From Immundisolibacter sp. (GTDB taxonomy: Bacteria; Pseudomonadota; Gammaproteobacteria; Immundisolibacterales; Immundisolibacteraceae), in contig NZ_JACIZD010000009.1 of the NCBI RefSeq assembly GCF_014359565.1, positions 1-64,000 of the forward strand: a stretch of DNA of 64,000 nt, given 5' to 3'. Both the position numbers and the translations under genes were made by a program. Positions within the stretch are counted from its first letter, which is position 1. Every line of letters starts with the position of its first letter. Under the pieces are notes generated by a model. The model was given only the letters and a program-made list of their open reading frames with translations, had not been told where the DNA came from and did no database searches. Shown one piece after another: positions 1 through 64,000 of the stretch.

Positions 1-339
1 AAAACCCAAAAACACGCCCCTGGCCCGATCCGTTCCACCTTACCTGTGCAGGCTCAGGCCGCAGGGCCACCGCCTCGGATACTGTTCGAACTGAAGATCA
101 GGGTGATGGCCGGCGGCTTATCTGAATTACAGGTTCAACAGACCGCAGCGCTTCCTCAGCCTGTCCAGCCATCGCTCCGGGGATCAGCCGGAGAACGTTC
201 CCCCAGGGGGAGGAGGAGCGTCAAGACGTAAGCGGTTCCAGGGGGCGCTACCGGTACGGCTGGCCCGGTAATCCCGGATTCCGATTCGCTGCATACAAGC
301 TACGTATTGTCGGTACCCGGCGCCATGTTCACTGGCGTG
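1..339. other. Gene-free left edge
   Basis: I see no convincing gene here. The only open frame of any size (46-231, plus) has arginine/proline-rich, shadow-like composition and no ribosome-binding site. GC content looks lower than in the rest of the window. A T-loop-like GTTCGAA at about 84-90 is not part of any cloverleaf I can fold. Confidence 0.5.
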
Positions 340-996
340 TCACGCGGCATACCAGAGAACGGCGAAGTAATGGCACGTGGCGCCCGCCATGACAAACAGA
401 TGCCAGATCAGGTGGCCGTATCGCAGCCTGGAATCGGTTGCGAAAAAGGCCACCCCGGAAGTGTAGAAAAGCCCGCCCGCCAGCAACCAGAGCAGGCCCG
501 CTACAGGCATTCTTTCGAGCATCGGATCGACGGCAATCACGATCAGCCATCCCATCAGCACATAAAGACCGGTGGAAAGTACCGGGTGGGATATCTTGTC
601 GAATATCTTGAGTGTCACTCCGGCCACGGCAACACTCCAGACAAGCCAGACCAGCGTCCAGCCCCACGCACCACGCAGCACCCCGAGCGTGAACGGTGTG
701 TACGACCCGGCGATGAGCAGAAAGATAGCGGAATGTTCGATGACCCGAAAAACGTCCTTGGTCCTGCCTGTGGGTAGCGCGTGATATAACGCTGAGGAAA
801 GATAAAGAAGGATCATGCTAGCGGCGAAGACACTGGTGGCGACCATGAATCCGGTGTCTGCATGCCGTGCCGCGTTTGCGACGAGAAACGGAGTTCCGAT
901 AAGTGCGGCAACCAGCCCGGTGCCGTGGCTGATGCTGTTTGCCCATTCTTCCGCTCGTGATTGTTCGCGCTTGGGTTTGGCGAGCGATTTGTTCAC
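340..996 (-). CDS. trhA: Hemolysin III / TrhA family membrane protein (PAQR superfamily)
   Basis: A 218-residue polytopic inner-membrane protein with about seven hydrophobic segments. The family signatures are clear: SISHGTG near residues 21-27, EHSAIFLLIAGSYTPFTL near 87-104, and a C-terminal GHLIWHLF...CHYF segment. Its conserved His residues match the metal-binding histidines of PAQR proteins. Length is normal for TrhA (about 210-220). Bacterial members are called hemolysin III but are linked to membrane energetics and lipid homeostasis rather than proven toxins. It stands alone, with gene-free DNA on both sides. Its codon use is less extremely GC-rich than that of its neighbours, so an accessory origin is possible. 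The family assignment is sure; the physiological role is not. Confidence 0.9.
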   Translation of the reverse strand: MNKSLAKPKREQSRAEEWANSISHGTGLVAALIGTPFLVANAARHADTGFMVATSVFAASMILLYLSSALYHALPTGRTKDVFRVIEHSAIFLLIAGSYTPFTLGVLRGAWGWTLVWLVWSVAVAGVTLKIFDKISHPVLSTGLYVLMGWLIVIAVDPMLERMPVAGLLWLLAGGLFYTSGVAFFATDSRLRYGHLIWHLFVMAGATCHYFAVLWYAA

Positions 997-1097
997 GACG
1001 TGTCATCCTCCGCAGGCTGCGTTTAGCCGTGCTGGCCTGCTCACTACGCGGATTGGGGGAAACCTGAATAAATTCACCCTGGATTTCTCGGCGTTCG

Positions 1098-1125
1098 CCA
1101 TCGGAAAAGTGCGGTTTTCCGATGG
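1098..1125. terminator. Perfect 11-bp inverted repeat (hairpin)
   Basis: CCATCGGAAAA at 1098-1108 pairs perfectly with TTTTCCGATGG at 1115-1125 around a 6-base loop. The A/T-rich inner arm is unusual in this GC-rich DNA. There is no long U tract, so a terminator role, or a protein-binding palindrome, is inferred. Confidence 0.45.
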
Positions 1126-1180
1126 CTCACACGATCAGCAGCGTACAGCCGCTCATCTTGGTGGCGCGTCCCTGCGCTGC

Positions 1181-1199
1181 GGGAAACGAAGCGTTTCCC
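1181..1199. repeat. Perfect 8-bp inverted repeat
   Basis: GGGAAACG at 1181-1188 and CGTTTCCC at 1192-1199 form a perfect stem with a 3-base loop. It sits about 60 bp from the 1098-1125 hairpin. Function unknown; termination or a remnant of a palindromic element are both possible. Confidence 0.4.
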
Positions 1200-1443
1200 T
1201 GGCGATCTGGAAACCCAGCTACGCGCAACCCTGAGCGGCGCGCAGCAGCGCCAGATACAGGTCAGCGTGGTGGACGTGGCCAAGCCGGTGCGTTGAGAGT
1301 AGAGGCAAACTCGGACTTGGGCATCTGGGATGAATACCCAGCCGCGGCCCGGATTGCGTCGGCGCAGCAAGGCCCGTGAATCAAGGGGTTTGTTCCGACT
1401 GCCGGCCGGGCTGCATCAGCAAGGGTCGGCAGTTCGTGCGCGA

Positions 1444-2817
1444 TCAGGCCGGATTGCGCCAGCCCCCAATCGACCCCACCAGGCGATCGGCTTCGCGCGG
1501 ACCCCAACTGCCGCGCTCGTACCGGTACACCGGCCCTTCGGTGTGCAGCACCGGGTCGACGATGGCCCAGGCGGCCTCCACGCCGTCCTGGCGCGAGAAC
1601 AGCGTCGGGTCGCCGCGCAGCGCGTCGCCGATCAGGCGCTCGTAGGCCTCGCGCGCCTCGGGCGTGGTGTCGCACATGAAAAGCTCTTTTTCCTCGCCGG
1701 CCATGTACTCGCCGGGGCTTTTGCTGCGCGCGCCGATGGCGATCGACACCTGATCCGGGCCCAGGCGAAAGCGGAAGTAGTTGGACTGCGGCGGGATCGG
1801 TTCCTCGAACACCTGCTGCGGGGGTGCCTTGAGCACGACCACCACTTCGGTGGCGCTGACCGGCAGGCACTTGCCGGCGCGCAGGAAAAACGGCACGCCC
1901 TGCCAGCGCCAGGTGTTCAGGCGCAGTTCCAGCGCGGCGTAGGTTTCCACGGTCGAGTGCGGTGCCACGCCCGCTTCGTCCAGATAGCCGCGGTACTGGC
2001 CGCGCACCAGGCTTTGTACGGTCAGCGGCGGGATGGCGCGCAGCACGCGCAGGCGCTCGTCGCGCTGTGCCTCGCCCCAGTAGCCGACCGGCGGGTCCAT
2101 GGCCAGACTGGTCAGCACCTGCAGCAGGTGGTTCTGGACCACGTCGCGCACGGCGCCCAGTTCCTCGTAGAGCGTGCCGCGGCCCTCCACGCCCAGCGTC
2201 TCGGCCATGGTGATCTGCACGCTCTCGACGTGGTCGCGGTTCCAGATCGGTTCCAGAAAGCTGTTGGCGAAGCGGAAATACAGCAGGTTCTGCACCGGCT
2301 CCTTGCCCAGGAAGTGATCGATGCGGTAGATCGCTGGCTCCTCGAACACCGTGTGCAGGGTTCGGTTCAGTGCCTGCGCCGTGGCCAGATCCCGCCCGAA
2401 GGGCTTTTCGATCACCAGCCGGGCGCCGGCGGCGCAGCCGGAAGAACCGAGAAATTCCACCACCGGCCCGAACAGGCTCGGCGGGATGGCCAGATAGAAC
2501 AACGGATGCTTGGCATCGCCCAGGGCGGCCTTCAGGCGCTCGAAGGTGGCCGGGTCGTGGTAGTCGCCGTCCACGTAGCGCAGCAGCTCCAGCAGGCGCG
2601 TTGCTTCCGGCGAGGTCGCCTCGCCGCTGCGTGTGGCCAGACTGTCGCGCACCCGCTCGCGGTACTGCTCCAGCCCCCAGCCGGCGCGCGACAGGCCGAT
2701 CACCGGCAGGTCCAGATGGCCGCTGCGGATCATGGCCTTGAGCGCCGGGTAGAGCTTGCGGTGAGCCAGGTCACCGGTGGCGCCGAACAGCACCAGGGCG
2801 TCGCAGGTTTCGGTCAT
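1444..2817 (-). CDS. zwf: Glucose-6-phosphate 1-dehydrogenase
   Basis: Oxidises glucose 6-phosphate to 6-phosphogluconolactone with NADP+, the first step of the oxidative pentose phosphate pathway. The 457-residue protein has the N-terminal nucleotide-binding motif GATGDL at residues 12-17, EKPFGRD at 137-143, and the active-site signature RIDHFLGKE at 165-173 with its catalytic His. The frame stays open far upstream through gnd, so the start was set at the ATG at 2815-2817. That gives the standard family N-terminus, 23 bp after the gnd stop. It is the second gene of a gnd-zwf pair. No 6-phosphogluconolactonase gene (pgl) is next to it. Cytoplasmic. Confidence 0.97.
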
Positions 2818-2840
2818 GGGGATAGCGTCCGGGGTGCGGG

Positions 2841-3821
2841 TTATTTTTCCTGGTGACCGCCGAACTGCCAGCGCATGGCCGACAGCAGGCGGTCGGCGAA
2901 GTCCGCCTCGCCGCGCGAGTCGAAGCGGCCATACAGCGCGGCGGAAATTACCGGCATGGGGACTGCCGTGTCGATGCCGGCCTTGAGCGTCCAGCGGCCC
3001 TCGCCGGAATCGGCCACGCGGCCCTCGAACCCTTGCAGGCCGGGATCGTCGCCCAGCGCCGCGGCGGTCAGGTCGAGCAGCCAGGAGCCGACGACGCTGC
3101 CGCGCCGCCACAGTTCGGCGATGGCCGGCAGGTCGAAGCGGTAACGGTAGCGCTCGGCGTGCTCGGTGCTGGCGTCCGGCGCCAGGCCGGCCCCGGCGTG
3201 CTGCAACAGGTTGAAGCCCTCGGCGTAAGCCGCCATCAGGCCGTATTCGATGCCGTTGTGCACCATCTTGACGAAATGGCCGGCGCCGGACGGTCCGCAG
3301 TGCAGGTAGCCGTCCGCGGCGCTGCCAGTCGCCTCGACCTTTGGCGCAATGCCGGACCGCCCCGGCGCCAGGGTTTCGAGCAGCGGTTTGAGGCGATCCA
3401 CGGCCGCCGCTGGGCCGCCGAGCATCAGGCAGTAGCCGCGCTCCAGCCCCCACACACCGCCGCTGACGCCGGCGTCGACGAAGTCGATGTCGGCCGAGCG
3501 CAGCGCCTGTGCCCGGCGAATGGCGGCCTCGAACGGCGAGTTGCCGCCGTCGACGATGCAGTCGCCTGCCGTCAGCAGGGACGCCAGCGCGGTGACGGTT
3601 TCTTCCACCGCGCCCGCCGGCAGCATGATCCACACCGTGCGCGGCAGCGTCAGTTTTTCAACCAGTCCCGCCAGGGATGAGGCCGCGACTGCGCCCAGCG
3701 CGACGAGTTCCTGCGCCGCTGCCGGGTTGCGGTCGAACACCACACACTGATGGCCGCCGGCGAGTAGCCGGCGGACCATGTTGGCGCCCATCCGGCCCAG
3801 GCCGATCATGCCGATTTGCAT
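2841..3821 (-). CDS. gnd: 6-phosphogluconate dehydrogenase, decarboxylating (short type)
   Basis: Converts 6-phosphogluconate to ribulose 5-phosphate and CO2. The protein starts with the Rossmann motif GLGRMGANM (residues 7-15), followed by DGGNSPF (91-97), [11 protein letters not shown] (120-130) and the catalytic region [12 protein letters not shown], with Lys185 and the following HN pair. At 326 residues it is the short bacterial form, about 300-340 residues. The Gnd of E. coli has about 470. Short enzymes often prefer NAD+, but the sequence alone does not settle this. It is first in the gnd-zwf operon, so the two dehydrogenases are encoded in reverse pathway order. Confidence 0.95.
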
Positions 3822-4027
3822 TGGTCATTTCCCACTGTTGAGGCAGTCCACGCCGGTCTGACCGACGTTGCGGGCCGTCCGTGACGACGGCTTAGACCAG
3901 CCGTGATGCCCTTCGGCGGTGATGCTGCCACGGCTCGCCGACGCCGGCGTTGCAGGACGGCGGCGGGCGCTTAAAAGGCCTTGGACCAGGTGTCCAGTCC
4001 CGGCAACACCGCGTGTGTAAACCATCC

Positions 4028-4762
4028 TCAGTGCGCGTTGCGGGCCGGGGGTGACCTGAACAGCAGCAGGCACAGCGTGATGAACGCCAGCAGCACAGCG
4101 CTGGCGGCAAAGCGATCCAGGCCGAGCCCACCGCTGGCCAGCGGTTTGTCCAGGAAGTCGCCGACCACGGCGCCGAGCGGGCGGGTCACCACGAAGGCCG
4201 ACCAGAACAGCACGGTGTGCGACAGCCGCGTCCAGCGGTAGGCGCCGGCCAGCGCGATCAGCAGACCACCGAACAGCGCCATGGCGCCCAGGTACCCCAG
4301 ACCCGCGGTGTCAGCGGTCCAGTCGCCCAGTGCCGTGCCCAGCGTTTGCGACAGCATGATGGTGAGCCAGTAAAACGCCTCCGCCGCGGGTGTGCCGACC
4401 GAACTGATGGTCACCGTGCCGAGCGTGCGCCGCCAGGTGGCGAGCGAGGCGATCAGCAGCAGCGCCAGCAGCAGGCTGCCGCCCGGATAGCCGATGCCCA
4501 GCGAGCGGGTGGCGAAGTCGGCCAGCGTCGTGCCCAGCATGGTGCTGGCGATCAGGGCGCTCCAGTACAGGGCCGGATGAAAGCGCCGGGCGACCGTCTG
4601 CGCGACTACGCCGGCCGCGAACACCACGGCGAAGATGCCGGTGGCGGCCAGATACCCCAGACCCAGCGACATGGACAGTGCGTCGCCGCCGGTCTCGCCC
4701 AGCGTGGTGGCGGCGATCTTGACCACCCAGAACAGCAGCGTGACTTCGGGCACCTTGCTCAT
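4028..4762 (-). CDS. DUF347 / COG4705 repeat membrane protein
   Basis: A 244-residue integral membrane protein built from four related two-helix repeats. Each carries a (T/Q)LGxxxGD-type signature: TTLGETGGDAL, TMLGTTLADF, QTLGTALGDW and RPLGAVVGDF. This is the DUF347 family of membrane-anchored proteins, whose biochemical role is unknown. The start ATG at 4760-4762 gives MSKVPEVTLLFW, a usual family N-terminus. A perfect 16-bp palindrome (4785-4800) and an array of 11-bp-spaced repeats (4845-4885) lie upstream. The array resembles the one in front of the glycosylation operon at 14060-14100. I infer common control by the two-component system at 14162-16169. About 200 bp separate its stop from gnd. 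Confidence 0.88.
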   Translation of the reverse strand: MSKVPEVTLLFWVVKIAATTLGETGGDALSMSLGLGYLAATGIFAVVFAAGVVAQTVARRFHPALYWSALIASTMLGTTLADFATRSLGIGYPGGSLLLALLLIASLATWRRTLGTVTISSVGTPAAEAFYWLTIMLSQTLGTALGDWTADTAGLGYLGAMALFGGLLIALAGAYRWTRLSHTVLFWSAFVVTRPLGAVVGDFLDKPLASGGLGLDRFAASAVLLAFITLCLLLFRSPPARNAH

Positions 4763-4784
4763 GCGCGATATCGGCCAGAAAGCA

Positions 4785-4800
4785 CCACGGGCGCCCGTGG
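4785..4800. repeat. Perfect 16-bp palindrome upstream of DUF347 gene
   Basis: CCACGGGCGCCCGTGG is a perfect palindrome between the 11-bp-repeat array and the DUF347 start codon. It would lie in the 5' leader or the promoter. It could be an operator or a leader hairpin. Confidence 0.4.
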
Positions 4801-4844
4801 CCGGCTGCCGCTGCGGGGCGGCCCAGGGACATTGGCAGACGGCC

Positions 4845-4885
4845 AGTTAACGCGGCGTCAAGGCGGCGTGAAGAATGCGTTACGG
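4845..4885 (-). promoter_or_regulatory. Four 11-bp-spaced direct repeats (PmrA/OmpR-type box)
   Basis: Units AGTTAACG (4845), CGTCAAGG (4856), CGTGAAGA (4867) and CGTTACGG (4878) begin exactly 11 bp apart. Read on the minus strand, the direction of the DUF347 gene, the best unit is CCTTGACG. The same 8-mer occurs in the 14060-14100 array. OmpR-family regulators such as PmrA/BasR bind direct half-sites with one helical turn between them. The array ends 83 bp in front of the start codon. The repeats are seen directly; binding by the 15450-16169 regulator is inferred. Confidence 0.6.
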
Positions 4886-5008
4886 CCTGAGACGCACCGG
4901 TCACATCGCGGATGGTTGGGGGTAGATGCGTGTCGCACCCTTCCGGGAAACGGCCGGCAGCCAGCATGGCGTAACCGTGGCGGCGGAGCAGTGCCGCCGA
5001 TGTCGCCG
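4886..5008. other. Intergenic spacer, no feature seen
   Basis: This lies between the 11-bp-repeat array and the stop codon of the last glycosyltransferase gene of the minus-strand operon. I see no strong hairpin with a U tract that would clearly end that operon. Confidence 0.4.
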
Positions 5009-6463
5009 TCACGGTGCGCGATCGGCGGTGGGGGTCGAGCAGTCGGCGGCAAGCGTCAGTATTTGCGCGCTGCGCCGGCGCTTGAGGTACGGAGTGAAGC
5101 GCTCGCTGGCGCAGCGTTCGATGCCTTCCGGCAGCGCCGGCAGGCGCGCGTCTTCCATGACCAGCCGCACTGGGCCATGCGCCGCCTGCGCGCGCAGCCC
5201 GGCGGCGTCGACCACCGGAATCGGTGCGCCGTAGTAGTAGAGCAGCCGCGCATCGACCGGCGCGAGGCTGAGCACTGGGCCGGGACTGGCGCGCAGCGCC
5301 GCGGCCAGTTCGCCGAGACCCGTGTAGCGGTAGCGGTACAGCCGCGCCTCGCCGAAGGCGTAATAGCCGGCCCAGCCGACTGTCAGCAGCAGGCCGCCCA
5401 GGGCGATGACCTGCCAGCGCCGTCGCGACACGGCAGCGAAATCGGCCAGGCGCACGCCGATCAGTACGGCGGCGGCCGGATAGGCCGGCAGCAGGTACTT
5501 GGCGTGCTTGTTGGCCAGCAGCGACAACACCAGCAGCGGCAGCAGCAGGCCGGACAGATGCAGCCGGCCGGCCGGTGTGGCCCGCCAGACCCGCCAGCTG
5601 GCCCGCGGCGTGGCCAGCACGATCAGGCTCAGCGGCGCAAAGTCGCCCAGCAGCCACAGCAGGTAATTCCATGGCGGATCGAAGGCCATGCCATAGGCCT
5701 TGCCGGCCAGATCGGTGGCCGCCACCGGCGCCCACACCGCCGCGCCGAGCTTGGCCGTCACCAGCGCATACCAGGGCAGGGCAATCAGCAGCGCCAGCGC
5801 CCAGCCGCGCCAGTGGCCGAGCGCGTCGAGCGCCGCCCGCTGGCGGTGAAACAGGTAATGGCCAAGCAGCGGCGCCGGAAAGAACAGCAAGGCCACCGGC
5901 CCTTTGGTCAGCAGCGCCAGGCCCAGCAGCGCGTAGGCCAGATCCAGCCAGTGCCGGCGCCGATCGCTGAGCAGCCAATGGCTGGCTGCCAGCCAGGCGC
6001 CGCCGGCCAGCGCCGCGAACAGCATGTCGATCTCGGCGCGCCGGGCGAACATGCTGAAGCCCACGTTGCACAGCAGCGCCAGCACGGCAAAAGCCGCCGC
6101 CCATGAAGCGGTCGGCGTCTGGCGGCGCACGGCGCCATGCAATCCGGCCAGCAGCGCCAGCGCCGCCAGCGCCGAGGGCAGGCGCACCGCCCAGGCGTCG
6201 GCGGCGCCGCGCAGGTGGGCCACAGCCAGGCCCAGCCAGTAGTGCAGCGGCGGCTTGTCAACGTACACCGCGTCGTTCAGGCGCGGCACCAGCCAGTCGC
6301 CGCTGGCGTGCATGGTCTGGATCACCGCCGCGCGGCGGCCCTCGTTTTCCGACAGCAGCGGCAAGGCGCCGAGCCGCCACAGCAGCACGGCCAGCGCGAG
6401 CAGGGCGACGGTCGCGCCGTAGCGGCGCGCCGGTTGGGTGATCAGGGTCGGTTCAGCCGCCAC
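5009..6463 (-). CDS. ArnT-like GT-C glycosyltransferase (paralogue 3, Asn-Glu motif)
   Basis: About 484 residues, multi-spanning. N-terminal helix (ALLALAVLLWRLGAL), then the first periplasmic loop LLSENEGRRAAVIQTMHASG with DWLVPRLN and KPPLHYWL. These match ArnT/PMT-family (GT39/GT83) enzymes, which move a sugar from undecaprenyl phosphate to a periplasmic acceptor such as lipid A. The usual Asp-Glu pair of ArnT (DETRY) is Asn-Glu here. LLTKGPVA and NKHAKYLLPAYP are further family motifs. The start is uncertain: I chose GTG at 6461-6463, which overlaps the upstream gene by 22 bp; a CTG at 6443-6445 is the alternative. It is the last gene of the operon, with a soluble C-terminal segment after the last helix. 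Sugar and acceptor are unknown. Confidence 0.85.
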   Translation of the reverse strand: MAAEPTLITQPARRYGATVALLALAVLLWRLGALPLLSENEGRRAAVIQTMHASGDWLVPRLNDAVYVDKPPLHYWLGLAVAHLRGAADAWAVRLPSALAALALLAGLHGAVRRQTPTASWAAAFAVLALLCNVGFSMFARRAEIDMLFAALAGGAWLAASHWLLSDRRRHWLDLAYALLGLALLTKGPVALLFFPAPLLGHYLFHRQRAALDALGHWRGWALALLIALPWYALVTAKLGAAVWAPVAATDLAGKAYGMAFDPPWNYLLWLLGDFAPLSLIVLATPRASWRVWRATPAGRLHLSGLLLPLLVLSLLANKHAKYLLPAYPAAAVLIGVRLADFAAVSRRRWQVIALGGLLLTVGWAGYYAFGEARLYRYRYTGLGELAAALRASPGPVLSLAPVDARLLYYYGAPIPVVDAAGLRAQAAHGPVRLVMEDARLPALPEGIERCASERFTPYLKRRRSAQILTLAADCSTPTADRAP

Positions 6464-7950
6464 AGGCTCAGCTTGGGTTGGATGAGGAGGGCCTCGGCCT
6501 GCCAGCCGGGCGGTGGATCGAAGCGCTCGCCGGGCGCGAACAGGTACAGCGTGCCGCGCGCCGGCAAGTGTGCCGCCAGGTCGCCGGGCTCGACCGTCGG
6601 CACCAGCGCCTGCGCATAAAAGGCCAGTTCCACCTCGCGCAGGCCGAGCGCCAGCAGCGGCGCCCGGCCACGCGCGGCCTGGCCGGCCGCGCGCAGTTGC
6701 GCTGCAGTATCCGCATGGCGCGATAGGCCATAGGCTTCGCCCAGCCGGAAGGCACCCGTCATGACCACCGCCAGCAGCAGGGCGCCGGTCATGGCCTGCC
6801 GCCGACCGAGCCAGAGCAGGGCCACGCCGGCCAGCAGCGGCGCCAGCAGATAGCGCGCTCCGAGCAGCCAGGCGAAATAGCCGCCGGCGGCCAGCAGCAG
6901 GGCCGCGAAGCCATAGGCGGCCGCTTGCCAGGCGCGCGGCCGCGGCAAGCCGCTTGCCAACGTCTGACCGCACAGGATCGCCAGCGCCGGCGCCAGCAGC
7001 AGCGCGTACTGGATCTGCTTGTTGGTGTTGAGGCTCAGGACCACGAAGGTCACCAGCAGCCAGATCAGCACATAGCCCTGCAGGGCATCGCTCGGCCAGC
7101 GCCGGTAACGCCAGGCCAGGACCGGCAGCAGCGCCGACCACGGCGCGAAGTACAGAAACACCCGCGGCAGGTAGTACCAGGGCGGGCCGGGGTGGTCGCC
7201 GTGCAGATAGGTCTCGCTGATTTCGCGACCGAGGATGGCGGCCGTCGCCTCCGGGTGGTGCCGCCACAGCCACAGATACCAGGCGCCGCCGACGATGATC
7301 AGCAGCGCCACGCCCGGCGGCCAGATCAGCGTCCGCAGGCGCGTCCAGTGCCGGTTCAGGCCACACCACACGAGGCCCGCGAGCAGCGGCAACACGGCCG
7401 GCGGCAGACCCTTGGCCAGCGTACCGCCGGTGATGGCGGCCCACAGCACGGCCCGGCTGCCGGGCGCCGGGCGCGCCTCGCGTATCGCGGCCCAGGCGGC
7501 AAACGCGCCCAGGCTCACGAACAGCAGCAGCAGCGGATCGGTCTCGCCGGTATGGAAAAAACGCAGCGTGATGTGGCTGGAGGCCAGCACCGCCAGCGCG
7601 CCCAGCGCCGCCGGCTCGCCGAACTGGCGCCGCGTCCAGGCGGTCACCAGCAGCATCACACCGATCGCCGCCAAGGCCGCCGGCAGGCGGGCGGAGAACT
7701 CGTCCACGCGGCCGAGCAGGCGGTAACTGGCGGCGGTCAGCCAGTAGGCCAGCGGCGGCTTCTGGAAACGCAGCTCGCCGTTGAAGCGCGGCGTCAGGTA
7801 ATCGCCGCTGGCGAGCATCTCGCGCGCCGTCTCGGCCACGCGCAGCTCCTGGCTGCGGCTGATCGGTAGCGCGCCCAGTTGCCACAGGCAGCTGAGCGCC
7901 GCCAGCAGCAGCGCGATGGCGGCCGTCCGCCAGCCCGGATCAGTCACCAC
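6442..7950 (-). CDS. ArnT-like GT-C glycosyltransferase (paralogue 2, Gln-Glu motif)
   Basis: About 502 residues, polytopic. The first periplasmic loop reads ISRSQELRVAETAREMLASG then DYLTPRFN and QKPPLAYWL. It is the closest of the three to the ArnT pattern except that the first acidic residue of the Asp-Glu motif is Gln. GGTLAKGLPP and LNTNKQIQYALLLAPALAI correspond to the later lipid-sugar-binding motifs. GTG codons at 7948-7950 and 7945-7947 are both possible starts; they overlap the stop of the upstream gene (7940-7942), which implies translational coupling. The C-terminus is a soluble tail of about 100 residues. Known ArnT homologues act at the periplasmic face of the inner membrane. 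Substrate not predictable. Confidence 0.86.
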   Translation of the reverse strand: MVTDPGWRTAAIALLLAALSCLWQLGALPISRSQELRVAETAREMLASGDYLTPRFNGELRFQKPPLAYWLTAASYRLLGRVDEFSARLPAALAAIGVMLLVTAWTRRQFGEPAALGALAVLASSHITLRFFHTGETDPLLLLFVSLGAFAAWAAIREARPAPGSRAVLWAAITGGTLAKGLPPAVLPLLAGLVWCGLNRHWTRLRTLIWPPGVALLIIVGGAWYLWLWRHHPEATAAILGREISETYLHGDHPGPPWYYLPRVFLYFAPWSALLPVLAWRYRRWPSDALQGYVLIWLLVTFVVLSLNTNKQIQYALLLAPALAILCGQTLASGLPRPRAWQAAAYGFAALLLAAGGYFAWLLGARYLLAPLLAGVALLWLGRRQAMTGALLLAVVMTGAFRLGEAYGLSRHADTAAQLRAAGQAARGRAPLLALGLREVELAFYAQALVPTVEPGDLAAHLPARGTLYLFAPGERFDPPPGWQAEALLIQPKLSLWRLNRP

Positions 7951-9568
7951 ACAGGTGTTCCTCGGACAGATCGGACGCCAGCAACCTGACCGGCCACAGG
8001 CGCAGCGCGCCGCCCCGATAGGGCTGGGCATGAACGCCCGGCGGGGCGGCTTGCCAGCGTTCACACGGATAGACCACGTAACCGTCCCTGTGGGCAGCCG
8101 CCCAGGCGGGCAGTTGTTCGTCATGCAGGATGGTGAGCGGTTGGCGCAGGCGACCGAGGAACTGGAACTGGGCGTGGTATTTGCCGACGTGGGCGACCGG
8201 TGCGCCGTGCGCCTGCGCGGCGGCGATCCGTTCGGCGAATGCCGTCAGTCGGTAACGGGGAGCCAGTGCCTGCATGGCGCCAGCATAGAAGATGCCGAAA
8301 CCCAGCGCGAAGACGAGGCCGGTGCGGTAGCTCGCGGTTATGGGATCGCTGCGCTGCGGCCAGCCGATCAGTGCCGCCGCGAGCAACAGCGCGACCGGCA
8401 CATAGGAAGGAACGTGCCCCATCCATTCCTGTGTCGGGCGAGACCCTTGCAGGTGCGGTAGCACCAGCACGGCCAGGCCGCACACGGCCAGCAGCAGTGC
8501 CAGCGGCAGGCCGCTGCGCCGCGTGGTGGGCGTTTCGAGGTCGGCGAGCGCGCGCGCGGCGAGGACCGCCGCCGGCGCCAGCAGCGGCAGCAGGTAATGC
8601 GCCTGCTTGCCGCTGATGAGGCAAAAGATCAGCAGCGCGGGCAGCGTCGCGGTCAGGCAAAAGCGCACGCCGGCGTCGCCCGCGCCGCGCAGGCGGGCCA
8701 GTCCCCGGTACAGCGGCGGCCACAAGGTCCACGGCAGCGGCAGCGCCGGCAGCAGTTGCAGATACCACCACCAGGGCCGGCGGTGCGAGTAGCTGTGCAC
8801 CAGCCGGTCGCTGGTCTGGTGGATGCCGATGGCAGCGCCGTAGCTGGCGCCGGCGCGACCGATCGCCGGCCACAGCCAGGCGGCGAGGATGGCCGCACCA
8901 CCCAGCAGGCCCAGCAGCAGGCCGCCGTACCAGCGCCGCCACTGTCCGGTTTCGTTGCGACCGGCCCACCACCACGGCGCCAGCAGGGCCGCCGGCAGCG
9001 TGTGCAGCAGGATTACCGGGCCCTTGGTCAGCAGCCCGCCGCCGATGCCGAGCGCAAACCAGGCCCAGCGTCCGCGCCCCAGCGGCGGCGCAACCAGGGC
9101 GTTCAGGCACAGCAGGCTGAACACCGACAGCAGCGTGTCGAACATCACGGCGCCCGTGAACACCTGCCACAGCAGAGCGCTGGCCAGCAGCCAGGGCGCC
9201 AGGCGCGCCGCCTTTGGCTGCTGCGGCCACAGGTGTGCCGCCAGCCGGGCCGTGAGCAGCAAGCCGGCCATGGCCGCCAGCGTCGGCGCCAGGCGCGGCC
9301 ACCATTCGTTGACGCCCAACAGCGCCCAGCCGGCCTGCATGAGCCAGAACAGCAGGGGCGGCTTGTCGACGTATACGGCGCCGTTCTTGTACGGCACGAT
9401 GAAATCGCCGCGCAGCCACATTTCCCAGGCCACCGACAGGTAGCGGGTCTCGTCGATCGGCAGCAGCGGGCGGCACCACAGCCACAGCAGGCCGGTGAGC
9501 AGGGCCAGCGCCAGGGCCGGCCAGGCGCCGCTCGCCCAGCCGGGCGCGCAGGGTTGGGAGCCGCTCAT
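7940..9568 (-). CDS. ArnT-like GT-C glycosyltransferase (paralogue 1, canonical Asp-Glu)
   Basis: A 542-residue integral membrane glycosyltransferase. It keeps the full ArnT signature LPIDETRYLSVAWEM followed by GDFIVPYKNG and VDKPPLLFWL, including the Asp-Glu pair expected of an active GT-C enzyme. GLLTKGPVILLHTLPAAL and ISGKQAHYLLPLLAPAA are the conserved loop and helix elements. The ATG at 9566-9568 overlaps the stop of the preceding propeller gene (ATGA). It probably transfers a sugar from a polyprenyl-phosphate donor to lipid A or another envelope acceptor. Of the three paralogues this is the best candidate for standard catalysis. The context (GT2, aminotransferase, PmrA-like array) supports an amino-sugar transferase role. 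Confidence 0.9.
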   Translation of the reverse strand: MSGSQPCAPGWASGAWPALALALLTGLLWLWCRPLLPIDETRYLSVAWEMWLRGDFIVPYKNGAVYVDKPPLLFWLMQAGWALLGVNEWWPRLAPTLAAMAGLLLTARLAAHLWPQQPKAARLAPWLLASALLWQVFTGAVMFDTLLSVFSLLCLNALVAPPLGRGRWAWFALGIGGGLLTKGPVILLHTLPAALLAPWWWAGRNETGQWRRWYGGLLLGLLGGAAILAAWLWPAIGRAGASYGAAIGIHQTSDRLVHSYSHRRPWWWYLQLLPALPLPWTLWPPLYRGLARLRGAGDAGVRFCLTATLPALLIFCLISGKQAHYLLPLLAPAAVLAARALADLETPTTRRSGLPLALLLAVCGLAVLVLPHLQGSRPTQEWMGHVPSYVPVALLLAAALIGWPQRSDPITASYRTGLVFALGFGIFYAGAMQALAPRYRLTAFAERIAAAQAHGAPVAHVGKYHAQFQFLGRLRQPLTILHDEQLPAWAAAHRDGYVVYPCERWQAAPPGVHAQPYRGGALRLWPVRLLASDLSEEHLCGD

Positions 9569-10392
9569 CGTGGCGCCAGGTGCAGCAGCCGGTCGGCGCC
9601 CGTCTCTGCCAGGTACAGACCGCCATCGGGCGCCAGCGCGATGCCCTGTGGCTGGCGCAGGTGGCGGGCGATGACCTGCCGGCGGCCGTCCTTGATGCGT
9701 ACCAGCTCGCCACTGCGGTTCTGGCTGATGACGGCCCACAGGCTGCCGTCGGCGCCGCAGGCGAGCTGGTCGATGCCGTCCAGATCCCCGGCCAGGGTCT
9801 GGAGGCCGGCCGGACCCCAGGCCAGGATGCGCCCGCGACCGGATTCGGCGATGCCGATGCGGCCGTCCGGCAGCGTGCACAGGCCCTCCGGCCGGTCCAG
9901 GCCGTCCACCAGCGATACCGGCGCGGCGCCCTCGCGCAGCAGCCACAGGTGGCCCTGCGGTTGATCCTGTGCCACCAGCAGACTGCCGTCCGCACGGCGC
10001 AGCACGCCCTCCGGACTGTTCATGCGTCCCAGGACGCGCAGGGTCGCGTTGGCAAGGTCGTATTCCATGACACGGCCGTCGTCTTCTTCTTCGGTCACGA
10101 TCACGGTTCCTGGCCCCAGCAGCAGGCCATCGGGCTCGCCAAAGTCACCGAACACGACCCGCGGTCCGGTCGCAGTCAGTTCGAGCAAGCGGCCGGGCCG
10201 GGTTTGCGTGGTGACGTAGCGCGGCCGGCCGTCCTTGTCGAGCGCCAGACTGTCCGGCCGTGGCAGGTCGATCGTGTCGACCAGCTGCCAGCCGGTGGCC
10301 AGCCGCAATGGCCACAGCACGCCGTAGCCGGCAGCGCCCAGCACCGCCAGGGCGCCGAGCGCAGCCAGCGCGCTGCAATGGCGGCGTGGCAT
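9565..10392 (-). CDS. SMP-30/NHL-type beta-propeller protein, membrane-anchored
   Basis: 275 residues. An N-terminal hydrophobic segment (about residues 8-30, ALAALGALAVLGAAGYGVLW) could be a signal anchor placing the rest in the periplasm. After it come repeated propeller strands of the SMP-30/gluconolactonase/NHL type: RPDSLALDKDG, EPDGLLLGPG, SPEGVLRRADGS, RPEGLCTLPDG and QPQGIALAPDGG. Members are Ca2+-dependent lactonases or simple binding propellers. I cannot confirm the metal ligands, so enzymatic activity is open. It sits between the sugar dehydrogenase and the first GT-C gene, overlapping both by 1-4 bp. A role in sugar binding or lactone handling in the pathway is plausible but unproven. 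Confidence 0.75.
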   Translation of the reverse strand: MPRRHCSALAALGALAVLGAAGYGVLWPLRLATGWQLVDTIDLPRPDSLALDKDGRPRYVTTQTRPGRLLELTATGPRVVFGDFGEPDGLLLGPGTVIVTEEEDDGRVMEYDLANATLRVLGRMNSPEGVLRRADGSLLVAQDQPQGHLWLLREGAAPVSLVDGLDRPEGLCTLPDGRIGIAESGRGRILAWGPAGLQTLAGDLDGIDQLACGADGSLWAVISQNRSGELVRIKDGRRQVIARHLRQPQGIALAPDGGLYLAETGADRLLHLAPR

Positions 10393-11504
10393 CAGGCGAT
10401 CGCCCGGGGCGGCCGCTTTTTCGCCGTCAGCGGTACCCGGCCAAGCGGCGAGTGCTGCGGTGGGCTGCCCGGCACTACCGTGCCGCCGCCGACCCCGGCC
10501 TCGTACAGTGCCGTCAGCAGGGCGATGTTGCGCCGGCCTTCGGCGCCGTCCACCAGCCAGGGGTGCGGCGGCGCGCCGCGCAGGGTGTCGATCACCGCCT
10601 TCAGGTAACGGGCGTGACCGTTGCCGTATTCGTTCTTTACCGCCTCGCTGGCCGCCTGCATCACCTGCTGCGGATCGTCGCCGTCACCGGCGAAGCGCCA
10701 CTGGGCCAGTTGATTGACGGCGATGCCGGCGATGACCACCGAGCCGTGTTCCCCAAGCACGCTGAGCGACCCTTCCAGATTGTCCGGGCGCGCCGCCACG
10801 GTGGCCTCGTACACGCCGAGTGCCCCGGAGCGAAAGCGCAGCAGGGCGGCGGCGGTGTCCTCGACCTCGATGTCGAGCAGGCGCGTGGCGATCTGGCACT
10901 GCACCGACTCCACCGGGCCCATGAACCACTGCAGCAGGTCCAGGTGATGGCTGGCCTGCTGCGACATGACGCCGCCGTCCAGCGCCCAGGTGCCGTGCCA
11001 GTCGTCCTGCTCGTAGTAGTCCTGGTGGCGGCACCAGCGCACGCGCACGGTGCCGAGCACCGGCGTGCCGAAGCGCTCGGCTTCCAAGGCCCGGCGTGCC
11101 GCCTGCACCGGCGTGTTGAAGCGGTTCTGGTAGACCACGTACAGCGGCGCGTGGTGGGCGGCGCAGGCGCTGATCATGGCGTCGCAGTCGGCCACCGTCA
11201 GCGCCATCGGCTTCTCGACCACGATGGCGCGCCCGTACTGCGAAAGGTCGACCACCACCCGCGCGTGGTAACCGGTGGGCACCAGCACGTGGATCAGCTC
11301 GATCTCGGGGTGCGCGGCCAGCATGGCGTGGTAGTCGGCGTAGCCCGGCACGCCGTGGGCGGTGGCAGTGCTTGCAGCCTTGGCCGGATCGCTGTCGCAC
11401 ACCGCCACCAGGCGCGCCTCGCTCATTTCGGCGATGGCGTCGAAGTGCTTGTAGGCGACGCGGCCACAGCCGACCACGGCCACGGCGACCGGTTCATGCT
11501 TCAT
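10392..11504 (-). CDS. Gfo/Idh/MocA-family sugar-nucleotide dehydrogenase (GnnA/WlbA-like)
   Basis: 370 residues. N-terminal Rossmann fold with VAVVGCGRVAYKH (about residues 8-20) and the family EKP motif (VVEKPMALT). The following segment, NRFNTPVQ, then WCRHQDYYEQDDWHGTWALD and GGVMSQQASHHLDLLQWFMG, is the pattern I know from WlbA/WbpB and GnnA. Those enzymes oxidise C3 of UDP-GlcNAc(A) so that a DegT transaminase can make the 3-amino sugar. The DegT gene at 12897-14009 in the same operon makes this reading attractive. The exact substrate is inferred, and other Gfo/Idh members act on free sugars. Its stop and the next gene's start share one base. Confidence 0.85.
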   Translation of the reverse strand: MKHEPVAVAVVGCGRVAYKHFDAIAEMSEARLVAVCDSDPAKAASTATAHGVPGYADYHAMLAAHPEIELIHVLVPTGYHARVVVDLSQYGRAIVVEKPMALTVADCDAMISACAAHHAPLYVVYQNRFNTPVQAARRALEAERFGTPVLGTVRVRWCRHQDYYEQDDWHGTWALDGGVMSQQASHHLDLLQWFMGPVESVQCQIATRLLDIEVEDTAAALLRFRSGALGVYEATVAARPDNLEGSLSVLGEHGSVVIAGIAVNQLAQWRFAGDGDDPQQVMQAASEAVKNEYGNGHARYLKAVIDTLRGAPPHPWLVDGAEGRRNIALLTALYEAGVGGGTVVPGSPPQHSPLGRVPLTAKKRPPRAIA

Positions 11505-12165
11505 AGTGTTCTCCAGGTTCGATTTCCCGCCAGCGGCGGTACACGTGCAAGCCGCCGCCGGCCAGCGCCAGCAACATCAGCGCGGCGGCCGCCACCTGTG
11601 CCAGCGACACCCACAGCGAGGTCTTGCCAAGGCCGCTGCCGAGCAGGGCCAGCGGTATGCCTTCCGGCAGAAAGCCCAGAAAGGTGCCGAGCAAGAACAC
11701 ACCGACCGGAGCGTGCCGCACGCCCAGCGCGAGGCTGATCACGGCGCTGGCGATCGGCAGCTGCCGCAGCACGAACACCGCCAGCACCGTGCGCTGATCC
11801 AGCAGCCGGCGCAGGCCGGGATGATGGGCCAGCCGCGCCTGCACCCAGGCGCGGCCGGCCGAACGGGCAGTCGAGAAGGTAATGACCGCGCCGAGCGTGG
11901 CGCCTAGCTGGGCGTACAACAGCCCGGCGGCGAAGCCGAAGGCCATGCCACCCAGGAAATACAGCGCCAGGCGCGGCACGCCGATGGCGCTGAGCAGTCC
12001 ACCGCCGAGCACGAACCACAGCGGCGCCAGCGCGCCCTGGCGGTCCAGCCAGGACTTGATCTGCTGATAGTCGTCGAGCCGTGTACCCAGCGACGTGCCG
12101 TGCAGCAGGAACAGCACGGCCAGTACCGCGGCCACCAGCAACAACGGCCGGTAACGCGCGCTCAT
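11494..12165 (-). CDS. TVP38/TMEM64 (DedA/SNARE-associated) membrane protein
   Basis: 223 residues with an N-terminal helix, then the DedA/VTT-domain core: YFLGGMAFGFAAGLLYAQLG, STARSAGRAWVQ, VFVLRQLPIASAVISLALG and GTFLGFLPEGIPLALLGSG. The FxxRxxP-like and re-entrant loop motifs are typical. Other DedA-superfamily proteins have been shown to translocate undecaprenyl phosphate across the membrane. In an operon that loads a sugar on undecaprenyl phosphate, such a protein could flip the loaded carrier or recycle the empty one. That role is inferred from context. The start is set at ATG 12163-12165; the frame upstream of it overlaps the GT2 gene and is not protein-like. Confidence 0.85.
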   Translation of the reverse strand: MSARYRPLLLVAAVLAVLFLLHGTSLGTRLDDYQQIKSWLDRQGALAPLWFVLGGGLLSAIGVPRLALYFLGGMAFGFAAGLLYAQLGATLGAVITFSTARSAGRAWVQARLAHHPGLRRLLDQRTVLAVFVLRQLPIASAVISLALGVRHAPVGVFLLGTFLGFLPEGIPLALLGSGLGKTSLWVSLAQVAAAALMLLALAGGGLHVYRRWREIEPGEHYEA

Positions 12166-12181
12166 GCGCCGAAAGTGCGCA

Positions 12182-12904
12182 TCAATCTTCCGACACGCGA
12201 TCCACGCGCAGCGCCCGGCGCTGATACCAGCGCACACCGAAGCAATCGGCCAGGCCCCGCCACAGGCGGTTGTTGATGCCGTACTTGGACACGCCAAAGC
12301 GGCGCGCGCGGTCGTTGATGGGGATTTCGGTGACTGCGCCACCCTGCGCCTTGATCAGCGTCGGCAGGAAGCGGTGCATGCCGTTGAAGACCGGTATCTC
12401 GACCAGCGCCCGGCGCCGGATCAGGCGATAGGTGCAGCCGGCATCGCGCAGCCGGTCGCCGGTGATGGCGGCCCGAAAGCGGTTGGCGGTGCGCGAGGCA
12501 AAGCGCCGCAGCCAGCCTTCCTGGCGCTCGGCCCGGTAACCGCACACGCAGTCCAGGTCGGCGCGCAGCGCCGCCAGGTAGCGCGGAATGTCGGCCGGGT
12601 CGTTCTGCAGATCGGCGTCCATGGTCAGCACCAGCTCGCCGCGGGCGGCGCGAAAGCCGGTGGCCTGGCCGGCGCTCTCGCCGCTGTTGATGCGGTGCGT
12701 GAGCACGCGCACGCGCGGCTCGGCGGCGGCCAGGCGGGCCAGCACCTGCGCGCTGGCGTCGGTGCTGGCGTCGTTCACGAACAGCACCTCCCAGGGCCGG
12801 CCGAGCCCGTCGAGCACCGGCGCGAGCTCGGCCAGCAGTGGTTCGAGGTTGTCCTGTTCGTTGTAGACCGGGATCACCACCGACAGCTGCGGCGCCTCAG
12901 GCAT
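12182..12904 (-). CDS. GT2 polyprenyl-phosphate glycosyltransferase (ArnC/DPM1-like)
   Basis: 240 residues. GT-A fold signature SVVIPVYNEQDNLEPLL near the N-terminus, FVNDASTDAS, and the metal-binding TMDADLQNDPADIP (Asp-x-Asp and the QNDP of polyprenyl-phosphate transferases). Enzymes of this group move a sugar from a nucleotide to undecaprenyl phosphate on the cytoplasmic side. Unlike E. coli ArnC it has no C-terminal membrane helices, so it resembles DPM1. It overlaps the aminotransferase gene by 8 bp and is followed after 16 bp by the TVP38 gene. It probably makes the lipid-linked donor used by the three GT-C enzymes of the same operon. Confidence 0.9.
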   Translation of the reverse strand: MPEAPQLSVVIPVYNEQDNLEPLLAELAPVLDGLGRPWEVLFVNDASTDASAQVLARLAAAEPRVRVLTHRINSGESAGQATGFRAARGELVLTMDADLQNDPADIPRYLAALRADLDCVCGYRAERQEGWLRRFASRTANRFRAAITGDRLRDAGCTYRLIRRRALVEIPVFNGMHRFLPTLIKAQGGAVTEIPINDRARRFGVSKYGINNRLWRGLADCFGVRWYQRRALRVDRVSED

Positions 12905-14009
12905 GGAACGCCTCCACGGCGTCGCACACGCGCTCGACCTCGGCCGGCGTCAAACCCGGAAACATCGGCAGCGACAGGCAGCTGGCGCAGGCCTCCTCCG
13001 CCACCGGCAGGCTGCCCGGCCCCAGATTGAGGCGTGCGTAGGCAGGCTGGCGGTGCAGCGCGATCGGGTAGTGCAGGCCGGTACGTATGCCCAGCTCATG
13101 CAAATGCGCGGCCAGCGCCTCGCGCTGCTGGGTGCGCACCACATAGACGTGGTAGATGTGCTCGGCGCCGTCGCGCTGCACCGGCAGCTGCAGCCAGTCC
13201 AGGTGCCCCAGGCGTTGCCGGTACTGGTCGGCGATGGCGCGCCGGGCCTCATTCCAGGCCGCCAGGTGCGGCAGGTTCACCCGCAGCAGCGCCGCCTGCA
13301 GCGTGTCCAGGCGGCTGTTGGTGCCCTCGAAGTCGTGGCGGAATTTGTCCTCCCGGCCGTGGTTCGAGTACATGCGAATCTTCTTCAGCAGCGCCGGGTC
13401 ACGGGCGATGACGGCCCCACCGTCGCCGAAACCGCCCAGGTTCTTGGACGGGAAAAAACTGTACACGCCGGCGTCGCCAAAGCTGCCGAGCGCCTGGCCG
13501 TGCAGCTGCGCACCGACCGCCTGGGCGCAGTCCTCGACCACCCACAGCGCATGCGCGCGCGCCAGCGGCAGCAGCCGGTCCAGGTCCGCGGCGTGGCCAT
13601 ACAGGTGCACCGGCACGATGGCGCGGGTGCGCGGCGTGATGCGCCGGGCCACGTCATCCGGATCGAGCGTGCAGGTGTCCGGCTCGATGTCGGCGAACAC
13701 CACCTGCGCGCCGGCCAGGGTCACCGCCTCGGCGGTGGCGATGGCCGTGTGCGCCGGCACGATCACCTCGTCGCCGGGGCCGATGCCAAGCGCATGCAGT
13801 GCGGCGTGCAGGCCGGCCGTGGCGTTGGCGACGCCGACGCTGGCGGCGACACCGAGCGCGGTGGCGAATTCCGCCTCGAATACCCGTACCGCCTTGCCGC
13901 CGATGAAGTCGCAGTCGGCGAGTGTCTGGCAGGCCGCCGCTTGCAGTGCCGGCAGCAGCGGTGCGTACTGACGGCGCAAATCGACCAGCGGGACGGGTGC
14001 ATCCGGCAT
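12897..14009 (-). CDS. DegT/DnrJ/EryC1/StrS-family sugar aminotransferase (GnnB/ArnB-like)
   Basis: 370 residues. PLP-dependent transaminase of nucleotide-linked keto sugars. It shows VPLVDLRRQYAPL at the N-terminus, GVANATAGLHAALHALGIGP, DEVIVPAHTAIATAEAV, VEDCAQAVGAQ and the PLP-lysine motif FFPSKNLGGFGDGGAV. The frame is open a further 12 codons upstream, but ATG at 14007-14009 gives the family N-terminus and has GGAAG six bases before it. It is the first gene of the eight-gene operon, directly behind the 11-bp-repeat array. With the Gfo/Idh dehydrogenase it could form a GnnA/GnnB-type pair; with ArnC- and ArnT-like genes it could equally be ArnB-like. The sequence alone cannot decide between these. 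Confidence 0.92.
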   Translation of the reverse strand: MPDAPVPLVDLRRQYAPLLPALQAAACQTLADCDFIGGKAVRVFEAEFATALGVAASVGVANATAGLHAALHALGIGPGDEVIVPAHTAIATAEAVTLAGAQVVFADIEPDTCTLDPDDVARRITPRTRAIVPVHLYGHAADLDRLLPLARAHALWVVEDCAQAVGAQLHGQALGSFGDAGVYSFFPSKNLGGFGDGGAVIARDPALLKKIRMYSNHGREDKFRHDFEGTNSRLDTLQAALLRVNLPHLAAWNEARRAIADQYRQRLGHLDWLQLPVQRDGAEHIYHVYVVRTQQREALAAHLHELGIRTGLHYPIALHRQPAYARLNLGPGSLPVAEEACASCLSLPMFPGLTPAEVERVCDAVEAFHA

Positions 14010-14034
14010 CAGGGCTTCCCGAAGTGGGGTGGAG

Positions 14035-14060
14035 GGTGCGCGCATGCTAGTGAGCGCACC
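14035..14060. repeat. Inverted repeat in leader of the glycosylation operon
   Basis: GGTGCGC (14035-14041) and GCGCACC (14054-14060) form a perfect 7-bp inverted repeat with a 12-base loop. It lies between the regulator array and the DegT start codon and may be a leader hairpin or an operator. Confidence 0.4.
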
Positions 14061-14100
14061 GTCAAGGCCGCGTCAGGGAACCGTCAGGAAAGCGTTAAGG
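14060..14100 (-). promoter_or_regulatory. Four 11-bp-spaced direct repeats (PmrA/OmpR-type box)
   Basis: Units CGTCAAGG (14060), CGTCAGGG (14071), CGTCAGGA (14082) and CGTTAAGG (14093) start exactly 11 bp apart. Read in the direction of the operon they are CCTTGACG, CCCTGACG, TCCTGACG and CCTTAACG. The PmrA/BasR box of enterobacteria is YTTAAK-N5-YTTAAK, also with an 11-bp period. The array lies 51-91 bp in front of the DegT start and directly downstream of the sensor-kinase gene. A further CGTTAAG at 14124-14130 is out of phase. I infer binding of the response regulator at 15450-16169. Confidence 0.7.
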
Positions 14101-14103
14101 AAA

Positions 14104-14120
14104 CGCTGAAGTGTTCAGCG
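14104..14120 (-). terminator. Hairpin behind the sensor kinase gene
   Basis: CGCTGAA (14104-14110) and TTCAGCG (14114-14120) form a perfect 7-bp stem with a GTG loop. It begins about 40 bp beyond the kinase stop codon. It may separate the regulator transcript from the DegT operon, or it may be a diverged inverted half-site of the adjacent array. No U tract follows. Confidence 0.4.
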
Positions 14121-14161
14121 CTTCGTTAAGCAAGGGGCATTGCAGGGCACCGGATTCGACG

Positions 14162-15460
14162 TCACTGCTGCCGGTGTGAGACCTCGCCGCCGAACCACAA
14201 CTCGAAGCGCATCCCCGCGGGCAAGACCTGCGCCTGCACCTGCCAGCCGCTGCGTTCGCAGATGCGCTGCACGATGGCAAGGCCGAGTCCTTCGCCGCCG
14301 GGTATTTCCGGCGCCAGGCGCCGGTGGCGGTCGAAGGCCCGGGGGATGTCGCTTTCCTGCAAGCCCGTGCCGCTGTCCTGCACCACCACCGCGTCGGCGC
14401 GTACGGTGATGTGTACCGTGCCTTCCGGTGCGTAACGGACGGCATTGTCCAGCAGGTTGCGCACGGCGACGGTGAGCAGGGTGGGCGGACAGTTCAGGCT
14501 CGGTTCGGCCTGTTCCTCCACCACGATGGGCGGCGTGCCGGGCGCCGCCTGTGCGCGTATGCGCCGCACTTCCGCCTGTACCACGGCGTTTACCGAACAG
14601 GGCGGGTGCTGACCGGGCGGGGCGGCGGTAGGCGTCCGGCTCAGGGTCAGGAAGGCATCGATCAGGTCCTGCATTTCCTGTGCCGCGAGGTGAATGCGCG
14701 TGACGGCGCTGCGCGCGCGTGGCAGAAGTTCCGAGCGGGCCAGCAGGGTTTCGGCAGCGCCGGCGATGATGGCGGCCGGCGTGCGCAGCTCGTGGCTGAC
14801 GTCGCTGGTGAACAGCCGTTCGCTGGCGATGAACCCCTGCAGTTGCCGCAGGCGCTGTTCGAACACGCGTGCCAGTTGGCCGATCTCGTCGTCGGCAAAG
14901 CCGGTTGCCAGGTGCCGGGGGGCGCGCGCCGGATCGGCCCGGCGCACGCGTCGCGCGAGGCGGACCACCGGCTCGAGCACGCTGCTGGCGATCAGTCGGG
15001 CGAGCAGGAGCGCCGCCAGCACGGACACCACGGTGCCGCCCAGCAGCACCGCAAACCAGCCCCGCTCCCTGTTTTCCAGCGCGGATGCGTCCCTGACCAG
15101 GTAATAACGCCGACCGGCGTGGTCCCGGCGCACCACATGATAGGTGTCGTGGCCGTCGAACACTTCGCGCCAGCCGCGTTCCTGCTGGGCCAGGAACGGT
15201 GGCAGTTGCCCTGCCGGCATGTCTGGCGTGACGTAAAGGCGTGTCCGGTTGGCGAGGGTCAGCGGCTGCGGTTGCGGCGTCTCGCCCAGGTGGTTGATCC
15301 ACCAGTGCAGATCACCTTCGAGCTGGCTCACGAACAGGTTTTCCTCGAATTCCTCGATGGCTACGAACGTGACCAGCGAGAACAGGCCCGACACCGCGGC
15401 GGTCATCGCCACAAAGGCCACCACCAGCCGCTGGCGCAGCGGCGTGCGCTTAATCGCCAC
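14162..15460 (-). CDS. Sensor histidine kinase (PmrB/QseC-like)
   Basis: 432 residues. Membrane helix at about 16-35 (AAVSGLFSLVTFVAI), a periplasmic loop of roughly 100 residues, and a second helix near 135-160 (VLLGGTVVSVLAALLLARLI). Then come HAMP, a HisKA domain with phospho-acceptor His in DVSHELRTPAAI, and an HATPase domain with NLLDNAVRYAPEG, DSGTGL and GGEGLGLAIVQRI. It starts with GTG (15458-15460), overlapping the response-regulator stop by 11 bp. The partner gene and the PmrA-like repeat array just downstream suggest that it senses envelope stress such as cationic peptides or metals. The signal itself cannot be read from the loop. Confidence 0.9.
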   Translation of the reverse strand: MAIKRTPLRQRLVVAFVAMTAAVSGLFSLVTFVAIEEFEENLFVSQLEGDLHWWINHLGETPQPQPLTLANRTRLYVTPDMPAGQLPPFLAQQERGWREVFDGHDTYHVVRRDHAGRRYYLVRDASALENRERGWFAVLLGGTVVSVLAALLLARLIASSVLEPVVRLARRVRRADPARAPRHLATGFADDEIGQLARVFEQRLRQLQGFIASERLFTSDVSHELRTPAAIIAGAAETLLARSELLPRARSAVTRIHLAAQEMQDLIDAFLTLSRTPTAAPPGQHPPCSVNAVVQAEVRRIRAQAAPGTPPIVVEEQAEPSLNCPPTLLTVAVRNLLDNAVRYAPEGTVHITVRADAVVVQDSGTGLQESDIPRAFDRHRRLAPEIPGGEGLGLAIVQRICERSGWQVQAQVLPAGMRFELWFGGEVSHRQQ

Positions 15461-16169
15461 CGGGCGCTGCCAGGCGGTAACCGATGCCGCGGACGGTTTC
15501 GATCAGCGGGCTCGCAAACGGCCGGTCGACCGCCTGGCGCAGACCATGTATGTGCGTGCGCAGGGCATCGCTGTCGGGCGGCAGGTCTGGCCACAGCACG
15601 CGTTCCAGTTCGCTGCGCCGCACCAGGCGTGGCGCGGCGCGCAGCAGGGTCTCCAGCAATTTGAGTTCGGTCGGCGTCAGCGCGAGCGCTTGCCCGGCGC
15701 GCACGGCGCGGGCATTGGCGACGTCCAGTACCAGATCGGCGAAGCGCAGCAGTGACTCCCCGACCGGTTGGCTGCGCCGCAGCAGGGCCTCGATGCGGGC
15801 TTCGAGTTCCGCCAGCGCGAACGGCTTGACCAGGTAGTCGTCCGCGCCGGCGCGCAGGCCCGCCACACGCTGCTCGACCGCATCGCGGGCGGTCAGCATC
15901 AGGATCGGCGTGCGCCGGCCCTGGTCGGCCCGCAGCCGCCGGCACAGTTCCAGGCCGTCCAGGCGCGGCAGGCTCAGGTCCAGCACGATCAGGTCGTAGG
16001 CGCCGCTGCTGGCCAGGGCCAGCCCGGCGAGTCCGTCGCGCGCCGAATCGAGCTCGTAGCCCTGGTCCTCGAAATAGTCGTAGAGGTTCTGCAGCAGGGC
16101 CGCGTTGTCCTCGATGAACAACACCCGAACGCGCGGCGCCGCGGTGTCGCGCTCACGACCCAGAGTCAT
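15450..16169 (-). CDS. OmpR/PhoB-family response regulator (PmrA/QseB-like)
   Basis: 239 residues. Receiver domain with the acidic pair FIEDN (residues 19-22), phospho-acceptor Asp64 in VLDLSLPRLDG, and Lys115 in VKPFALAELEARI. It is followed by a winged-helix DNA-binding domain ending HIHGLRQAVDRPF and IETVRGIGYRL. ATG at 16167-16169. It is transcribed together with the kinase. The two arrays of 11-bp-spaced half-sites in the window (14060-14100 and 4845-4885) are the sort of site this subfamily binds. I therefore take it as their regulator, with the glycosylation operon and the DUF347 gene as targets. Confidence 0.93.
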   Translation of the reverse strand: MTLGRERDTAAPRVRVLFIEDNAALLQNLYDYFEDQGYELDSARDGLAGLALASSGAYDLIVLDLSLPRLDGLELCRRLRADQGRRTPILMLTARDAVEQRVAGLRAGADDYLVKPFALAELEARIEALLRRSQPVGESLLRFADLVLDVANARAVRAGQALALTPTELKLLETLLRAAPRLVRRSELERVLWPDLPPDSDALRTHIHGLRQAVDRPFASPLIETVRGIGYRLAAPGGD

Positions 16170-16366
16170 CGGCGGTCCGGCATAGGGGCTTGGAATGTAG
16201 GCTTGTGCCGCCCGGCAGGGTTCGAGGCGGACGCTGCGGCGGGAAAACGGGTTGCCTTGGGGTGTCGATTGTGGCCGCTGCGGGGTTCAGGCGCCATGCT
16301 GGACCGCAGTGTTCGCCGAACCGTCGGGGTTTACCGCGGCGCCGGCGGCGTACGCTCGGCCCGGCC
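16170..16366. other. Promoter region of the two-component genes
   Basis: This 197-bp spacer lies between the cls stop and the regulator start. I see no 11-bp-spaced array here, so autoregulation through that motif is not supported by the sequence. No gene is visible. Confidence 0.4.
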
Positions 16367-17815
16367 TCACAAATACGGCGAGAACAGCCAGCACAGCGCG
16401 TCCCGGGTGCGCACGGCAAGGCGGCGCTGGCTGATTTCGGTCAGTGTCACCGGGCGCGAACGCTCCCAGGCGGTCGCGAAATGATCCGCCAGCAGGGTGT
16501 TCAGGGCCGCGTCGTACAGCTCGACATTGAGCTCGAAGTTCAGGCGCAGGCTGCGCGGGTCCAGATTCGCCGAACCGACCTGTGCGTAGTCCTCGTCGAT
16601 CAGCAGCAGCTTGCTGTGCACGAACGGCGGCGGCTGGTAGCGCACTTCGACGCCGTGCTGCAGCAGCTCCCACAGCATGTTGCGCGTGGCCCAGTGCACG
16701 TAGGGCAGGTTGTTCTTGCCCGGCAGCAGCACCGACACCTGCACGCCGCGCAGGGCCGCCGCCTGCAGGGCGCCCAGCAGCTCGCGCGATGGCAGGAAGT
16801 AGGGCGTCATGATGCAGATGCGCCGTTGCGCCGCCGACACGGCCACCAGCAGCACCAGCGCCAGGCGGTCCAGGTCCTCGTTGGGGCCGTCGGTGATCAC
16901 CCGGCAGGACGCACTGCCCGGGCCGCTGCCGGCGGGCGCCGGTTCCGGCAGCGCCTGGCCGGTGGCGAAATGCCAGTCCTCGGCGAACACGCTTTCCATC
17001 TGGCCGACCACCGGCCCGCGCAGGCGCAGGTGCAGGTCGATCACCCGGTTGCGGCCGCCGCCGGCCACGCAGTGGTAGTCGGCGATGTTCATGCCGCCGG
17101 TGAAGGCGACTTCGCCATCGACCACCAGCACCTTGCGGTGATTGCGCATGTTCACGTGCAGGCTGGGCGGCCACAGGCGCAGCGGCAGGAACTCGGCCAC
17201 CCGCACGCCGGCTTCCTTGAGCAGTGGCCGTGCCCGCGCCGCCGTGTACCACTGGCCAAGGCCATCGATCAGCACGCACACCGTCACGCCGCGGCGCTGA
17301 GCGGCCTTGAGCGCGTCGATCAGGTCGCGCGCCGCGCCGCTGGCGCCGAAGATGTAGGTCGACAGGTAGATGTAGCGCTCGGCCGAGCGGATGGCCTCGA
17401 TCATGGCCGGGTAGGCCTGCTCGCCGTTGTGCAGCAGTTCGGCCGTGTTGCCCGGCAGGCAGGGGCGATGGCTGATGCGGCCGGAGGCGCGGGCAATCGG
17501 ACCGCCCGGTCCGCCCGCGCTGGCCGGGACATCGGGTGGCGCCGGTTCGGCATCCTCCGCCTGCTCGTAGCCAAACTCCAGCGGCAGCGCAAGGCGCCCG
17601 TGCAGGCGCCGGGCACGGGTGCGGATGCGGTTCACGCCGAACGCCAGGTACAGCAGCGGCCCGCCCAGCGGCAGCAGCAGGGTGATGCCGATCCAGGCCA
17701 GCGCGGAGCGCGGCTCGCGTTTGGTCAGCAGGGCATGCCAGGCGCACAGTAGGCTAAGGCCCGTGTGCAGGCTAAGGACCAGCCAGCCGACCGCCGCCGG
17801 CAGTTCGAATGCCAT
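16367..17815 (-). CDS. cls: Cardiolipin synthase (phospholipase D family)
   Basis: 482 residues. Two N-terminal membrane helices (about 5-25 and 35-60, LSLLCAWHALL and ITLLLPLGGPLLYLAFG) precede two phospholipase-D domains, each with an HxK(x)4D motif: NHRKVLVVDG in the first and VHSKLLLIDEDYAQVGSANL in the second. That is the layout of ClsA-type enzymes, which join two phosphatidylglycerols to cardiolipin and glycerol. Start ATG 17813-17815; the open frame upstream of it runs antisense-like through adhC. It follows adhC by 11 bp and probably shares its transcript. Its stop lies 197 bp from the envelope-stress regulator genes. Confidence 0.93.
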   Translation of the reverse strand: MAFELPAAVGWLVLSLHTGLSLLCAWHALLTKREPRSALAWIGITLLLPLGGPLLYLAFGVNRIRTRARRLHGRLALPLEFGYEQAEDAEPAPPDVPASAGGPGGPIARASGRISHRPCLPGNTAELLHNGEQAYPAMIEAIRSAERYIYLSTYIFGASGAARDLIDALKAAQRRGVTVCVLIDGLGQWYTAARARPLLKEAGVRVAEFLPLRLWPPSLHVNMRNHRKVLVVDGEVAFTGGMNIADYHCVAGGGRNRVIDLHLRLRGPVVGQMESVFAEDWHFATGQALPEPAPAGSGPGSASCRVITDGPNEDLDRLALVLLVAVSAAQRRICIMTPYFLPSRELLGALQAAALRGVQVSVLLPGKNNLPYVHWATRNMLWELLQHGVEVRYQPPPFVHSKLLLIDEDYAQVGSANLDPRSLRLNFELNVELYDAALNTLLADHFATAWERSRPVTLTEISQRRLAVRTRDALCWLFSPYL

Positions 17816-17826
17816 GCCGGACCGGC

Positions 17827-18936
17827 CTAGAACAGGATCACGCTGCGGATGCTCTGGCCGGCATGCATCAGCTCGAAGGCGTGGTTGATCTGCTCCAGCG
17901 GCAGGGTGTGGGTGACGAACTCGTCCACGTGAATCTGTCCGGCCAGGTAGCGGTCCACGTAGCCGGGCAGCTGCGAGCGCCCCTTGACGCCGCCAAACGC
18001 GCTGCCGCGCCACACCCGGCCGGTGACCAGCTGGAAGGGCCGGGTGCGGATTTCCTCGCCGCCGCCGGCCACGCCGATGATGGTCGACTCGCCCCAGCCC
18101 TTGTGGCAGCACTCCAGCGCCGCGCGCATCACATCCACGTTGCCGATGCACTCGAAGGAATAGTCGACGCCGCCGTCGGTCAGCTCGACGATCACGTCCT
18201 GGATCGGCGCCGCATGCTCGGCGGGGTTCACGCAGTCGGTGGCGCCCAGCTGTCGCGCCAGCTCGAACTTGGCGGGGTTCAGGTCGACACCGATGATGCG
18301 TGCGGCGCCGGCCATCACCGCGCCCTGCACGGCGCTAAGACCGATCGCGCCCAGACCGAACACCGCCACCGTCGATCCGGGCTGCACCTTGGCGGTGTTG
18401 AGCACCGCGCCGATGCCGGTGGTGATGCCGCAGCCGAGCAGGCACACCTTGTCCAGTGGCGCGGCGGGGTTGATCCTGGCCACGGCGATTTCCGGCAGCA
18501 CCGTGTATTCGCTGAAGGTGGAGGTGCCCATGTAGTGGAAGACGGTCTTGCCGCGGGCGGTGAAGCGCGACGTGCCGTCCGGCATCAGGCCCTTGCCCTG
18601 CGTGGCGCGGATGGCCTGGCACAGGTTGGTCTTGCCCGAGGTGCAGAACGCGCACTGGCCGCACTCGGGCGTGTACAGCGGAATCACGTGATCGCCGGGC
18701 TTGAGCGTGGTGACGCCGGGGCCGATGTCCTCGACGATGCCGCCGCCCTCGTGGCCCAGGATGGCCGGGAACACGCCCTCCGGGTCGCGGCCGGACAGGG
18801 TGTAGGCATCGGTGTGGCACACACCGGTCGCCACCATGCGCACCAGCACCTCGCCGGCCTTGGGTCCGGCCACTTCGACCTCGTCGATTTCCAGCGGCTG
18901 GCCGGCGGCCCAGGCGATGGCGGCGCGTGCTTTCAT
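17827..18936 (-). CDS. adhC: S-(hydroxymethyl)glutathione dehydrogenase / class III alcohol dehydrogenase
   Basis: 369 residues, the normal length of FrmA/AdhC. Zinc-dependent medium-chain dehydrogenase that oxidises the glutathione adduct of formaldehyde with NAD+. Catalytic zinc ligands lie in [12 protein letters not shown] and [15 protein letters not shown]. The structural zinc site has four Cys in [17 protein letters not shown], and the coenzyme motif is [12 protein letters not shown]. The usual partner gene for S-formylglutathione hydrolase is not next to it. ATG 18934-18936 gives the family N-terminus; a longer frame upstream is not conserved-looking. It probably heads an adhC-cls transcript. 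Confidence 0.95.
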
Positions 18937-19079
18937 GAATCGGCTCCCTGTGTGCGTGGCGTGGCAACGGGGCATTATGCCAACGTGCCGCGCTTGCCCG
19001 TTGGCGGCCGGCCGAATGTCCCAATCAGCGGCCTGTGCGGCTGCTACCATGCAGCCGGCCGTGATTCCGGAGACCTGTC

Positions 19080-19664
19080 ATGGGGCTGCCCCTGCGCGAT
19101 CAACAGCTGCATACCTACGGCGAGTACCTGACCTGGCCGGACGACTTGCGCTACGAGCTGATCGACGGCCGCGCTTACGCCATGTCGCCTGCGCCCACGC
19201 GGCGGCACCAGCAGGTTGTCGGCGAATTGTTCCGGCAGATCGCAAATGCTCTGCAGGGCCACCCATGCCGGGCCTATGCCGCCCCTTTCGATGTGCGCCT
19301 GCCGCGCGGCAACGAGGCCGACGAGGCCATCGACACCGTGGTGCAGCCGGATATCGCCGTGTTCTGCGACCGCAGCCGCCTGGACGAGCGCGGCGCCCGC
19401 GGCGCGCCGGACTGGATCATCGAGGTGCTGTCGCCGGGTACCGCCAGCCACGACCAGCTGCTCAAGCGCGACCTGTACGAACGCCACGGCGTGGCCGAAT
19501 ACTGGCTGGTGCATCCGGGCGACCGGCTGGTCACCGTCTACCGCCTGCGGGACGGCGCCTACGGCAAGCCGCACGTGCAGGAGTTCGCCGGCAGTCTCGG
19601 TCCAACGATTCCGGACCGCGTGCAGGTCGACCTCGATCTGTTGGCGGGCGCGCTTGCCGACTGA
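19080..19664 (+). CDS. Uma2-family endonuclease (DUF820)
   Basis: 194 residues of the Uma2/DUF820 family, PD-(D/E)xK-like nucleases that are abundant in cyanobacteria and scattered in proteobacteria. Visible elements: YELIDGRAYAMSPAPTRRHQ near the N-terminus, then VVQPDIAVFCD with the acidic metal ligand, WIIEVLSPGTASHD, KRDLYERHGVAEYWLVHPGD and RLVTVYRL. GGAGA stands seven bases before the ATG. Its cellular function is unknown. It is divergent from adhC, with a 143-bp intergenic region. It has no partner antitoxin-like gene. Confidence 0.88.
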   Translation: MGLPLRDQQLHTYGEYLTWPDDLRYELIDGRAYAMSPAPTRRHQQVVGELFRQIANALQGHPCRAYAAPFDVRLPRGNEADEAIDTVVQPDIAVFCDRSRLDERGARGAPDWIIEVLSPGTASHDQLLKRDLYERHGVAEYWLVHPGDRLVTVYRLRDGAYGKPHVQEFAGSLGPTIPDRVQVDLDLLAGALAD

Positions 19665-19742
19665 TCCGGGTGGACTGAACGGGGCGCGCCACCGGTGTTT
19701 CGGGATGCCGGTCGGCGCCGAAGGTCTGGCCTGGCGCGGCCG

Positions 19743-20291
19743 TTAATGCGCTGCGCAGATGGCCTTGTAGAGCGCCTGATAACGCGCCGGCGTGACTGTT
19801 GCGTCGAGCGGATCGCTGACGACGCTGGCGGTGCCTGCGGCGATGTCCCAGTCGGCGTCGCGCAGCTGCTGTTCGGCGCGCGGCAGCAGTTCCCGCTCCT
19901 CGCGCTGCAGGTGCGCCCGCTGCGCGGCGATGAATTCGCGGCCGGCGTCCACCAGCCGGTCGCGCATCAAGGTCGCATCGTCCACCTGCACCGCCTCGAG
20001 CAGGCCATAGAACGCGGCGCTGTCGTGAAACAGGCGCTCGTGCTCGGCGATCTGCGCCTGGCAGGCGTCGGCGGCGCCGGGGTCGCTGGCCGCCAGACGC
20101 GCGAACAGCACGTCCTCGACCGGGTGGTGCAGGCGGTTGGGGAACTCGGTGATGTAGGTCATGGCGTCCAGCATCAGGTCGAAATCCACATCCTCGGCCC
20201 GGGCCAGGCGATCGATTTGGGTTTCCAGGACGTTCAGCACCTGCGTCAGGCGCCGGTGATCGTCGTGCAGGCGTTGCGCGAGTGGGTGCAT
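19743..20291 (-). CDS. Hemerythrin-domain protein
   Basis: 182 residues forming a four-helix hemerythrin fold. The di-iron ligands can be followed: His in LHDDHRRL (residues 9-16), NRLHHPVEDVLF with His and Glu, IAEHERLFHD, and AHLQREERELLPRAE with the last His and Glu. Such proteins bind O2, NO or iron, or protect iron-sulfur enzymes. The start codon (20289-20291) lies only 136 bp from the start chosen for the oxygen-sensitive hydrogenase operon, and the two diverge. That suggests coordinated control, with the protein acting as an oxygen buffer or sensor. This is inference from position. No HAMP or signalling domain is attached. Confidence 0.88.
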   Translation of the reverse strand: MHPLAQRLHDDHRRLTQVLNVLETQIDRLARAEDVDFDLMLDAMTYITEFPNRLHHPVEDVLFARLAASDPGAADACQAQIAEHERLFHDSAAFYGLLEAVQVDDATLMRDRLVDAGREFIAAQRAHLQREERELLPRAEQQLRDADWDIAAGTASVVSDPLDATVTPARYQALYKAICAAH

Positions 20292-20308
20292 GGTGGAACC
20301 TCGCAGTC

Positions 20309-20344
20309 GGGTGGCATGACACCCATTTGACACCTTCCGGAAGG
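20309..20344. promoter_or_regulatory. Divergent hemerythrin/hydrogenase control region
   Basis: It holds an inverted repeat GGGTG (20309-20313) with CACCC (20320-20324), a consensus -35 hexamer TTGACA (20327-20332) facing the hydrogenase operon, and a perfect 12-bp palindrome CCTTCCGGAAGG (20333-20344). No canonical FNR or NtrC site is visible. I cannot place a convincing -10 box. Confidence 0.4.
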
Positions 20345-20426
20345 CATCATGTCGATACGGCCTGGCGAGCGCGTTATTGCGCGAGGTCAGAGCCGTGCAC
20401 ACCCGGAGCGGGTCACAATCGAAACC

Positions 20427-21563
20427 ATGCAAGAGCCACCACACACCGTGAAGCTGATCGACCTCGCCGGCCTGCAGGCGCTGTTCGATGCGCTGACCCG
20501 GCGCGGCTACGAGATCGTCGGGCCGGTGCACCGGGACGGCGCCATCGTCTACGACCGCATCGATGCTGTGGCCGAGCTGCCGGCCGGCTGGACCGACCAG
20601 CAGGCGCCGGGCAGCTACCGGCTCACGCGGCGCGACGACGACGCGGTGTTCGGCTACGCCGTCGGGCCGCACTCGTGGAAGCGCTATCTGTTCCCGCCCA
20701 GGCAGACGCTGTTTTCGGTGCAGCGTCTGGACGACGGCGGGCTTAGTTTCAAGCCGGAGCCGATCGACGCGCCGAAACGCGCCTTCATCGGCGTGCGCGC
20801 CTGCGAGCTGGCGGCCATCGGCGTGCAGGACCGGGTGTTCGCCGGCGGCGAGCACGTCGATCCGGCCTACGCGGCGCGGCGCGAGGCGGTGCTGCTGGTG
20901 GCGGTCAACTGCGCGGTGGCGGCCGACACCTGCTTTTGCAGCGCGATGGACACCGGGCCGGCGGTGCGTGGTGGTCATGATCTGGTGCTCACGGAGCTGA
21001 TCGACGCCGCCGGCCAGCGCTTCCTGGTCGAGGCCGGCAGCGCGCTCGGGCGCGAGCTGCTGGCCGGCCTGCCCGGGCCGGCGGCCAGCGCGGATGACAT
21101 CGCCGCTGCCGGCGCGCAGTCGCAGCGCGTCGCCGCCGGGCAGACGCGCCGCATCGATGCCGCCGCGGTGCCGGCGCTGCTCATGCGCAATCTGCAGCAC
21201 CCGCGCTGGGACGCGGTGGCGCAGCGGTGTCTTTCCTGCGCCAACTGCACGCTGGCCTGTCCGACCTGCTTTTGTTCGAGCAACCAGGAAGTCACGGATC
21301 TGGCCGGCGCCGCGCACCGGGAGCGGCACTGGGATTCCTGCTTCAACGTCGAGTTCAGCCACCTCGGTCACGGCAGCGTGCGCGACTCGGTCAAGGCGCG
21401 CTACCGGCAGTGGCTCACGCACAAGCTGGCCACCTGGCACGAGCAGTTCGGGCAAAGCGGCTGCGTCGGCTGCGGGCGCTGCATCAGCTGGTGCCCGGTG
21501 GGCATCGACCTGACCGAAGAGGTGGCCGCCATCGCCGCCAGCGACGCGGGGGGCAGGCCATGA
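20427..21563 (+). CDS. hydB: Hydrogenase beta subunit, 4Fe-4S dicluster (HydB/HyhB type)
   Basis: Electron-transfer subunit of a group 3b cytosolic NADP-linked [NiFe] hydrogenase. About 378 residues. The C-terminal half carries two classical four-cysteine cluster motifs, [14 protein letters not shown] and [12 protein letters not shown]; an [21 protein letters not shown] segment is typical of the family. The frame is open back to an ATG at 20349 with GGAAGG four bases before it. Those 26 extra codons have much lower third-position GC and no family similarity I recognise, so I prefer ATG 20427. First gene of an operon running to hypE at 31798. It passes electrons between the [NiFe] module and the flavin subunit. 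Confidence 0.9.
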
Positions 21564-22027
21564 CGCTGCGCGAACTGGTCGCGAGCCAGCGCTTCTGCCA
21601 GGGGCTGAGCGAGGGCCAGTGCGGGGAGCTGGCGGCCTGCGCCAGCGAGCGGCAGTTCGCCCCGGGCGAGTTTTTGCTGCGCCAGCACGCCCCGGCGGAC
21701 ACGTTCTATTGGGTGCTGGAAGGGCAGGTGAAAATCCGGCTCGCCCTGCCGGGGCAGGGCCTGGTGACGCTGGAAACCCTAGGCCCGGACGAGGCGGTCG
21801 GCTGGTCGTGGTTTGCGCCGCCGTATCGCTGCCAGTTCGACGCGCTGGCGACCACGCCGACGCGCACGCTGGCCTTTGCCGCCGCGCCGCTGCGGGCGCT
21901 CATGGAGCGCGATCCGACGGTCGGTTGCGCCGTGCTCAAGGTGCTGGTGTCGACGCTCAGCGAGCGCGTGCAGTCCTGCCGCCTGCAGGTGCTGGACGTC
22001 TATGCCCCGCCGGGAGGACGGCGATGA
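21560..22027 (+). CDS. Cyclic-nucleotide-binding-domain protein without DNA-binding domain
   Basis: 155 residues. One cNMP-binding (Crp-like) beta-roll, recognisable from [30 protein letters not shown] and [17 protein letters not shown], followed by an alpha-helical segment that ends where a Crp/Fnr helix-turn-helix would begin. At about 155 residues it has no room for that domain. It overlaps both neighbours by 4 bp (ATGA), between the beta and gamma hydrogenase subunits. It is therefore co-made with the enzyme and may be an accessory or regulatory subunit rather than a transcription factor. The usual Arg of the cAMP pocket is not clearly present. Genes like this occur in other proteobacterial group 3b operons, but I know of no assigned function. 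Confidence 0.85.
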
Positions 22028-22854
22028 GCGCGCCCGCCGAACCCACGCTGCCGGCGCCGTACCGCATCGTCGGGCGCCGCCAGGACAGCGCCGACGTGTT
22101 TACCTGGACGGTCGAGCCGCTCGGGGAACCGGCGCTCACCTTCCTGCCCGGCCAGTTCAACATGCTGTACGCCTACGGCATCGGCGAGGTGCCGGTGTCG
22201 ATCAGCAGCGCGGCGGCCGGCGAGCCCCTGCTGCACACGATCCGCGCCGTGGGCAGCGTGACGCGGCCGATGGCGGCGCTGCCGGTGGGCACGGTGATCG
22301 GCCGGCGCGGCCCCTACGGCAGCGCCTGGCCGCTGGCCGAGGCCGAAGGCGGCGATCTGCTGATCGTCGCCGGTGGCCTGGGCTTGGCGCCGCTGCGCCC
22401 GGCCATCCTCGGGGCGCTGGCCCGGCGTGCGCAGTTCGGGCGGCTGTGCCTGCTCTACGGCACGCGCGGCCCGGCCGATGTGCTGTTCGCGGACCAGCTG
22501 GCCGCCTGGCGTGCGCGCGGTGATCTGGAGTTGCGCGTGACGGTGGACCGCGCCACGCCCGACTGGACCGGCGAGGTCGGCGTGGTGACGCGCCTGATCG
22601 CCCGCGCCGACGTCGATCCGGCGCGCACCACCGCCCTGGTGTGCGGGCCGGAGATCATGATGCGCTTCGCCGGCGAGGCGCTGCTGCGCCGTGGCGTGCC
22701 GGCGACGGCGATTCACCTGTCGCTGGAGCGCAACATGAAATGCGCGGTCGGCTACTGCGGCCACTGCCAGCTGGGGCCGCATTTCATCTGCCGCGACGGC
22801 CCGGTGCTGGCCTGGCCACGCCTGGCGGGCCTGCTCGACGTGGCGGAGCTGTGA
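22024..22854 (+). CDS. hydG: Hydrogenase gamma subunit, FAD/NAD(P)-binding (HydG/HyhG type)
   Basis: 276 residues. Ferredoxin-NADP reductase-like module: FAD-binding segment with [20 protein letters not shown], pyrophosphate/NAD segment [17 protein letters not shown], and [21 protein letters not shown]-terminal [2Fe-2S]-type cysteine cluster follows ([15 protein letters not shown], later FICRDGPVL). It exchanges electrons between NAD(P)(H) and the iron-sulfur chain of the hydrogenase. The start overlaps the previous stop by 4 bp, and the small-subunit gene begins two bases after its stop. Similar subunits occur in dihydroorotate dehydrogenase B, but the neighbours exclude that reading. Confidence 0.93.
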
Positions 22855-22855
22855 C

Positions 22856-23641
22856 ATGAGCGCAGCCGCCAAACCGCGTCTTGCCGTGTGGAAGTTCGCC
22901 TCCTGCGACGGCTGCCAGCTGAGCCTGCTCGACTGCGAGGACGAGCTGCTGGCGGTGGCCGACGGGGTCGAGATCGCCCTGTTCCCGGAAGCCTCCAGCC
23001 GCATGCTGCCGGGGCCGTACGACGTGTCGCTGGTGGAGGGCTCGATCACCACCGCGCACGATCGCGAGCGCATCCGGGACGTGCGCGCGCAGTCGCGGCT
23101 GCTGGTGACCATCGGCGCCTGCGCCACCGCCGGCGGCATCCAGGCGCTGCGCAACCTGCGCGACGTGGAGGAGTGGAAGCGGATTGTCTACGCGCGGCCG
23201 GACTGGATCGACAGCCTGGCCACCTCGACGCCGATCGCCGCCCACGTCAAGGTCGACTACGAACTGCGCGGCTGCCCGGTGAACAAGGCCCAGCTGCTGG
23301 AACTGCTGGCCGCGCTGCTGGCCGGGCGGCGGCCGAACGTGGCCACCTCCAGCGTGTGCGAGGAATGCAAGGCCCGCGGCACGCCGTGCGTGCTGGTGGC
23401 CCACGGCACGCCGTGCCTGGGGCCGGTCACGCAGGCCGGCTGCGGCGCCATCTGCCCTGCCTACCACCGCGGCTGCTACGGCTGCTTCGGGCCCAAGGAA
23501 ACGCCCAATCCGGCGGCACTGAGCGAGCAGCTGCTGGCCCTGGGCATGGATCGGGCGGCGCTCGGGCGTTTCTACCGCACCTTCAACGCCGCCGCGCCGG
23601 CCTTCGGCGACGAGGCCCAGCGCCATGACCCACAGCCATGA
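22856..23641 (+). CDS. hydD: [NiFe] hydrogenase small (delta) subunit, group 3b type
   Basis: 261 residues. Iron-sulfur subunit that carries electrons away from the [NiFe] centre. Proximal-cluster ligands start with [14 protein letters not shown] (Cys17 and Cys20), continue with [16 protein letters not shown] and [11 protein letters not shown]. The C-terminal half has further cysteines in [29 protein letters not shown] and [13 protein letters not shown]. There is no Tat signal peptide, as expected for a cytoplasmic bidirectional enzyme. It overlaps the large-subunit gene by 4 bp. Confidence 0.95.
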
Positions 23642-24933
23642 CTGAAACCACCCGCACCATCGAGGTCAACCAGCTGGCCCGCGTCGAGGGGGAGGGCGCG
23701 CTGCACCTGGCCATCGACGGCGGGCAGCTGACCGTCGCCGAGCTGCGCATCTTCGAGCCGCCGCGCTATTTCGAGGCCCTGCTGCGCGGGCGCGACTGCC
23801 GCGAGGCGCCGGACATCACCGCCCGCATCTGCGGCATCTGCCCGGTGGCCTATCTGATGAGTTCCTGCGCCGCCATCGAGGACCTGTGCGGCCTGCGCGT
23901 GCCGGCGCCGCTTGTCGACCTGCGGCGCCTGCTGTACTGCGGCGAGTGGATCGAAAGCCACGTGCTGCACATGTTCATGCTGCACCTGCCGGATTTTCTG
24001 GGCTACCCGGACGCGGTCAGCATGGCCCGGGAACACGGCGATCTGGTGCGCGCGGCCCTGCGCATCAAAAAGGCCGGCAACGGCATCGTGGCGCTGCTGG
24101 GCGGGCGCGAGATCCATCCCATCAACGTGCGCATCGGCGGCTTCTACCGCCTGCCGACGCGGGCGGAACTGGCACCCCTGCGCGATGAACTTGCCTTTGC
24201 GCTCGACGCCGCCGAGCAGGCGCTGGTGCCGCTGGCGGCGCTCGATTTCCCGGATTTCGAGCGCGACTACACCTTCGTCGCCCTGCGCCACGACAGCGAG
24301 TACCCGATGGGCCGCGGTCGGCTGGTGTCCAGCGACGGCGTGGACCTGCCAGTCGCCCGCTACGACGACTACCTCACCGAACACCACGTCCGGCACTCGA
24401 CCTCGCTGCACAGCCGCACCGCCGACGGCGGCGTGGTGCACCTGGGCCCGCTGGCGCGCTATGCCCTGAACCACGACCGCCTCACGCCGCGTGCGCGGGC
24501 GGCGGCCGCGGCGGCGGGCCTCCCGCCGGTGGTGCGCAACCCGTTTCGTAGCATCCAGGTACGCGGCGTGGAGGTGGTGCTGGCGCTCGAGGAGGCGCTG
24601 CGCCTGATCGACGGCTACGTTCCCGGCGACACGCCGGCGGCGGCCTTCGAGCCGCGCGCCGGCATCGGCTACGGCGCCACCGAGGCGCCGCGCGGCGTGC
24701 TCTATCACCGCTACGCAGTGGACGCGGCCGGCCTGATCACGGACGCCAAGATCGTCGCCCCGACCTCGGTCAACCAGGCCGTGATCGAGGCGGATCTGCG
24801 CCACTACGTGGAGCCGAACCTGCACCAGCCGGACGAGGCGCTGCGCGCCGTGTGCGAAACCGCCATCCGCAACTACGACCCGTGCATCTCCTGCTCGGCG
24901 CATTTCCTGAAGCTGACCGTGGAGCGGCGCTGA
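23638..24933 (+). CDS. hydA: [NiFe] hydrogenase large (alpha) subunit, group 3b type
   Basis: 431 residues. Holds the [NiFe] active site. The N-terminal pair of nickel cysteines is in RICGICP (Cys65 and Cys68) and the C-terminal pair in DPCISCSAH (Cys416 and Cys419). After His422 a nine-residue tail remains. It should be cut off by the protease encoded next door once nickel is inserted. The full set of four cysteines implies a catalytic protein rather than a Complex I relative. Length and subunit order (beta, gamma, delta, alpha) are those of NADP-reducing sulfhydrogenase-like group 3b enzymes. Reaction: H2 with NADP+ to NADPH and H+, reversible. Confidence 0.95.
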
Positions 24934-24936
24934 GCG

Positions 24937-25407
24937 GTGCGGCTGCGCGTGCTGGGCATCGGCAACGGCGCGCGGCGTGACGATGGCGTCGGCGTGTGGG
25001 TGGCTCAGGCGCTCGCCGCGCGGCTGGGTGACAGCCTCGATGTGCGTGTGCTCGGCGACGACGGCTTCCAGCTGGTCGATGCGCTCGGCGGCATCGACGC
25101 CGCGCTGTTGATCGACGCCGTGCAGTCGGGCGCGGCGCCCGGCACCGTGCACCGCTTCGACGCCGCGCGGCAGCCACTGCCGCCGGCGCTGCTGCGCTGC
25201 TCGACGCACGCGCTGGGGGTGGCCGAAGCACTGGAACTGGCCCGAGCGCTCGGCCAGTTGCCGGCGCGGGTCGCCGTCTACGGCATCGAGGGCGCGGATT
25301 TTGGCCTCGGCGCGGGGCTGAGTGCCCCGGTGGCCGCGGCGGCGGCGGGGCTGGTGGAGGAACTCGCCGCGAACCTGACGGACCGGCCATGCACGAACAC
25401 TCCCTGA
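24937..25407 (+). CDS. Hydrogenase maturation protease (HycI/HoxW family)
   Basis: 156 residues, GTG start at 24937-24939, three bases after the large-subunit stop. The N-terminal LGIGNGARRDDGVGVWVAQAL is the family signature with the nickel-binding Asp. The central segment LLIDAVQSGAAPGTVHRFD provides the second acidic site, and CSTHALGVAEALELAR the His. It is expected to remove the C-terminal tail of the alpha subunit after nickel insertion. It overlaps hypA by 19 bp. Its last 20 or so residues run into the hypA frame and are probably of no structural importance. Confidence 0.92.
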   Translation: MRLRVLGIGNGARRDDGVGVWVAQALAARLGDSLDVRVLGDDGFQLVDALGGIDAALLIDAVQSGAAPGTVHRFDAARQPLPPALLRCSTHALGVAEALELARALGQLPARVAVYGIEGADFGLGAGLSAPVAAAAAGLVEELAANLTDRPCTNTP

Positions 25408-25649
25408 TCGCCAACCTGCTTTCCCGGATCGACGCCATCGCGTGCCAGCACAGCGCCAAGCGCGTGGTTGGCGTTTCGGTGTGGATCGGGGCGCTGGCGC
25501 ACATCTCGGCCGGCCATTTTCGCGAGCATTTCGAGGACGGCAGCCGCGGCAGCCTGGCCCAGGGCGCGCGCCTCGACATCGAGGTGTCGGACGACCCCGA
25601 GCACCCGCAGGCCCAGGACATCCTGCTGCGCAGCATCGAGGTCGTGTGA
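25389..25649 (+). CDS. hypA: Short HypA-like nickel chaperone lacking the zinc loop
   Basis: 86 residues, against about 113-120 for HypA. It begins MHEHSLIANLLSRIDAIA, which keeps the nickel-binding Met-His-Glu start. It then has the HypA pattern AKRVVGVSVWIGALAHISAG, FREHFEDGSRGSLAQGARLDIE. Where normal HypA carries two Cys-x2-Cys zinc motifs, this protein goes straight from LDIEVSDDPEHPQAQD to the final strand ILLRSIEVV. Its only Cys is residue 19. The loss looks like a clean deletion of the zinc domain, not a frameshift. It starts inside the protease gene, and its stop overlaps the hypF start (TGATG). Expected to help deliver nickel to the alpha subunit; the usual partner hypB is not in this window. 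Confidence 0.85.
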   Translation: MHEHSLIANLLSRIDAIACQHSAKRVVGVSVWIGALAHISAGHFREHFEDGSRGSLAQGARLDIEVSDDPEHPQAQDILLRSIEVV

Positions 25650-27958
25650 TGGCGCAGCCGGCGGCCGCCGGCCAGCGCCGGCTGCGCATCCGCGTGCATG
25701 GCGCGGTGCAGGGGGTCGGGTTTCGCCCGCAGGTGTACCGGCTGGCGGTGGCGCTGGGCCTGGCCGGCAGCGTGCGCAACGCCCGCGACGGCGTGCAGAT
25801 CGAGGCCCAGGGCACCGACGCCGCGCTCGAGGCGCTGCTGGACGGCCTGCGCCGCCTGCCGCCGCCGGTGCGGGTGGAGGGCCTGCAGTGCGAAGCCGTG
25901 CCGGCGACCGGCGACGACCGCTTCGTCATCGCCGCCAGCCAGAGCGGGGCGGGCGCCGCGCTGCCGCTGCCGGACCTGGCCCCGTGCGCCGATTGCCTGG
26001 CGCAGCTGCGCGATCCGGCCGACCGGCGTTACGGCTACCCCTTCATCAGCTGCACGGCTTGCGGCCCGCGCTACAGCATCATCGCCGCCATGCCGTACGA
26101 CCGCGAACGCACGGCCATGGCGGCATTTGTGCCGTGCGCGGCCTGCGCCGCCGAGTACGCGGACCCAACCAGCCGGCGCTTCCAGCACCAGGCCAACGCC
26201 TGCCCGGCCTGTGGCCCGCAGCTGACCCTGTGCGACGCCGCCGGCACGGCCCTGGCGCAGGGCGGGGCGGCGCTCGCCGCCGCCGCGGCGGTGCTGCGGG
26301 ACGGCGGCATCGTGGCCCTGAAGGGCCTGGGCGGATTTCAGCTGCTGACCGACGCCCGCGACGCGGCCGCCGTGGCGCGCCTGCGCGTCCGCAAGCACCG
26401 TCCGCACAAGCCGCTGGCGGTGATGTTCCCGGACCTGGCGGCGGTCCATGCGGCCTGCCGGGCAGGGCCGGCCGAACAGGCCTTGCTGCAATCGCCGGCG
26501 GTGCCCATCGTGCTGCTGGATGCCCGGCCCGGCGTGCTGGCCGCCAATCTGGCGCCGGACAATCCGCGCCTGGGCGCCATGCTGCCCAGCACGCCGCTGC
26601 ACGTGCTGCTGCTGGAGGCGCTCGGCTTTGCGCTGGTTGCCACCAGCGGCAATGCCGCCGGCGAGCCGCTGTGCGCCGACAACGCGCAGGCGCTCTCGCG
26701 CCTGGCCGGCATCGCCGATGCGTTCCTGCTGCACGACCGCGCCATCCTGCAGCCGCTGGACGACTCGGTCGTGCAGCTGGCGGCGGGGCGGCCGCAGACC
26801 CTGCGCCTGGCGCGCGGGCTGGCACCGCTGGCCCTTGCGCATGCCGGGCGCGGCAGCGTGCTGGCGCTGGGCGGTCACCAGAAAAACGCGCTGGCGGTTG
26901 GTGGGGCCGGGCGCATCGTGCTTGGCCCGTACCTGGGCGATCTGGACACCGCCCTGGCGCGGCAGCGCTTGGCCACCGCCACCGCGCGGTTGCCGGCCGT
27001 GGCGGGCGGGCAGCCGGCGTGGCTGGCTTGCGACCTGCATCCGGACTACGCCAGCAGCCGCTGGGCGGCGGCCGATCCGCGGCCGTGCCAGACGGTGCAG
27101 CACCACCACGCGCACCTGGCCGCGGTACTGGCCGAGCACGCGATCGCCGGCGAGGTGCTGGGCGTGGCCTTCGACGGCGCCGGCCTGGGCGAAGACGGCA
27201 CCCTGTGGGGCGGCGAATTTCTTCACGGCGACAGCCGGCAGGTGCGGCGCGTCGCCCGCTGGCGGCCGTTCCCGCTGCCGGGCGGCGAGCGGGCGGCGCG
27301 CGAGCCCCGACGCAGCGCGCTCGGCTTGCTGTACGCCGCCTACGGCCCCGCGCTCGGCGGCGTGACGCTGGACCTGCGCGAACCCGAGCGGCGCACCCTG
27401 CTGCAGGCGCTCGCATGCGGCCTGAACACGCCGCTGACCGGCAGCGTCGGACGGCTGTTCGATGCCGTGGCGGCGCTGCTGGGCCTGTGCCAGGTGATGA
27501 GCTTCGAGGGCCAGGCGGCGCAGCGGCTGCAGGCCGCGGCCGAGCAGGTGCCCCGCCAGAGGCCGTATCCTGTTGAGCTTGTGCGCGACGGCGACGGCTG
27601 GCTGATCGACTGGCGCCCCATGCTGGCGGCCCTGCTTGGCCAGCGCGCCGCCGGCGGGCCGGTGGCGGCGATCGCGGCGCGCTTTCACGCCACCTTGGCG
27701 GCGGCCGTGGCCGGCGTGGCGCAGCGCCTGCGCGCCGGGCGGGTGGTGCTGTGCGGCGGCTGCTTCCAGAACCGGCGGCTGCTCGCCGATACCCGCGCCG
27801 CCCTGCAAGAGGCCGGCATCGCCGTGTGGTGGCCGGCGCGTCTGCCGCCGGGCGACGCTGCGCTGGCGTGCGGTCAGGCGGCGGTCGTGTTGGCGCGCGG
27901 CGACCGGGCAACACCGGCGGCGCAACCATGCCCAGCGGGCAGCGACGGAGCGAACTGA
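25649..27958 (+). CDS. hypF: Carbamoyltransferase HypF
   Basis: 769 residues, normal length. Converts carbamoyl phosphate to the thiocarbamate on HypE, the first step of cyanide-ligand synthesis for the [NiFe] site. Domains in order: acylphosphatase (RVHGAVQGVGFRPQVYR, about 12-30); zinc fingers with CADCLAQL, CTACGPRYS, CAACAAEY and CPACGPQL; a YrdC-like nucleotide-binding domain (IVALKGLGGFQLLTDARD, RKHRPHKPLAVMF); and a Kae1-like domain with the metal site HHHAHLAAVLAEH and CGGCFQNRRLL. ATG 25649-25651 overlaps the hypA stop. Confidence 0.97.
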   Translation: MAQPAAAGQRRLRIRVHGAVQGVGFRPQVYRLAVALGLAGSVRNARDGVQIEAQGTDAALEALLDGLRRLPPPVRVEGLQCEAVPATGDDRFVIAASQSGAGAALPLPDLAPCADCLAQLRDPADRRYGYPFISCTACGPRYSIIAAMPYDRERTAMAAFVPCAACAAEYADPTSRRFQHQANACPACGPQLTLCDAAGTALAQGGAALAAAAAVLRDGGIVALKGLGGFQLLTDARDAAAVARLRVRKHRPHKPLAVMFPDLAAVHAACRAGPAEQALLQSPAVPIVLLDARPGVLAANLAPDNPRLGAMLPSTPLHVLLLEALGFALVATSGNAAGEPLCADNAQALSRLAGIADAFLLHDRAILQPLDDSVVQLAAGRPQTLRLARGLAPLALAHAGRGSVLALGGHQKNALAVGGAGRIVLGPYLGDLDTALARQRLATATARLPAVAGGQPAWLACDLHPDYASSRWAAADPRPCQTVQHHHAHLAAVLAEHAIAGEVLGVAFDGAGLGEDGTLWGGEFLHGDSRQVRRVARWRPFPLPGGERAAREPRRSALGLLYAAYGPALGGVTLDLREPERRTLLQALACGLNTPLTGSVGRLFDAVAALLGLCQVMSFEGQAAQRLQAAAEQVPRQRPYPVELVRDGDGWLIDWRPMLAALLGQRAAGGPVAAIAARFHATLAAAVAGVAQRLRAGRVVLCGGCFQNRRLLADTRAALQEAGIAVWWPARLPPGDAALACGQAAVVLARGDRATPAAQPCPAGSDGAN

Positions 27959-27961
27959 ACC

Positions 27962-28195
27962 ATGTGTCTGGCCATTGCGGGGCAGGTGCTCGAGCTAACC
28001 GACGGCGGCGGCCTGTTTGCCCGCGGCCGGGTGGACTTCGGCGGCGCGGTGCGCGAGGTGTCGCTGATCTGCACGCCCGAGGTGGCGGTCGGCGACTGGG
28101 TGCTGGTGCACGCCGGGCTGGCCATTGCCCGCATCGACGCCGAGGCCGCCGACCGGGCGCGCCGGGAGTTGGCCCGGCTGGCGGCGGCTCTGTGA
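27962..28195 (+). CDS. hypC: Hydrogenase assembly chaperone HypC
   Basis: 77 residues. It begins MCLAIAGQVLEL: the Cys after the initiator Met is the residue that binds the Fe(CN)2CO unit and the immature large subunit. The small OB-like fold follows (ARGRVDFGGAVREVSLICTP, VGDWVLVHAGLAIARID). It starts three bases after the hypF stop. Together with HypD it forms the scaffold on which the iron ligands are assembled. Confidence 0.95.
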   Translation: MCLAIAGQVLELTDGGGLFARGRVDFGGAVREVSLICTPEVAVGDWVLVHAGLAIARIDAEAADRARRELARLAAAL

Positions 28196-28314
28196 CCCCT
28201 GGGCGCGCCGCAGGCGCCCGCAGGCGGGCCCGGCCGCTGCAGCGGCCTGAAAAGGAGCGCACCGGACGCGCCTTCGTTCACAGATACCGACACTGCAAGC
28301 AGGGAGTCTGAGGC
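28196..28314 (+). promoter_or_regulatory. Only sizeable gap in the operon, with two palindromes
   Basis: GGGCGC (28201-28206) pairs with GCGCCC (28214-28219), and GGCCGCTGCAGCGGCC (28232-28247) is a perfect 16-bp palindrome followed by TGAAAAGG. The 119-bp gap precedes the ClC gene. It could be a partial terminator, an RNA-processing site or a boundary left by insertion of the ClC gene. No promoter hexamers stand out. Confidence 0.4.
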
Positions 28315-29664
28315 GTGTTTTCGCGTGTCCTGCAGGGAGCTTGGACCCGCCACGACTGGTGGTCGCCGGGCCGTTGGCGCCGCCGCCTGGCGTACTGGGG
28401 CGGCGCCATCCTGGTCGGGCTGGCGGCGGTGGCCTTCGCCTGGGCATGCGATGCCGCGTTCGATCTGTTCGAGCGCCTGCGCGCCCAGCACCGCGCCTGG
28501 CCGCTGCTGGTGACGCCACTCACCTTCGTGGCGCTGGTTTGGGTGACGCAGGGCCGGCTGGCGGCCACCCGCGGCTCCGGCATTCCCCAGGTCAAGGCGG
28601 CGCTTTCCACCGGCGATGGCGCCTGGCGCGCCGGGCTGCTGTCGCTGCGCGTGGCGCTGGCCAAGATGGGGCTGACGGTGCTGGCGATGGGCGGCGGCGC
28701 CTCGGTGGGCCGCGAGGGGCCCACCGTGCACGTGGGCGCGAGCTTGTTGTTCGTGGTCGGCCGGCGGTTCGGGTTTACCGATCAGGTGAACGGCCGGCAC
28801 CTGGTGCTGGCCGGAGCCGCCGCCGGCATCGCCGCCGCCTTCAACGCGCCGTTGGCCGGCGTGGTGTTCGCCATCGAGGAGATGGCCGGCGCCTTCGAGG
28901 AACGCATGAGCGGCGTGCTGCTGACGGCGGTGATCGTCGCCGGCGTGACCGCCATCGGCCTGCACGGCGACTACGCCTATTTCGGCCAAGTCGAGGCCGG
29001 CTTGCCTCTGGGCCAGGCCTGGCTGGCGGTGCTGGTGATCGGCCTGGTGTGTGGCTTCGGCGGCGGGCTGTTTGCCCGGCTGATCCTGCTGCAGCCGCTG
29101 CCGTGGCTGCTGCGCCTGCCGCGTTTGGGCGGCCTGTCCCGGGCGCGCGGCGAGCTGCTGCTGGCCGCCGCCTGTGGCCTGGCGGTGGCGGCCTTGACCC
29201 TGCTCGGTGGCTACGATCTGCACGGCACCGGTTACCAGCAGGCGCACGCCATCGTGCAGGGACAGGCCGGGCAGGACTCCGGAGGGCTGTACGCGCTGCT
29301 GAAGTTCGCCGCCAACGTGTTGTCGTACTGGGCCGGCGTGCCCGGCGGCATCTTCTCGCCGGCGCTGGCGGTGGGCGCCGGCCTCGGCCAGGGGCTGGCG
29401 CCGTGGCTGCCGGGCGCCCCGCTGGCGGCGGTGGCGCTGCTTGGCATGGCCGGCTACCTGGCCGGGGTGACGCAAGCGCCGCTGACCGCCGCGGTGATCG
29501 CCCTGGAGCTGACCGCCAACCAAAGCCTGGTGATCCCGATCATGGCCACCTGCCTGCTGGCGCGCGGCGCCTCCACGCTGGTGTGCCGAAAGCCGGTGTA
29601 CGGGGCCATCGCCGAGCGCCTGCTGGCCGGGCATCAGAGCGCCGCCGCGGCGCGCGGGTCATGA
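28315..29664 (+). CDS. ClC-type chloride channel / H+/Cl- exchanger
   Basis: 449 residues, polytopic. All ClC selectivity motifs are present: [16 protein letters not shown] with the gating Glu, the IEEM site equivalent to the internal proton Glu of E. coli ClcA, and [15 protein letters not shown]. The pattern of both glutamates suggests a 2Cl-/H+ exchanger rather than a passive channel. GTG start at 28315 with GGGAG about nine bases upstream. It has no CBS domains. The gene stands between hypC and hypD and overlaps hypD by 4 bp, which is unusual for a hyp operon. It could balance charge or pH while the enzyme consumes or makes protons, or it may simply have been captured by the operon. Confidence 0.93.
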
Positions 29665-30749
29665 GCAGCGCCGAGTACCGCGACCCGGTCACCGTGCGCC
29701 GGCTGCTGGATGCCATCGCCGGCACCGTCAGCCGGCCGTGGACGCTGATGGAAATCTGCGGCGGGCAGACGCACGCCATCCTGCGCGCCGGCATCGACCG
29801 CCTGCTGCCGCCGGCGGTGACGCTGGTGCACGGCCCCGGCTGCCCGGTGTGCGTGACGCCGGTTGGTGTCATCGACCAGGCGATCGCGCTGGCCGGCCGA
29901 CCCGAGGTGACGCTGTGTTCCTTCGGCGACATGCTGCGCGTGCCAGGCAGCTGCGGCGATCTGCTGGCGGCGCGGGCCGCCGGCGGCGACGTGCGGGTCG
30001 TTTACTCGCCGCTCGACGCGGTTGCCCTGGCCGGCCGCGAGCCGAAGCGGCAGGTGGTGTTCTTGGCGGTCGGTTTCGAGACCACGGCGCCGGCCGCCGC
30101 CGCCGCGGTGCGCCAGGCCCAGGCGCTGGATCTGCCCAATTTCAGCCTGCTGTGCGCGCAGGTGCGGGTGGCGCCGGCGATGGCCGCCATCCTGGCCGCG
30201 CCGGACTGCCGCATCCAGGGCTTTCTGGCCGCAGGTCACGTCTGCGCGGTGATGGGGTTGGCCGAATACGCGCCGCTGGTTGCGCGTTTCGGGGTGCCGA
30301 TCGTGGTCGCCGGCTTCGAGCCGGTGGATATCCTGACCGGCGTGCTGCACTGCCTGCGCCAGCTCGAGGGCGGTCGGGCGCGGCTGGAAAACGCCTACGC
30401 ACGCGCCGTCAGCGCGCAAGGCAACCCGGCCGCGCAGGCGCTGGTCGGCGAGGTGTTCGAGTGCGTGGCGCGCGACTGGCGCGGCTTGGGCGAGCTTCCC
30501 GAAAGCGGCCTTGGCCTGCGGGCGGGCTATGCCGATTTCGACGCCGCGCGGCGTTTCGGGCTGGCCCAGACCCCGGCGCCGGACCCCGGCGAATGCCTGG
30601 CCGGCGAGGTGCTGCAAGGCCGCCTGCGCCCGGACCGCTGCCCGGCCTTTGGCAGCCGCTGCACGCCGCAACGGCCGCTTGGCGCGCCGATGGTGTCGTC
30701 CGAGGGCGCCTGCGCGGCGTATTACCGCTACCGCGGCCCGGTCGCCTGA
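29661..30749 (+). CDS. hypD: Hydrogenase formation protein HypD
   Basis: 362 residues. Iron-sulfur scaffold that, with HypC, builds the Fe(CN)2CO unit. Conserved cysteine motifs: [13 protein letters not shown] near residue 30, [14 protein letters not shown] near 57-70, [13 protein letters not shown] in the middle, and C-terminal cysteines in [10 protein letters not shown] and [10 protein letters not shown] for the [4Fe-4S] cluster. ATG 29661 overlaps the ClC stop (ATGA), so it is probably translated with the exchanger. hypE follows after two bases. Confidence 0.97.
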
Positions 30750-30751
30750 GC

Positions 30752-31798
30752 ATGGACGGCGCCTGCCCGCTGCCGCTGGACGAGTATCCGGTCGTGCTGC
30801 TCGCCCACGGCGGCGGCGGGCGGCTGATGCAGCGACTGCTGGACGGTCTGATCCTGCCGACGCTGGATGTGCGCGCCGGGCAGTCGCTGCACGATGCGGC
30901 GCGTCTGGACGAGCTGCTGACGGATGCTGCCGGCCGACTGGCCTTCACCACCGACAGCTATGTGGTGCGGCCGTTGTTTTTCCCGGGCGGCGACATCGGG
31001 ACACTGGCCGTGTGCGGCACGGTCAACGACCTGGCGATGGCCGGCGCGCAGGCGCGGGCGCTGTCGGTGTCGCTGATCCTGGAAGAAGGCCTGCCGATGC
31101 AGACCCTATGGCAGGTGCTGCGCTCGCTGCGGCAGAGCGCCGCGGCGGCCGGCGTGCGCATCGTCACCGGCGACACCAAGGTGGTGGAGCGCGGCCGGGC
31201 GGACGGCGTGTACATCAACACCGCCGGCATCGGCGCGGTGCCGGCCGGGGTGAGCATTCATCCGGGCCGGGTACGCGCCGGCGACGCGGTGCTGCTCAGC
31301 GGCGACATCGGCCGGCACGGCATCGCCGTGCTGGCACAGCGCGAGGGCTTGCAGTTCGAGACCACCATCGAGTCCGACTGCCAGCCGCTGTGGCCGGCGG
31401 TGGCCGCCTTGCTCGACGCCGGCCTGGACCTGCACTGCCTGCGCGACCCGACCCGCGGCGGCCTGGCCAGCGCGCTGGTCGAGATTGCCCGCCAGGCCGG
31501 GGTCGACGTCCTGCTCGACGAGGCGGCACTGCCGGTGACGCCCCCGGTGGCGACGGCCTGCGAGCTGCTCGGCTTCGACCCGCTGCACGTGGCCTGCGAG
31601 GGCCGGCTGGTGGCCTTCGTGCCGGCCCCGCAGGCGCAGGCCGCGCTCGACCTGCTGCGCAGCGCGCCGGGCGGCGAACAGGCAGCACGAATCGGCGCGG
31701 TGCGCGGCCCCGGCGGGCAGGTGACCCTGCGCAGCCGCTACGGCATCGACCGACCGCTGGACATGCCGGCCGGGGAACTGCTGCCGCGCATTTGCTGA
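30752..31798 (+). CDS. hypE: Carbamoyl dehydratase HypE
   Basis: 348 residues. PurM/AIRS-like ATP-dependent enzyme that dehydrates the thiocarboxamide on its own C-terminal cysteine to a thiocyanate, the source of the CN- ligands. The start of the fold is VVLLAHGGGGRLMQRLL, with TTDSYVVRPLFFPGGDIG and VCGTVNDLAMAGA, and the DPTRGGLASALVEIA loop. The protein ends LLPRIC, with the required terminal Cys. Last gene of the hydrogenase operon. hypB is missing from the window. Confidence 0.97.
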   Translation: MDGACPLPLDEYPVVLLAHGGGGRLMQRLLDGLILPTLDVRAGQSLHDAARLDELLTDAAGRLAFTTDSYVVRPLFFPGGDIGTLAVCGTVNDLAMAGAQARALSVSLILEEGLPMQTLWQVLRSLRQSAAAAGVRIVTGDTKVVERGRADGVYINTAGIGAVPAGVSIHPGRVRAGDAVLLSGDIGRHGIAVLAQREGLQFETTIESDCQPLWPAVAALLDAGLDLHCLRDPTRGGLASALVEIARQAGVDVLLDEAALPVTPPVATACELLGFDPLHVACEGRLVAFVPAPQAQAALDLLRSAPGGEQAARIGAVRGPGGQVTLRSRYGIDRPLDMPAGELLPRIC

Positions 31799-31922
31799 CG
31801 GTGCCACGGCGTTCGGCGGCGCAGGCTGCCATCGAGCGGCGGCTCAAGGCGGAGCTTGATCCGGCTGGCGTTTTGGTTGGCGGGACGGCGGTAAGTTGAG
31901 CGTTGGAACACTCGGAAAAACG

Positions 31923-31947
31923 GCGCAATGCACTACGCTTATTGCGC
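31923..31947. repeat. Short palindromic element GCGCAAT...ATTGCGC
   Basis: GCGCAAT (31923-31929) and ATTGCGC (31941-31947) form a perfect 7-bp inverted repeat around CACTACGCTT-like sequence. It resembles the small intergenic palindromes scattered in many proteobacterial genomes. It stands just in front of the low-GC secreted-protein gene. A partial copy of the arm (GCGCTTATTGCGGCC) occurs at about 33241-33255, behind that gene. Confidence 0.5.
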
Positions 31948-31964
31948 GGGCTGCGGGGTCGGTG

Positions 31965-33155
31965 ATGTCGCAAATGGATACAAGGACGCTTCTGTTTGGT
32001 CTGTTGTGCGTAGTGCTGTTGACAGCGGGACACGCGACGGCCGGGGAAGACCTGCGGCTGTGGGGTAAGCCGGACGAGTTAATGCCGGACTACCGAACCG
32101 CGGTGGACGCGTCCGGATATTTGTCGCGTGATCCCAAAGCGAAATATCCCGAGGTGTGGGGGGCCGAGTTGCCCACGGACGGGGTAGGCAAAGCCGAGGA
32201 TGGACGGATATTTCTGGATACCCAGGGCCGAGTGCAAATCCTCTATGGCTTCGATTTGGATGAGGAACGCGTTCATCGTGCCTACGACTTCTTTGCGAAC
32301 AAAGTGCTGGCGGAGTGGCGGATGCCGCGCGCCGAGGACGCGGCCAGTGCGCAACAGCGCGCTGGAGCGCGCCACCGGTTCGCGGCCTATTGGCGCGAGC
32401 AGGTGCACGTGCTGGTGGCTGAAGAGCGGGGCGGGGTGGCAGTGGAGTACCAAAACGGCAAGGCCGTCCGGACGTATTGGCCCGGGTACCAGTACGAGGA
32501 GGGCTTAGTCCTGAGCGTGCATGGGTTTAACGCGAACTTCGAGCGGACGCCCGAGTTCCTGCCGTTTACCTATCACTCCCAGTCAGTTCTCGTGCTGCCA
32601 GAGGTAGACAAGAACGCCCGTCCTCCATGGAAGATGCTGATCCGCGTGTACCCGCAGCCGCAACGGCTGCCGATGGACAGCGAGTTGGTGCGGGAGTGCA
32701 CGTGTGTCGGAAACTACCGTAAAGGTGGTTTCCAAGATCCCACAACCGGACGGCAGGTTGCTCCCCGGTGCCAGGCGGGTGGCGCCTTTAATGCCATTGC
32801 GCAGGGATGGGTAGTCCCTGCCCATCCAATCACCTATCGCGGCCGCGCGCTCGATGTCGTGATCGCGGACCTGCGCGATGGCACCTTTCTGGTCAAGGAT
32901 CGCGGCCGTCCCGCCGTGATCCGCTTCCGGGGCGATCTGGGATCGCCGTACCTTGCCCAGGCAAAAGACCTCCACGTGGTCGATGCATGGGATATGACCC
33001 ACTGGTTAACAAGAGAGGCCTACGACAAATGGGTGGCTGCCTCGGGGCAGGATCAAGTCGAGCTCCCGCTGCTCGATCCGGCGGCGTTGTTTGAAGTCTT
33101 TGACCGGATCGTGGTGGAGAAACTCGAGGCCGGATACCACCCGAAACGCGACTAA
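31965..33155 (+). CDS. Unrecognised secreted protein, low-GC gene
   Basis: I do not recognise the family. The protein (396 residues from ATG 31965; in frame to ATG 31896) begins with a typical signal peptide: charged start MSQMDTR, hydrophobic core LLFGLLCVVLLTAG, and likely cleavage after HATA. It should be periplasmic or outer-membrane associated. The mature part has many aromatic residues, two cysteine pairs (ECTCVGNY, APRCQAGG) and no membrane helix. Segments such as YPEVWGAELP and DLDEERVHRAYDFFANKVL look well folded. The GC content of its coding sequence is roughly 55% in the stretch I counted by eye, clearly below its neighbours. It is flanked by small palindromic elements. Signs of transfer are therefore strong; function is unknown. 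Confidence 0.75.
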   Translation: MSQMDTRTLLFGLLCVVLLTAGHATAGEDLRLWGKPDELMPDYRTAVDASGYLSRDPKAKYPEVWGAELPTDGVGKAEDGRIFLDTQGRVQILYGFDLDEERVHRAYDFFANKVLAEWRMPRAEDAASAQQRAGARHRFAAYWREQVHVLVAEERGGVAVEYQNGKAVRTYWPGYQYEEGLVLSVHGFNANFERTPEFLPFTYHSQSVLVLPEVDKNARPPWKMLIRVYPQPQRLPMDSELVRECTCVGNYRKGGFQDPTTGRQVAPRCQAGGAFNAIAQGWVVPAHPITYRGRALDVVIADLRDGTFLVKDRGRPAVIRFRGDLGSPYLAQAKDLHVVDAWDMTHWLTREAYDKWVAASGQDQVELPLLDPAALFEVFDRIVVEKLEAGYHPKRD

Positions 33156-33165
33156 GGGCCGGTAG

Positions 33166-33190
33166 GTTGGGCTGACGCAGGAAGCCCAAC
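33166..33190. repeat. REP-like hairpin GTTGGGCT...AGCCCAAC
   Basis: A perfect 8-bp inverted repeat (33166-33173 and 33183-33190) with a 9-base loop, 10 bp behind the stop of the secreted-protein gene. It belongs to the widespread GTAGGTTGGGCTGA-type intergenic palindromes and may also act as the terminator. It overlaps the first copy of the 46-bp direct repeat. Confidence 0.6.
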
Positions 33191-33228
33191 ATCGTTTACA
33201 CCGGGAATACCCGAGCACAAAGGTTGCC
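33183..33228 (+). repeat. 46-bp direct repeat, copy 1
   Basis: It begins AGCCCAACATCG and contains TACACCGGGAATAC and GCACAAAGG. It matches copy 2 at 33605-33650 at about 41 of 46 positions, in the same orientation, 422 bp apart. The pair brackets the 92-residue minus-strand gene. Confidence 0.65.
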
Positions 33229-33260
33229 GGCTGTAACCTGGCGCTTATTGCGGCCGCGGC

Positions 33261-33539
33261 CTAGCCGGAGGCCGGCCCGCCCTTGCCCGAGCCACCGGTG
33301 AGTTCGGTCAGCGTGGCCAGAATCCGTTGCAGCAGACCGTTTGCCGATCCCGGCATGCCTTCCGTTTCGGCTTCTGCCAGTTCCAGGGCTTCCAGCTCCC
33401 AGGCGCGCAGCACCTCGACCTTCTCGTCCGTGGTCAACGCGTCGTTGCGGGCGACGTCTTCCGGGGCGGTGAATACGGTGGCCGGGTCGTTGCGCGCCTG
33501 TTCCAGCCACGCGGGTGGTTGTCGATGATTGGATGTCAT
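33261..33539 (-). CDS. Small uncharacterised protein (92 aa)
   Basis: A soluble, acidic, mostly helical protein. The N-terminal half (RQPPAWLEQARNDPATVFTA, PEDVARNDALTTDEKVEVLR, AWELEALELAEAETEGM) resembles short uncharacterised proteobacterial proteins I have seen, with a DEK..(L/V)LR.WE core. The C-terminal half (LLQRILATLTELTGGSG) is an amphipathic helix with a Gly/Ser tail. No catalytic or metal motif is visible. It stands alone, between the two copies of a 46-bp direct repeat. Function unknown. Composition and start (ATG 33537-33539) support a real gene. Confidence 0.65.
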   Translation of the reverse strand: MTSNHRQPPAWLEQARNDPATVFTAPEDVARNDALTTDEKVEVLRAWELEALELAEAETEGMPGSANGLLQRILATLTELTGGSGKGGPASG

Positions 33540-33888
33540 GGTGCGGCTCCAGGGTGTTGCACGTCAGGACGGCACAGGGTGCCCGGCCCGCGGCCGGTCA
33601 GTCCAGCCCAATATCGTGTACACCGGGAATACCGGAGTACAAAGGGTGCCGTCAGCAAGCTGCCCGACGGGGCGCTTTAGCCCAATCGGTCCGGCTAGCG
33701 GCGCCAGCCGGTTGCCAGCGGCTGCGGTTGGCAGCAGTGTCATGCCCTGACGCACCAGATCGGGACCCGATCCCGTAGATGACGCCCAACAGGCGCTCGT
33801 CACGAGTTATCACGCGGCCACCGGTGGCCGACCGGGGTGGTGTACCATCCGGCGCTTTTTTCCGGCGGCCCGCCCGCCCGGGGGAACC
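33540..33888. other. Gene-free interval upstream of purE
   Basis: It contains copy 2 of the 46-bp direct repeat and otherwise nothing I can name. Frames crossing it are shadows. The purE ribosome-binding site (GGGGGAA, seven bases before ATG) lies at its right end. Confidence 0.45.
33605..33650 (+). repeat. 46-bp direct repeat, copy 2
   Basis: Begins AGCCCAATATCG, contains TACACCGGGAATAC and GTACAAAGG; see copy 1 at 33183-33228. This copy lacks the GTTGGGCT arm that copy 1 uses to form a hairpin. Confidence 0.65.
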
Positions 33889-34392
33889 ATGCAGCAGGAA
33901 CACGGCGCGGCGCCGCGGGTCGGCGTCATCATGGGGTCGCGCAGCGACTGGGACACGCTGAGCCATGCCAGCGACACGCTGACGGCGCTGGGCATCGCCC
34001 ACGAGTGCCGGGTGGTGTCCGCCCACCGCACGCCGGATTTGCTGTTCGAGTACGCCGCCGAGGCGGCCGGGCGCGGCCTGCAGGTGATCATCGCCGGTGC
34101 CGGCGGGGCGGCCCATCTGCCGGGCATGACCGCCGCCAAGACGCGCCTGCCGGTGCTGGGCGTGCCGGTGCAGTCGCGCGCCTTGCAGGGTGTCGATTCG
34201 CTGCTGTCGATCGTGCAGATGCCGCGCGGTATTCCGGTCGGCACGCTGGCCATCGGCGAGGCTGGTGCGGTCAACGCGGCCTTGCTCGCGGCGGCCATCC
34301 TGGCTTTGCACGACGAGGACCTGGCGGCGCGCCTGGATGATTACCGCGCCCGCCAGACGGCGGCGGTGCTGGCCGACTCCCTGGAGCCGTGA
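33889..34392 (+). CDS. purE: N5-carboxyaminoimidazole ribonucleotide mutase
   Basis: 167 residues, class I PurE. Moves the carboxyl group of N5-CAIR to give CAIR in purine synthesis. Signature [20 protein letters not shown] at the N-terminus (MGS-SD loop binds the nucleotide), VVSAHRTPD with the catalytic His, and [14 protein letters not shown]. First gene of purEK; the stop overlaps the purK start as TGATG. Confidence 0.97.
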
Positions 34393-35501
34393 TGCTGCTG
34401 CCGGGCGCCACCATCGGCGTGCTGGGCGGCGGCCAGCTTGGCCGCATGCTGGCCATGGAAGCGCGCCGCATGGGCTATCGGGTGCGCGCGCTGGACCCCG
34501 ATCCTGACGCCTGCGCGGCGCCGTTTGCCGAGCTGAGCTGCGCGCCGCTGGACGACGTGGATGCGGCACTCGCGCTGGCCGCCCACTGCGAGGTGCTGAC
34601 CATCGAGACCGAACACGTGCCGGCGGCGGTGCTGGCGCAGATCGAAACCCTGCGTCCGGTGCATCCGAACGCCGCATTGCTGGCCACGGTGCAGGACCGC
34701 CTGCGCCAGCGCGAGTTCCTGACCCGCCACCGCCTGCCGCAGACTGCCTATGCGCGGGTGGACGATGCGCCGTCCCTGCAGCAGGCGCTGACTGCTGTCG
34801 GCCGGCCGGCGGTGCTCAAGACGCGCACCGAGGGTTACGACGGCAAGGGCCAGGCGCGCATCGGCACGAGCGACGATCCGGCCGCGGCCTGGGCGGCGCT
34901 CGGCCAGCGGCCGGCGGTGCTGGAGGCATGGGTCGCTTACGAGCGGGAAATCTCGGTCATCCTGGCGCGCGGCCACGACGGCGACATCGCCTGCTATCCG
35001 GTGGCCGAGAACGAGCACCGCCACCACGTGCTGCACATCACGCGCGCCCCGGCGCGGGTGGCGCCGGCGGTGGCAGCGCGGGCCCGGGAGCTGGGCGCCG
35101 CGGTGGCGGACGCGCTCGGTCACGTGGGCGTGATGGCGGTGGAGATGTTCCTGTTGCCGGACGGCGAGCTGCTGATCAACGAGATCGCCCCGCGCACGCA
35201 CAACTCCGGCCACTACACCCTGGGTGGCTGCGTCACCTCGCAGTTCGAGCAGCACCTGCGGGCCATCTGCGGCCTGCCGCTGGGCGATCCGGCCCAGCCG
35301 CGCCCGGCGCTGATGCTGAATCTGCTGGGCGATCTGTGGGCCGACGATGCGCCGCCGCTGGCGCACATCCTGGCCCACCCGGGTGCGCGACTGCATCTGT
35401 ACGGCAAGGCGCCGCGGCCGGGTCGCAAGCTCGGCCATGTGCTGGTGCTGGGGGACGATCTGGACGCCGCGCAGGCCTGGGCCGACAGCATCGTCGGCTG
35501 A
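34392..35501 (+). CDS. purK: N5-carboxyaminoimidazole ribonucleotide synthase
   Basis: 369 residues. ATP-grasp enzyme making N5-CAIR from AIR, bicarbonate and ATP. N-terminal GVLGGGQLGRMLAMEARRMG, ATP-grasp segment AVLKTRTEGYDGKGQAR, and the metal/active-site region INEIAPRTHNSGHYT with GCVTSQFEQHLRAICG. Start taken as ATG 34392 in the TGATG overlap; a GTG one codon upstream is in frame. The last seven codons and stop are duplicated downstream as part of a 135-bp tandem repeat. Confidence 0.97.
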   Translation: MLLPGATIGVLGGGQLGRMLAMEARRMGYRVRALDPDPDACAAPFAELSCAPLDDVDAALALAAHCEVLTIETEHVPAAVLAQIETLRPVHPNAALLATVQDRLRQREFLTRHRLPQTAYARVDDAPSLQQALTAVGRPAVLKTRTEGYDGKGQARIGTSDDPAAAWAALGQRPAVLEAWVAYEREISVILARGHDGDIACYPVAENEHRHHVLHITRAPARVAPAVAARARELGAAVADALGHVGVMAVEMFLLPDGELLINEIAPRTHNSGHYTLGGCVTSQFEQHLRAICGLPLGDPAQPRPALMLNLLGDLWADDAPPLAHILAHPGARLHLYGKAPRPGRKLGHVLVLGDDLDAAQAWADSIVG

Positions 35502-35729
35502 GGCAATCCGTTGTGGGAGGCCCGCCCCGGGCCGAATCTGCCGGGCGGAGGATTCGCGGCGGGGGCGCCGCTCCCACGGGTCAGCCAGCGACTGTGTGGC
35601 GGCAGGCGGGGGAGGGCCGACAGCATCGTCGGCTGAGGCAGTCCGGTGTGGGAGGCCCGCCCCGGGCCGAATCTGGCGGTCGGGCGATTCGCGGCGGGGG
35701 CGCCGCTCCCACGGGTCAGCCAGCGACTG
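35481..35729. repeat. Tandem duplication (period 135 bp) of purK 3' end plus REP palindrome
   Basis: The block starting GCCGACAGCATCGTCGGCTG at 35481 recurs at 35616, exactly 135 bp on, with few mismatches to about 35729. Each copy holds the last codons and stop of purK and a palindromic unit, GTGGGAG...CTCCCAC (35513-35577 and 35648-35712), with inner arms GGCCCGCCCCGGGCC and GCGGCGGGGGCGCCGC. The palindrome belongs to a family also seen at 62510-62576. This is a recent-looking duplication of a REP-type terminator. Confidence 0.8.
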
Positions 35730-35745
35730 GCCTGGGAGGGCAGGC

Positions 35746-36657
35746 TCATTGAGCCTCGCCCAGCAGTCCGAGCAGTGCCGGCAGCAACGCCTGCATGGCC
35801 GCCTCGCCGGCGGCGATGGTCTCCGCGGCGCGGTTGAATTCCATCACGCCGATCAGGGCCAGACGCGGCTGTACCAGGATGTCGGGCGGGTCGCCGGCCA
35901 GGCGGGTGCGCGTGATCTGGTCCTGCATGATGTTGACGGCGCCGACCAGCACGTCGAAGTAGCCCGGTTGCTGACGATCCTGTCGCAGCAATTGCGCCAG
36001 CAGCGTGCTGGCGCCGCCGCGCAGCAGGGCACCCAGGCTGCGGCTGTCGGTGCCATCGTCGATGGGCACCACATCGGTCATGGGCTGTGTCCTGCGCCGT
36101 CCGGCGATGCCGCCGTTCAGATTGACCGCCAGCACCAGTTCCGCCCCCATGGCCCGGCATAGGGATACCGGTACCGGATTGACCAGGCCGCCGTCGAGCA
36201 GCCACTGACCGTCGAGTTCCACCGGCGCCAGGACGCCGGGCAGGGCCATCGAGGCGCGAATGGCGACGGCAAGGTCGCCCTCGCGCAGCCATACCTCGCG
36301 CCCGCTGCCAAGTTCGGTCGCCACGGCGCCGTAGCGCAGGTCGAGCGTCTCGATGGCGGCGTGACCGATCAGCTCGATCAGGGTGCGCGAGATGCGCCCG
36401 CCGGCAACCAAGCCGCCACCGGCCGGGCGCAGGTCCAGCTGGCCGAGGATGGCGCGCCAGGTCAGGCTGCGGGCGAAGGCTTCGATTTCAGCCAGTCGGC
36501 CGGCGGCATAGGCGGCGCCGACCACGGCACCGATGGAGCTGCCGCACACCACCGCCACATCGATGCCGGCCGCCGTCAAGGCCTTCAGGACGCCGATGTG
36601 CGCCCAGCCGCGGGCGGCGCCACTGCCGAGCGCAAGTCCTATGCGCGGTGCTGCCAC
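35746..36657 (-). CDS. Patatin-like phospholipase (RssA/NTE family)
   Basis: 303 residues. Serine lipid hydrolase with the oxyanion-hole stretch LALGSGAARGWAHIGVLKAL at the N-terminus, nucleophile Ser in CGSSIGAVVGAAYA (GxSxG), and catalytic Asp in LLDGGLVNPVPV (DGG). This is the Ser-Asp dyad of patatins. Mostly cytoplasmic, no signal peptide. It ends convergently against purK with only the repeat block between. It starts divergently from the acyltransferase gene at 36740, which suggests a shared 82-bp control region and a common role in phospholipid turnover. Confidence 0.92.
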   Translation of the reverse strand: MAAPRIGLALGSGAARGWAHIGVLKALTAAGIDVAVVCGSSIGAVVGAAYAAGRLAEIEAFARSLTWRAILGQLDLRPAGGGLVAGGRISRTLIELIGHAAIETLDLRYGAVATELGSGREVWLREGDLAVAIRASMALPGVLAPVELDGQWLLDGGLVNPVPVSLCRAMGAELVLAVNLNGGIAGRRRTQPMTDVVPIDDGTDSRSLGALLRGGASTLLAQLLRQDRQQPGYFDVLVGAVNIMQDQITRTRLAGDPPDILVQPRLALIGVMEFNRAAETIAAGEAAMQALLPALLGLLGEAQ

Positions 36658-36739
36658 CGTCGGTGCTCCGTGATACGAAAGGGGGGCGGTGTATGGTACG
36701 CGGCCGCCTGGCGGCAGTAGTCACCCAACGGAGGATGCC

Positions 36740-39409
36740 TTGAGCGTGCAGATAGCCCCGGCCCCGGATATTGCCACCCTGCTGCGGGGCCTGGACGGCT
36801 TCGGCGACGCACCGGCGCTGCGCTGGTTTGCCGCCGCCGGCGAACAGGCGCTCAGCTACCGGGAACTTGCGCAGCGCATCGAAGCCGCCGCGGCGCGGTT
36901 GCAGGCGCGGGGCCTCAGCCTTGGCGGCCGGGTGCTGCTGCTGGCCGAAAGCGGCCTGCCATGGGCACTCGGGGCGCTGGCGGTGCTGCGCGCCGGCGGC
37001 GTGCTGCTGCCGCTGGATGCCCACAGCCCGGACGACACCCTGCAGCATGTGCTCACCGATGCGGCGCCGGTGCTGGTGCTGACCGATGCCGAGCACGCGC
37101 CGCGCTGCGCCGGTTGCGGCGCGCCGGTGTTGTTGGTCGATGCCTTGGCCGGGTCCGGCCCGGTGCCCGCCGTGCCGGCCGACACGGGCATCGACCCGGC
37201 CAGCCCGGCGGTGATGTTCTACACCTCCGGCACCACCGGGCCGCCCAAGGGCGTGCCGCTGAGTCACGCCAATCTGCTGTACCAGCTGCGCACCGTGGCG
37301 GCGGCGGATCTGGCCCGGCCGGGTGACCGGGTGCTGCTGCCGCTGCCCATGCACCACGTGTATCCGTTCGTGATCGGCCTGCTGCTGCCGATCGTCGCCG
37401 GCGTGACGCTGCTGCTGCCGGGCGCCACCACCGGCGCGCAGATCATGCAGGCCCTGCGCGAGGGTCGGGCCAGCGTGCTGATCGGCGTGCCGCGGCTGTA
37501 CCGGGCGCTGCTGGAGGGCATCGACGGGCGCGTGGCCGGCTTGCCGCCGTTGTCGCGACGCCTGCTGGGCGGCTTGCGGGCGGCCGCCCGCTGGTCCGCG
37601 CCGCGGCTTGGCACGAGCGTGGCGCGGCGCCTGCTGGCGCCGTTGCACCGCCAGATGGCACCGGACCTGCGCCTGCTGGCCTGCGGCGGGGCGGCGCTGG
37701 AGGCCGATCTGGATGTTGCGCTGACGGCGCTCGGCTGGCAGGTGGCGGTCGGCTACGGTCTTACCGAAACCTCGCCCTTGCTCACGCTGCGCATGCCGGG
37801 CCAGTGCCGGTCGGGCAGCGCCGGGCGCGCCGTGGCGGGTACCGAGCTGCGCCTGGCGGCGCCGGACATGGGCGAGGAAGATTTGCCGGCCGGCGCCGGT
37901 GCCATCGAGGTGCGCGGTCCGGGCGTGTTTGGCGGCTACTTCAACCTGCCGCAGGCCAACCAGGAGGCGTTCACGGCCGACGGCTGGTTTCGCACCGGCG
38001 ATCTGGGCCGGCTGGAGGCGGACGGGTGCCTGGAGGTGCTCGGCCGTGCCTCGACGCTGATCGTCACCGAGAGCGGCAAGAACATCCAGCCGGAAGAAGT
38101 GGAGGCCGTTTATCAGGCCCATCCGCTGATTGCCGAGGCGGCGGTGCTGCAGGTGGATCGGCGGCTGGTGGCCCTGCTGGTGCCGGAGCGATCGCAGTTG
38201 GGCGATGCCGACGGCGCCGCCACCGAAGCGGCGCTGCGCCAGGCGGTGGCCGAGCAGTCGCGGCAACTGCCCAGTTACCAGCGGGTGGTCGAGTTCGCCG
38301 TCACTTTCGAGCCGCTGGCGCGCACCGCGCTTGGCAAGCTGCGCCGCCACCTGCTGGCCGAGCGCTATCGACAGGCGCGCCAGGCGGCCGGCGGCCCGCC
38401 GCCGGAAGCGGCGCCGCTCGCCACGGCCGATCAGGCGCTGCTGCGCGATCCGCGGGCGCGGGCGGTGTGGGATTTCCTGCGCGAGCGCTACCCGGACCGG
38501 CCGCTGACGCCGGACAGCCACGTGCAGCTCGACCTTGGGCTCGACTCGCTGGGCTGGCTGAATTTCGGCATGGACATCGCAGCCCGCAGTGGCGCCCAGT
38601 TGTCCGAGGACGCCATCGCCCGCATTGCCACCGTGCGCGACCTGCTGCGCGAGGTGAGTCTGGCCGACACAGCGCCGCCGGCGACGCTGCTGGACGACCC
38701 GCTGGCGGCGCTGGATGCCGAGCAGCGCCGCTGGCTGAGGCCGGTGCCGGTCTGGCTCATGCCGCTGCGGGCCGTGCTGCTGGGCCTGACATGGCTGCTG
38801 ATGCGCGTGCTGTTTCGGCTGCGCGTGACCGGTCGCGAGCACGTACCGGCGAGCGGGCCGTTTCTGCTGGCACCCAATCACGGCAGTTACCTCGATGCCC
38901 CGGCGCTGGGCGCCGCGCTGGGCCGGCGGGCGCTGCGCGACCTGTGCTGGGCCGGCTGGACCGGCATCATGCTGGCTAGCCCGCAGATGCGGGCGGTCTC
39001 GCGCCTGGCGCGGGTGTTGCCGATGGACTCTGAGCGGCGCGCGCTGTCGAGTCTGGCCTTTGGCCTCGCGGCGCTGCGCGCCGGCAATGCGCTGGTGTGG
39101 TTTCCGGAAGGCGCCCGTTCCAAGACGGGTGCGCTGGAGCCGTTCCGGCCCGGCATCGGGCTGTTGCTGGAGCACACCGACGTGCCGGTGCTGCCGGTGT
39201 ACATCGAAGGCGCCTATCAAGCCTGGCCGCTGCACCGGCGCTGGCCGCGGCTCGGGCGGATCAGCGTCCACTTCGGCGCGCCGATCAGGGCGACCGAACT
39301 GCTGGCCGGACCGGGCCCCGGCCAGCCGCACGAGCGCGCCGCACGCGCGCTGCGCGAGGCGGTGGCGGGGCTTATCCGCGAGCGTTTGGCCGGTCCGCCG
39401 GCACCGTGA
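36740..39409 (+). CDS. Trifunctional acyl ligase - ACP - acyltransferase fusion (Aas-like)
   Basis: 889 residues. N-terminal AMP-binding acyl ligase with the phosphate loop FYTSGTTGPPKGVPLSHANL (about residues 160-179), VGYGLTETSPLL, and GWFRTGDLGRLEADG. A carrier-protein domain follows with the phosphopantetheine serine in LGLDSLGWLNF (about residue 603). Then comes a membrane-associated PlsC acyltransferase with NHGSYLD (His about 714, HX4D) and WFPEGARSKTG (about 787). It should activate a fatty acid, load it on its own carrier domain and acylate a lysophospholipid. I chose TTG 36740 because GGAGG lies five bases before it; the longer frame to ATG 36689 lacks a site. The last 38 bp overlap the convergent MFS gene. 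Confidence 0.9.
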   Translation: MSVQIAPAPDIATLLRGLDGFGDAPALRWFAAAGEQALSYRELAQRIEAAAARLQARGLSLGGRVLLLAESGLPWALGALAVLRAGGVLLPLDAHSPDDTLQHVLTDAAPVLVLTDAEHAPRCAGCGAPVLLVDALAGSGPVPAVPADTGIDPASPAVMFYTSGTTGPPKGVPLSHANLLYQLRTVAAADLARPGDRVLLPLPMHHVYPFVIGLLLPIVAGVTLLLPGATTGAQIMQALREGRASVLIGVPRLYRALLEGIDGRVAGLPPLSRRLLGGLRAAARWSAPRLGTSVARRLLAPLHRQMAPDLRLLACGGAALEADLDVALTALGWQVAVGYGLTETSPLLTLRMPGQCRSGSAGRAVAGTELRLAAPDMGEEDLPAGAGAIEVRGPGVFGGYFNLPQANQEAFTADGWFRTGDLGRLEADGCLEVLGRASTLIVTESGKNIQPEEVEAVYQAHPLIAEAAVLQVDRRLVALLVPERSQLGDADGAATEAALRQAVAEQSRQLPSYQRVVEFAVTFEPLARTALGKLRRHLLAERYRQARQAAGGPPPEAAPLATADQALLRDPRARAVWDFLRERYPDRPLTPDSHVQLDLGLDSLGWLNFGMDIAARSGAQLSEDAIARIATVRDLLREVSLADTAPPATLLDDPLAALDAEQRRWLRPVPVWLMPLRAVLLGLTWLLMRVLFRLRVTGREHVPASGPFLLAPNHGSYLDAPALGAALGRRALRDLCWAGWTGIMLASPQMRAVSRLARVLPMDSERRALSSLAFGLAALRAGNALVWFPEGARSKTGALEPFRPGIGLLLEHTDVPVLPVYIEGAYQAWPLHRRWPRLGRISVHFGAPIRATELLAGPGPGQPHERAARALREAVAGLIRERLAGPPAP

Positions 39410-40649
39410 GCAGCAGCGCCAGCCCGACCAGCCAAAGACCCAGAATCACCGTCATGCCGACCCGCTGGCTGCCGGATGCCAGCGTCACGGCGCCGACCAG
39501 CAGCGGCCCCAGGAAGGCCGTCGCCTTGCCGGACAGCGTGAACAGTCCGAACAGCTGATTGCGCTGCGCCTCGGGCGCCATGCGCGCCAGCAGCGAGCGG
39601 CTGGCCGCCTGCGCCGGCCCGACGAAGATGCCCAGCGCCAGCCCGGCCACCCAGAACGCCGTTGCCGACTGCGCCAGCAGCGTGCCGGCGCCGGCCAGCA
39701 GCAGGGCCAGCAAGGCGATGACGATGGTGTTGCGGCTGCCGATGCGGTCGTCGAGGTGGGCAAAGCCCACCGCGCCCAGGCCGGCCGTCACGTTCAGCCC
39801 GATGCCGAAGGCCAGTACCTGCGTTTCGGTCATGGCGAAGCTGCCGGCGGCGTACACACCGCCAAACGCAAACAGCGTGGCCAGGCCATCCGTGTACAGC
39901 ATGCGGGCGACCAGAAAGCGCAGCAGCGGCCCCTGCCGCGGCAGCCCGCGCAGGGTGCGCCAAAGATCACCGAGGCTGGCCTTCAGCTCGAAGCGACCGG
40001 CGGACGCGTCCCGCCCCGGCAGGCGGGCGGTCAGCAGCGGCAGCGCGAACAGCCCGAACCACACTGCCGCCAGCACGAAGGTGGCCCGCACGTGGCTGGC
40101 ATCGGCGCGCGGCAACGGGAACCAGGCGCCTTCCCGCACGAAACCGAACAGCGCCAGCAGCAGGCACAGCAGCCCGCCGGCATAACCCAGTCCCCAGCCC
40201 CAGCCGGACCAGCGGCCGATGCGCTCGGCCGGCGCCAGGCGCGGCAACAGCGCGTTGTAGAACACGCTGGCCAGCTCCATGCCGATGGTCGCCAGCCCGA
40301 CCAGCAGCAGGGCACCGATCAGGTGCGGCGAGTGCGGCATCACCCACCACAGCGCCGCGGTCGGCAGCACGCACAGCGCCGTGGTGGCGGCCAGCCAGCG
40401 CCGCTGTCCGCCGCCGTGATCGGCAATCGCCCCGACCACCGGCCCCAGCAGCGCCACCGCCAGCCCGGCCAGACCGACCGCCAGGCCCCACAGGGCACTG
40501 CCGGTGATGGCGTCCGGTGCCACCTGGCGCGTGAAATAGGCGGCGAAGACGAAGGTCTCGATGACGGTCGGAAAGGCGCTGTTGGCGAAGTCGTACAGCG
40601 CCCAGCGGCGCAGCAGGCCGGTGCCGGCGGGTGCATCCTCGGCCGTCAT
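39372..40649 (-). CDS. MFS transporter, UMF1/Atg22-like family
   Basis: 425 residues, about 12 membrane helices. RRWALYDFANSAFPTVIETF at the start is the UMF1 signature; GPVVGAIADHGGGQRRWL is the loop 2-3 motif of the superfamily, with the repeat in the second half (AHLDDRIGSRNTIVIALLAL). Atg22 exports amino acids from the vacuole; bacterial members are unassigned. ATG 40647-40649 chosen: the open frame upstream is charged and not helical. It is convergent with, and overlaps by 38 bp, the lipid-remodelling gene. E. coli aas is paired with the lysolipid flippase lplT, also an MFS protein, so a lipid substrate is worth considering; the sequence does not show it. Confidence 0.88.
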   Translation of the reverse strand: MTAEDAPAGTGLLRRWALYDFANSAFPTVIETFVFAAYFTRQVAPDAITGSALWGLAVGLAGLAVALLGPVVGAIADHGGGQRRWLAATTALCVLPTAALWWVMPHSPHLIGALLLVGLATIGMELASVFYNALLPRLAPAERIGRWSGWGWGLGYAGGLLCLLLALFGFVREGAWFPLPRADASHVRATFVLAAVWFGLFALPLLTARLPGRDASAGRFELKASLGDLWRTLRGLPRQGPLLRFLVARMLYTDGLATLFAFGGVYAAGSFAMTETQVLAFGIGLNVTAGLGAVGFAHLDDRIGSRNTIVIALLALLLAGAGTLLAQSATAFWVAGLALGIFVGPAQAASRSLLARMAPEAQRNQLFGLFTLSGKATAFLGPLLVGAVTLASGSQRVGMTVILGLWLVGLALLLTVPADRPNARG

Positions 40650-40756
40650 GCGGCGCGGGCCGGTCGCGTCAGCGGCGGGGCGAGGGGCGCGGCTATCATT
40701 GCCGCCCTGCGCCGGCCGGCGCGTACGCTTTTTCTTGTCGCCATCAGGAGTTTCCC

Positions 40757-41602
40757 GTGAGTACATCCGTCGTCGAAAAAAAGATCCCGTCCGGCGCCAT
40801 CGCCAGCCACGTGCTGCTGGCCGGTGACCCCAAGAATCCGCCGGCCATCCTGCTGCACGGCGCCGGTCCCGGCGCCACGGCGGCCTCCAACTGGCTGCGC
40901 TGCGCGCCGGACTTGGCCCGGCACTACTACGTGATCGCCCCGGACCTGGTCGGCTTTGGCCAGACCGAGCTGCCAGCCGAGCTGCCGACCCACATTCTGG
41001 GCTGGATCGGGCATCGCGTGGAGCAGGTGCTGGGGCTGATGGACACGCTGGGCGTCGAGCGCGCCCACGTGGTCGGCAACTCGATGGGCGGCGCCTTGGC
41101 CCTGCATGCGCTGGTGCAGGCGCCGCAGCGCTTCGACAAGGTGCTGCTGATGGGCGCCATCGGCGCGCCGTTCGAATACAGCTGGGAAATGAAGCGCCTG
41201 CTGGAGTTCTACAAGGATCCGCGGCCGGCCCGCTACAAGGAAGTGATCGAGAGCTTCGTGCACGATCCGGCCGCCGTGCCGGGCCTGGACGAGATCATCA
41301 AGCAGCGCTACGCGGTGGCCATGGACCCCAAGACCCGCGAGATGACCAACCTGCTGTTCCAGGCGCAGTCCGCCGGCATGAACGACCTGACCGTGCCGGA
41401 GGCCCAGCTCGGGCGCCTGCCGCATCCGGTGCTGCTGGTGCACGGCCGCCAGGATCGCATCGTGCCGCTGGACACCAGCCTGTACTTCCTGAAGCACCTG
41501 CAGCAGGCCGAGCTGGTGGTGCTGGACCGCTGCGGGCACTGGGCGCAGACCCAGCGCTGGGACGCCATGTACCCGCTGATCGTCAAGCACTTCGGCGGCT
41601 GA
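40757..41602 (+). CDS. Meta-cleavage product (C-C bond) hydrolase, alpha/beta fold
   Basis: 281 residues. GTG start with AGGAG six bases before it. Family signatures: oxyanion-hole region [16 protein letters not shown], nucleophile Ser in [15 protein letters not shown], catalytic Asp in [13 protein letters not shown], and His in [13 protein letters not shown]. That is the pattern of MhpC/BphD/XylF-type hydrolases, which split the ring-cleavage product of catechols into an organic acid and 2-hydroxypenta-2,4-dienoate. The hydratase gene five bases after its stop acts on that product. No dioxygenase or aldolase gene is adjacent, so the pathway must be completed elsewhere. Substrate not predictable. 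Confidence 0.9.
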
Positions 41603-41606
41603 GGCG

Positions 41607-42428
41607 GTGGCGCGAACCCTGGATGAGGCGGCGGTGCAGCGCATCGCCGCCGAGCTGGAAACGGCCGAGCAGGCTCGTCGGCCGCGCCGGCAGCTGCGGC
41701 GCGAGTTTCCCAATCTGGACATCGACGACAGCTATGCCATCCAGGCCGCCTGGATGGCGCACAAGGCCACGGCCGGGCGGCGCGTGCTGGGCCGCAAGAT
41801 CGGTCTGACCTCGCGCGCCATGCAGCAGGCCTTCGGCATCAGCGAGCCGGACTACGGCACGCTGCTGGACGACATGTTCTTCGGCGACGGCGAGGTGATC
41901 CCCGGCGACCGCTTCATCGTGCCGATGGTGGAGGTGGAGCTGGCCTTCGTGCTCGGCGCGCCGCTGGCCGGCGAGACGGTGTCGATCACCGATGTGCTGC
42001 GCGCCACCGAGTACGTGCAGCCGGCAATCGAGATCATCGACGCCCGCACCGAGCGGGTGGATGCCGAAACCGGCCAGCGACGCGGCGTGCTCGACACCAT
42101 CGCCGACAACGCCGCCAGCGCCGGCGTGGTGCTGGGCGGGCGGCCGATGCGGCCGCAGGATATCGACCTGCGCTGGGCCGGCGCCGTGCTGTACCGCAAT
42201 GGCGTGATCGAGGAGACCGGTCTTGCCGCCGGCGTGCTGGGCCACCCGGCGGCCGGCATCGCCTGGCTGGCACGGCGTTTCGCCCGCCACGGCGTGGCGC
42301 TGGAAGCCGGACAGGTGATCCTGGCCGGTTCCTTCACGCGCGCCCTGCCGGTGACGCAGGGTGACGTGTTTCATGCCGACTACGGGCGCCTGGGCAGTTT
42401 CGGCTTCTCGTTTGGCGCCAGCGACTGA
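41607..42428 (+). CDS. 2-oxohept-enedioate / 2-oxopent-4-enoate hydratase (HpaH/MhpD family)
   Basis: 273 residues, GTG start at 41607, five bases after the hydrolase stop. Member of the fumarylacetoacetate-hydrolase-like hydratases. [73 protein letters not shown] and [20 protein letters not shown] agree closely with E. coli HpaH as I know it. HpaH adds water to 2-oxohept-4-ene-1,7-dioate. MhpD-type enzymes act on 2-hydroxypentadienoate, which fits the hydrolase neighbour better. Both readings remain open. The metal ligands (Glu in VEVELAF, Asp/Glu in IEIIDAR) are present. Confidence 0.92.
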
Positions 42429-42487
42429 GGAAACGCTGACAGTATCGAGCGCTTCCCACGGCGCAGACAGGCGCCTACCGGAAAATT

Positions 42488-42507
42488 GTGGGAGCCCGGC
42501 TGTGCCG
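42488..42507. repeat. Partial REP-like unit
   Basis: GTGGGAGCCCGGCTGTGCCG is one arm of the GTAGGAGCCCGGC-type element found whole at 61468-61520. It lies in front of the MFS gene start. Confidence 0.45.
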
Positions 42508-42527
42508 CCCTGCCAACAGGACTGTCC

Positions 42528-43754
42528 GTGTCAATGAATGATTCCCCGGCGCCCGAGGCCGGATCGCCGCCCTTGCTGGCCATCGTCTGCCTGTCGCTGG
42601 CCGCCGGGGCGAGCGCCATGGCGATGCGCGTCAACGACGCCCTGCTGCCGCAGCTGGCGCAGATCTTCGGCGTGCCGCTGGCCACCACTGCGCAGGTGGT
42701 CAGCTTCTACGCCCTGGCCTACGGCGCCTCGCAGGTGCTGTGGGGGCCGATCGGCGATCGCTTCGGCAAGTATCGGGTGGTGGCCTGGGCGGTGCTGGCC
42801 TGTGCGCTGGCCTCGCTGGCGTGTGCCTTTGCCGGCGACTTTGGGCAGCTGCGCGCGGCGCGCGTGCTGGCCGGCATGCTGGCGGCGGCGATCATCCCGC
42901 TGTCGATTGCCTGGCTCGGCGATGTGGTGCCTTACGAGCGTCGCCAGCCTGTGCTGGCGCGCTTTCTGATCGGCCAGATCACGGGGCTGGCGAGCGGCGT
43001 GTGGCTGGGCGGGGTGGCCGCCGATCACCTGGGCTGGCGGGTGCCGTATTTCGTGCTGGCCGGGCTCTACGGCCTGGTCGGCGCGCAGCTGTTCGTCGGC
43101 CTGCGGCGCCTGCCGGCGGGCTCGAGCGGGCGCGCCGGCAGCGCCGTGGCAAGCTCGCTGACGCGCACGCTGGGCGATTTTCGCGAGGTGCTCGGCGGGC
43201 GCTGGGCGCAGATTCTGCTGCTGATCGTGTTCCTGGAAGGCAGCTTCCTGTTCGGGCCGCTGGCCTTCATGGCTGCGCATCTGCATCACCGGCTCGGCGT
43301 GTCGCTGACGGTGGCCGGCTCGCTGGTGATGGTGTTTGGCGCCGGCGGGCTGGTGTACGCGCTGGGGGCGCGGCGCTTGGTGCGGGGGCTCGGCGAGGCG
43401 GGGCTGGCTCGCGCCGGCGCGCTGTTCCTGTGCCTGGGGCTGGGCGCGATCGCCGCCGCGCCGTCGTGGATTTTCGGCGTCCTCGGCAGCCTGCTGGCCG
43501 GACTGGGCTTCTACATGCTGCACAACACGCTGCAGGTGAATGCCACGCAGATGGCGCCGCGGGTGCGCGGTGCGGCGGTGTCGCTGTTCGCGGCGAGCTT
43601 TTTCCTCGGCCAATCGGCCGGCGTGACCCTGATCGGCTGGGTGTCCGCGCGCATCGGCAGCGGGCCGGCAATCGGCCTTGGCGCCGGCGCGCTGCTGGGC
43701 ATCGGCCTCGGCTTCGGGCAGGTGCTGGTCCGGCGCACAGCGGCGCAGGGTTGA
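42528..43754 (+). CDS. MFS transporter (DHA1-like)
   Basis: About 408 residues, 12 predicted helices. Superfamily loop motif LWGPIGDRFGKYRVVAWAVL, and RVLAGMLAAAIIPLSIAWLG with DVVPYERRQPVLARFL for helices 4-5. GTG 42528 has ACAGGA about seven bases upstream; ATG 42534 is an alternative two codons on. It follows the meta-cleavage pair by 99 bp, so uptake of the aromatic growth substrate is possible but not shown. A REP-like palindrome follows the stop. Confidence 0.88.
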   Translation: MSMNDSPAPEAGSPPLLAIVCLSLAAGASAMAMRVNDALLPQLAQIFGVPLATTAQVVSFYALAYGASQVLWGPIGDRFGKYRVVAWAVLACALASLACAFAGDFGQLRAARVLAGMLAAAIIPLSIAWLGDVVPYERRQPVLARFLIGQITGLASGVWLGGVAADHLGWRVPYFVLAGLYGLVGAQLFVGLRRLPAGSSGRAGSAVASSLTRTLGDFREVLGGRWAQILLLIVFLEGSFLFGPLAFMAAHLHHRLGVSLTVAGSLVMVFGAGGLVYALGARRLVRGLGEAGLARAGALFLCLGLGAIAAAPSWIFGVLGSLLAGLGFYMLHNTLQVNATQMAPRVRGAAVSLFAASFFLGQSAGVTLIGWVSARIGSGPAIGLGAGALLGIGLGFGQVLVRRTAAQG

Positions 43755-43765
43755 AGGGAGCCTGG

Positions 43766-43835
43766 GTAGGCGCAGCCTGGCTGGGCGGTGATCGCCTTCC
43801 GGCATGAGGATCGCCCGGCGAAGCCGGGCTCCTAC
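43766..43835. repeat. REP-like double palindrome behind the MFS gene
   Basis: GTAGGCGCAGCC...GATCGCCCGGCGAAGCCGGGCTCCTAC. The right half GCCCGGCGAAGCCGGGC is a perfect hairpin, and the outer arms GTAGG/CCTAC pair. Same family as 61468-61520, inverted. Probably ends the MFS transcript before the lexA2 promoter. Confidence 0.6.
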
Positions 43836-43859
43836 ACCAGATGAAGTCAAACCGGCCGA

Positions 43860-43886
43860 TTGCACGGCCGGGCGAGGGGCTATACA
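43860..43886 (+). promoter_or_regulatory. Likely lexA2 promoter, possibly leaderless
   Basis: TTGCAC (43860-43865) and TATACA (43881-43886) are good -35 and -10 hexamers with a 15-bp spacer. Transcription would start at about 43893-43898, that is, at or next to the ATG at 43898. This suggests a leaderless or near-leaderless message. There is no ribosome-binding site between the operator and the ATG. Confidence 0.5.
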
Positions 43887-43895
43887 TTTGTGTAG
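43880..43895. promoter_or_regulatory. LexA2-type operator CTATAC-N4-GTGTAG
   Basis: CTATACATTTGTGTAG is an inverted repeat with one mismatched pair. Its core TAC-N4-GTG agrees with the motif GTAC-N4-GTGC that I recall for Pseudomonas putida LexA2. It overlaps the -10 box and stops two bases before the lexA2 ATG, so a bound repressor would block the promoter of the whole cassette. Confidence 0.65.
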
Positions 43896-43897
43896 CC

Positions 43898-44545
43898 ATG
43901 ACGACAGCACCCGCCCCACTGCCACCCCGCCAGGCCGCCGCGCTGCAGGTCATCGAGCGCCATTTCGAGCGCCACGGCGCCACGCCGACGGTGCGCGAAC
44001 TGGCGCAGGGTCTGGGCTGCTCGGTGCGTGCGGCGGCGGAGCTGATCGAAAAGCTGGTGCAGCGCGGGGCGCTGCACAAGGTTGCGGGCGTCAGCCGCGG
44101 GCTGCGGCTGGCGGCGGCGCCGGCCGGCCTGCGCCTGCCGCTGATCGGCCGCATCGCCGCCGGCCAGCCGATCATGGCCGCCGATCACGTCGAGGACTGG
44201 CTGGCGGTCGATCCGGCGCTGTTTCGCCCGCGCCCGGACTGGCTGTTCCGGGTGCAGGGCTGGTCGATGAAGAACATCGGCGTGCTGCCGGATGACCTGG
44301 TCGGCGTGCGCGAGGATCCGGACCCGCCGCCGGGCGCGGTGGTCGCGGCGCTGGTGCCCGATCCGCAAACCGGCGACCCGCGCCTGACGCTGAAGCGCTA
44401 CGCGCGCCGCGCCGGCCAGGTGGTGCTGGTCTCCGAGCATGACGATCAGGTTGCCTTTGCGCCGCAGGTTTACGATCCGGCCACGCCCGGACTGCGCCTG
44501 ATCGGCGTCTATGCCGGGCTGATCCGGCCGGGGACGGGGCCGTGA
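43898..44545 (+). CDS. lexA2: LexA-family repressor of the mutagenesis cassette (LexA2)
   Basis: 215 residues. Winged-helix DNA-binding domain (about 10-68; recognition region TPTVRELAQGLGCSVRAAAE) and an S24 self-cleavage domain with scissile Ala88-Gly89 in IGRIAAGQPIM, nucleophile Ser123 in GWSMKNIG and Lys166 in LTLKRYARR. All residues for RecA-stimulated self-cleavage are present. The recognition helix differs from E. coli LexA, which fits the different operator. ATG 43898 chosen; the frame is open to 43841 but that would place the operator inside the gene. Co-transcribed with imuA (GTGA overlap). Confidence 0.93.
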   Translation: MTTAPAPLPPRQAAALQVIERHFERHGATPTVRELAQGLGCSVRAAAELIEKLVQRGALHKVAGVSRGLRLAAAPAGLRLPLIGRIAAGQPIMAADHVEDWLAVDPALFRPRPDWLFRVQGWSMKNIGVLPDDLVGVREDPDPPPGAVVAALVPDPQTGDPRLTLKRYARRAGQVVLVSEHDDQVAFAPQVYDPATPGLRLIGVYAGLIRPGTGP

Positions 44546-45156
44546 ATGCGCCCGTTTTGCAGATTCCGGGCGTCTGGCGCGGCGACTGCCCGCGGCCAGC
44601 GGCTGCGCTGGCCAGCACGCGTATCGAGGCCCTCGACCGGGCGCTGCTGGGTGGCTGGCCAGTCGGGGCGCTGACGCAGATCGTCGGCACCGAGGCGGGC
44701 CTGGGTTTCTCGCTGATCATCCCGGCGCTGGCCGCCTGCACCGCGGCCGGGCGCGCGGTGGCGCTGATCGATCCGCCTTACCTGCCGTATGCGCCGGCGC
44801 TGGCCTCGCGCGGCGTCGATCTGGAGCATCTGCTGTGGATACGCCCGCAGGATGCGGCGCAGGCGCAGTGGGCGGCGGAGCAGATCGCCCACAGCGGCCT
44901 GTTTGCCGCGCTGGCCTGCTGGGGGGCGCTCGATGGCACGGCCGAGCGGCGCCTGCAGCTGGCCGCGGATGCCGCGCAGTGCCTGGTGTTCTGTTTTCGC
45001 ACCGGTCGCGCCGATGGCCACAGCCATGCGGCGGTGCGCCTGGCGGTAGCGCCGGCAGCCGATGCGCAGTTGCGGGTGGAGGTTCTCAAGTGCCGCGGCG
45101 GGCGGGCCGGTCACGGCCTGCTGCACCGCTGCGTCGACCTGCCGGTGGCGGCGTGA
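44542..45156 (+). CDS. imuA: Translesion synthesis accessory protein ImuA
   Basis: 204 residues, GTG start overlapping the lexA2 stop by 4 bp. RecA-like fold without a clear Walker A: GDCPRPAAALASTRIEALDR, LLGGWPVGALTQIVGTEAGL, then AVALIDPPYLPYAPALASRG and the segment VLKCRGGRAG near the C-terminus. This is the SulA/RecA-like ImuA that works with ImuB and DnaE2 in damage-induced mutagenesis. It is identified by its sequence pattern together with its invariable position before imuB. Confidence 0.92.
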   Translation: MNAPVLQIPGVWRGDCPRPAAALASTRIEALDRALLGGWPVGALTQIVGTEAGLGFSLIIPALAACTAAGRAVALIDPPYLPYAPALASRGVDLEHLLWIRPQDAAQAQWAAEQIAHSGLFAALACWGALDGTAERRLQLAADAAQCLVFCFRTGRADGHSHAAVRLAVAPAADAQLRVEVLKCRGGRAGHGLLHRCVDLPVAA

Positions 45157-45172
45157 GTAGCGGGCGATCGTC

Positions 45173-46599
45173 ATGCCGTGGATCTGCGCCCTGTTTCCCG
45201 ATCTGCCGCTGGAGGCTTTGGGCCAGCTTCTGACGCTGGCGCCGGACCGCCCGGCGGCGGTCTGCGAGCACAGCGGCCGCGGCCGCTGGCTGCACGGCCT
45301 GAATGCCGAGGCGGCGCGGCGCGGCTTGCGCCGGGGCATGGCGCTGCCCGCCGCCGTGGCGCGGGTGCCGGAGTTGCTGGCCCTGCCGCGCCGGCCGGCG
45401 GCCGAGCATGCGGCCCTGGACGCCCTGGCCTGCTGGCTGTACCGCTTCGGCACGCCGGTCACCGTGTGCCGGCAGCGGCAGGCGGTGTGGGTGCAGGTCG
45501 GGCCGAGCGCGCACCTGTTTGGCGGCTGGGATGGGCTGGTCGGCGCCTTGCTGGCGGACCTGCCGGCGTATCGGGTGCAGTTTGGCGTTGCCCCGACGCT
45601 CGGCTGCAGCCTGCTGCTGGCGCGTGCGGATGCCGGTTTGCAGCGGCCGGTGCGCGAAACCGGCGCCATCGCCAGCGACATCGCCAGCGCCATCGGCGGG
45701 CTGCCGCTGGGGCTGCTGCCGTTCGAGGATGCGGCGCTGCGTCTGCTGGCCGGTGCCGGCCTGCGCCGCATCGGCGAAGTGCTCGCGCTGCCGGCCGATG
45801 CGCTCGGCCGGCGTCTGGGGGGCACGGCCATGCTGGCGCTGGAGCGGCTGCTGGGTCGTGCCCCGGAGGCCTGGGAGGCGTTCGTGCCGGCGGCGCGCTA
45901 CCGCCGCCGCTTCGAGTTCGGCGACCCGGTCGCCAGCAGCGAGGCGTTGCTGTTCCCGCTCAAGATGATGCTGGGCGAGTTCGCGGCCTACCTGCGGGCC
46001 CGCGACTGCGCGGTCCGGGAGTTCGTACTGCGCTTGCGGGGCAGTGGCCGGCGTGCGCGCGCGCAGCCGATCGGCCTGATGTCGCCCACGCGCGATCCGG
46101 TGCGCCTGCTGCGGGTGGTGCGCGAGCAGTTGGAGCGCATCACGCTGGCGGATGGCGTCCTCGAACTGCGCCTCGAAGCGGACCGTTTCGAGCCGGCTGC
46201 GGCGATTCAGGACGATCTTTTCGGCAGCAGCCAGGTGCTCGGCCAGCGCCTGCTGGAACTGCGCGAACGCCTGGCGGCGCGCCTGGGCGCGGATGCCGTG
46301 CGCCAGATCGCGGTCAGTCCGGACCGGCGCCCGGAGGCGGCCATGGCCAATCTCGGGGCCGATGCCAGGCCGGGGGCGGTGCCCGGCTCGCATCACCCGC
46401 CGCGCCCGCCGTGGCTGCTGGCGCAGCCGCAGCGCCTGAGGCCGGCGCGTCTGCTCGGCGCGCCCGAGCGCATCGAGCTGGGCTGGTGGGAGGGCGCGGC
46501 GGCGCGCGATTACTTTGTGGCGCAGGACCGGGCCGGGCGCCTGTGCTGGGTGTATCGGGACCTGCACGACGGCGCCTTCTACCTGCACGGCCTGTGGCA

Positions 46600-46603
<4 letters not shown>
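45173..46603 (+). CDS. imuB: ImuB, catalytically inactive Y-family polymerase homologue
   Basis: 476 residues. Y-family (DinB/UmuC-like) scaffold: [16 protein letters not shown] at the start, where active enzymes have the metal-binding Asp as DxDCFF; palm and finger region [20 protein letters not shown]; and little-finger region [11 protein letters not shown]. The acidic catalytic residues are not preserved, as in other ImuB proteins. QDDLF in [11 protein letters not shown] fits the beta-clamp-binding motif. It acts as a clamp adaptor that brings DnaE2 to lesions. It starts 16 bp after imuA; its stop overlaps dnaE2 (GTGA). Confidence 0.94.
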
Positions 46604-49713
<3,110 letters not shown>

Positions 49714-49837
49714 CGGGTTGCCCGGCAGGGCCTTGCCGGCGGCGTGCGCCCTGCAAGCGCAACCGCGGCTTGACCGTATGATCAGCCGTGGGTGTAATGC
49801 CGTGCGGACGCCGATCCAGGGGAGAAGAAAACACAAT

Positions 49838-50914
49838 ATGACGCATGAACCGTATTTGCCATGCCGCGCACTGGTTGCGGCGGGCCTGCTGCTGGTCCTG
49901 ACCGCCTGTTCGCGGGGCGACCGGCCGGCGACGTCCGCGGCCGCTGCGGGCGGCGCTCCCCCGGCCCTGCCGGTACTGGTGGCCACTGCCCACCCGCAGG
50001 CGCTGACCGACCGCCTGCGGGCCGTGGGTACGCTGACTGCCAACGAGTCGGTGCTGGTCCGCTCCGAGATTCCCGGCCGGGTGGAGCGCATCCATTTCCA
50101 GGAAGGCCAGCCGGTCAAGGCCGGTGAGCCGCTGATCACGCTCGACGGCGCCGAGTACCGGGCGCAGGTGGCGCAGACCGAGGCCACGGTGACGGTCAAT
50201 AGCCTGAACTTCCAGCGCGCCGCCGATCTGGTCAAGACCAACATGCTGAGCCAGCAGGAATACGACCAGGCGCAGGCGCGGCTGGCCGAATCGCGGGCCC
50301 TGCTGCAGCGTCACCAGGTGATGCTGGCCAAGACGGTGCTGCGGGCGCCCTTCGACGGCGTGGCCGGCTTGCGGCTGGTCAGTCCCGGCGCCTACGTGCA
50401 GCCGGGGCAGGATCTGGTGAACCTGGAGGATATCGACCCGCTGAAGGTGGAGTTCCGGGTGCCGGAGCGCCACGCCACGGCGATGACCGTCGGCCGGCCG
50501 CTGACCCTGCGCGTGGACGCCGTGCCGGGCCGCGAGTTCACGGGCGAGATTTACGCCATCGACCCGCGCCTGGACGCCGCCACGCGCACCTTTGCGCTGC
50601 GCGGGCGGGTGCCCAACGGCGACGGCCTGCTGCGGCCGGGCATGTTCGCGCAGGTGGAGCTGACGGTCGGCGAGCGGCCGCAGGCGGTGGTGATTCCGGA
50701 GCAGGCCATCGTGCCGCGCGGTGACAGGCTGTTCGTGTTCAAGGTGGTGGATGGCAAGGTGGTGTTCACACCAGTCGTCACCGGCCTGCGCGAGCCGGGC
50801 ATCGTCGAGATCGTCGAGGGCCTCGCGGCCGGCGATACGGTGGTCACCGAGGGCCAGATGAAGCTGCGCGACGGCATGCCGGTGGCGGCCCGTGCGCAGG
50901 AGGTCAAGCCATGA
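49838..50914 (+). CDS. RND efflux periplasmic adaptor (membrane fusion protein), lipoprotein
   Basis: 358 residues. N-terminal lipoprotein signal ALVAAGLLLVLTACSRG with lipobox LTAC. HlyD-type barrel-sandwich halves ESVLVRSEIPGRVERIHFQE and VLRAPFDGVAGLRLVSPGAY, helical hairpin ADLVKTNMLSQQEYDQAQAR, and beta-barrel VEFRVPERHATAMTVGRPLT. It links the RND pump to an outer-membrane channel. GGGGAG lies about 13 bases before ATG 49838, a long spacing. The stop overlaps the permease start by 4 bp. No TolC-like gene follows. Confidence 0.93.
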   Translation: MTHEPYLPCRALVAAGLLLVLTACSRGDRPATSAAAAGGAPPALPVLVATAHPQALTDRLRAVGTLTANESVLVRSEIPGRVERIHFQEGQPVKAGEPLITLDGAEYRAQVAQTEATVTVNSLNFQRAADLVKTNMLSQQEYDQAQARLAESRALLQRHQVMLAKTVLRAPFDGVAGLRLVSPGAYVQPGQDLVNLEDIDPLKVEFRVPERHATAMTVGRPLTLRVDAVPGREFTGEIYAIDPRLDAATRTFALRGRVPNGDGLLRPGMFAQVELTVGERPQAVVIPEQAIVPRGDRLFVFKVVDGKVVFTPVVTGLREPGIVEIVEGLAAGDTVVTEGQMKLRDGMPVAARAQEVKP

Positions 50915-53900
50915 AACTGACCGACGTGTCGGTCGAGCGGCCGGTGCTGGCCACGGTGATGAGCCTGGTCATCCTGCTGCTGGGGGTGATCGCCTTCTCA
51001 CGCCTGTCGGTGCGCGAGTACCCCATGATCGATACGCCGGTGGTGTCGGTGCGCACCATCTACCGCGGCGCCAGCGCCGAGATCATCGAAAGCCAGGTCA
51101 GCCAGCCGATGGAGGACGAGCTGTCCGGCATCGAGGGCATCGACGTCATGAAGTCGGTATCGCGCGAGGAAGTGTCGGAAATCACGATCAAGTTTCGCCT
51201 GACGCGCGATCCGGACGACGCCGCCGCCGACGTGCGCGATCGGGTCGCCCGTGCCCGCGACAAGCTGCCCGAGGACATCAACGAGCCGGTCATCTCCAAG
51301 GTCGAGGCCGACGCCGACCCGATCATGTGGCTGGCCTTCTTCAGCGATCGCCACTCGCCGCTGGAGGTATCGGACTTCGCCGACCGGGTGGTGCGCGACC
51401 GCCTGCAGACCATTCCGGGCGTGGCGACGGTGCTGATCGGCGGCGAGCGGCGTTATTCGATGCGCATCTGGCTGGATCGGGAGCGGTTGGCCGGTTACGG
51501 GCTCACGCCGCTGGATGTCGAAACCGCGCTGCGGCGGGAGAACATCGAGGTGCCGTCCGGGCGCATCGAGAGTACCGAGCGCGAGTTCACGGTGCTGTCT
51601 GAAACGGACCTGCGCACGCCGGCGCAGTTCGACGAAATGATCATCCGCGAGGTCAACGGCTACCCGGTGCGTCTGAAGGACGTTGGCCACGCGGCGCTGG
51701 GCGCCGAGGACGAGCGCTCCAGCAACCGCGTCGACGGCGCCCCGGCGGTCGGTCTGGGCGTGGTCAAGCAGTCCACCGCCAACCTGCTGGAAGTCGCCCG
51801 CGCGGTCAAGGCCATGCTGCCGGAAATCCAGGCCACGCTGCCGGCCGGTATGCAGTTCAAGATCGGCACCGACCGCTCGAACTTCGTCGAGGAATCGATC
51901 AAGGCCGTCTATCGGACCCTGTTCGAGGCGCTGGTGCTGGTGGTGGTGGTGATCTTCGGTTTCCTGCGTTCGCCGCGGGCCACGCTGATCCCGTTCCTGT
52001 CGATTCCGGTCGCCATCATCGGCGCGTTTTTCTTTCTGTATGCGCTCGATTTCTCGATCAACATCCTGACCCTGCTGGCGCTGGTGCTGGCCATCGGCCT
52101 GGTGGTGGACGACGCCATCGTGGTGCTGGAGAACATCTACCGGCGCATCGAGGACGGCCTGTCGCCGCGCGAGGCGGCGCTGGTCGGCGGGCGCGAGATC
52201 GGCTTTGCCGTGCTGGCCATGACCATCACGCTGGTGGCGGTGTTCGTGCCGATGGCCTTTCAGACCGGCACCACCGGGCGGCTGTTCCGGGAGTTCGCGC
52301 TGGCGGTGGCCGGCGCCGTGGCGGTGTCGGGTTTCGTCGCCCTGACGCTGGTGCCGATGCTGTGCGGCCGCTTCCTGAAGCCGGCTCACCACAGCCCGGC
52401 GTATCAGTTCACGGAACGTTTTTTCGTGGCGCTGAACCGCGGCTACGAGGCCACGCTGCGCCTCGCGCTGCGCGGCTGGGTGCTGGTGCTGGCGCTGGCC
52501 ATCGGCGTGGGCGCGGCCGGCGCATGGATGTTCACGCAGCTCAAATCGGAACTGGCGCCATTCGAGGACCGCTCCGACTTCGTGGTGCTGATGATCGGCC
52601 CGGAAGGGGCGAGTTACGACTACATGTACCGCAACGTGCTCGAGGCGGAAAAAATCCTCACCGGCATCCCGGAGATGACCACCCTGTTCATGGTCGTGTC
52701 GCCGGGCGTGCAGCGGCCGGCGCCGGTCAACATCGGCGCGGCATTTGCCACCATCAAGCCCTGGGGCGAGCGCACGCGCAGCCAGTTCGACATCACCCGC
52801 GAACTCGGACCGAAGCTCGGCGCCATGCCCGGCGTGCTGGCGTTTCCCATCAACCGCGCCTCGCTGGGCATGGGCGGCTACCGCGAGACGCCGGTGCAGT
52901 TCGTGCTGCAGGCCGACACCTGGGAGCAGCTGCAGGTGGCGGTCGACACACTGATGGCGCGGGCGAGCCAGAACCCGGCGCTGCTGAACCTGGACACGGA
53001 CCTGAAGCTGAACAAGCCGCAGCTGAAAGTGGACGTTAACCGCGACAAGCTGGCCAACGTCGGCATCAGCGCGGCCGACGTCGGGCGCACGCTCGAGACC
53101 CTGCTGGGCGGGCGCGAGGTGACGCGCTTCAAGCGCGCCGGCAAGCAGTACGAGGTGATCGTCAAGCTGGCCGACGACGCGCGCCGCCAGCCGACCGACC
53201 TGACCGACATCTACCTGCGGGCCGGCGACGGCTCGCTGGTGCAGGTGGACAACCTGGTCAGCCTGCGCGAGGCGGTGGCGCCGCGCGAGCTGAACCACTT
53301 CAACCGCCTGCGGGCAGCCAAGATCAGCGCCAACATCGCCCCCGGCCACGCCATGGGCGAGGTGCTGGACTGGCTGGCGGCCGAGGCCCAGCAGGTCCTG
53401 CCGCCCGGCGGGCGCATCGACTACGACGGCATCTCGCGCGAGTTCAAGGAGGCCAGCCAGGCGCTGGCGCTGACCTTCGGCCTGGCGCTGGCGTTCATCT
53501 ATCTGGTGCTGTCGGCGCAGTTCGAGAGCTTCCGCGACCCGCTGGTGATCCTGCTGTCGGTGCCGCTGGCCGTGGCCGGCGCGGTGGCGGCCCTGTACTT
53601 CAGCGGCCTCACGCTGAATGTGTACAGCCAGATCGGCATGGTCATGCTGATCGGTCTTACGGCCAAAAACGGCATCCTGATCGTCGAGTTCACGCGCCAG
53701 CTGCGCGCCGGCGGCATGGCCGCGCGCGACGCCTTGGTGCAGGCCTCGGTGCTGCGCCTGCGGCCGATCCTGATGACCTCGGCCACCATGCTGCTGGCGG
53801 CCGTGCCGCTGGCCCTTGCCGGCGGCGCCGGCGCCGAGTCGCGCCACCCGATCGGCTGGGTCGTCATCGGCGGCCTGCTGGTCGGCACGCTGTTCAGCCT

Positions 53901-53988
53901 GTATGTGGTGCCGGTGGTCTATCTGCTGCTGTCGGGTCGCGAGGCGAAGCCAAAAGCAGCCGCGCAGCCGCTGCCACACCCGGCCTGA
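50911..53988 (+). CDS. RND efflux permease (HAE1-like)
   Basis: 1025 residues. Inner-membrane drug/proton antiporter of the AcrB/MdtB/MexB class. N-terminal VERPVLATVMSLVILLLGVI, twin periplasmic loops, and the proton-relay aspartates in LALVLAIGLVVDDAIVVLEN (helix 4). Helix-10/11 regions are QIGMVMLIGLTAKNGILIVE and LRPILMTSATMLLAAVPLAL. Complete and in frame. Substrate range cannot be read from sequence. It is the second gene of a three-gene operon with the adaptor and a DHA2 exporter. Confidence 0.95.
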   Translation: MKLTDVSVERPVLATVMSLVILLLGVIAFSRLSVREYPMIDTPVVSVRTIYRGASAEIIESQVSQPMEDELSGIEGIDVMKSVSREEVSEITIKFRLTRDPDDAAADVRDRVARARDKLPEDINEPVISKVEADADPIMWLAFFSDRHSPLEVSDFADRVVRDRLQTIPGVATVLIGGERRYSMRIWLDRERLAGYGLTPLDVETALRRENIEVPSGRIESTEREFTVLSETDLRTPAQFDEMIIREVNGYPVRLKDVGHAALGAEDERSSNRVDGAPAVGLGVVKQSTANLLEVARAVKAMLPEIQATLPAGMQFKIGTDRSNFVEESIKAVYRTLFEALVLVVVVIFGFLRSPRATLIPFLSIPVAIIGAFFFLYALDFSINILTLLALVLAIGLVVDDAIVVLENIYRRIEDGLSPREAALVGGREIGFAVLAMTITLVAVFVPMAFQTGTTGRLFREFALAVAGAVAVSGFVALTLVPMLCGRFLKPAHHSPAYQFTERFFVALNRGYEATLRLALRGWVLVLALAIGVGAAGAWMFTQLKSELAPFEDRSDFVVLMIGPEGASYDYMYRNVLEAEKILTGIPEMTTLFMVVSPGVQRPAPVNIGAAFATIKPWGERTRSQFDITRELGPKLGAMPGVLAFPINRASLGMGGYRETPVQFVLQADTWEQLQVAVDTLMARASQNPALLNLDTDLKLNKPQLKVDVNRDKLANVGISAADVGRTLETLLGGREVTRFKRAGKQYEVIVKLADDARRQPTDLTDIYLRAGDGSLVQVDNLVSLREAVAPRELNHFNRLRAAKISANIAPGHAMGEVLDWLAAEAQQVLPPGGRIDYDGISREFKEASQALALTFGLALAFIYLVLSAQFESFRDPLVILLSVPLAVAGAVAALYFSGLTLNVYSQIGMVMLIGLTAKNGILIVEFTRQLRAGGMAARDALVQASVLRLRPILMTSATMLLAAVPLALAGGAGAESRHPIGWVVIGGLLVGTLFSLYVVPVVYLLLSGREAKPKAAAQPLPHPA

Positions 53989-53990
53989 GG

Positions 53991-55355
53991 ATGGCCTCGC
54001 CGGTTCCCTTGGCGCGGCCGGGTGTCGCGCTGGCGCTGATTCCGCTGGCCAGTTTCCTGGGGCCGTTCATCGCCACCGCCATCGTGGTGGCGCTGCCGCA
54101 GATTTCGGCCGCGCGCGGCTTCACGGTGGGGCAGGCCGGCTGGTACACGAGTGCCTATTTCGTGGCTGCGGCGGTGTTCATGATGCCGGTCGCGCGGGCC
54201 GGAGACCTGTACGGTCGCGGTCCGGTGCTGGCGCTGGGCGCGGCCATCATCGCCATCACCAGCCTGTTCGGTGCCTGGGTCAGCGATCCGTATGCGCAGA
54301 TCGGCCTGCGTCTGCTGCAGGGCGTGGGCTCGGCCGGCGTGTTTGGCACCGGCCCGGCGCTGCTGGCGCATCAGGTGGCGCCCGAGCGGCGCGGCCGGGC
54401 GCTGGGCCTGAACATTACCGTGACCTATGTCGGCCTGACTGCCGGGCCGGCGCTGGGCGGCGTGCTCACGCAGGCGTTTGGCTGGCAGTCGGTGTTCTAT
54501 CTGACCGGCGTGATTGGTCTGGCGGTGGCGATTGCCCTGTGGCGGCTGCTGCCGCACGCGGCGGCCACGGCGCCCGGCGGGCGTTTCGACCTGCCCGGCG
54601 CGCTGTTGCTGGGCGGCGCGCTGGGCACGTTCTGGCTGGCCAGCGGCCGGCCGCAGCAGCGCGATGCGCCGCTGCTGCTGGCTCTGGCCGGGCTGCTGCT
54701 GTGGGCGTTCATCGCCCACCAGCGGCGCACGCCGCAGCCGCTGATCGACCTGCGCCTGCTGGCGCCCGGGCAGGGCCTGCGCTATTCGGCCGGCGCCGCC
54801 CTGCTGCACTACAGCGGCGTGTTTGGTCTGAGCTATGTGCTCAGTCTGGTGCTGCAGCACGGCCTTGGCAGCGGCGCGGCGCGCACCGGGCTGTTGCTGG
54901 CCATCCAGCCGGTGCTGCAGACCGTGCTGGCGGCGCCGGCCGGGCGCCTGGCCGATCGTGTGCCGGCGCGGCGCCTGACCATGGGGGGGCTTGGCCTGAC
55001 CTCGACCGGCCTGGCGCTGGTCACCGTCACCGGCCTTGCCGGCAGCTATGGTCTGCTGCCGGTGGCGCTGGCCTGCATCGGCGTCGGCACGGCGCTGTTC
55101 GTGCCGCCCAACCAGCACGCGGCGCTGGCCGCGGTGCCGCCGTCGGCCTTCGGTCTGGCGGCCGGCCTCATGCAGACTTCGCGTTTGGTGGGGCAGATGC
55201 TCAGCATGGCACTGGCGGCGCTGCTGCTGGGCGTGCTTGCGCCGCACAGCCGGGCCGATTACCAGCACGCGCTGGCGGTCGGTGGGCTGGTATTCCTGGC
55301 GCTGTGTCTGGGCGCCTTCGCGGCGACGGCCAGGCGCCCGGTCGGGGCGGCCTGA
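53991..55355 (+). CDS. MFS exporter, DHA2 (EmrB/QacA-like) family
   Basis: 454 residues, about 14 helices. FIATAIVVALPQISAARGF and QAGWYTSAYFVAAAVFMMPV are the N-terminal signature of DHA2 drug exporters. RAGDLYGRGPVLALGAAIIA is loop 2-3, and LNITVTYVGLTAGPALGGVL is motif C of proton antiporters. It begins two bases after the RND permease stop, so RND and MFS pumps are made from one message. It may export the same toxic compound in a different step, from cytoplasm to periplasm, which the RND pump then removes. Confidence 0.9.
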   Translation: MASPVPLARPGVALALIPLASFLGPFIATAIVVALPQISAARGFTVGQAGWYTSAYFVAAAVFMMPVARAGDLYGRGPVLALGAAIIAITSLFGAWVSDPYAQIGLRLLQGVGSAGVFGTGPALLAHQVAPERRGRALGLNITVTYVGLTAGPALGGVLTQAFGWQSVFYLTGVIGLAVAIALWRLLPHAAATAPGGRFDLPGALLLGGALGTFWLASGRPQQRDAPLLLALAGLLLWAFIAHQRRTPQPLIDLRLLAPGQGLRYSAGAALLHYSGVFGLSYVLSLVLQHGLGSGAARTGLLLAIQPVLQTVLAAPAGRLADRVPARRLTMGGLGLTSTGLALVTVTGLAGSYGLLPVALACIGVGTALFVPPNQHAALAAVPPSAFGLAAGLMQTSRLVGQMLSMALAALLLGVLAPHSRADYQHALAVGGLVFLALCLGAFAATARRPVGAA

Positions 55356-55416
55356 TGTCCCGCGGCCGCCCGCGGAATGTGTCAGGAGTTTTCAGCTGGA
55401 CGCGCAGGACGGGGGC

Positions 55417-56283
55417 ATGAGCTGGATCAGTATCGAGTGCCGCGCTGCGGCCGGGAGTCACGATGCGCTGTGTGGGCTCCTGGAGAGCGCCGGCGCGCTG
55501 GCGATCACCAGCCTGGATGCCGCGGATCGACCGGTGCTGGAGCCGCTGCCGGGACAGACGCCGCTGTGGCCCGAGGTGTGTCTGAGCGCGCTGTTCGAGG
55601 GCGATTACGATCCGGCGCCGCTGCTGGCCTTGCTCGCCAGCATGGGCGTGGCGGCCGTGAGCGGCGCGCGCGTGGCCGATCAGGACTGGGCGCGCAGCGG
55701 ACAGGATGTGAAGCCGCGCCATTTCGGCGGGCGGCTGTGGGTCTGCCCGACCGGCGCGGCCGCGCCGGCGCCGGACGCGCTGGTGCTGCGTCTGGATGCC
55801 GGGCTGGCATTCGGTACCGGCGCGCATCCGACCACGGCGCTGTGCCTGCGCTGGCTGGCACGCAATCCCCCGGTGGGTGGCGAGGTGATCGACTGGGGCT
55901 GCGGGTCGGGCATTCTTGCGGTTGCAGCGGCGCTGCTGGGCGCGCAGCGGGTGTGGGCGCTCGACATCGACCCACAGGCCCTGACCGCGACCACCGACAA
56001 CGCCGCCCGCAACGCAGTGTCGGACCGCCTGCGGGTGATGCAGGCCGAGGAATTGCCGGCCGGTGTCGCGGCCGACCTGATCCTGGCCAACATCCTGGCG
56101 CCGGTGCTGGTGACGCTGGCACCGCATTTGCTTGATGCACTGCGTCCGGGAGGCGCTTTGCTACTATCCGGCCTCCTCGAATCCCAGCTGCCGGAAGTGA
56201 TGGCGGCCTTCGGATCGGCGCTGCGCTTCGATGTGCCGATCATCGACCAGGGCTGGGCCTGCGTGAAAGGGAGCAAACAATGA
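55417..56283 (+). CDS. prmA: Ribosomal protein L11 methyltransferase
   Basis: 288 residues. AdoMet-dependent trimethylation of L11 lysines and N-terminus. N-terminal L11-binding domain [20 protein letters not shown], then [18 protein letters not shown] and the AdoMet loop [20 protein letters not shown], with [12 protein letters not shown] as the catalytic-loop equivalent. ATG 55417 gives the conserved start. Overlaps the next gene by 4 bp. prmA near fis and purH is a common gammaproteobacterial arrangement. Confidence 0.96.
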
Positions 56284-56960
56284 GCCTGCAATCGGTGCTG
56301 CTGCGCTGTCCGGGATGCGGCACCGTGTTTCGCGGCCCGGCCAGCGTGCCGGCACACGGCCGCGTCCGCTGCGGCGTGTGCAGCGAGGTGTTTGCGGCGC
56401 AGGCAGACGTCGCTCCGCTGTCCTCAGGACGTGCCGGCCATGCGGCGGATATTCCACGCCCGGCCTATGTGTCCGCGGTCGCGGCCGCGACACCGGCCGC
56501 GGGCCTGCTGCCGGCCCTGGTGGTGGTTCTGCTGGTGATGCTGGCCGGGCAGATGCTGTGGCTCGGACGCAACCGCGCGGCCGAGCTGCCGGCCCTGCGG
56601 CCACTGCTGGAGGCTGCCTGTCAGCGCCTTGGCTGCAGCCTGCCGCCGTTTCGCGACTTGCGGGCGATTCGTGTTACCGAGGCGCGCGTGACCTCGCACC
56701 CGGACTATGCCGGGGCACTGCTGGCGGTGGTCAGGCTCGAAAACGGGGCGCCGCTGGCGCAGCCCTGGCCGCGACTGGCGCTGGCGCTGACCGGCCCCGC
56801 TGACGCGGTCGTTGCCGAGCGCATGTTCGAGCCGGCCGAATATCTGCCGGCTGAGCAGCAGGGCAATCCTCAGTTTGTCGCCGGCGCCACGGTCGAGGTG
56901 CGCCTGCCGCTGGCGGACCCGGGCATGGCGGCGGCCGGTTTCAGGTTCACCCTGCACTGA
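56280..56960 (+). CDS. Zinc-ribbon and DUF3426 membrane protein
   Basis: 226 residues. N-terminal MJ0042-type zinc ribbon with CPGCGTVFRGP and CGVCSEVF. A proline/alanine linker follows, then one membrane helix (about 77-97, LLPALVVVLLVMLAGQMLWL) and a DUF3426 domain outside the membrane (RAIRVTEARVTSHPDYAGAL, EPAEYLPAEQ). The family occurs almost always beside prmA in beta- and gammaproteobacteria; function unknown. Starts in an ATGA overlap with prmA. Confidence 0.9.
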   Translation: MSLQSVLLRCPGCGTVFRGPASVPAHGRVRCGVCSEVFAAQADVAPLSSGRAGHAADIPRPAYVSAVAAATPAAGLLPALVVVLLVMLAGQMLWLGRNRAAELPALRPLLEAACQRLGCSLPPFRDLRAIRVTEARVTSHPDYAGALLAVVRLENGAPLAQPWPRLALALTGPADAVVAERMFEPAEYLPAEQQGNPQFVAGATVEVRLPLADPGMAAAGFRFTLH

Positions 56961-57131
56961 GACCGGGCAACGAATGCGCCCCCATCGACCGGTCGCCTGG
57001 GCTAACATTGCGCCCCGGTCGCGGCCAGTGCGCCTCGCCGACCGGCTCCATTTCGAACAAACGGATCAGCGCCAGAAGACGGCGGCGGGGTTTCTGACCC
57101 TGAACGTCGGTGGCGCACAGGGAGTCAATGC
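56961..57131. other. Spacer before fis
   Basis: 171 bp with no gene. The dusB gene, which precedes fis in enterobacteria, is absent. AGGGAG lies about nine bases in front of the fis ATG. No clear promoter hexamers. Confidence 0.4.
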
Positions 57132-57425
57132 ATGAGACCCGCCGATGTCAGCGTTCCTGCTGATCAGCACGCTGCGCCGCCGTGGGACACCCAGTACCCG
57201 GCTCAATCCCTGGCGCAGTGCGTGGCAGCCACCGTGCGCCGCTATCTGGATGAACTGGGCGACAGCGAGCCGACCAACCTGCACCAGCTGCTGCTCGAGC
57301 AGGTCGAAAAGCCCCTGCTGGCAGTGGTGATGGAGAAGGCGCGCGGCAACCGCTGCCGCGCCGCCGAGGTGCTGGGCATCAACCGCAACACGCTGCGCAA
57401 GAAACTCCTGCAATACGGCCTGTGA
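57132..57425 (+). CDS. fis: DNA-binding protein Fis
   Basis: 97 residues, normal length. Nucleoid-associated dimer that activates rRNA promoters and shapes DNA topology. The C-terminal helix-turn-helix KARGNRCRAAEVLGINRNTL with RKKLLQYGL is nearly that of E. coli Fis; the N-terminal beta-hairpin arm (about 1-20) is more divergent. It lies between the prmA cluster and purH. A perfect inverted repeat stands behind it. Confidence 0.95.
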   Translation: MRPADVSVPADQHAAPPWDTQYPAQSLAQCVAATVRRYLDELGDSEPTNLHQLLLEQVEKPLLAVVMEKARGNRCRAAEVLGINRNTLRKKLLQYGL

Positions 57426-57435
57426 GGGCCGCCCC

Positions 57436-57460
57436 GCCCCGGGTCGGACTCGCCCGGGGC
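57436..57460 (+). terminator. Hairpin between fis and purH
   Basis: GCCCCGGG (57436-57443) and CCCGGGGC (57453-57460) form a perfect 8-bp G/C stem with a 9-base loop, 11 bp after the fis stop and 32 bp before the purH start. No U tract follows, so it may be an attenuating or RNA-stabilising structure rather than a strong terminator. Confidence 0.5.
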
Positions 57461-57491
57461 CTGACATCTGCACTATCCACAAGGTTCTGTC

Positions 57492-59051
57492 GTGACTCAT
57501 AGCGTGCGCCGCGCCCTGCTCAGCGTGTCGGATAAGGCCGGCGTGGTGGATCTCGCCCGCCGCCTTGTCGCCCGCGGTATCGAACTGCTCTCCACCGGCG
57601 GCACCTGCCGCGCCCTGCGCGAGGCGGGCCTTGCCGTGCGCGAGGTGGCCGAGGTCACCGGTTTTCCGGAAATCATGGACGGCCGGGTCAAAACCCTGCA
57701 CCCGCTGATCCACGGCGGCCTGCTGGGCCGGCGCGGCGTCGACGACGCGGTGATGGCCGCCCACGGCATCGCGCCGATCGATCTTTTGGTGCTGAACCTG
57801 TACCCGTTCGAGGCCACCGTGGCGCGGCCGGACTGCACGCTGGAGCAGGCGGTCGAGCAGATCGACATCGGCGGGCCGGCCATGCTGCGCGCGGCGGCCA
57901 AGAATTTCCGCCACGTCGCGGTGCTGACCGAGCCGGGCCAGTACGCGGCGGCGCTCGAGCAGATCGAGGCCAGCGGCGGGGTAGGGGATGCGGAGCGTTT
58001 CGCGCTGGCCGTGGCCGCCTTCAACCACGTTGCCAACTACGACGCGGCGATCAGCGATTACCTGTCGGCGATCCGCCCGGACGGCACACGGGCCGAGTTT
58101 CCGGGTCAGGCCAACGGCCGCCACGTGAAGGTAATGGACCTGCGCTACGGCGAGAATCCGCACCAGCAGGCCGCCTTCTACCGCGACCTGCGCCCGGCGC
58201 CCGGCACGCTGGCCACGTTCCGCCAGTTGCAGGGCAAGGAACTGTCCTACAACAACCTGGCCGACGCCGATGCCGCCTGGGAGGCGGTGCGTGGCTTCCA
58301 GGCGCCGGCCTGCGTGATCGTCAAGCACGCCAACCCCTGCGGCGTGGCGCTGGGTACGGACCCGGCGGATGCCTACGAGCGCGCCTACTCCTGTGATTCG
58401 ACCTCGGCTTTCGGCGGCATCATTGCCTTCAACAGGCCGCTGGACGCCGCCGCGGCCGCGGCCATCGTCGGCCGGCAGTTCGCCGAGGTCATCATCGCGC
58501 CTGCGGTCACTGCCGAGGCGCTGGCAGCTACCTCCGGCAAGCCGAACATCCGCGTGCTGGAGGTCCCGCCGGGCGATGGCCATAACACGCATGAGGTCAA
58601 GCGCATCGGCTCCGGCCTGCTCATCCAGACCGCCGACACGCACGTGCTGGCGCGGGCTGATCTGAAGGTCGTCACGCGCCGCGCGCCGACGCCGGCCGAG
58701 TTCGACGACCTCCTGTTCGCCTGGGAAGTGGCCAAGTACGTGAAATCGAACGCCATCGTCTATGCCGCCGGCCAGCGCACGCTGGGCATCGGCGCCGGGC
58801 AGATGTCGCGTGTGGATTCCGCGCGCATCGCGGCCCTGAAAGCCGCCGAGGCGGGTTTCGAACTGAGCGGCGCGGTGATGGCCTCGGACGCGTTCTTCCC
58901 GTTCCGCGACGGCCTGGACGCCGCCGCCGAGCGCGGCATTGCCGCCGTCATCCAGCCGGGCGGCTCGATGCGCGACGCCGAAGTCATTGCCGCCGCCGAC
59001 GAACACGGCATGGCGATGGTGTTTACCGGCGTGCGCCACTTCCGGCACTGA
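57492..59051 (+). CDS. purH: Bifunctional AICAR formyltransferase / IMP cyclohydrolase
   Basis: 519 residues, GTG start at 57492. Last two steps of IMP synthesis. N-terminal MGS-like cyclohydrolase domain ([53 protein letters not shown]). C-terminal formyltransferase with [48 protein letters not shown] and the closing [20 protein letters not shown]. Complete. purD lies two genes on, separated by a cation antiporter gene. Confidence 0.97.
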
Positions 59052-59057
59052 GGCGGC

Positions 59058-60131
59058 GTGCAGACCGCGTTGCTGCTGATCGTCGGCCTGGTCCTGCTGC
59101 TGGGCGGCGCCGAGCTGATGATTCGCGGCGCGGCGCGGCTGGCGGTGGCCACCGGCCTGTCGCCTCTGGTGGTCGGCCTGACGGTGGTGGCCTTCGGTAC
59201 CAGTGCGCCGGAGTTGGCCATTAGTGTGGACGCGGCGCTGCGCGGCGCGCCGGCCATCGCCGTCGGCAACGTGGTCGGCAGCAACATCGCCAATGTCCTG
59301 CTGATTCTCGGCCTGAGCGCGCTGCTGGCGCCGCTGCTGGTGGCGCGTCAGCTGATCCGACTCGACGTGCCGCTGATGCTGGCGGTGTCGGTACTGGTCA
59401 TGCTGCTGGCGCTGGACGGGCGCATCGGCCGCGTCGAAGGCGGCGCGCTGGTGCTGATGGCTGTCGCCTACACCGCTTTCGTGGTGCGTCTGGCGCGGCG
59501 CGAATCGGCCGCCGCCCGGGCCGCCGCGGCGCAGGCGCCGGAACCGGCCGTGCGCACCGTGTGGTGGCGCGATCTGGCGCTGGTGCTCGTCGGCCTGGCG
59601 TTGCTGGTGCTGGGTGCCCGTGCGCTGGTGAGCGCCGCGGTGTCCATTGCCCTGAGTCTGGGTCTGAGCGAGCTGGTGGTCGGCCTGACGGTGGTGGCCG
59701 TGGGCACGTCGCTGCCGGAGATCGCCGCTTCCGCCGTGGCCACGCTGCGCGGCCAGGGCGAGATGGCGGTCGGCAACGTGGTCGGCAGCAACATCTTCAA
59801 TCTGTCGGCGGTACTCGGCACCAGCGCCGCGGTGGCTGACGGCGGCATGCCGGTCAGCGCTGCGGCGCGTACCTTCGACCTGCCGGTGATGACGGCGGTG
59901 GCCTTCGCTTGCCTGCCGATCTTTTTTAGCGGACACCGCATCGCCCGCTGGGAGGGCGGTCTGTTCCTGGGCTATTACGTCGCCTATACCGCGTATCTGC
60001 TGCTGAACGGCGCCGGGCACGACGCCGCGTCGTTGCTCGGCCGGGCGATGATGGGCTTCGTGCTGCCGCTGACGGCCATCACGCTGGCGGTGGTGACCGT
60101 GCGCGCCTGGCACCTCCAGCGCGACCCCTGA
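59058..60131 (+). CDS. Calcium/sodium antiporter (CaCA family, YrbG-like)
   Basis: 357 residues, ten helices in two inverted repeats. The duplicated alpha motifs are [20 protein letters not shown] with [20 protein letters not shown] in the first half and [20 protein letters not shown] with [19 protein letters not shown] in the second. Both keep the ion-binding Glu and the SN pair. GTG start, six bases after the purH stop. Exchanges Ca2+ for Na+ or H+ across the inner membrane. Its place between purH and purD is unusual and may only reflect shared growth-linked transcription. Confidence 0.92.
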
Positions 60132-60155
60132 GCGTTATCTGGACGAGGACGACCC

Positions 60156-61448
60156 GTGAAACTTCTGGTGATTGGTTCCGGCGGCCGCGAGCACGCCCTG
60201 GCCTGGAAACTGGCGCAGTCGCCGCGCGTCACGCGCGTTTACGTCGCGCCCGGCAATGCCGGGACGGCCACCGAGCCGGGGGTCCAGAACGTCGCCATCG
60301 CGGCCGAGGACGTAACGGGTCTGCTGGCGTTTGCGCAGCGCGAGGCGATCGATCTGACCGTGGTCGGCCCGGAAGCGCCGCTGGTGGCCGGTGTGGTGGA
60401 CGCCTTCGCCGCCGCCGGCAGGCGCTGCTTCGGGCCGAGCCGGGCCGCCGCGCAGCTGGAGGGTTCCAAGGCCTACGCCAAGGAGTTCCTGCGCCGGCAC
60501 GCCATTCCGACCGCCGCCTACGAGACCTTCGAGGACCTGGCCGCCGCGCTGGCGCACGTTCGCGCGCGCCCGCTGCCGATGGTGATCAAGGCCGACGGCC
60601 TGGCGGCCGGCAAGGGCGTGGTGATCGCCCACCGGCGCGACGAGGCCGAGGCCGCCGTGCGCGCCATGCTCGGCGAAGGCGCGTTTGGCAGCGCCGGGGC
60701 GCGGCTGGTGGTGGAGGATTTCCTGGTCGGCGAGGAGGCCAGCTTCATCGTCATGGTCGACGGCGGCCACATCCTGCCGCTGGCCACCTCGCAGGACCAC
60801 AAGGCGCGCGACGACGGCGATCGGGGCCCCAACACCGGCGGCATGGGCGCGTATTCGCCGGCGCCGGTGGTCACGCCGGACATCCACGCCCGCATCATGG
60901 CGCAGGTGATCGAGCCCACGGTCGCGGCCCTGACAGCCGACGGCACGCCCTACACCGGTTTTCTGTACGCCGGGCTCATGATCGACGTCAACGGCGCGCC
61001 ACGGGTGCTGGAGTTCAATTGCCGCCTGGGTGATCCGGAAACGCAGCCGATCATGCTGCGGCTGCGCTCGGACCTGGTGGACTTGATCGAGGCGGCGCTG
61101 GATGGCCGGCTGGACCAGGTCCAGGCCGACTGGGATCCGCGCCCGGCGCTGGGCGTGGTGCTGGCGGCGCAGGGTTATCCGGGCGAGTACGCCACGGGCA
61201 CGCCGATTGCGGCCTTGCCCGTGGCCGAGCCGCCGGACAGCAAGGTGTTCCATGCCGGCACGGCCGTGCGGGACGGGCAGATCGTGACTGCCGGCGGGCG
61301 CGTGGTGTGCGTCACGGCGCTGGGCGACAGCGTGGCGCAGGCGCAGCGCCTGGCGTATGGGGTGGTGGAGCAGGTCGCCTGGCCCGGCGCGCTGTACCGG
61401 CGCGACATCGGCTACCGGGCCGTGGCGCGCGAACGGACACCCGGCTGA
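60156..61448 (+). CDS. purD: Phosphoribosylamine-glycine ligase
   Basis: 430 residues. ATP-grasp enzyme making GAR in purine synthesis. N-terminal [36 protein letters not shown], phosphate/ATP region [37 protein letters not shown] (catalytic Asp and Arg), and [18 protein letters not shown]. Complete, 24 bp behind the antiporter gene. Confidence 0.97.
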
Positions 61449-61467
61449 CCGCAGCCATCGAAAAATT

Positions 61468-62485
<1,018 letters not shown>

Positions 62486-62509
62486 GCGCCTGCGGCGCTG
62501 TGTCTCAAG

Positions 62510-62576
62510 GTGGGAGGCCCGCCCCCGGGCCGAATGCCTGATTCGAAGATTCGCGGCGGGGCGTCGCTCCAGCAGG
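62510..62576. repeat. REP-like element behind hemF
   Basis: Begins GTGGGAGGCCCGCCCCCGGG, continues with CCGAATGCCTGATTCG and GCGGCGGGGCGTCGCTCC. It is a diverged third copy of the palindrome duplicated behind purK (35513-35577 and 35648-35712). It lies between the convergent hemF and envC genes and could end both transcripts. Confidence 0.65.
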
Positions 62577-62603
62577 AGCGTGATCACGGCGTTTCGATGC
62601 GCC

Positions 62604-63944
62604 TTATCCGCCGCACCAGGCCGAGGGGTTGACCGGCCGGCCGCGGTGGCGGATCTCGAAATAGACGCCGCTGGCGTTGCCGCGGTCGCCAACATTGGCG
62701 ATCGGCTCGCCGGCCGCGACCCGTTGGCCGGGGCGTTTCAGGATGGCGTCGTTGTAGCCGTACAGGCTCAGGTAACCCTCGCCGTGGTCGACGATCACCA
62801 GTAGTCCGTAGCCGCCCAGCACGTCGGCGTAGACCACCTTGCCGGCATGGATGCTGCGCACGGTGCTGCCGGGGCGGGCCGCGATGACCACGCCGTCCCA
62901 GCGCGTGCGCCCGCTCTCGCGGGTGGTGCCGAAACGGGCCTTCAGCTGGCCGCTGATCGGCCAGGGCAGGCGGCTGCGACGGGCCGAAAAGCGCTCACCG
63001 GGCAGGCTCGGCGTCGGGGTGGCGCTGACCAGCGGGCCGGCGCTGCCCGGTGATTTGCCGGCCGGTGGCAGGCGGGCCGAAGGTGCACCTGTGGGTGCTT
63101 GCGGGGCTTTTTCGACGGCGGCCTGGGCTTGCTGTTCGCGCTCGCGCTCTTGTTCTCGCTCGCGCGCACGCGCCTCGCGGCGCGCGATGTCGGTGAGCAG
63201 GTCATTGAGTTCGCGCTGGTCCTGCTCGATCGCCCGCACGCGCTGTTCGCTGCGGCTGACCTCGCTTTCGGCCTGCGCCAGCAGGGTCTTGCGCTGCGCG
63301 CGCAGTTCGGCGAGCTGTGCCCGCTGCTGCTCCAGATCGCGTTGCTGGTCTGCCAGTGCCGCGACGTCGGCGGCAATCTGCGCATCGCGTTCCTGAAAGG
63401 CATCCAGCTGGCGGCGCAGGTCGCCCAGGCGCGCCGCCTGCGCGTCCGCGACATAGCGCTGGTACCGCAATTGGCGCGTCAGGGCGGCCGGATCCTGTTG
63501 GTTCAGCAGCAGTTTCAGGCGATCGGCGTTGCCGCTGCGGGCGGCCAGGGCGAGGCTGCGCGCCAGCGCCTGGCGCTGCACGTCGAGGCGTGCCCGCGCC
63601 TGCGCCTGCTGGGCGCGCAGCTCATCCAGGTTGCGCTGCAGGGCCGTGGAGCGGCGTTCGGTTTCGATCAGGCGGGTGTTCACCTGCGCCACCTGCCGGT
63701 CGGCTTCGGCCAGGCGGCTGCGCAGGCTGTCGCGCTCCACCAGGCGCTGGCGCAGGGTTCCGAGCACCTGGCCCAGCTCGTCGCCCAGCTTTTCCAGGCG
63801 CGATTTGGCCTGCGCGGCGTCGTTGGCCGATGCCGGTGCCGTGCCGGTCAGCAGCGCCAGCGCACACAGGCCGATGGCCGAAAGCGGTTTGAAAAGCGGG
63901 GGCACGACGCCAGGGCGGGGCAGGGTGTTTGAGGCGGCGTGCAT
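62604..63944 (-). CDS. envC: Murein hydrolase activator EnvC (degenerate LytM/M23 protein)
   Basis: 446 residues. Signal peptide (IGLCALALLTGTAPASA, cleavage after about residue 40), then a long coiled coil (about 45-270) rich in Arg, Glu, Gln and Leu. A Pro/Ser linker follows, then a LytM-like domain with RWDGVVIAARPGSTVRSIHA, GKVVYADVLGGYGLLVIVDH, GEGYLSLYGYNDAIL and YFEIRHRGRPVNPSAW. The zinc ligands of active M23 peptidases are replaced (YFEIR in place of HxH), exactly as in EnvC, which activates the amidases AmiA/B at the septum. Periplasmic. Confidence 0.94.
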   Translation of the reverse strand: MHAASNTLPRPGVVPPLFKPLSAIGLCALALLTGTAPASANDAAQAKSRLEKLGDELGQVLGTLRQRLVERDSLRSRLAEADRQVAQVNTRLIETERRSTALQRNLDELRAQQAQARARLDVQRQALARSLALAARSGNADRLKLLLNQQDPAALTRQLRYQRYVADAQAARLGDLRRQLDAFQERDAQIAADVAALADQQRDLEQQRAQLAELRAQRKTLLAQAESEVSRSEQRVRAIEQDQRELNDLLTDIARREARAREREQEREREQQAQAAVEKAPQAPTGAPSARLPPAGKSPGSAGPLVSATPTPSLPGERFSARRSRLPWPISGQLKARFGTTRESGRTRWDGVVIAARPGSTVRSIHAGKVVYADVLGGYGLLVIVDHGEGYLSLYGYNDAILKRPGQRVAAGEPIANVGDRGNASGVYFEIRHRGRPVNPSAWCGG

Positions 63945-64000
63945 AGTAAACTCTCGCCCGCGCTGGACCCAGCGCCCCCTTCGCTTTTGCTTCCGTGCAG
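63945..64000. other. Right edge, upstream of envC
   Basis: 56 bp with no recognisable gene end or regulatory site. Confidence 0.4.

Follow-up and report, generated by a model that had tools for sequence, protein, structure and literature searches.

Which envelope modification is encoded by an operon that joins amino-sugar enzymes, a polyprenyl-phosphate sugar synthase and ArnT-like transferases, and how is it related to the Arn pathway? This question is raised by a block of genes on the minus strand (16169-5009) of the window, i.e., the complete stretch of 64,000 nucleotides from Immundisolibacter, a soil bacterium, that was analysed. The block comprises genes for a response regulator, a kinase, DegT, GT2, VTT, a WlbA-type dehydrogenase, an NHL propeller and three ArnT-superfamily transferases (Table 1). 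In our view, it probably specifies a two-component-controlled, three-component undecaprenyl-phosphate-aminosugar glycosylation system and supplies the sugar for it.

Pfam models and gene calls recover all genes named by a preceding sequence-only reading, in the same order and on the minus strand. Its assignment to one operon holds as well: from degT through GTc, neighbouring genes overlap or almost abut, and the whole block is kept in Immundisolibacter sp. STE_186 with 64-88% identity per protein. Conservation there, together with the recurrence of the core in other phyla, shows that the operon is not a chance arrangement. The start of degT is most likely 14009 rather than 14045, since the gene starts there in the sister species (L100).

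Table 1. Features of the operon and its regulatory genes; positions refer to the window.
Feature	Position	Strand	Evidence or remark
OmpR/PmrA-type response regulator	15450..16169	-	Pfam Response_reg + Trans_reg_C
Sensor histidine kinase	14162..15460	-	Pfam HisKA + HATPase_c; 65% identical in G001
Candidate operator, four CYTRACR half-sites, 11-bp phasing	14060..14099	-	between kinase gene and degT
DegT/WlbC-type sugar 3-aminotransferase	12897..14009 (alternative start 14045)	-	Pfam DegT_DnrJ_EryC1 372.6 bits
Short GT2, predicted polyprenyl-phosphate sugar synthase	12182..12904	-	Pfam Glycos_transf_2; without own membrane helices
VTT-domain (TVP38/DedA superfamily) membrane protein, G-x-[P/S]-R subfamily, candidate undecaprenyl-phosphate-sugar flippase	11494..12165	-	VTT_dom 61.9 bits (cut-off 33.9)
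WlbA-type Gfo/Idh/MocA UDP-sugar 3-dehydrogenase	10392..11504	-	Pfam GFO_IDH_MocA, three domains; PDB 3q2i/3q2k
NHL-repeat beta-propeller, N-terminal hydrophobic segment	9565..10392	-	Pfam NHL
GT-C transferase GTa (ArnT superfamily), of the kind that frequently accompanies this GT2 clade	7940..9568	-	GTa-family profile vs PDB
GT-C transferase GTb (ArnT superfamily)	6442..7947	-	PMT_2 46.6 bits (cut-off 26.1)
GT-C transferase GTc (ArnT superfamily), probable GTG start 6463	5009..6463	-	PMT_2 56.1 bits (cut-off 26.1)

Regulation had been called PmrAB-like. The operon does have a two-component system to itself, together with a candidate operator, but the likeness to PmrAB is general only: the best NCBIfam model for the response regulator is PmrA with 185 bits (cut-off 330), and the kinase reaches 105 bits against the PmrB model (cut-off 314). 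An orthologue of the response regulator (83% identical) adjoins the operon in the sister species G001; no response regulator match above 45% identity was found in the operon-less relative G002. The half-sites ahead of degT read CTTAACG, CCTGACG, CCTGACG and CTTGACG. The CYTRACR double-box gives three matches versus 0 in 100 shuffles; the repeats are kept in G001, are unique in both genomes, and have no counterpart in the genome of G002. No promoter was picked up by a sigma-70 scan. The arrangement, tandem half-sites phased at 11 bp ahead of target genes, resembles that of PmrA boxes. Judged from sequence, the four phased repeats are a candidate operator of the adjoining response regulator, which, upon a presumed signal, would bind them and switch the operon on.

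The dehydrogenase, formerly described as GnnA/WlbA-like, is indeed of the Gfo/Idh/MocA type and can be narrowed to the WlbA side: its best PDB match is WlbA (3q2i/3q2k) with 259 bits over nearly its full length, the next best entry scoring 79 bits. The DegT protein scores 212 bits against the ArnB model (cut-off 631) and falls outside the ArnB branch in the tree. Cassette WlbA proteins form one clade, and so do the cassette DegT proteins, apart from ArnB (SH-aLRT 100 each). An N-acetyltransferase, looked for beside the cassette, occurs in 0 of 7 cassettes versus 56 of 64 other WlbA-DegT loci (p 5e-6), so the 3-amine should remain free. Among characterised routes, the wlb/wbp pathway minus its acetyltransferase would come nearest to the one used here; it would lead to a 3-amino sugar and not to Ara4N. 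That pathway (UDP-GlcNAc(3NAc)A / ManNAc(3NAc)A, O-antigen) shares the WlbA-type 3-dehydrogenase and the DegT 3-aminotransferase, whereas the cassette is without WlbB/WbpD N-acetyltransferase or 2-epimerase, has its own clades of both enzymes, and is linked to GT2, VTT and GT-C genes rather than to O-antigen genes. The WlbA-type enzyme would oxidize a UDP-N-acetyl sugar at C3, with UDP-GlcNAcA from a TviB-type 6-dehydrogenase encoded elsewhere in the genome as the most likely substrate, and the DegT enzyme would then place the amine at C3. A TviB-type UDP-GlcNAc 6-dehydrogenase-like protein was found in all cassette genomes (fragmented in G418, and with an identity of just 37% in G546), and a supply of UDP-GlcNAcA in the host is likely. 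The protein is also present in the operon-less G002 and thus does not fix the substrate; its presence, found with and without the operon, was dropped as a substrate test.

For the GT2 protein (240 aa), the best NCBIfam model is ArnC (136.5 bits, cut-off 529), covered at positions 7-212 of 316. In this GT2 clade (68 loci), GT2 is followed by a gene for a VTT protein in 17 cases, for a LAB_N/PQ-loop protein in 37 and for both in none (p 6e-8, a value that overstates significance because the loci are not phylogenetically independent); neither follows GT2 in 10 long-GT2 controls. All 19 VTT proteins of this slot carry G-x-[P/S]-R close to the first re-entrant tip, a motif found in 0 of 19 VTT proteins from elsewhere. 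In view of the exclusive slot and this private motif, a chance neighbourhood of VTT and GT2 was rejected; they point to a slot for undecaprenyl-phosphate-sugar flippases. With the undecaprenyl-phosphate translocases DedA/UptA the protein shares the VTT domain superfamily; it differs in its score against the UptA model (22.4 bits, cut-off 250), in its motif, and in the pairing of its gene with GT2. A PDB fold search with its AlphaFold2 model (pLDDT 85) gave no significant match. A flippase role is opposed by the published argument that VTT proteins of the COG0398 type do not flip undecaprenyl phosphate (PMC10127716). MPDU1, needed for the use of dolichol-phosphate sugars, belongs to the PQ-loop clan like LAB_N (PMC3281891).

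That all three transferases are ArnT-like is borne out. ArnT (5ezm/5f15) is the only PDB match of the GTa-family profile (E 2.8e-29) and, by phmmer, of GTb and GTc (E 2.2e-24 and 2.8e-13, respectively), and the three proteins are the best ArnT-model matches of the genome. GTa alone misses the PMT_2 cut-off (21.4 bits), and the best ArnT equivalog score is 95.6 bits (GTb, cut-off 567), which places them in the superfamily and not in the equivalog. The propeller, previously assigned to SMP-30, is an NHL protein according to Pfam (39.2 bits; SGL/SMP-30 20.6, under its cut-off). It is probably periplasmic and was seen only in the two Immundisolibacter operons. Our main reading leaves the presence of three transferases per operon, and of the propeller, without explanation.

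A search for the same gene order in other genomes, proposed as a check, showed that the order DegT-GT2-VTT-WlbA of the core is the same in both Immundisolibacter species and in five genomes of the Kiritimatiellia class, which belongs to a distant phylum. Two more PVC genomes have the VTT-WlbA pair alone, one of them with DegT-GT2 elsewhere; in the other only the pair was seen. Among 95 relatives, the WlbA search found the operon in the sister species alone; matches in G070, G017, G081, G027 and G036 were set aside, as no GT2, VTT or GT-C gene lies beside WlbA. At locus L209, a complete arnB-C-A-D-T set runs divergently from the core (its ArnA scoring 1078.6 bits, cut-off 777); at L210 a GT-C gene and arnA adjoin the core, and at L102 a GT-C gene does. 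ArnA is present in 5 of 6 cassette genomes of the Kiritimatiellia class versus 22 of 187 others (p 2e-4), and in 4 of 6 at the strict cut-off (p 0.003), both p values overstating significance for the reason given above.

The genome under study (G000, rated 100% complete) has no arnA, its best match to the ArnA model reaching 133 bits, and Pfam and NCBIfam models find neither ArnD nor SMR-type ArnE/F within the operon, in agreement with the absences that the sequence-only reading had listed. Its view of Arn logic carried out by other enzymes stands for the amino sugar, the GT2, the membrane protein and the ArnT-superfamily step. These enzymes are not plain substitutes, however, as within Kiritimatiellia the core occurs preferentially in genomes that have retained ArnA; since both are found together in PVC genomes, in one with arnBCADT adjoining the core, we rejected a simple replacement of Arn. 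Common to Arn (PmrHFIJKLM) and this operon are a UDP-amino sugar, a GT2 acting on undecaprenyl phosphate, transport, periplasmic transfer of the ArnT type and two-component control; here, in contrast, ArnA is lacking, a C3-amino sugar would be made by WlbA and DegT instead of a C4-amino pentose, VTT takes the place of the flippase, and three transferases are present. With GtrA-GtrB-Gtr and the GT136 pentofuranose systems the operon shares the three-component set (GT2 synthase, one membrane partner, GT-C), but its GT2 is without membrane helices, the slot holds VTT or LAB_N rather than GtrA/SMR or MATE, and it has its own amino-sugar genes and regulator. As had been presumed, no paper describing this gene set was found among open-licence papers. 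Like the operon as read here, the lipid A systems Lgm (GlcN, Bordetella) and Flm/NaxD (GalN, Francisella) use an amino hexose on undecaprenyl phosphate and an ArnT-type transferase without ArnA; they add GlcN or GalN by deacetylating a carrier-linked sugar, while the present genes encode a dehydrogenase and a transaminase but no deacetylase.

In the proposed mechanism, GT2 would attach the 3-amino sugar to undecaprenyl phosphate on the cytoplasmic side, the VTT protein would bring the sugar-loaded carrier to the periplasmic face or return the carrier once spent, and the transferases would hand the sugar to lipid A, core or other envelope glycans, lipid A being a plausible acceptor. We tentatively suggest, though below even odds, that the slot VTT proteins with G-x-[P/S]-R are undecaprenyl-phosphate-monosaccharide flippases, evolutionarily interchangeable with LAB_N/PQ-loop proteins, and that they here serve a new free 3-amino uronic acid envelope modification, which spread between phyla as one cassette.

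A different role of the VTT protein, namely recycling of bare undecaprenyl phosphate or scrambling of phospholipid without flipping of the sugar-linked carrier, is a possibility that we take seriously, short of calling it likely. DedA homologues of COG0586 recycle undecaprenyl phosphate, and in Burkholderia the addition of Ara4N to lipid A depends on a DedA protein via membrane energetics (PMC7835334); against this, the slot alternates with LAB_N, whose own role is putative and whose clan includes MPDU1, and for recycling in general no partner would be required next to every GT2. The acceptor, too, could be other than lipid A or LPS core, e.g., O-antigen, capsule or periplasmic proteins, as in Gtr and GT136. 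Known systems of GT2, flippase and GT-C mostly modify O-antigens (PMC11127046), and the presence of three distinct transferases hints at more than one acceptor or position; we nevertheless find this rather doubtful given the exclusive PDB relation to ArnT, the linkage of the core to arnBCADT in PVC genomes, and the lack of O-antigen genes directly beside the operon.

The same machinery might also transfer a plainly cationic, not zwitterionic sugar derived from UDP-GlcNAc3N, i.e., from GnnA/GnnB-type oxidation and transamination of UDP-GlcNAc. The dehydrogenase does match the archaeal UDP-GlcNAc 3-dehydrogenase model (94 bits), a free amine suits Arn-like charge masking, and in a parallel operon (G162/G272) with DegT, GT2 and LAB_N the Gfo/Idh protein is nearer to the archaeal model (110 bits). 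The far better match to WlbA of Bordetella/Chromobacterium and the likely availability of UDP-GlcNAcA make this variant unlikely in our opinion. We regard it as very improbable that a standard wlb/wbp O-antigen sugar pathway has shed its acetyltransferase and, by chance, sits next to unrelated transferases: WlbA and DegT are related to the wlb/wbp enzymes, but the identical gene order in another phylum, the separate clades, the overlapping genes, the dedicated candidate operator and the consistent lack of the acetyltransferase all argue against it.

Flippases of undecaprenyl-phosphate sugars are the least certain step in such pathways, and the slot together with the motif names two testable families. 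The cassette predicts a surface sugar, with a free 3-amine and perhaps a carboxylate, that is not known from Arn chemistry. The genes for this predicted sugar lie beside arn genes in uncultured PVC bacteria, and have their own regulator and candidate operator in Immundisolibacter.

The anatomy of the operon and the conservation of its core strongly suggest an Arn-like three-component operon for an undecaprenyl-phosphate aminosugar, equipped with sugar genes and a switch of its own and with a VTT protein occupying the flippase position. Its sugar, acceptor, flipping and signal are predicted from sequence, and a search of open-licence papers yielded no described pathway with this gene set. Every gene listed in the sequence-only reading is present on the minus strand, in the order response regulator, kinase, degT, GT2, VTT, WlbA-type dehydrogenase, NHL propeller and three GT-C transferases, the last being GTc. 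The kinase and the first possible degT start are separated by 116 bases; from degT through GTc, neighbouring genes overlap or lie at most about 16 bases apart, as in one operon. Each transferase has ArnT (5ezm) as its sole PDB relative, and the three are the top ArnT-model matches genome-wide. The closest operon-bearing relative is the sister species STE_186 (G001). The complete Immundisolibacter genome G002 contains no orthologues of the WlbA-like dehydrogenase, GT2 or regulator and thus lacks the operon. The window, part of contig C9 of the 3.09 Mb genome, has a GC content of about 70%, falling to 62-64% at 1-2000 and 32001-34000 (68-76% elsewhere).

A dehydrogenase scan of species genomes, together with a Kiritimatiellia search at class level, revealed the core DegT-GT2-VTT-WlbA, in unchanged order, at five Kiritimatiellia-class loci (L102, L209, L210, L211, L212), with identities of 51-57% (DegT), 52-59% (GT2) and 53-58% (WlbA). 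At L213 and L101, VTT-WlbA is present without adjoining DegT and GT2; in the L101 genome, DegT-GT2 lies on a separate contig, L192. Cassette dehydrogenases and cassette transaminases each form one clade (SH-aLRT 100 in quick trees, no bootstrap). From the shared gene order and single clades, we therefore conclude that the cassette moved or persisted across phyla as a unit.

For the dehydrogenase, the match is to a characterised enzyme, WlbA of Bordetella and Chromobacterium. Between C6 oxidation and 2-epimerisation, the WlbA pathway passes through C3 oxidation, transamination and acetylation. UDP-GlcNAc is oxidised at C6 first, and 2-epimerisation is the final step (PMC10622841). A hexapeptide acetyltransferase occurs in 56 of 64 other WlbA-DegT loci, but in none of the seven cassettes. 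The predicted product is a UDP-sugar whose 3-amine stays free, in the simplest case UDP-GlcNAc(3N)A; the alternative sugar would be UDP-GlcNAc3N. A TviB-like 6-dehydrogenase is present, scoring 535 bits, slightly under the cut-off of 592.

At L209, the core is divergent from a complete arn set, in which only ArnA exceeds its curated cut-off, the remaining four staying somewhat under theirs. A second GT-C gene immediately follows arnT there, and a related one adjoins the cassette at L210, where the core is followed by this type of gene and arnA. Within the Kiritimatiellia class, ArnA was found in five of six cassette genomes (in one split across two contigs) versus 22 of 187 others, kinship being ignored. 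Because core and ArnA co-occur there, the core represents an addition to Arn in this class. In the host Immundisolibacter genome, a genome-wide model search found no ArnA, and the core stands alone.

The GT2 falls among short enzymes without the C-terminal part of ArnC, a clade common in the host's class. Directly downstream, in the slot, 68 loci (one genome counted twice, one gene at a contig end) carry VTT in 17 cases, LAB_N in 37, neither in 14 and both in none, the chance probability of zero overlap being 6e-8. Ten long GT2 controls have neither downstream. The motif G-x-[P/S]-R occurs in 19 of 19 slot VTT proteins versus 0 of 19 readable non-slot VTT proteins in the searched genomes. In an AlphaFold2 model (pLDDT 85), the motif arginine R65 and the invariant R134 both lie at inter-helix breaks, which we interpret as re-entrant hairpin tips. 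LAB_N falls in a group with PQ-loop proteins, a clan including MPDU1 (PMC3281891), and three-component systems employ varied flippase families, SMR/GtrA and MATE (PMC11127046). The exclusive slot, the motif, the PQ-loop kinship of LAB_N and this variety make VTT the best candidate for carrier flipping. A contrary published argument denies COG0398-type VTT proteins a part in handling undecaprenyl phosphate (PMC10127716), and the slot VTT proteins may be of this type.

Concerning regulation, the gap between kinase and degT contains CYTRACR repeats. A triple repeat with at most one mismatch occurs only at this place in the host genome and in its sister species STE_186 (G001), and nowhere in G002. 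In G001, the orthologue of the response regulator is 83% identical; the regulator's best G002 relatives reach 45%. From repeats and regulator distribution, the two-component system seems to be the operon's own. PmrA boxes, too, are tandem repeats phased at 11 bp; regulator and kinase fall short of the PmrA/PmrB models.

Coordinates of the operon, its surroundings and related loci
Feature	Position	Remarks
Phospholipase D/cardiolipin-synthase-like gene	window 16367-18151	upstream of regulator; G001 counterpart 72% identical, same place
Operon	window 16169-5009 (with regulator and kinase genes)	minus strand
Four CYTRACR repeats	window 14060-14099	11-bp phasing
NHL propeller	window 9565-10392	between dehydrogenase and transferases; found in Immundisolibacter only
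Membrane protein, four DUF347 repeats	window 4028-4762	same strand, 246 bases downstream of GTc; possible operon member
Complete arnB-C-A-D-T operon	L209:5417-13747	Kiritimatiellia-class genome
Parallel operon	L069:6442-11420, L083:4809-9776	G162, G272 (gammaproteobacterial genus); GT-C, different Gfo/Idh, DegT, GT2, LAB_N replacing VTT
Two-component genes directly upstream of GT2-LAB_N	L080:6984-11723, L086:5791-10277	other gammaproteobacteria

With the parallel operon, it looks as if amino-sugar genes joined the GT2/slot/GT-C module more than once. The regulator-GT2-LAB_N loci L080 and L086 contain no amino-sugar genes, and their GT-C gene lies after the module in L080 and before it in L086. 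As both loci show, the arrangement of regulator plus module is wider than the Immundisolibacter operon.
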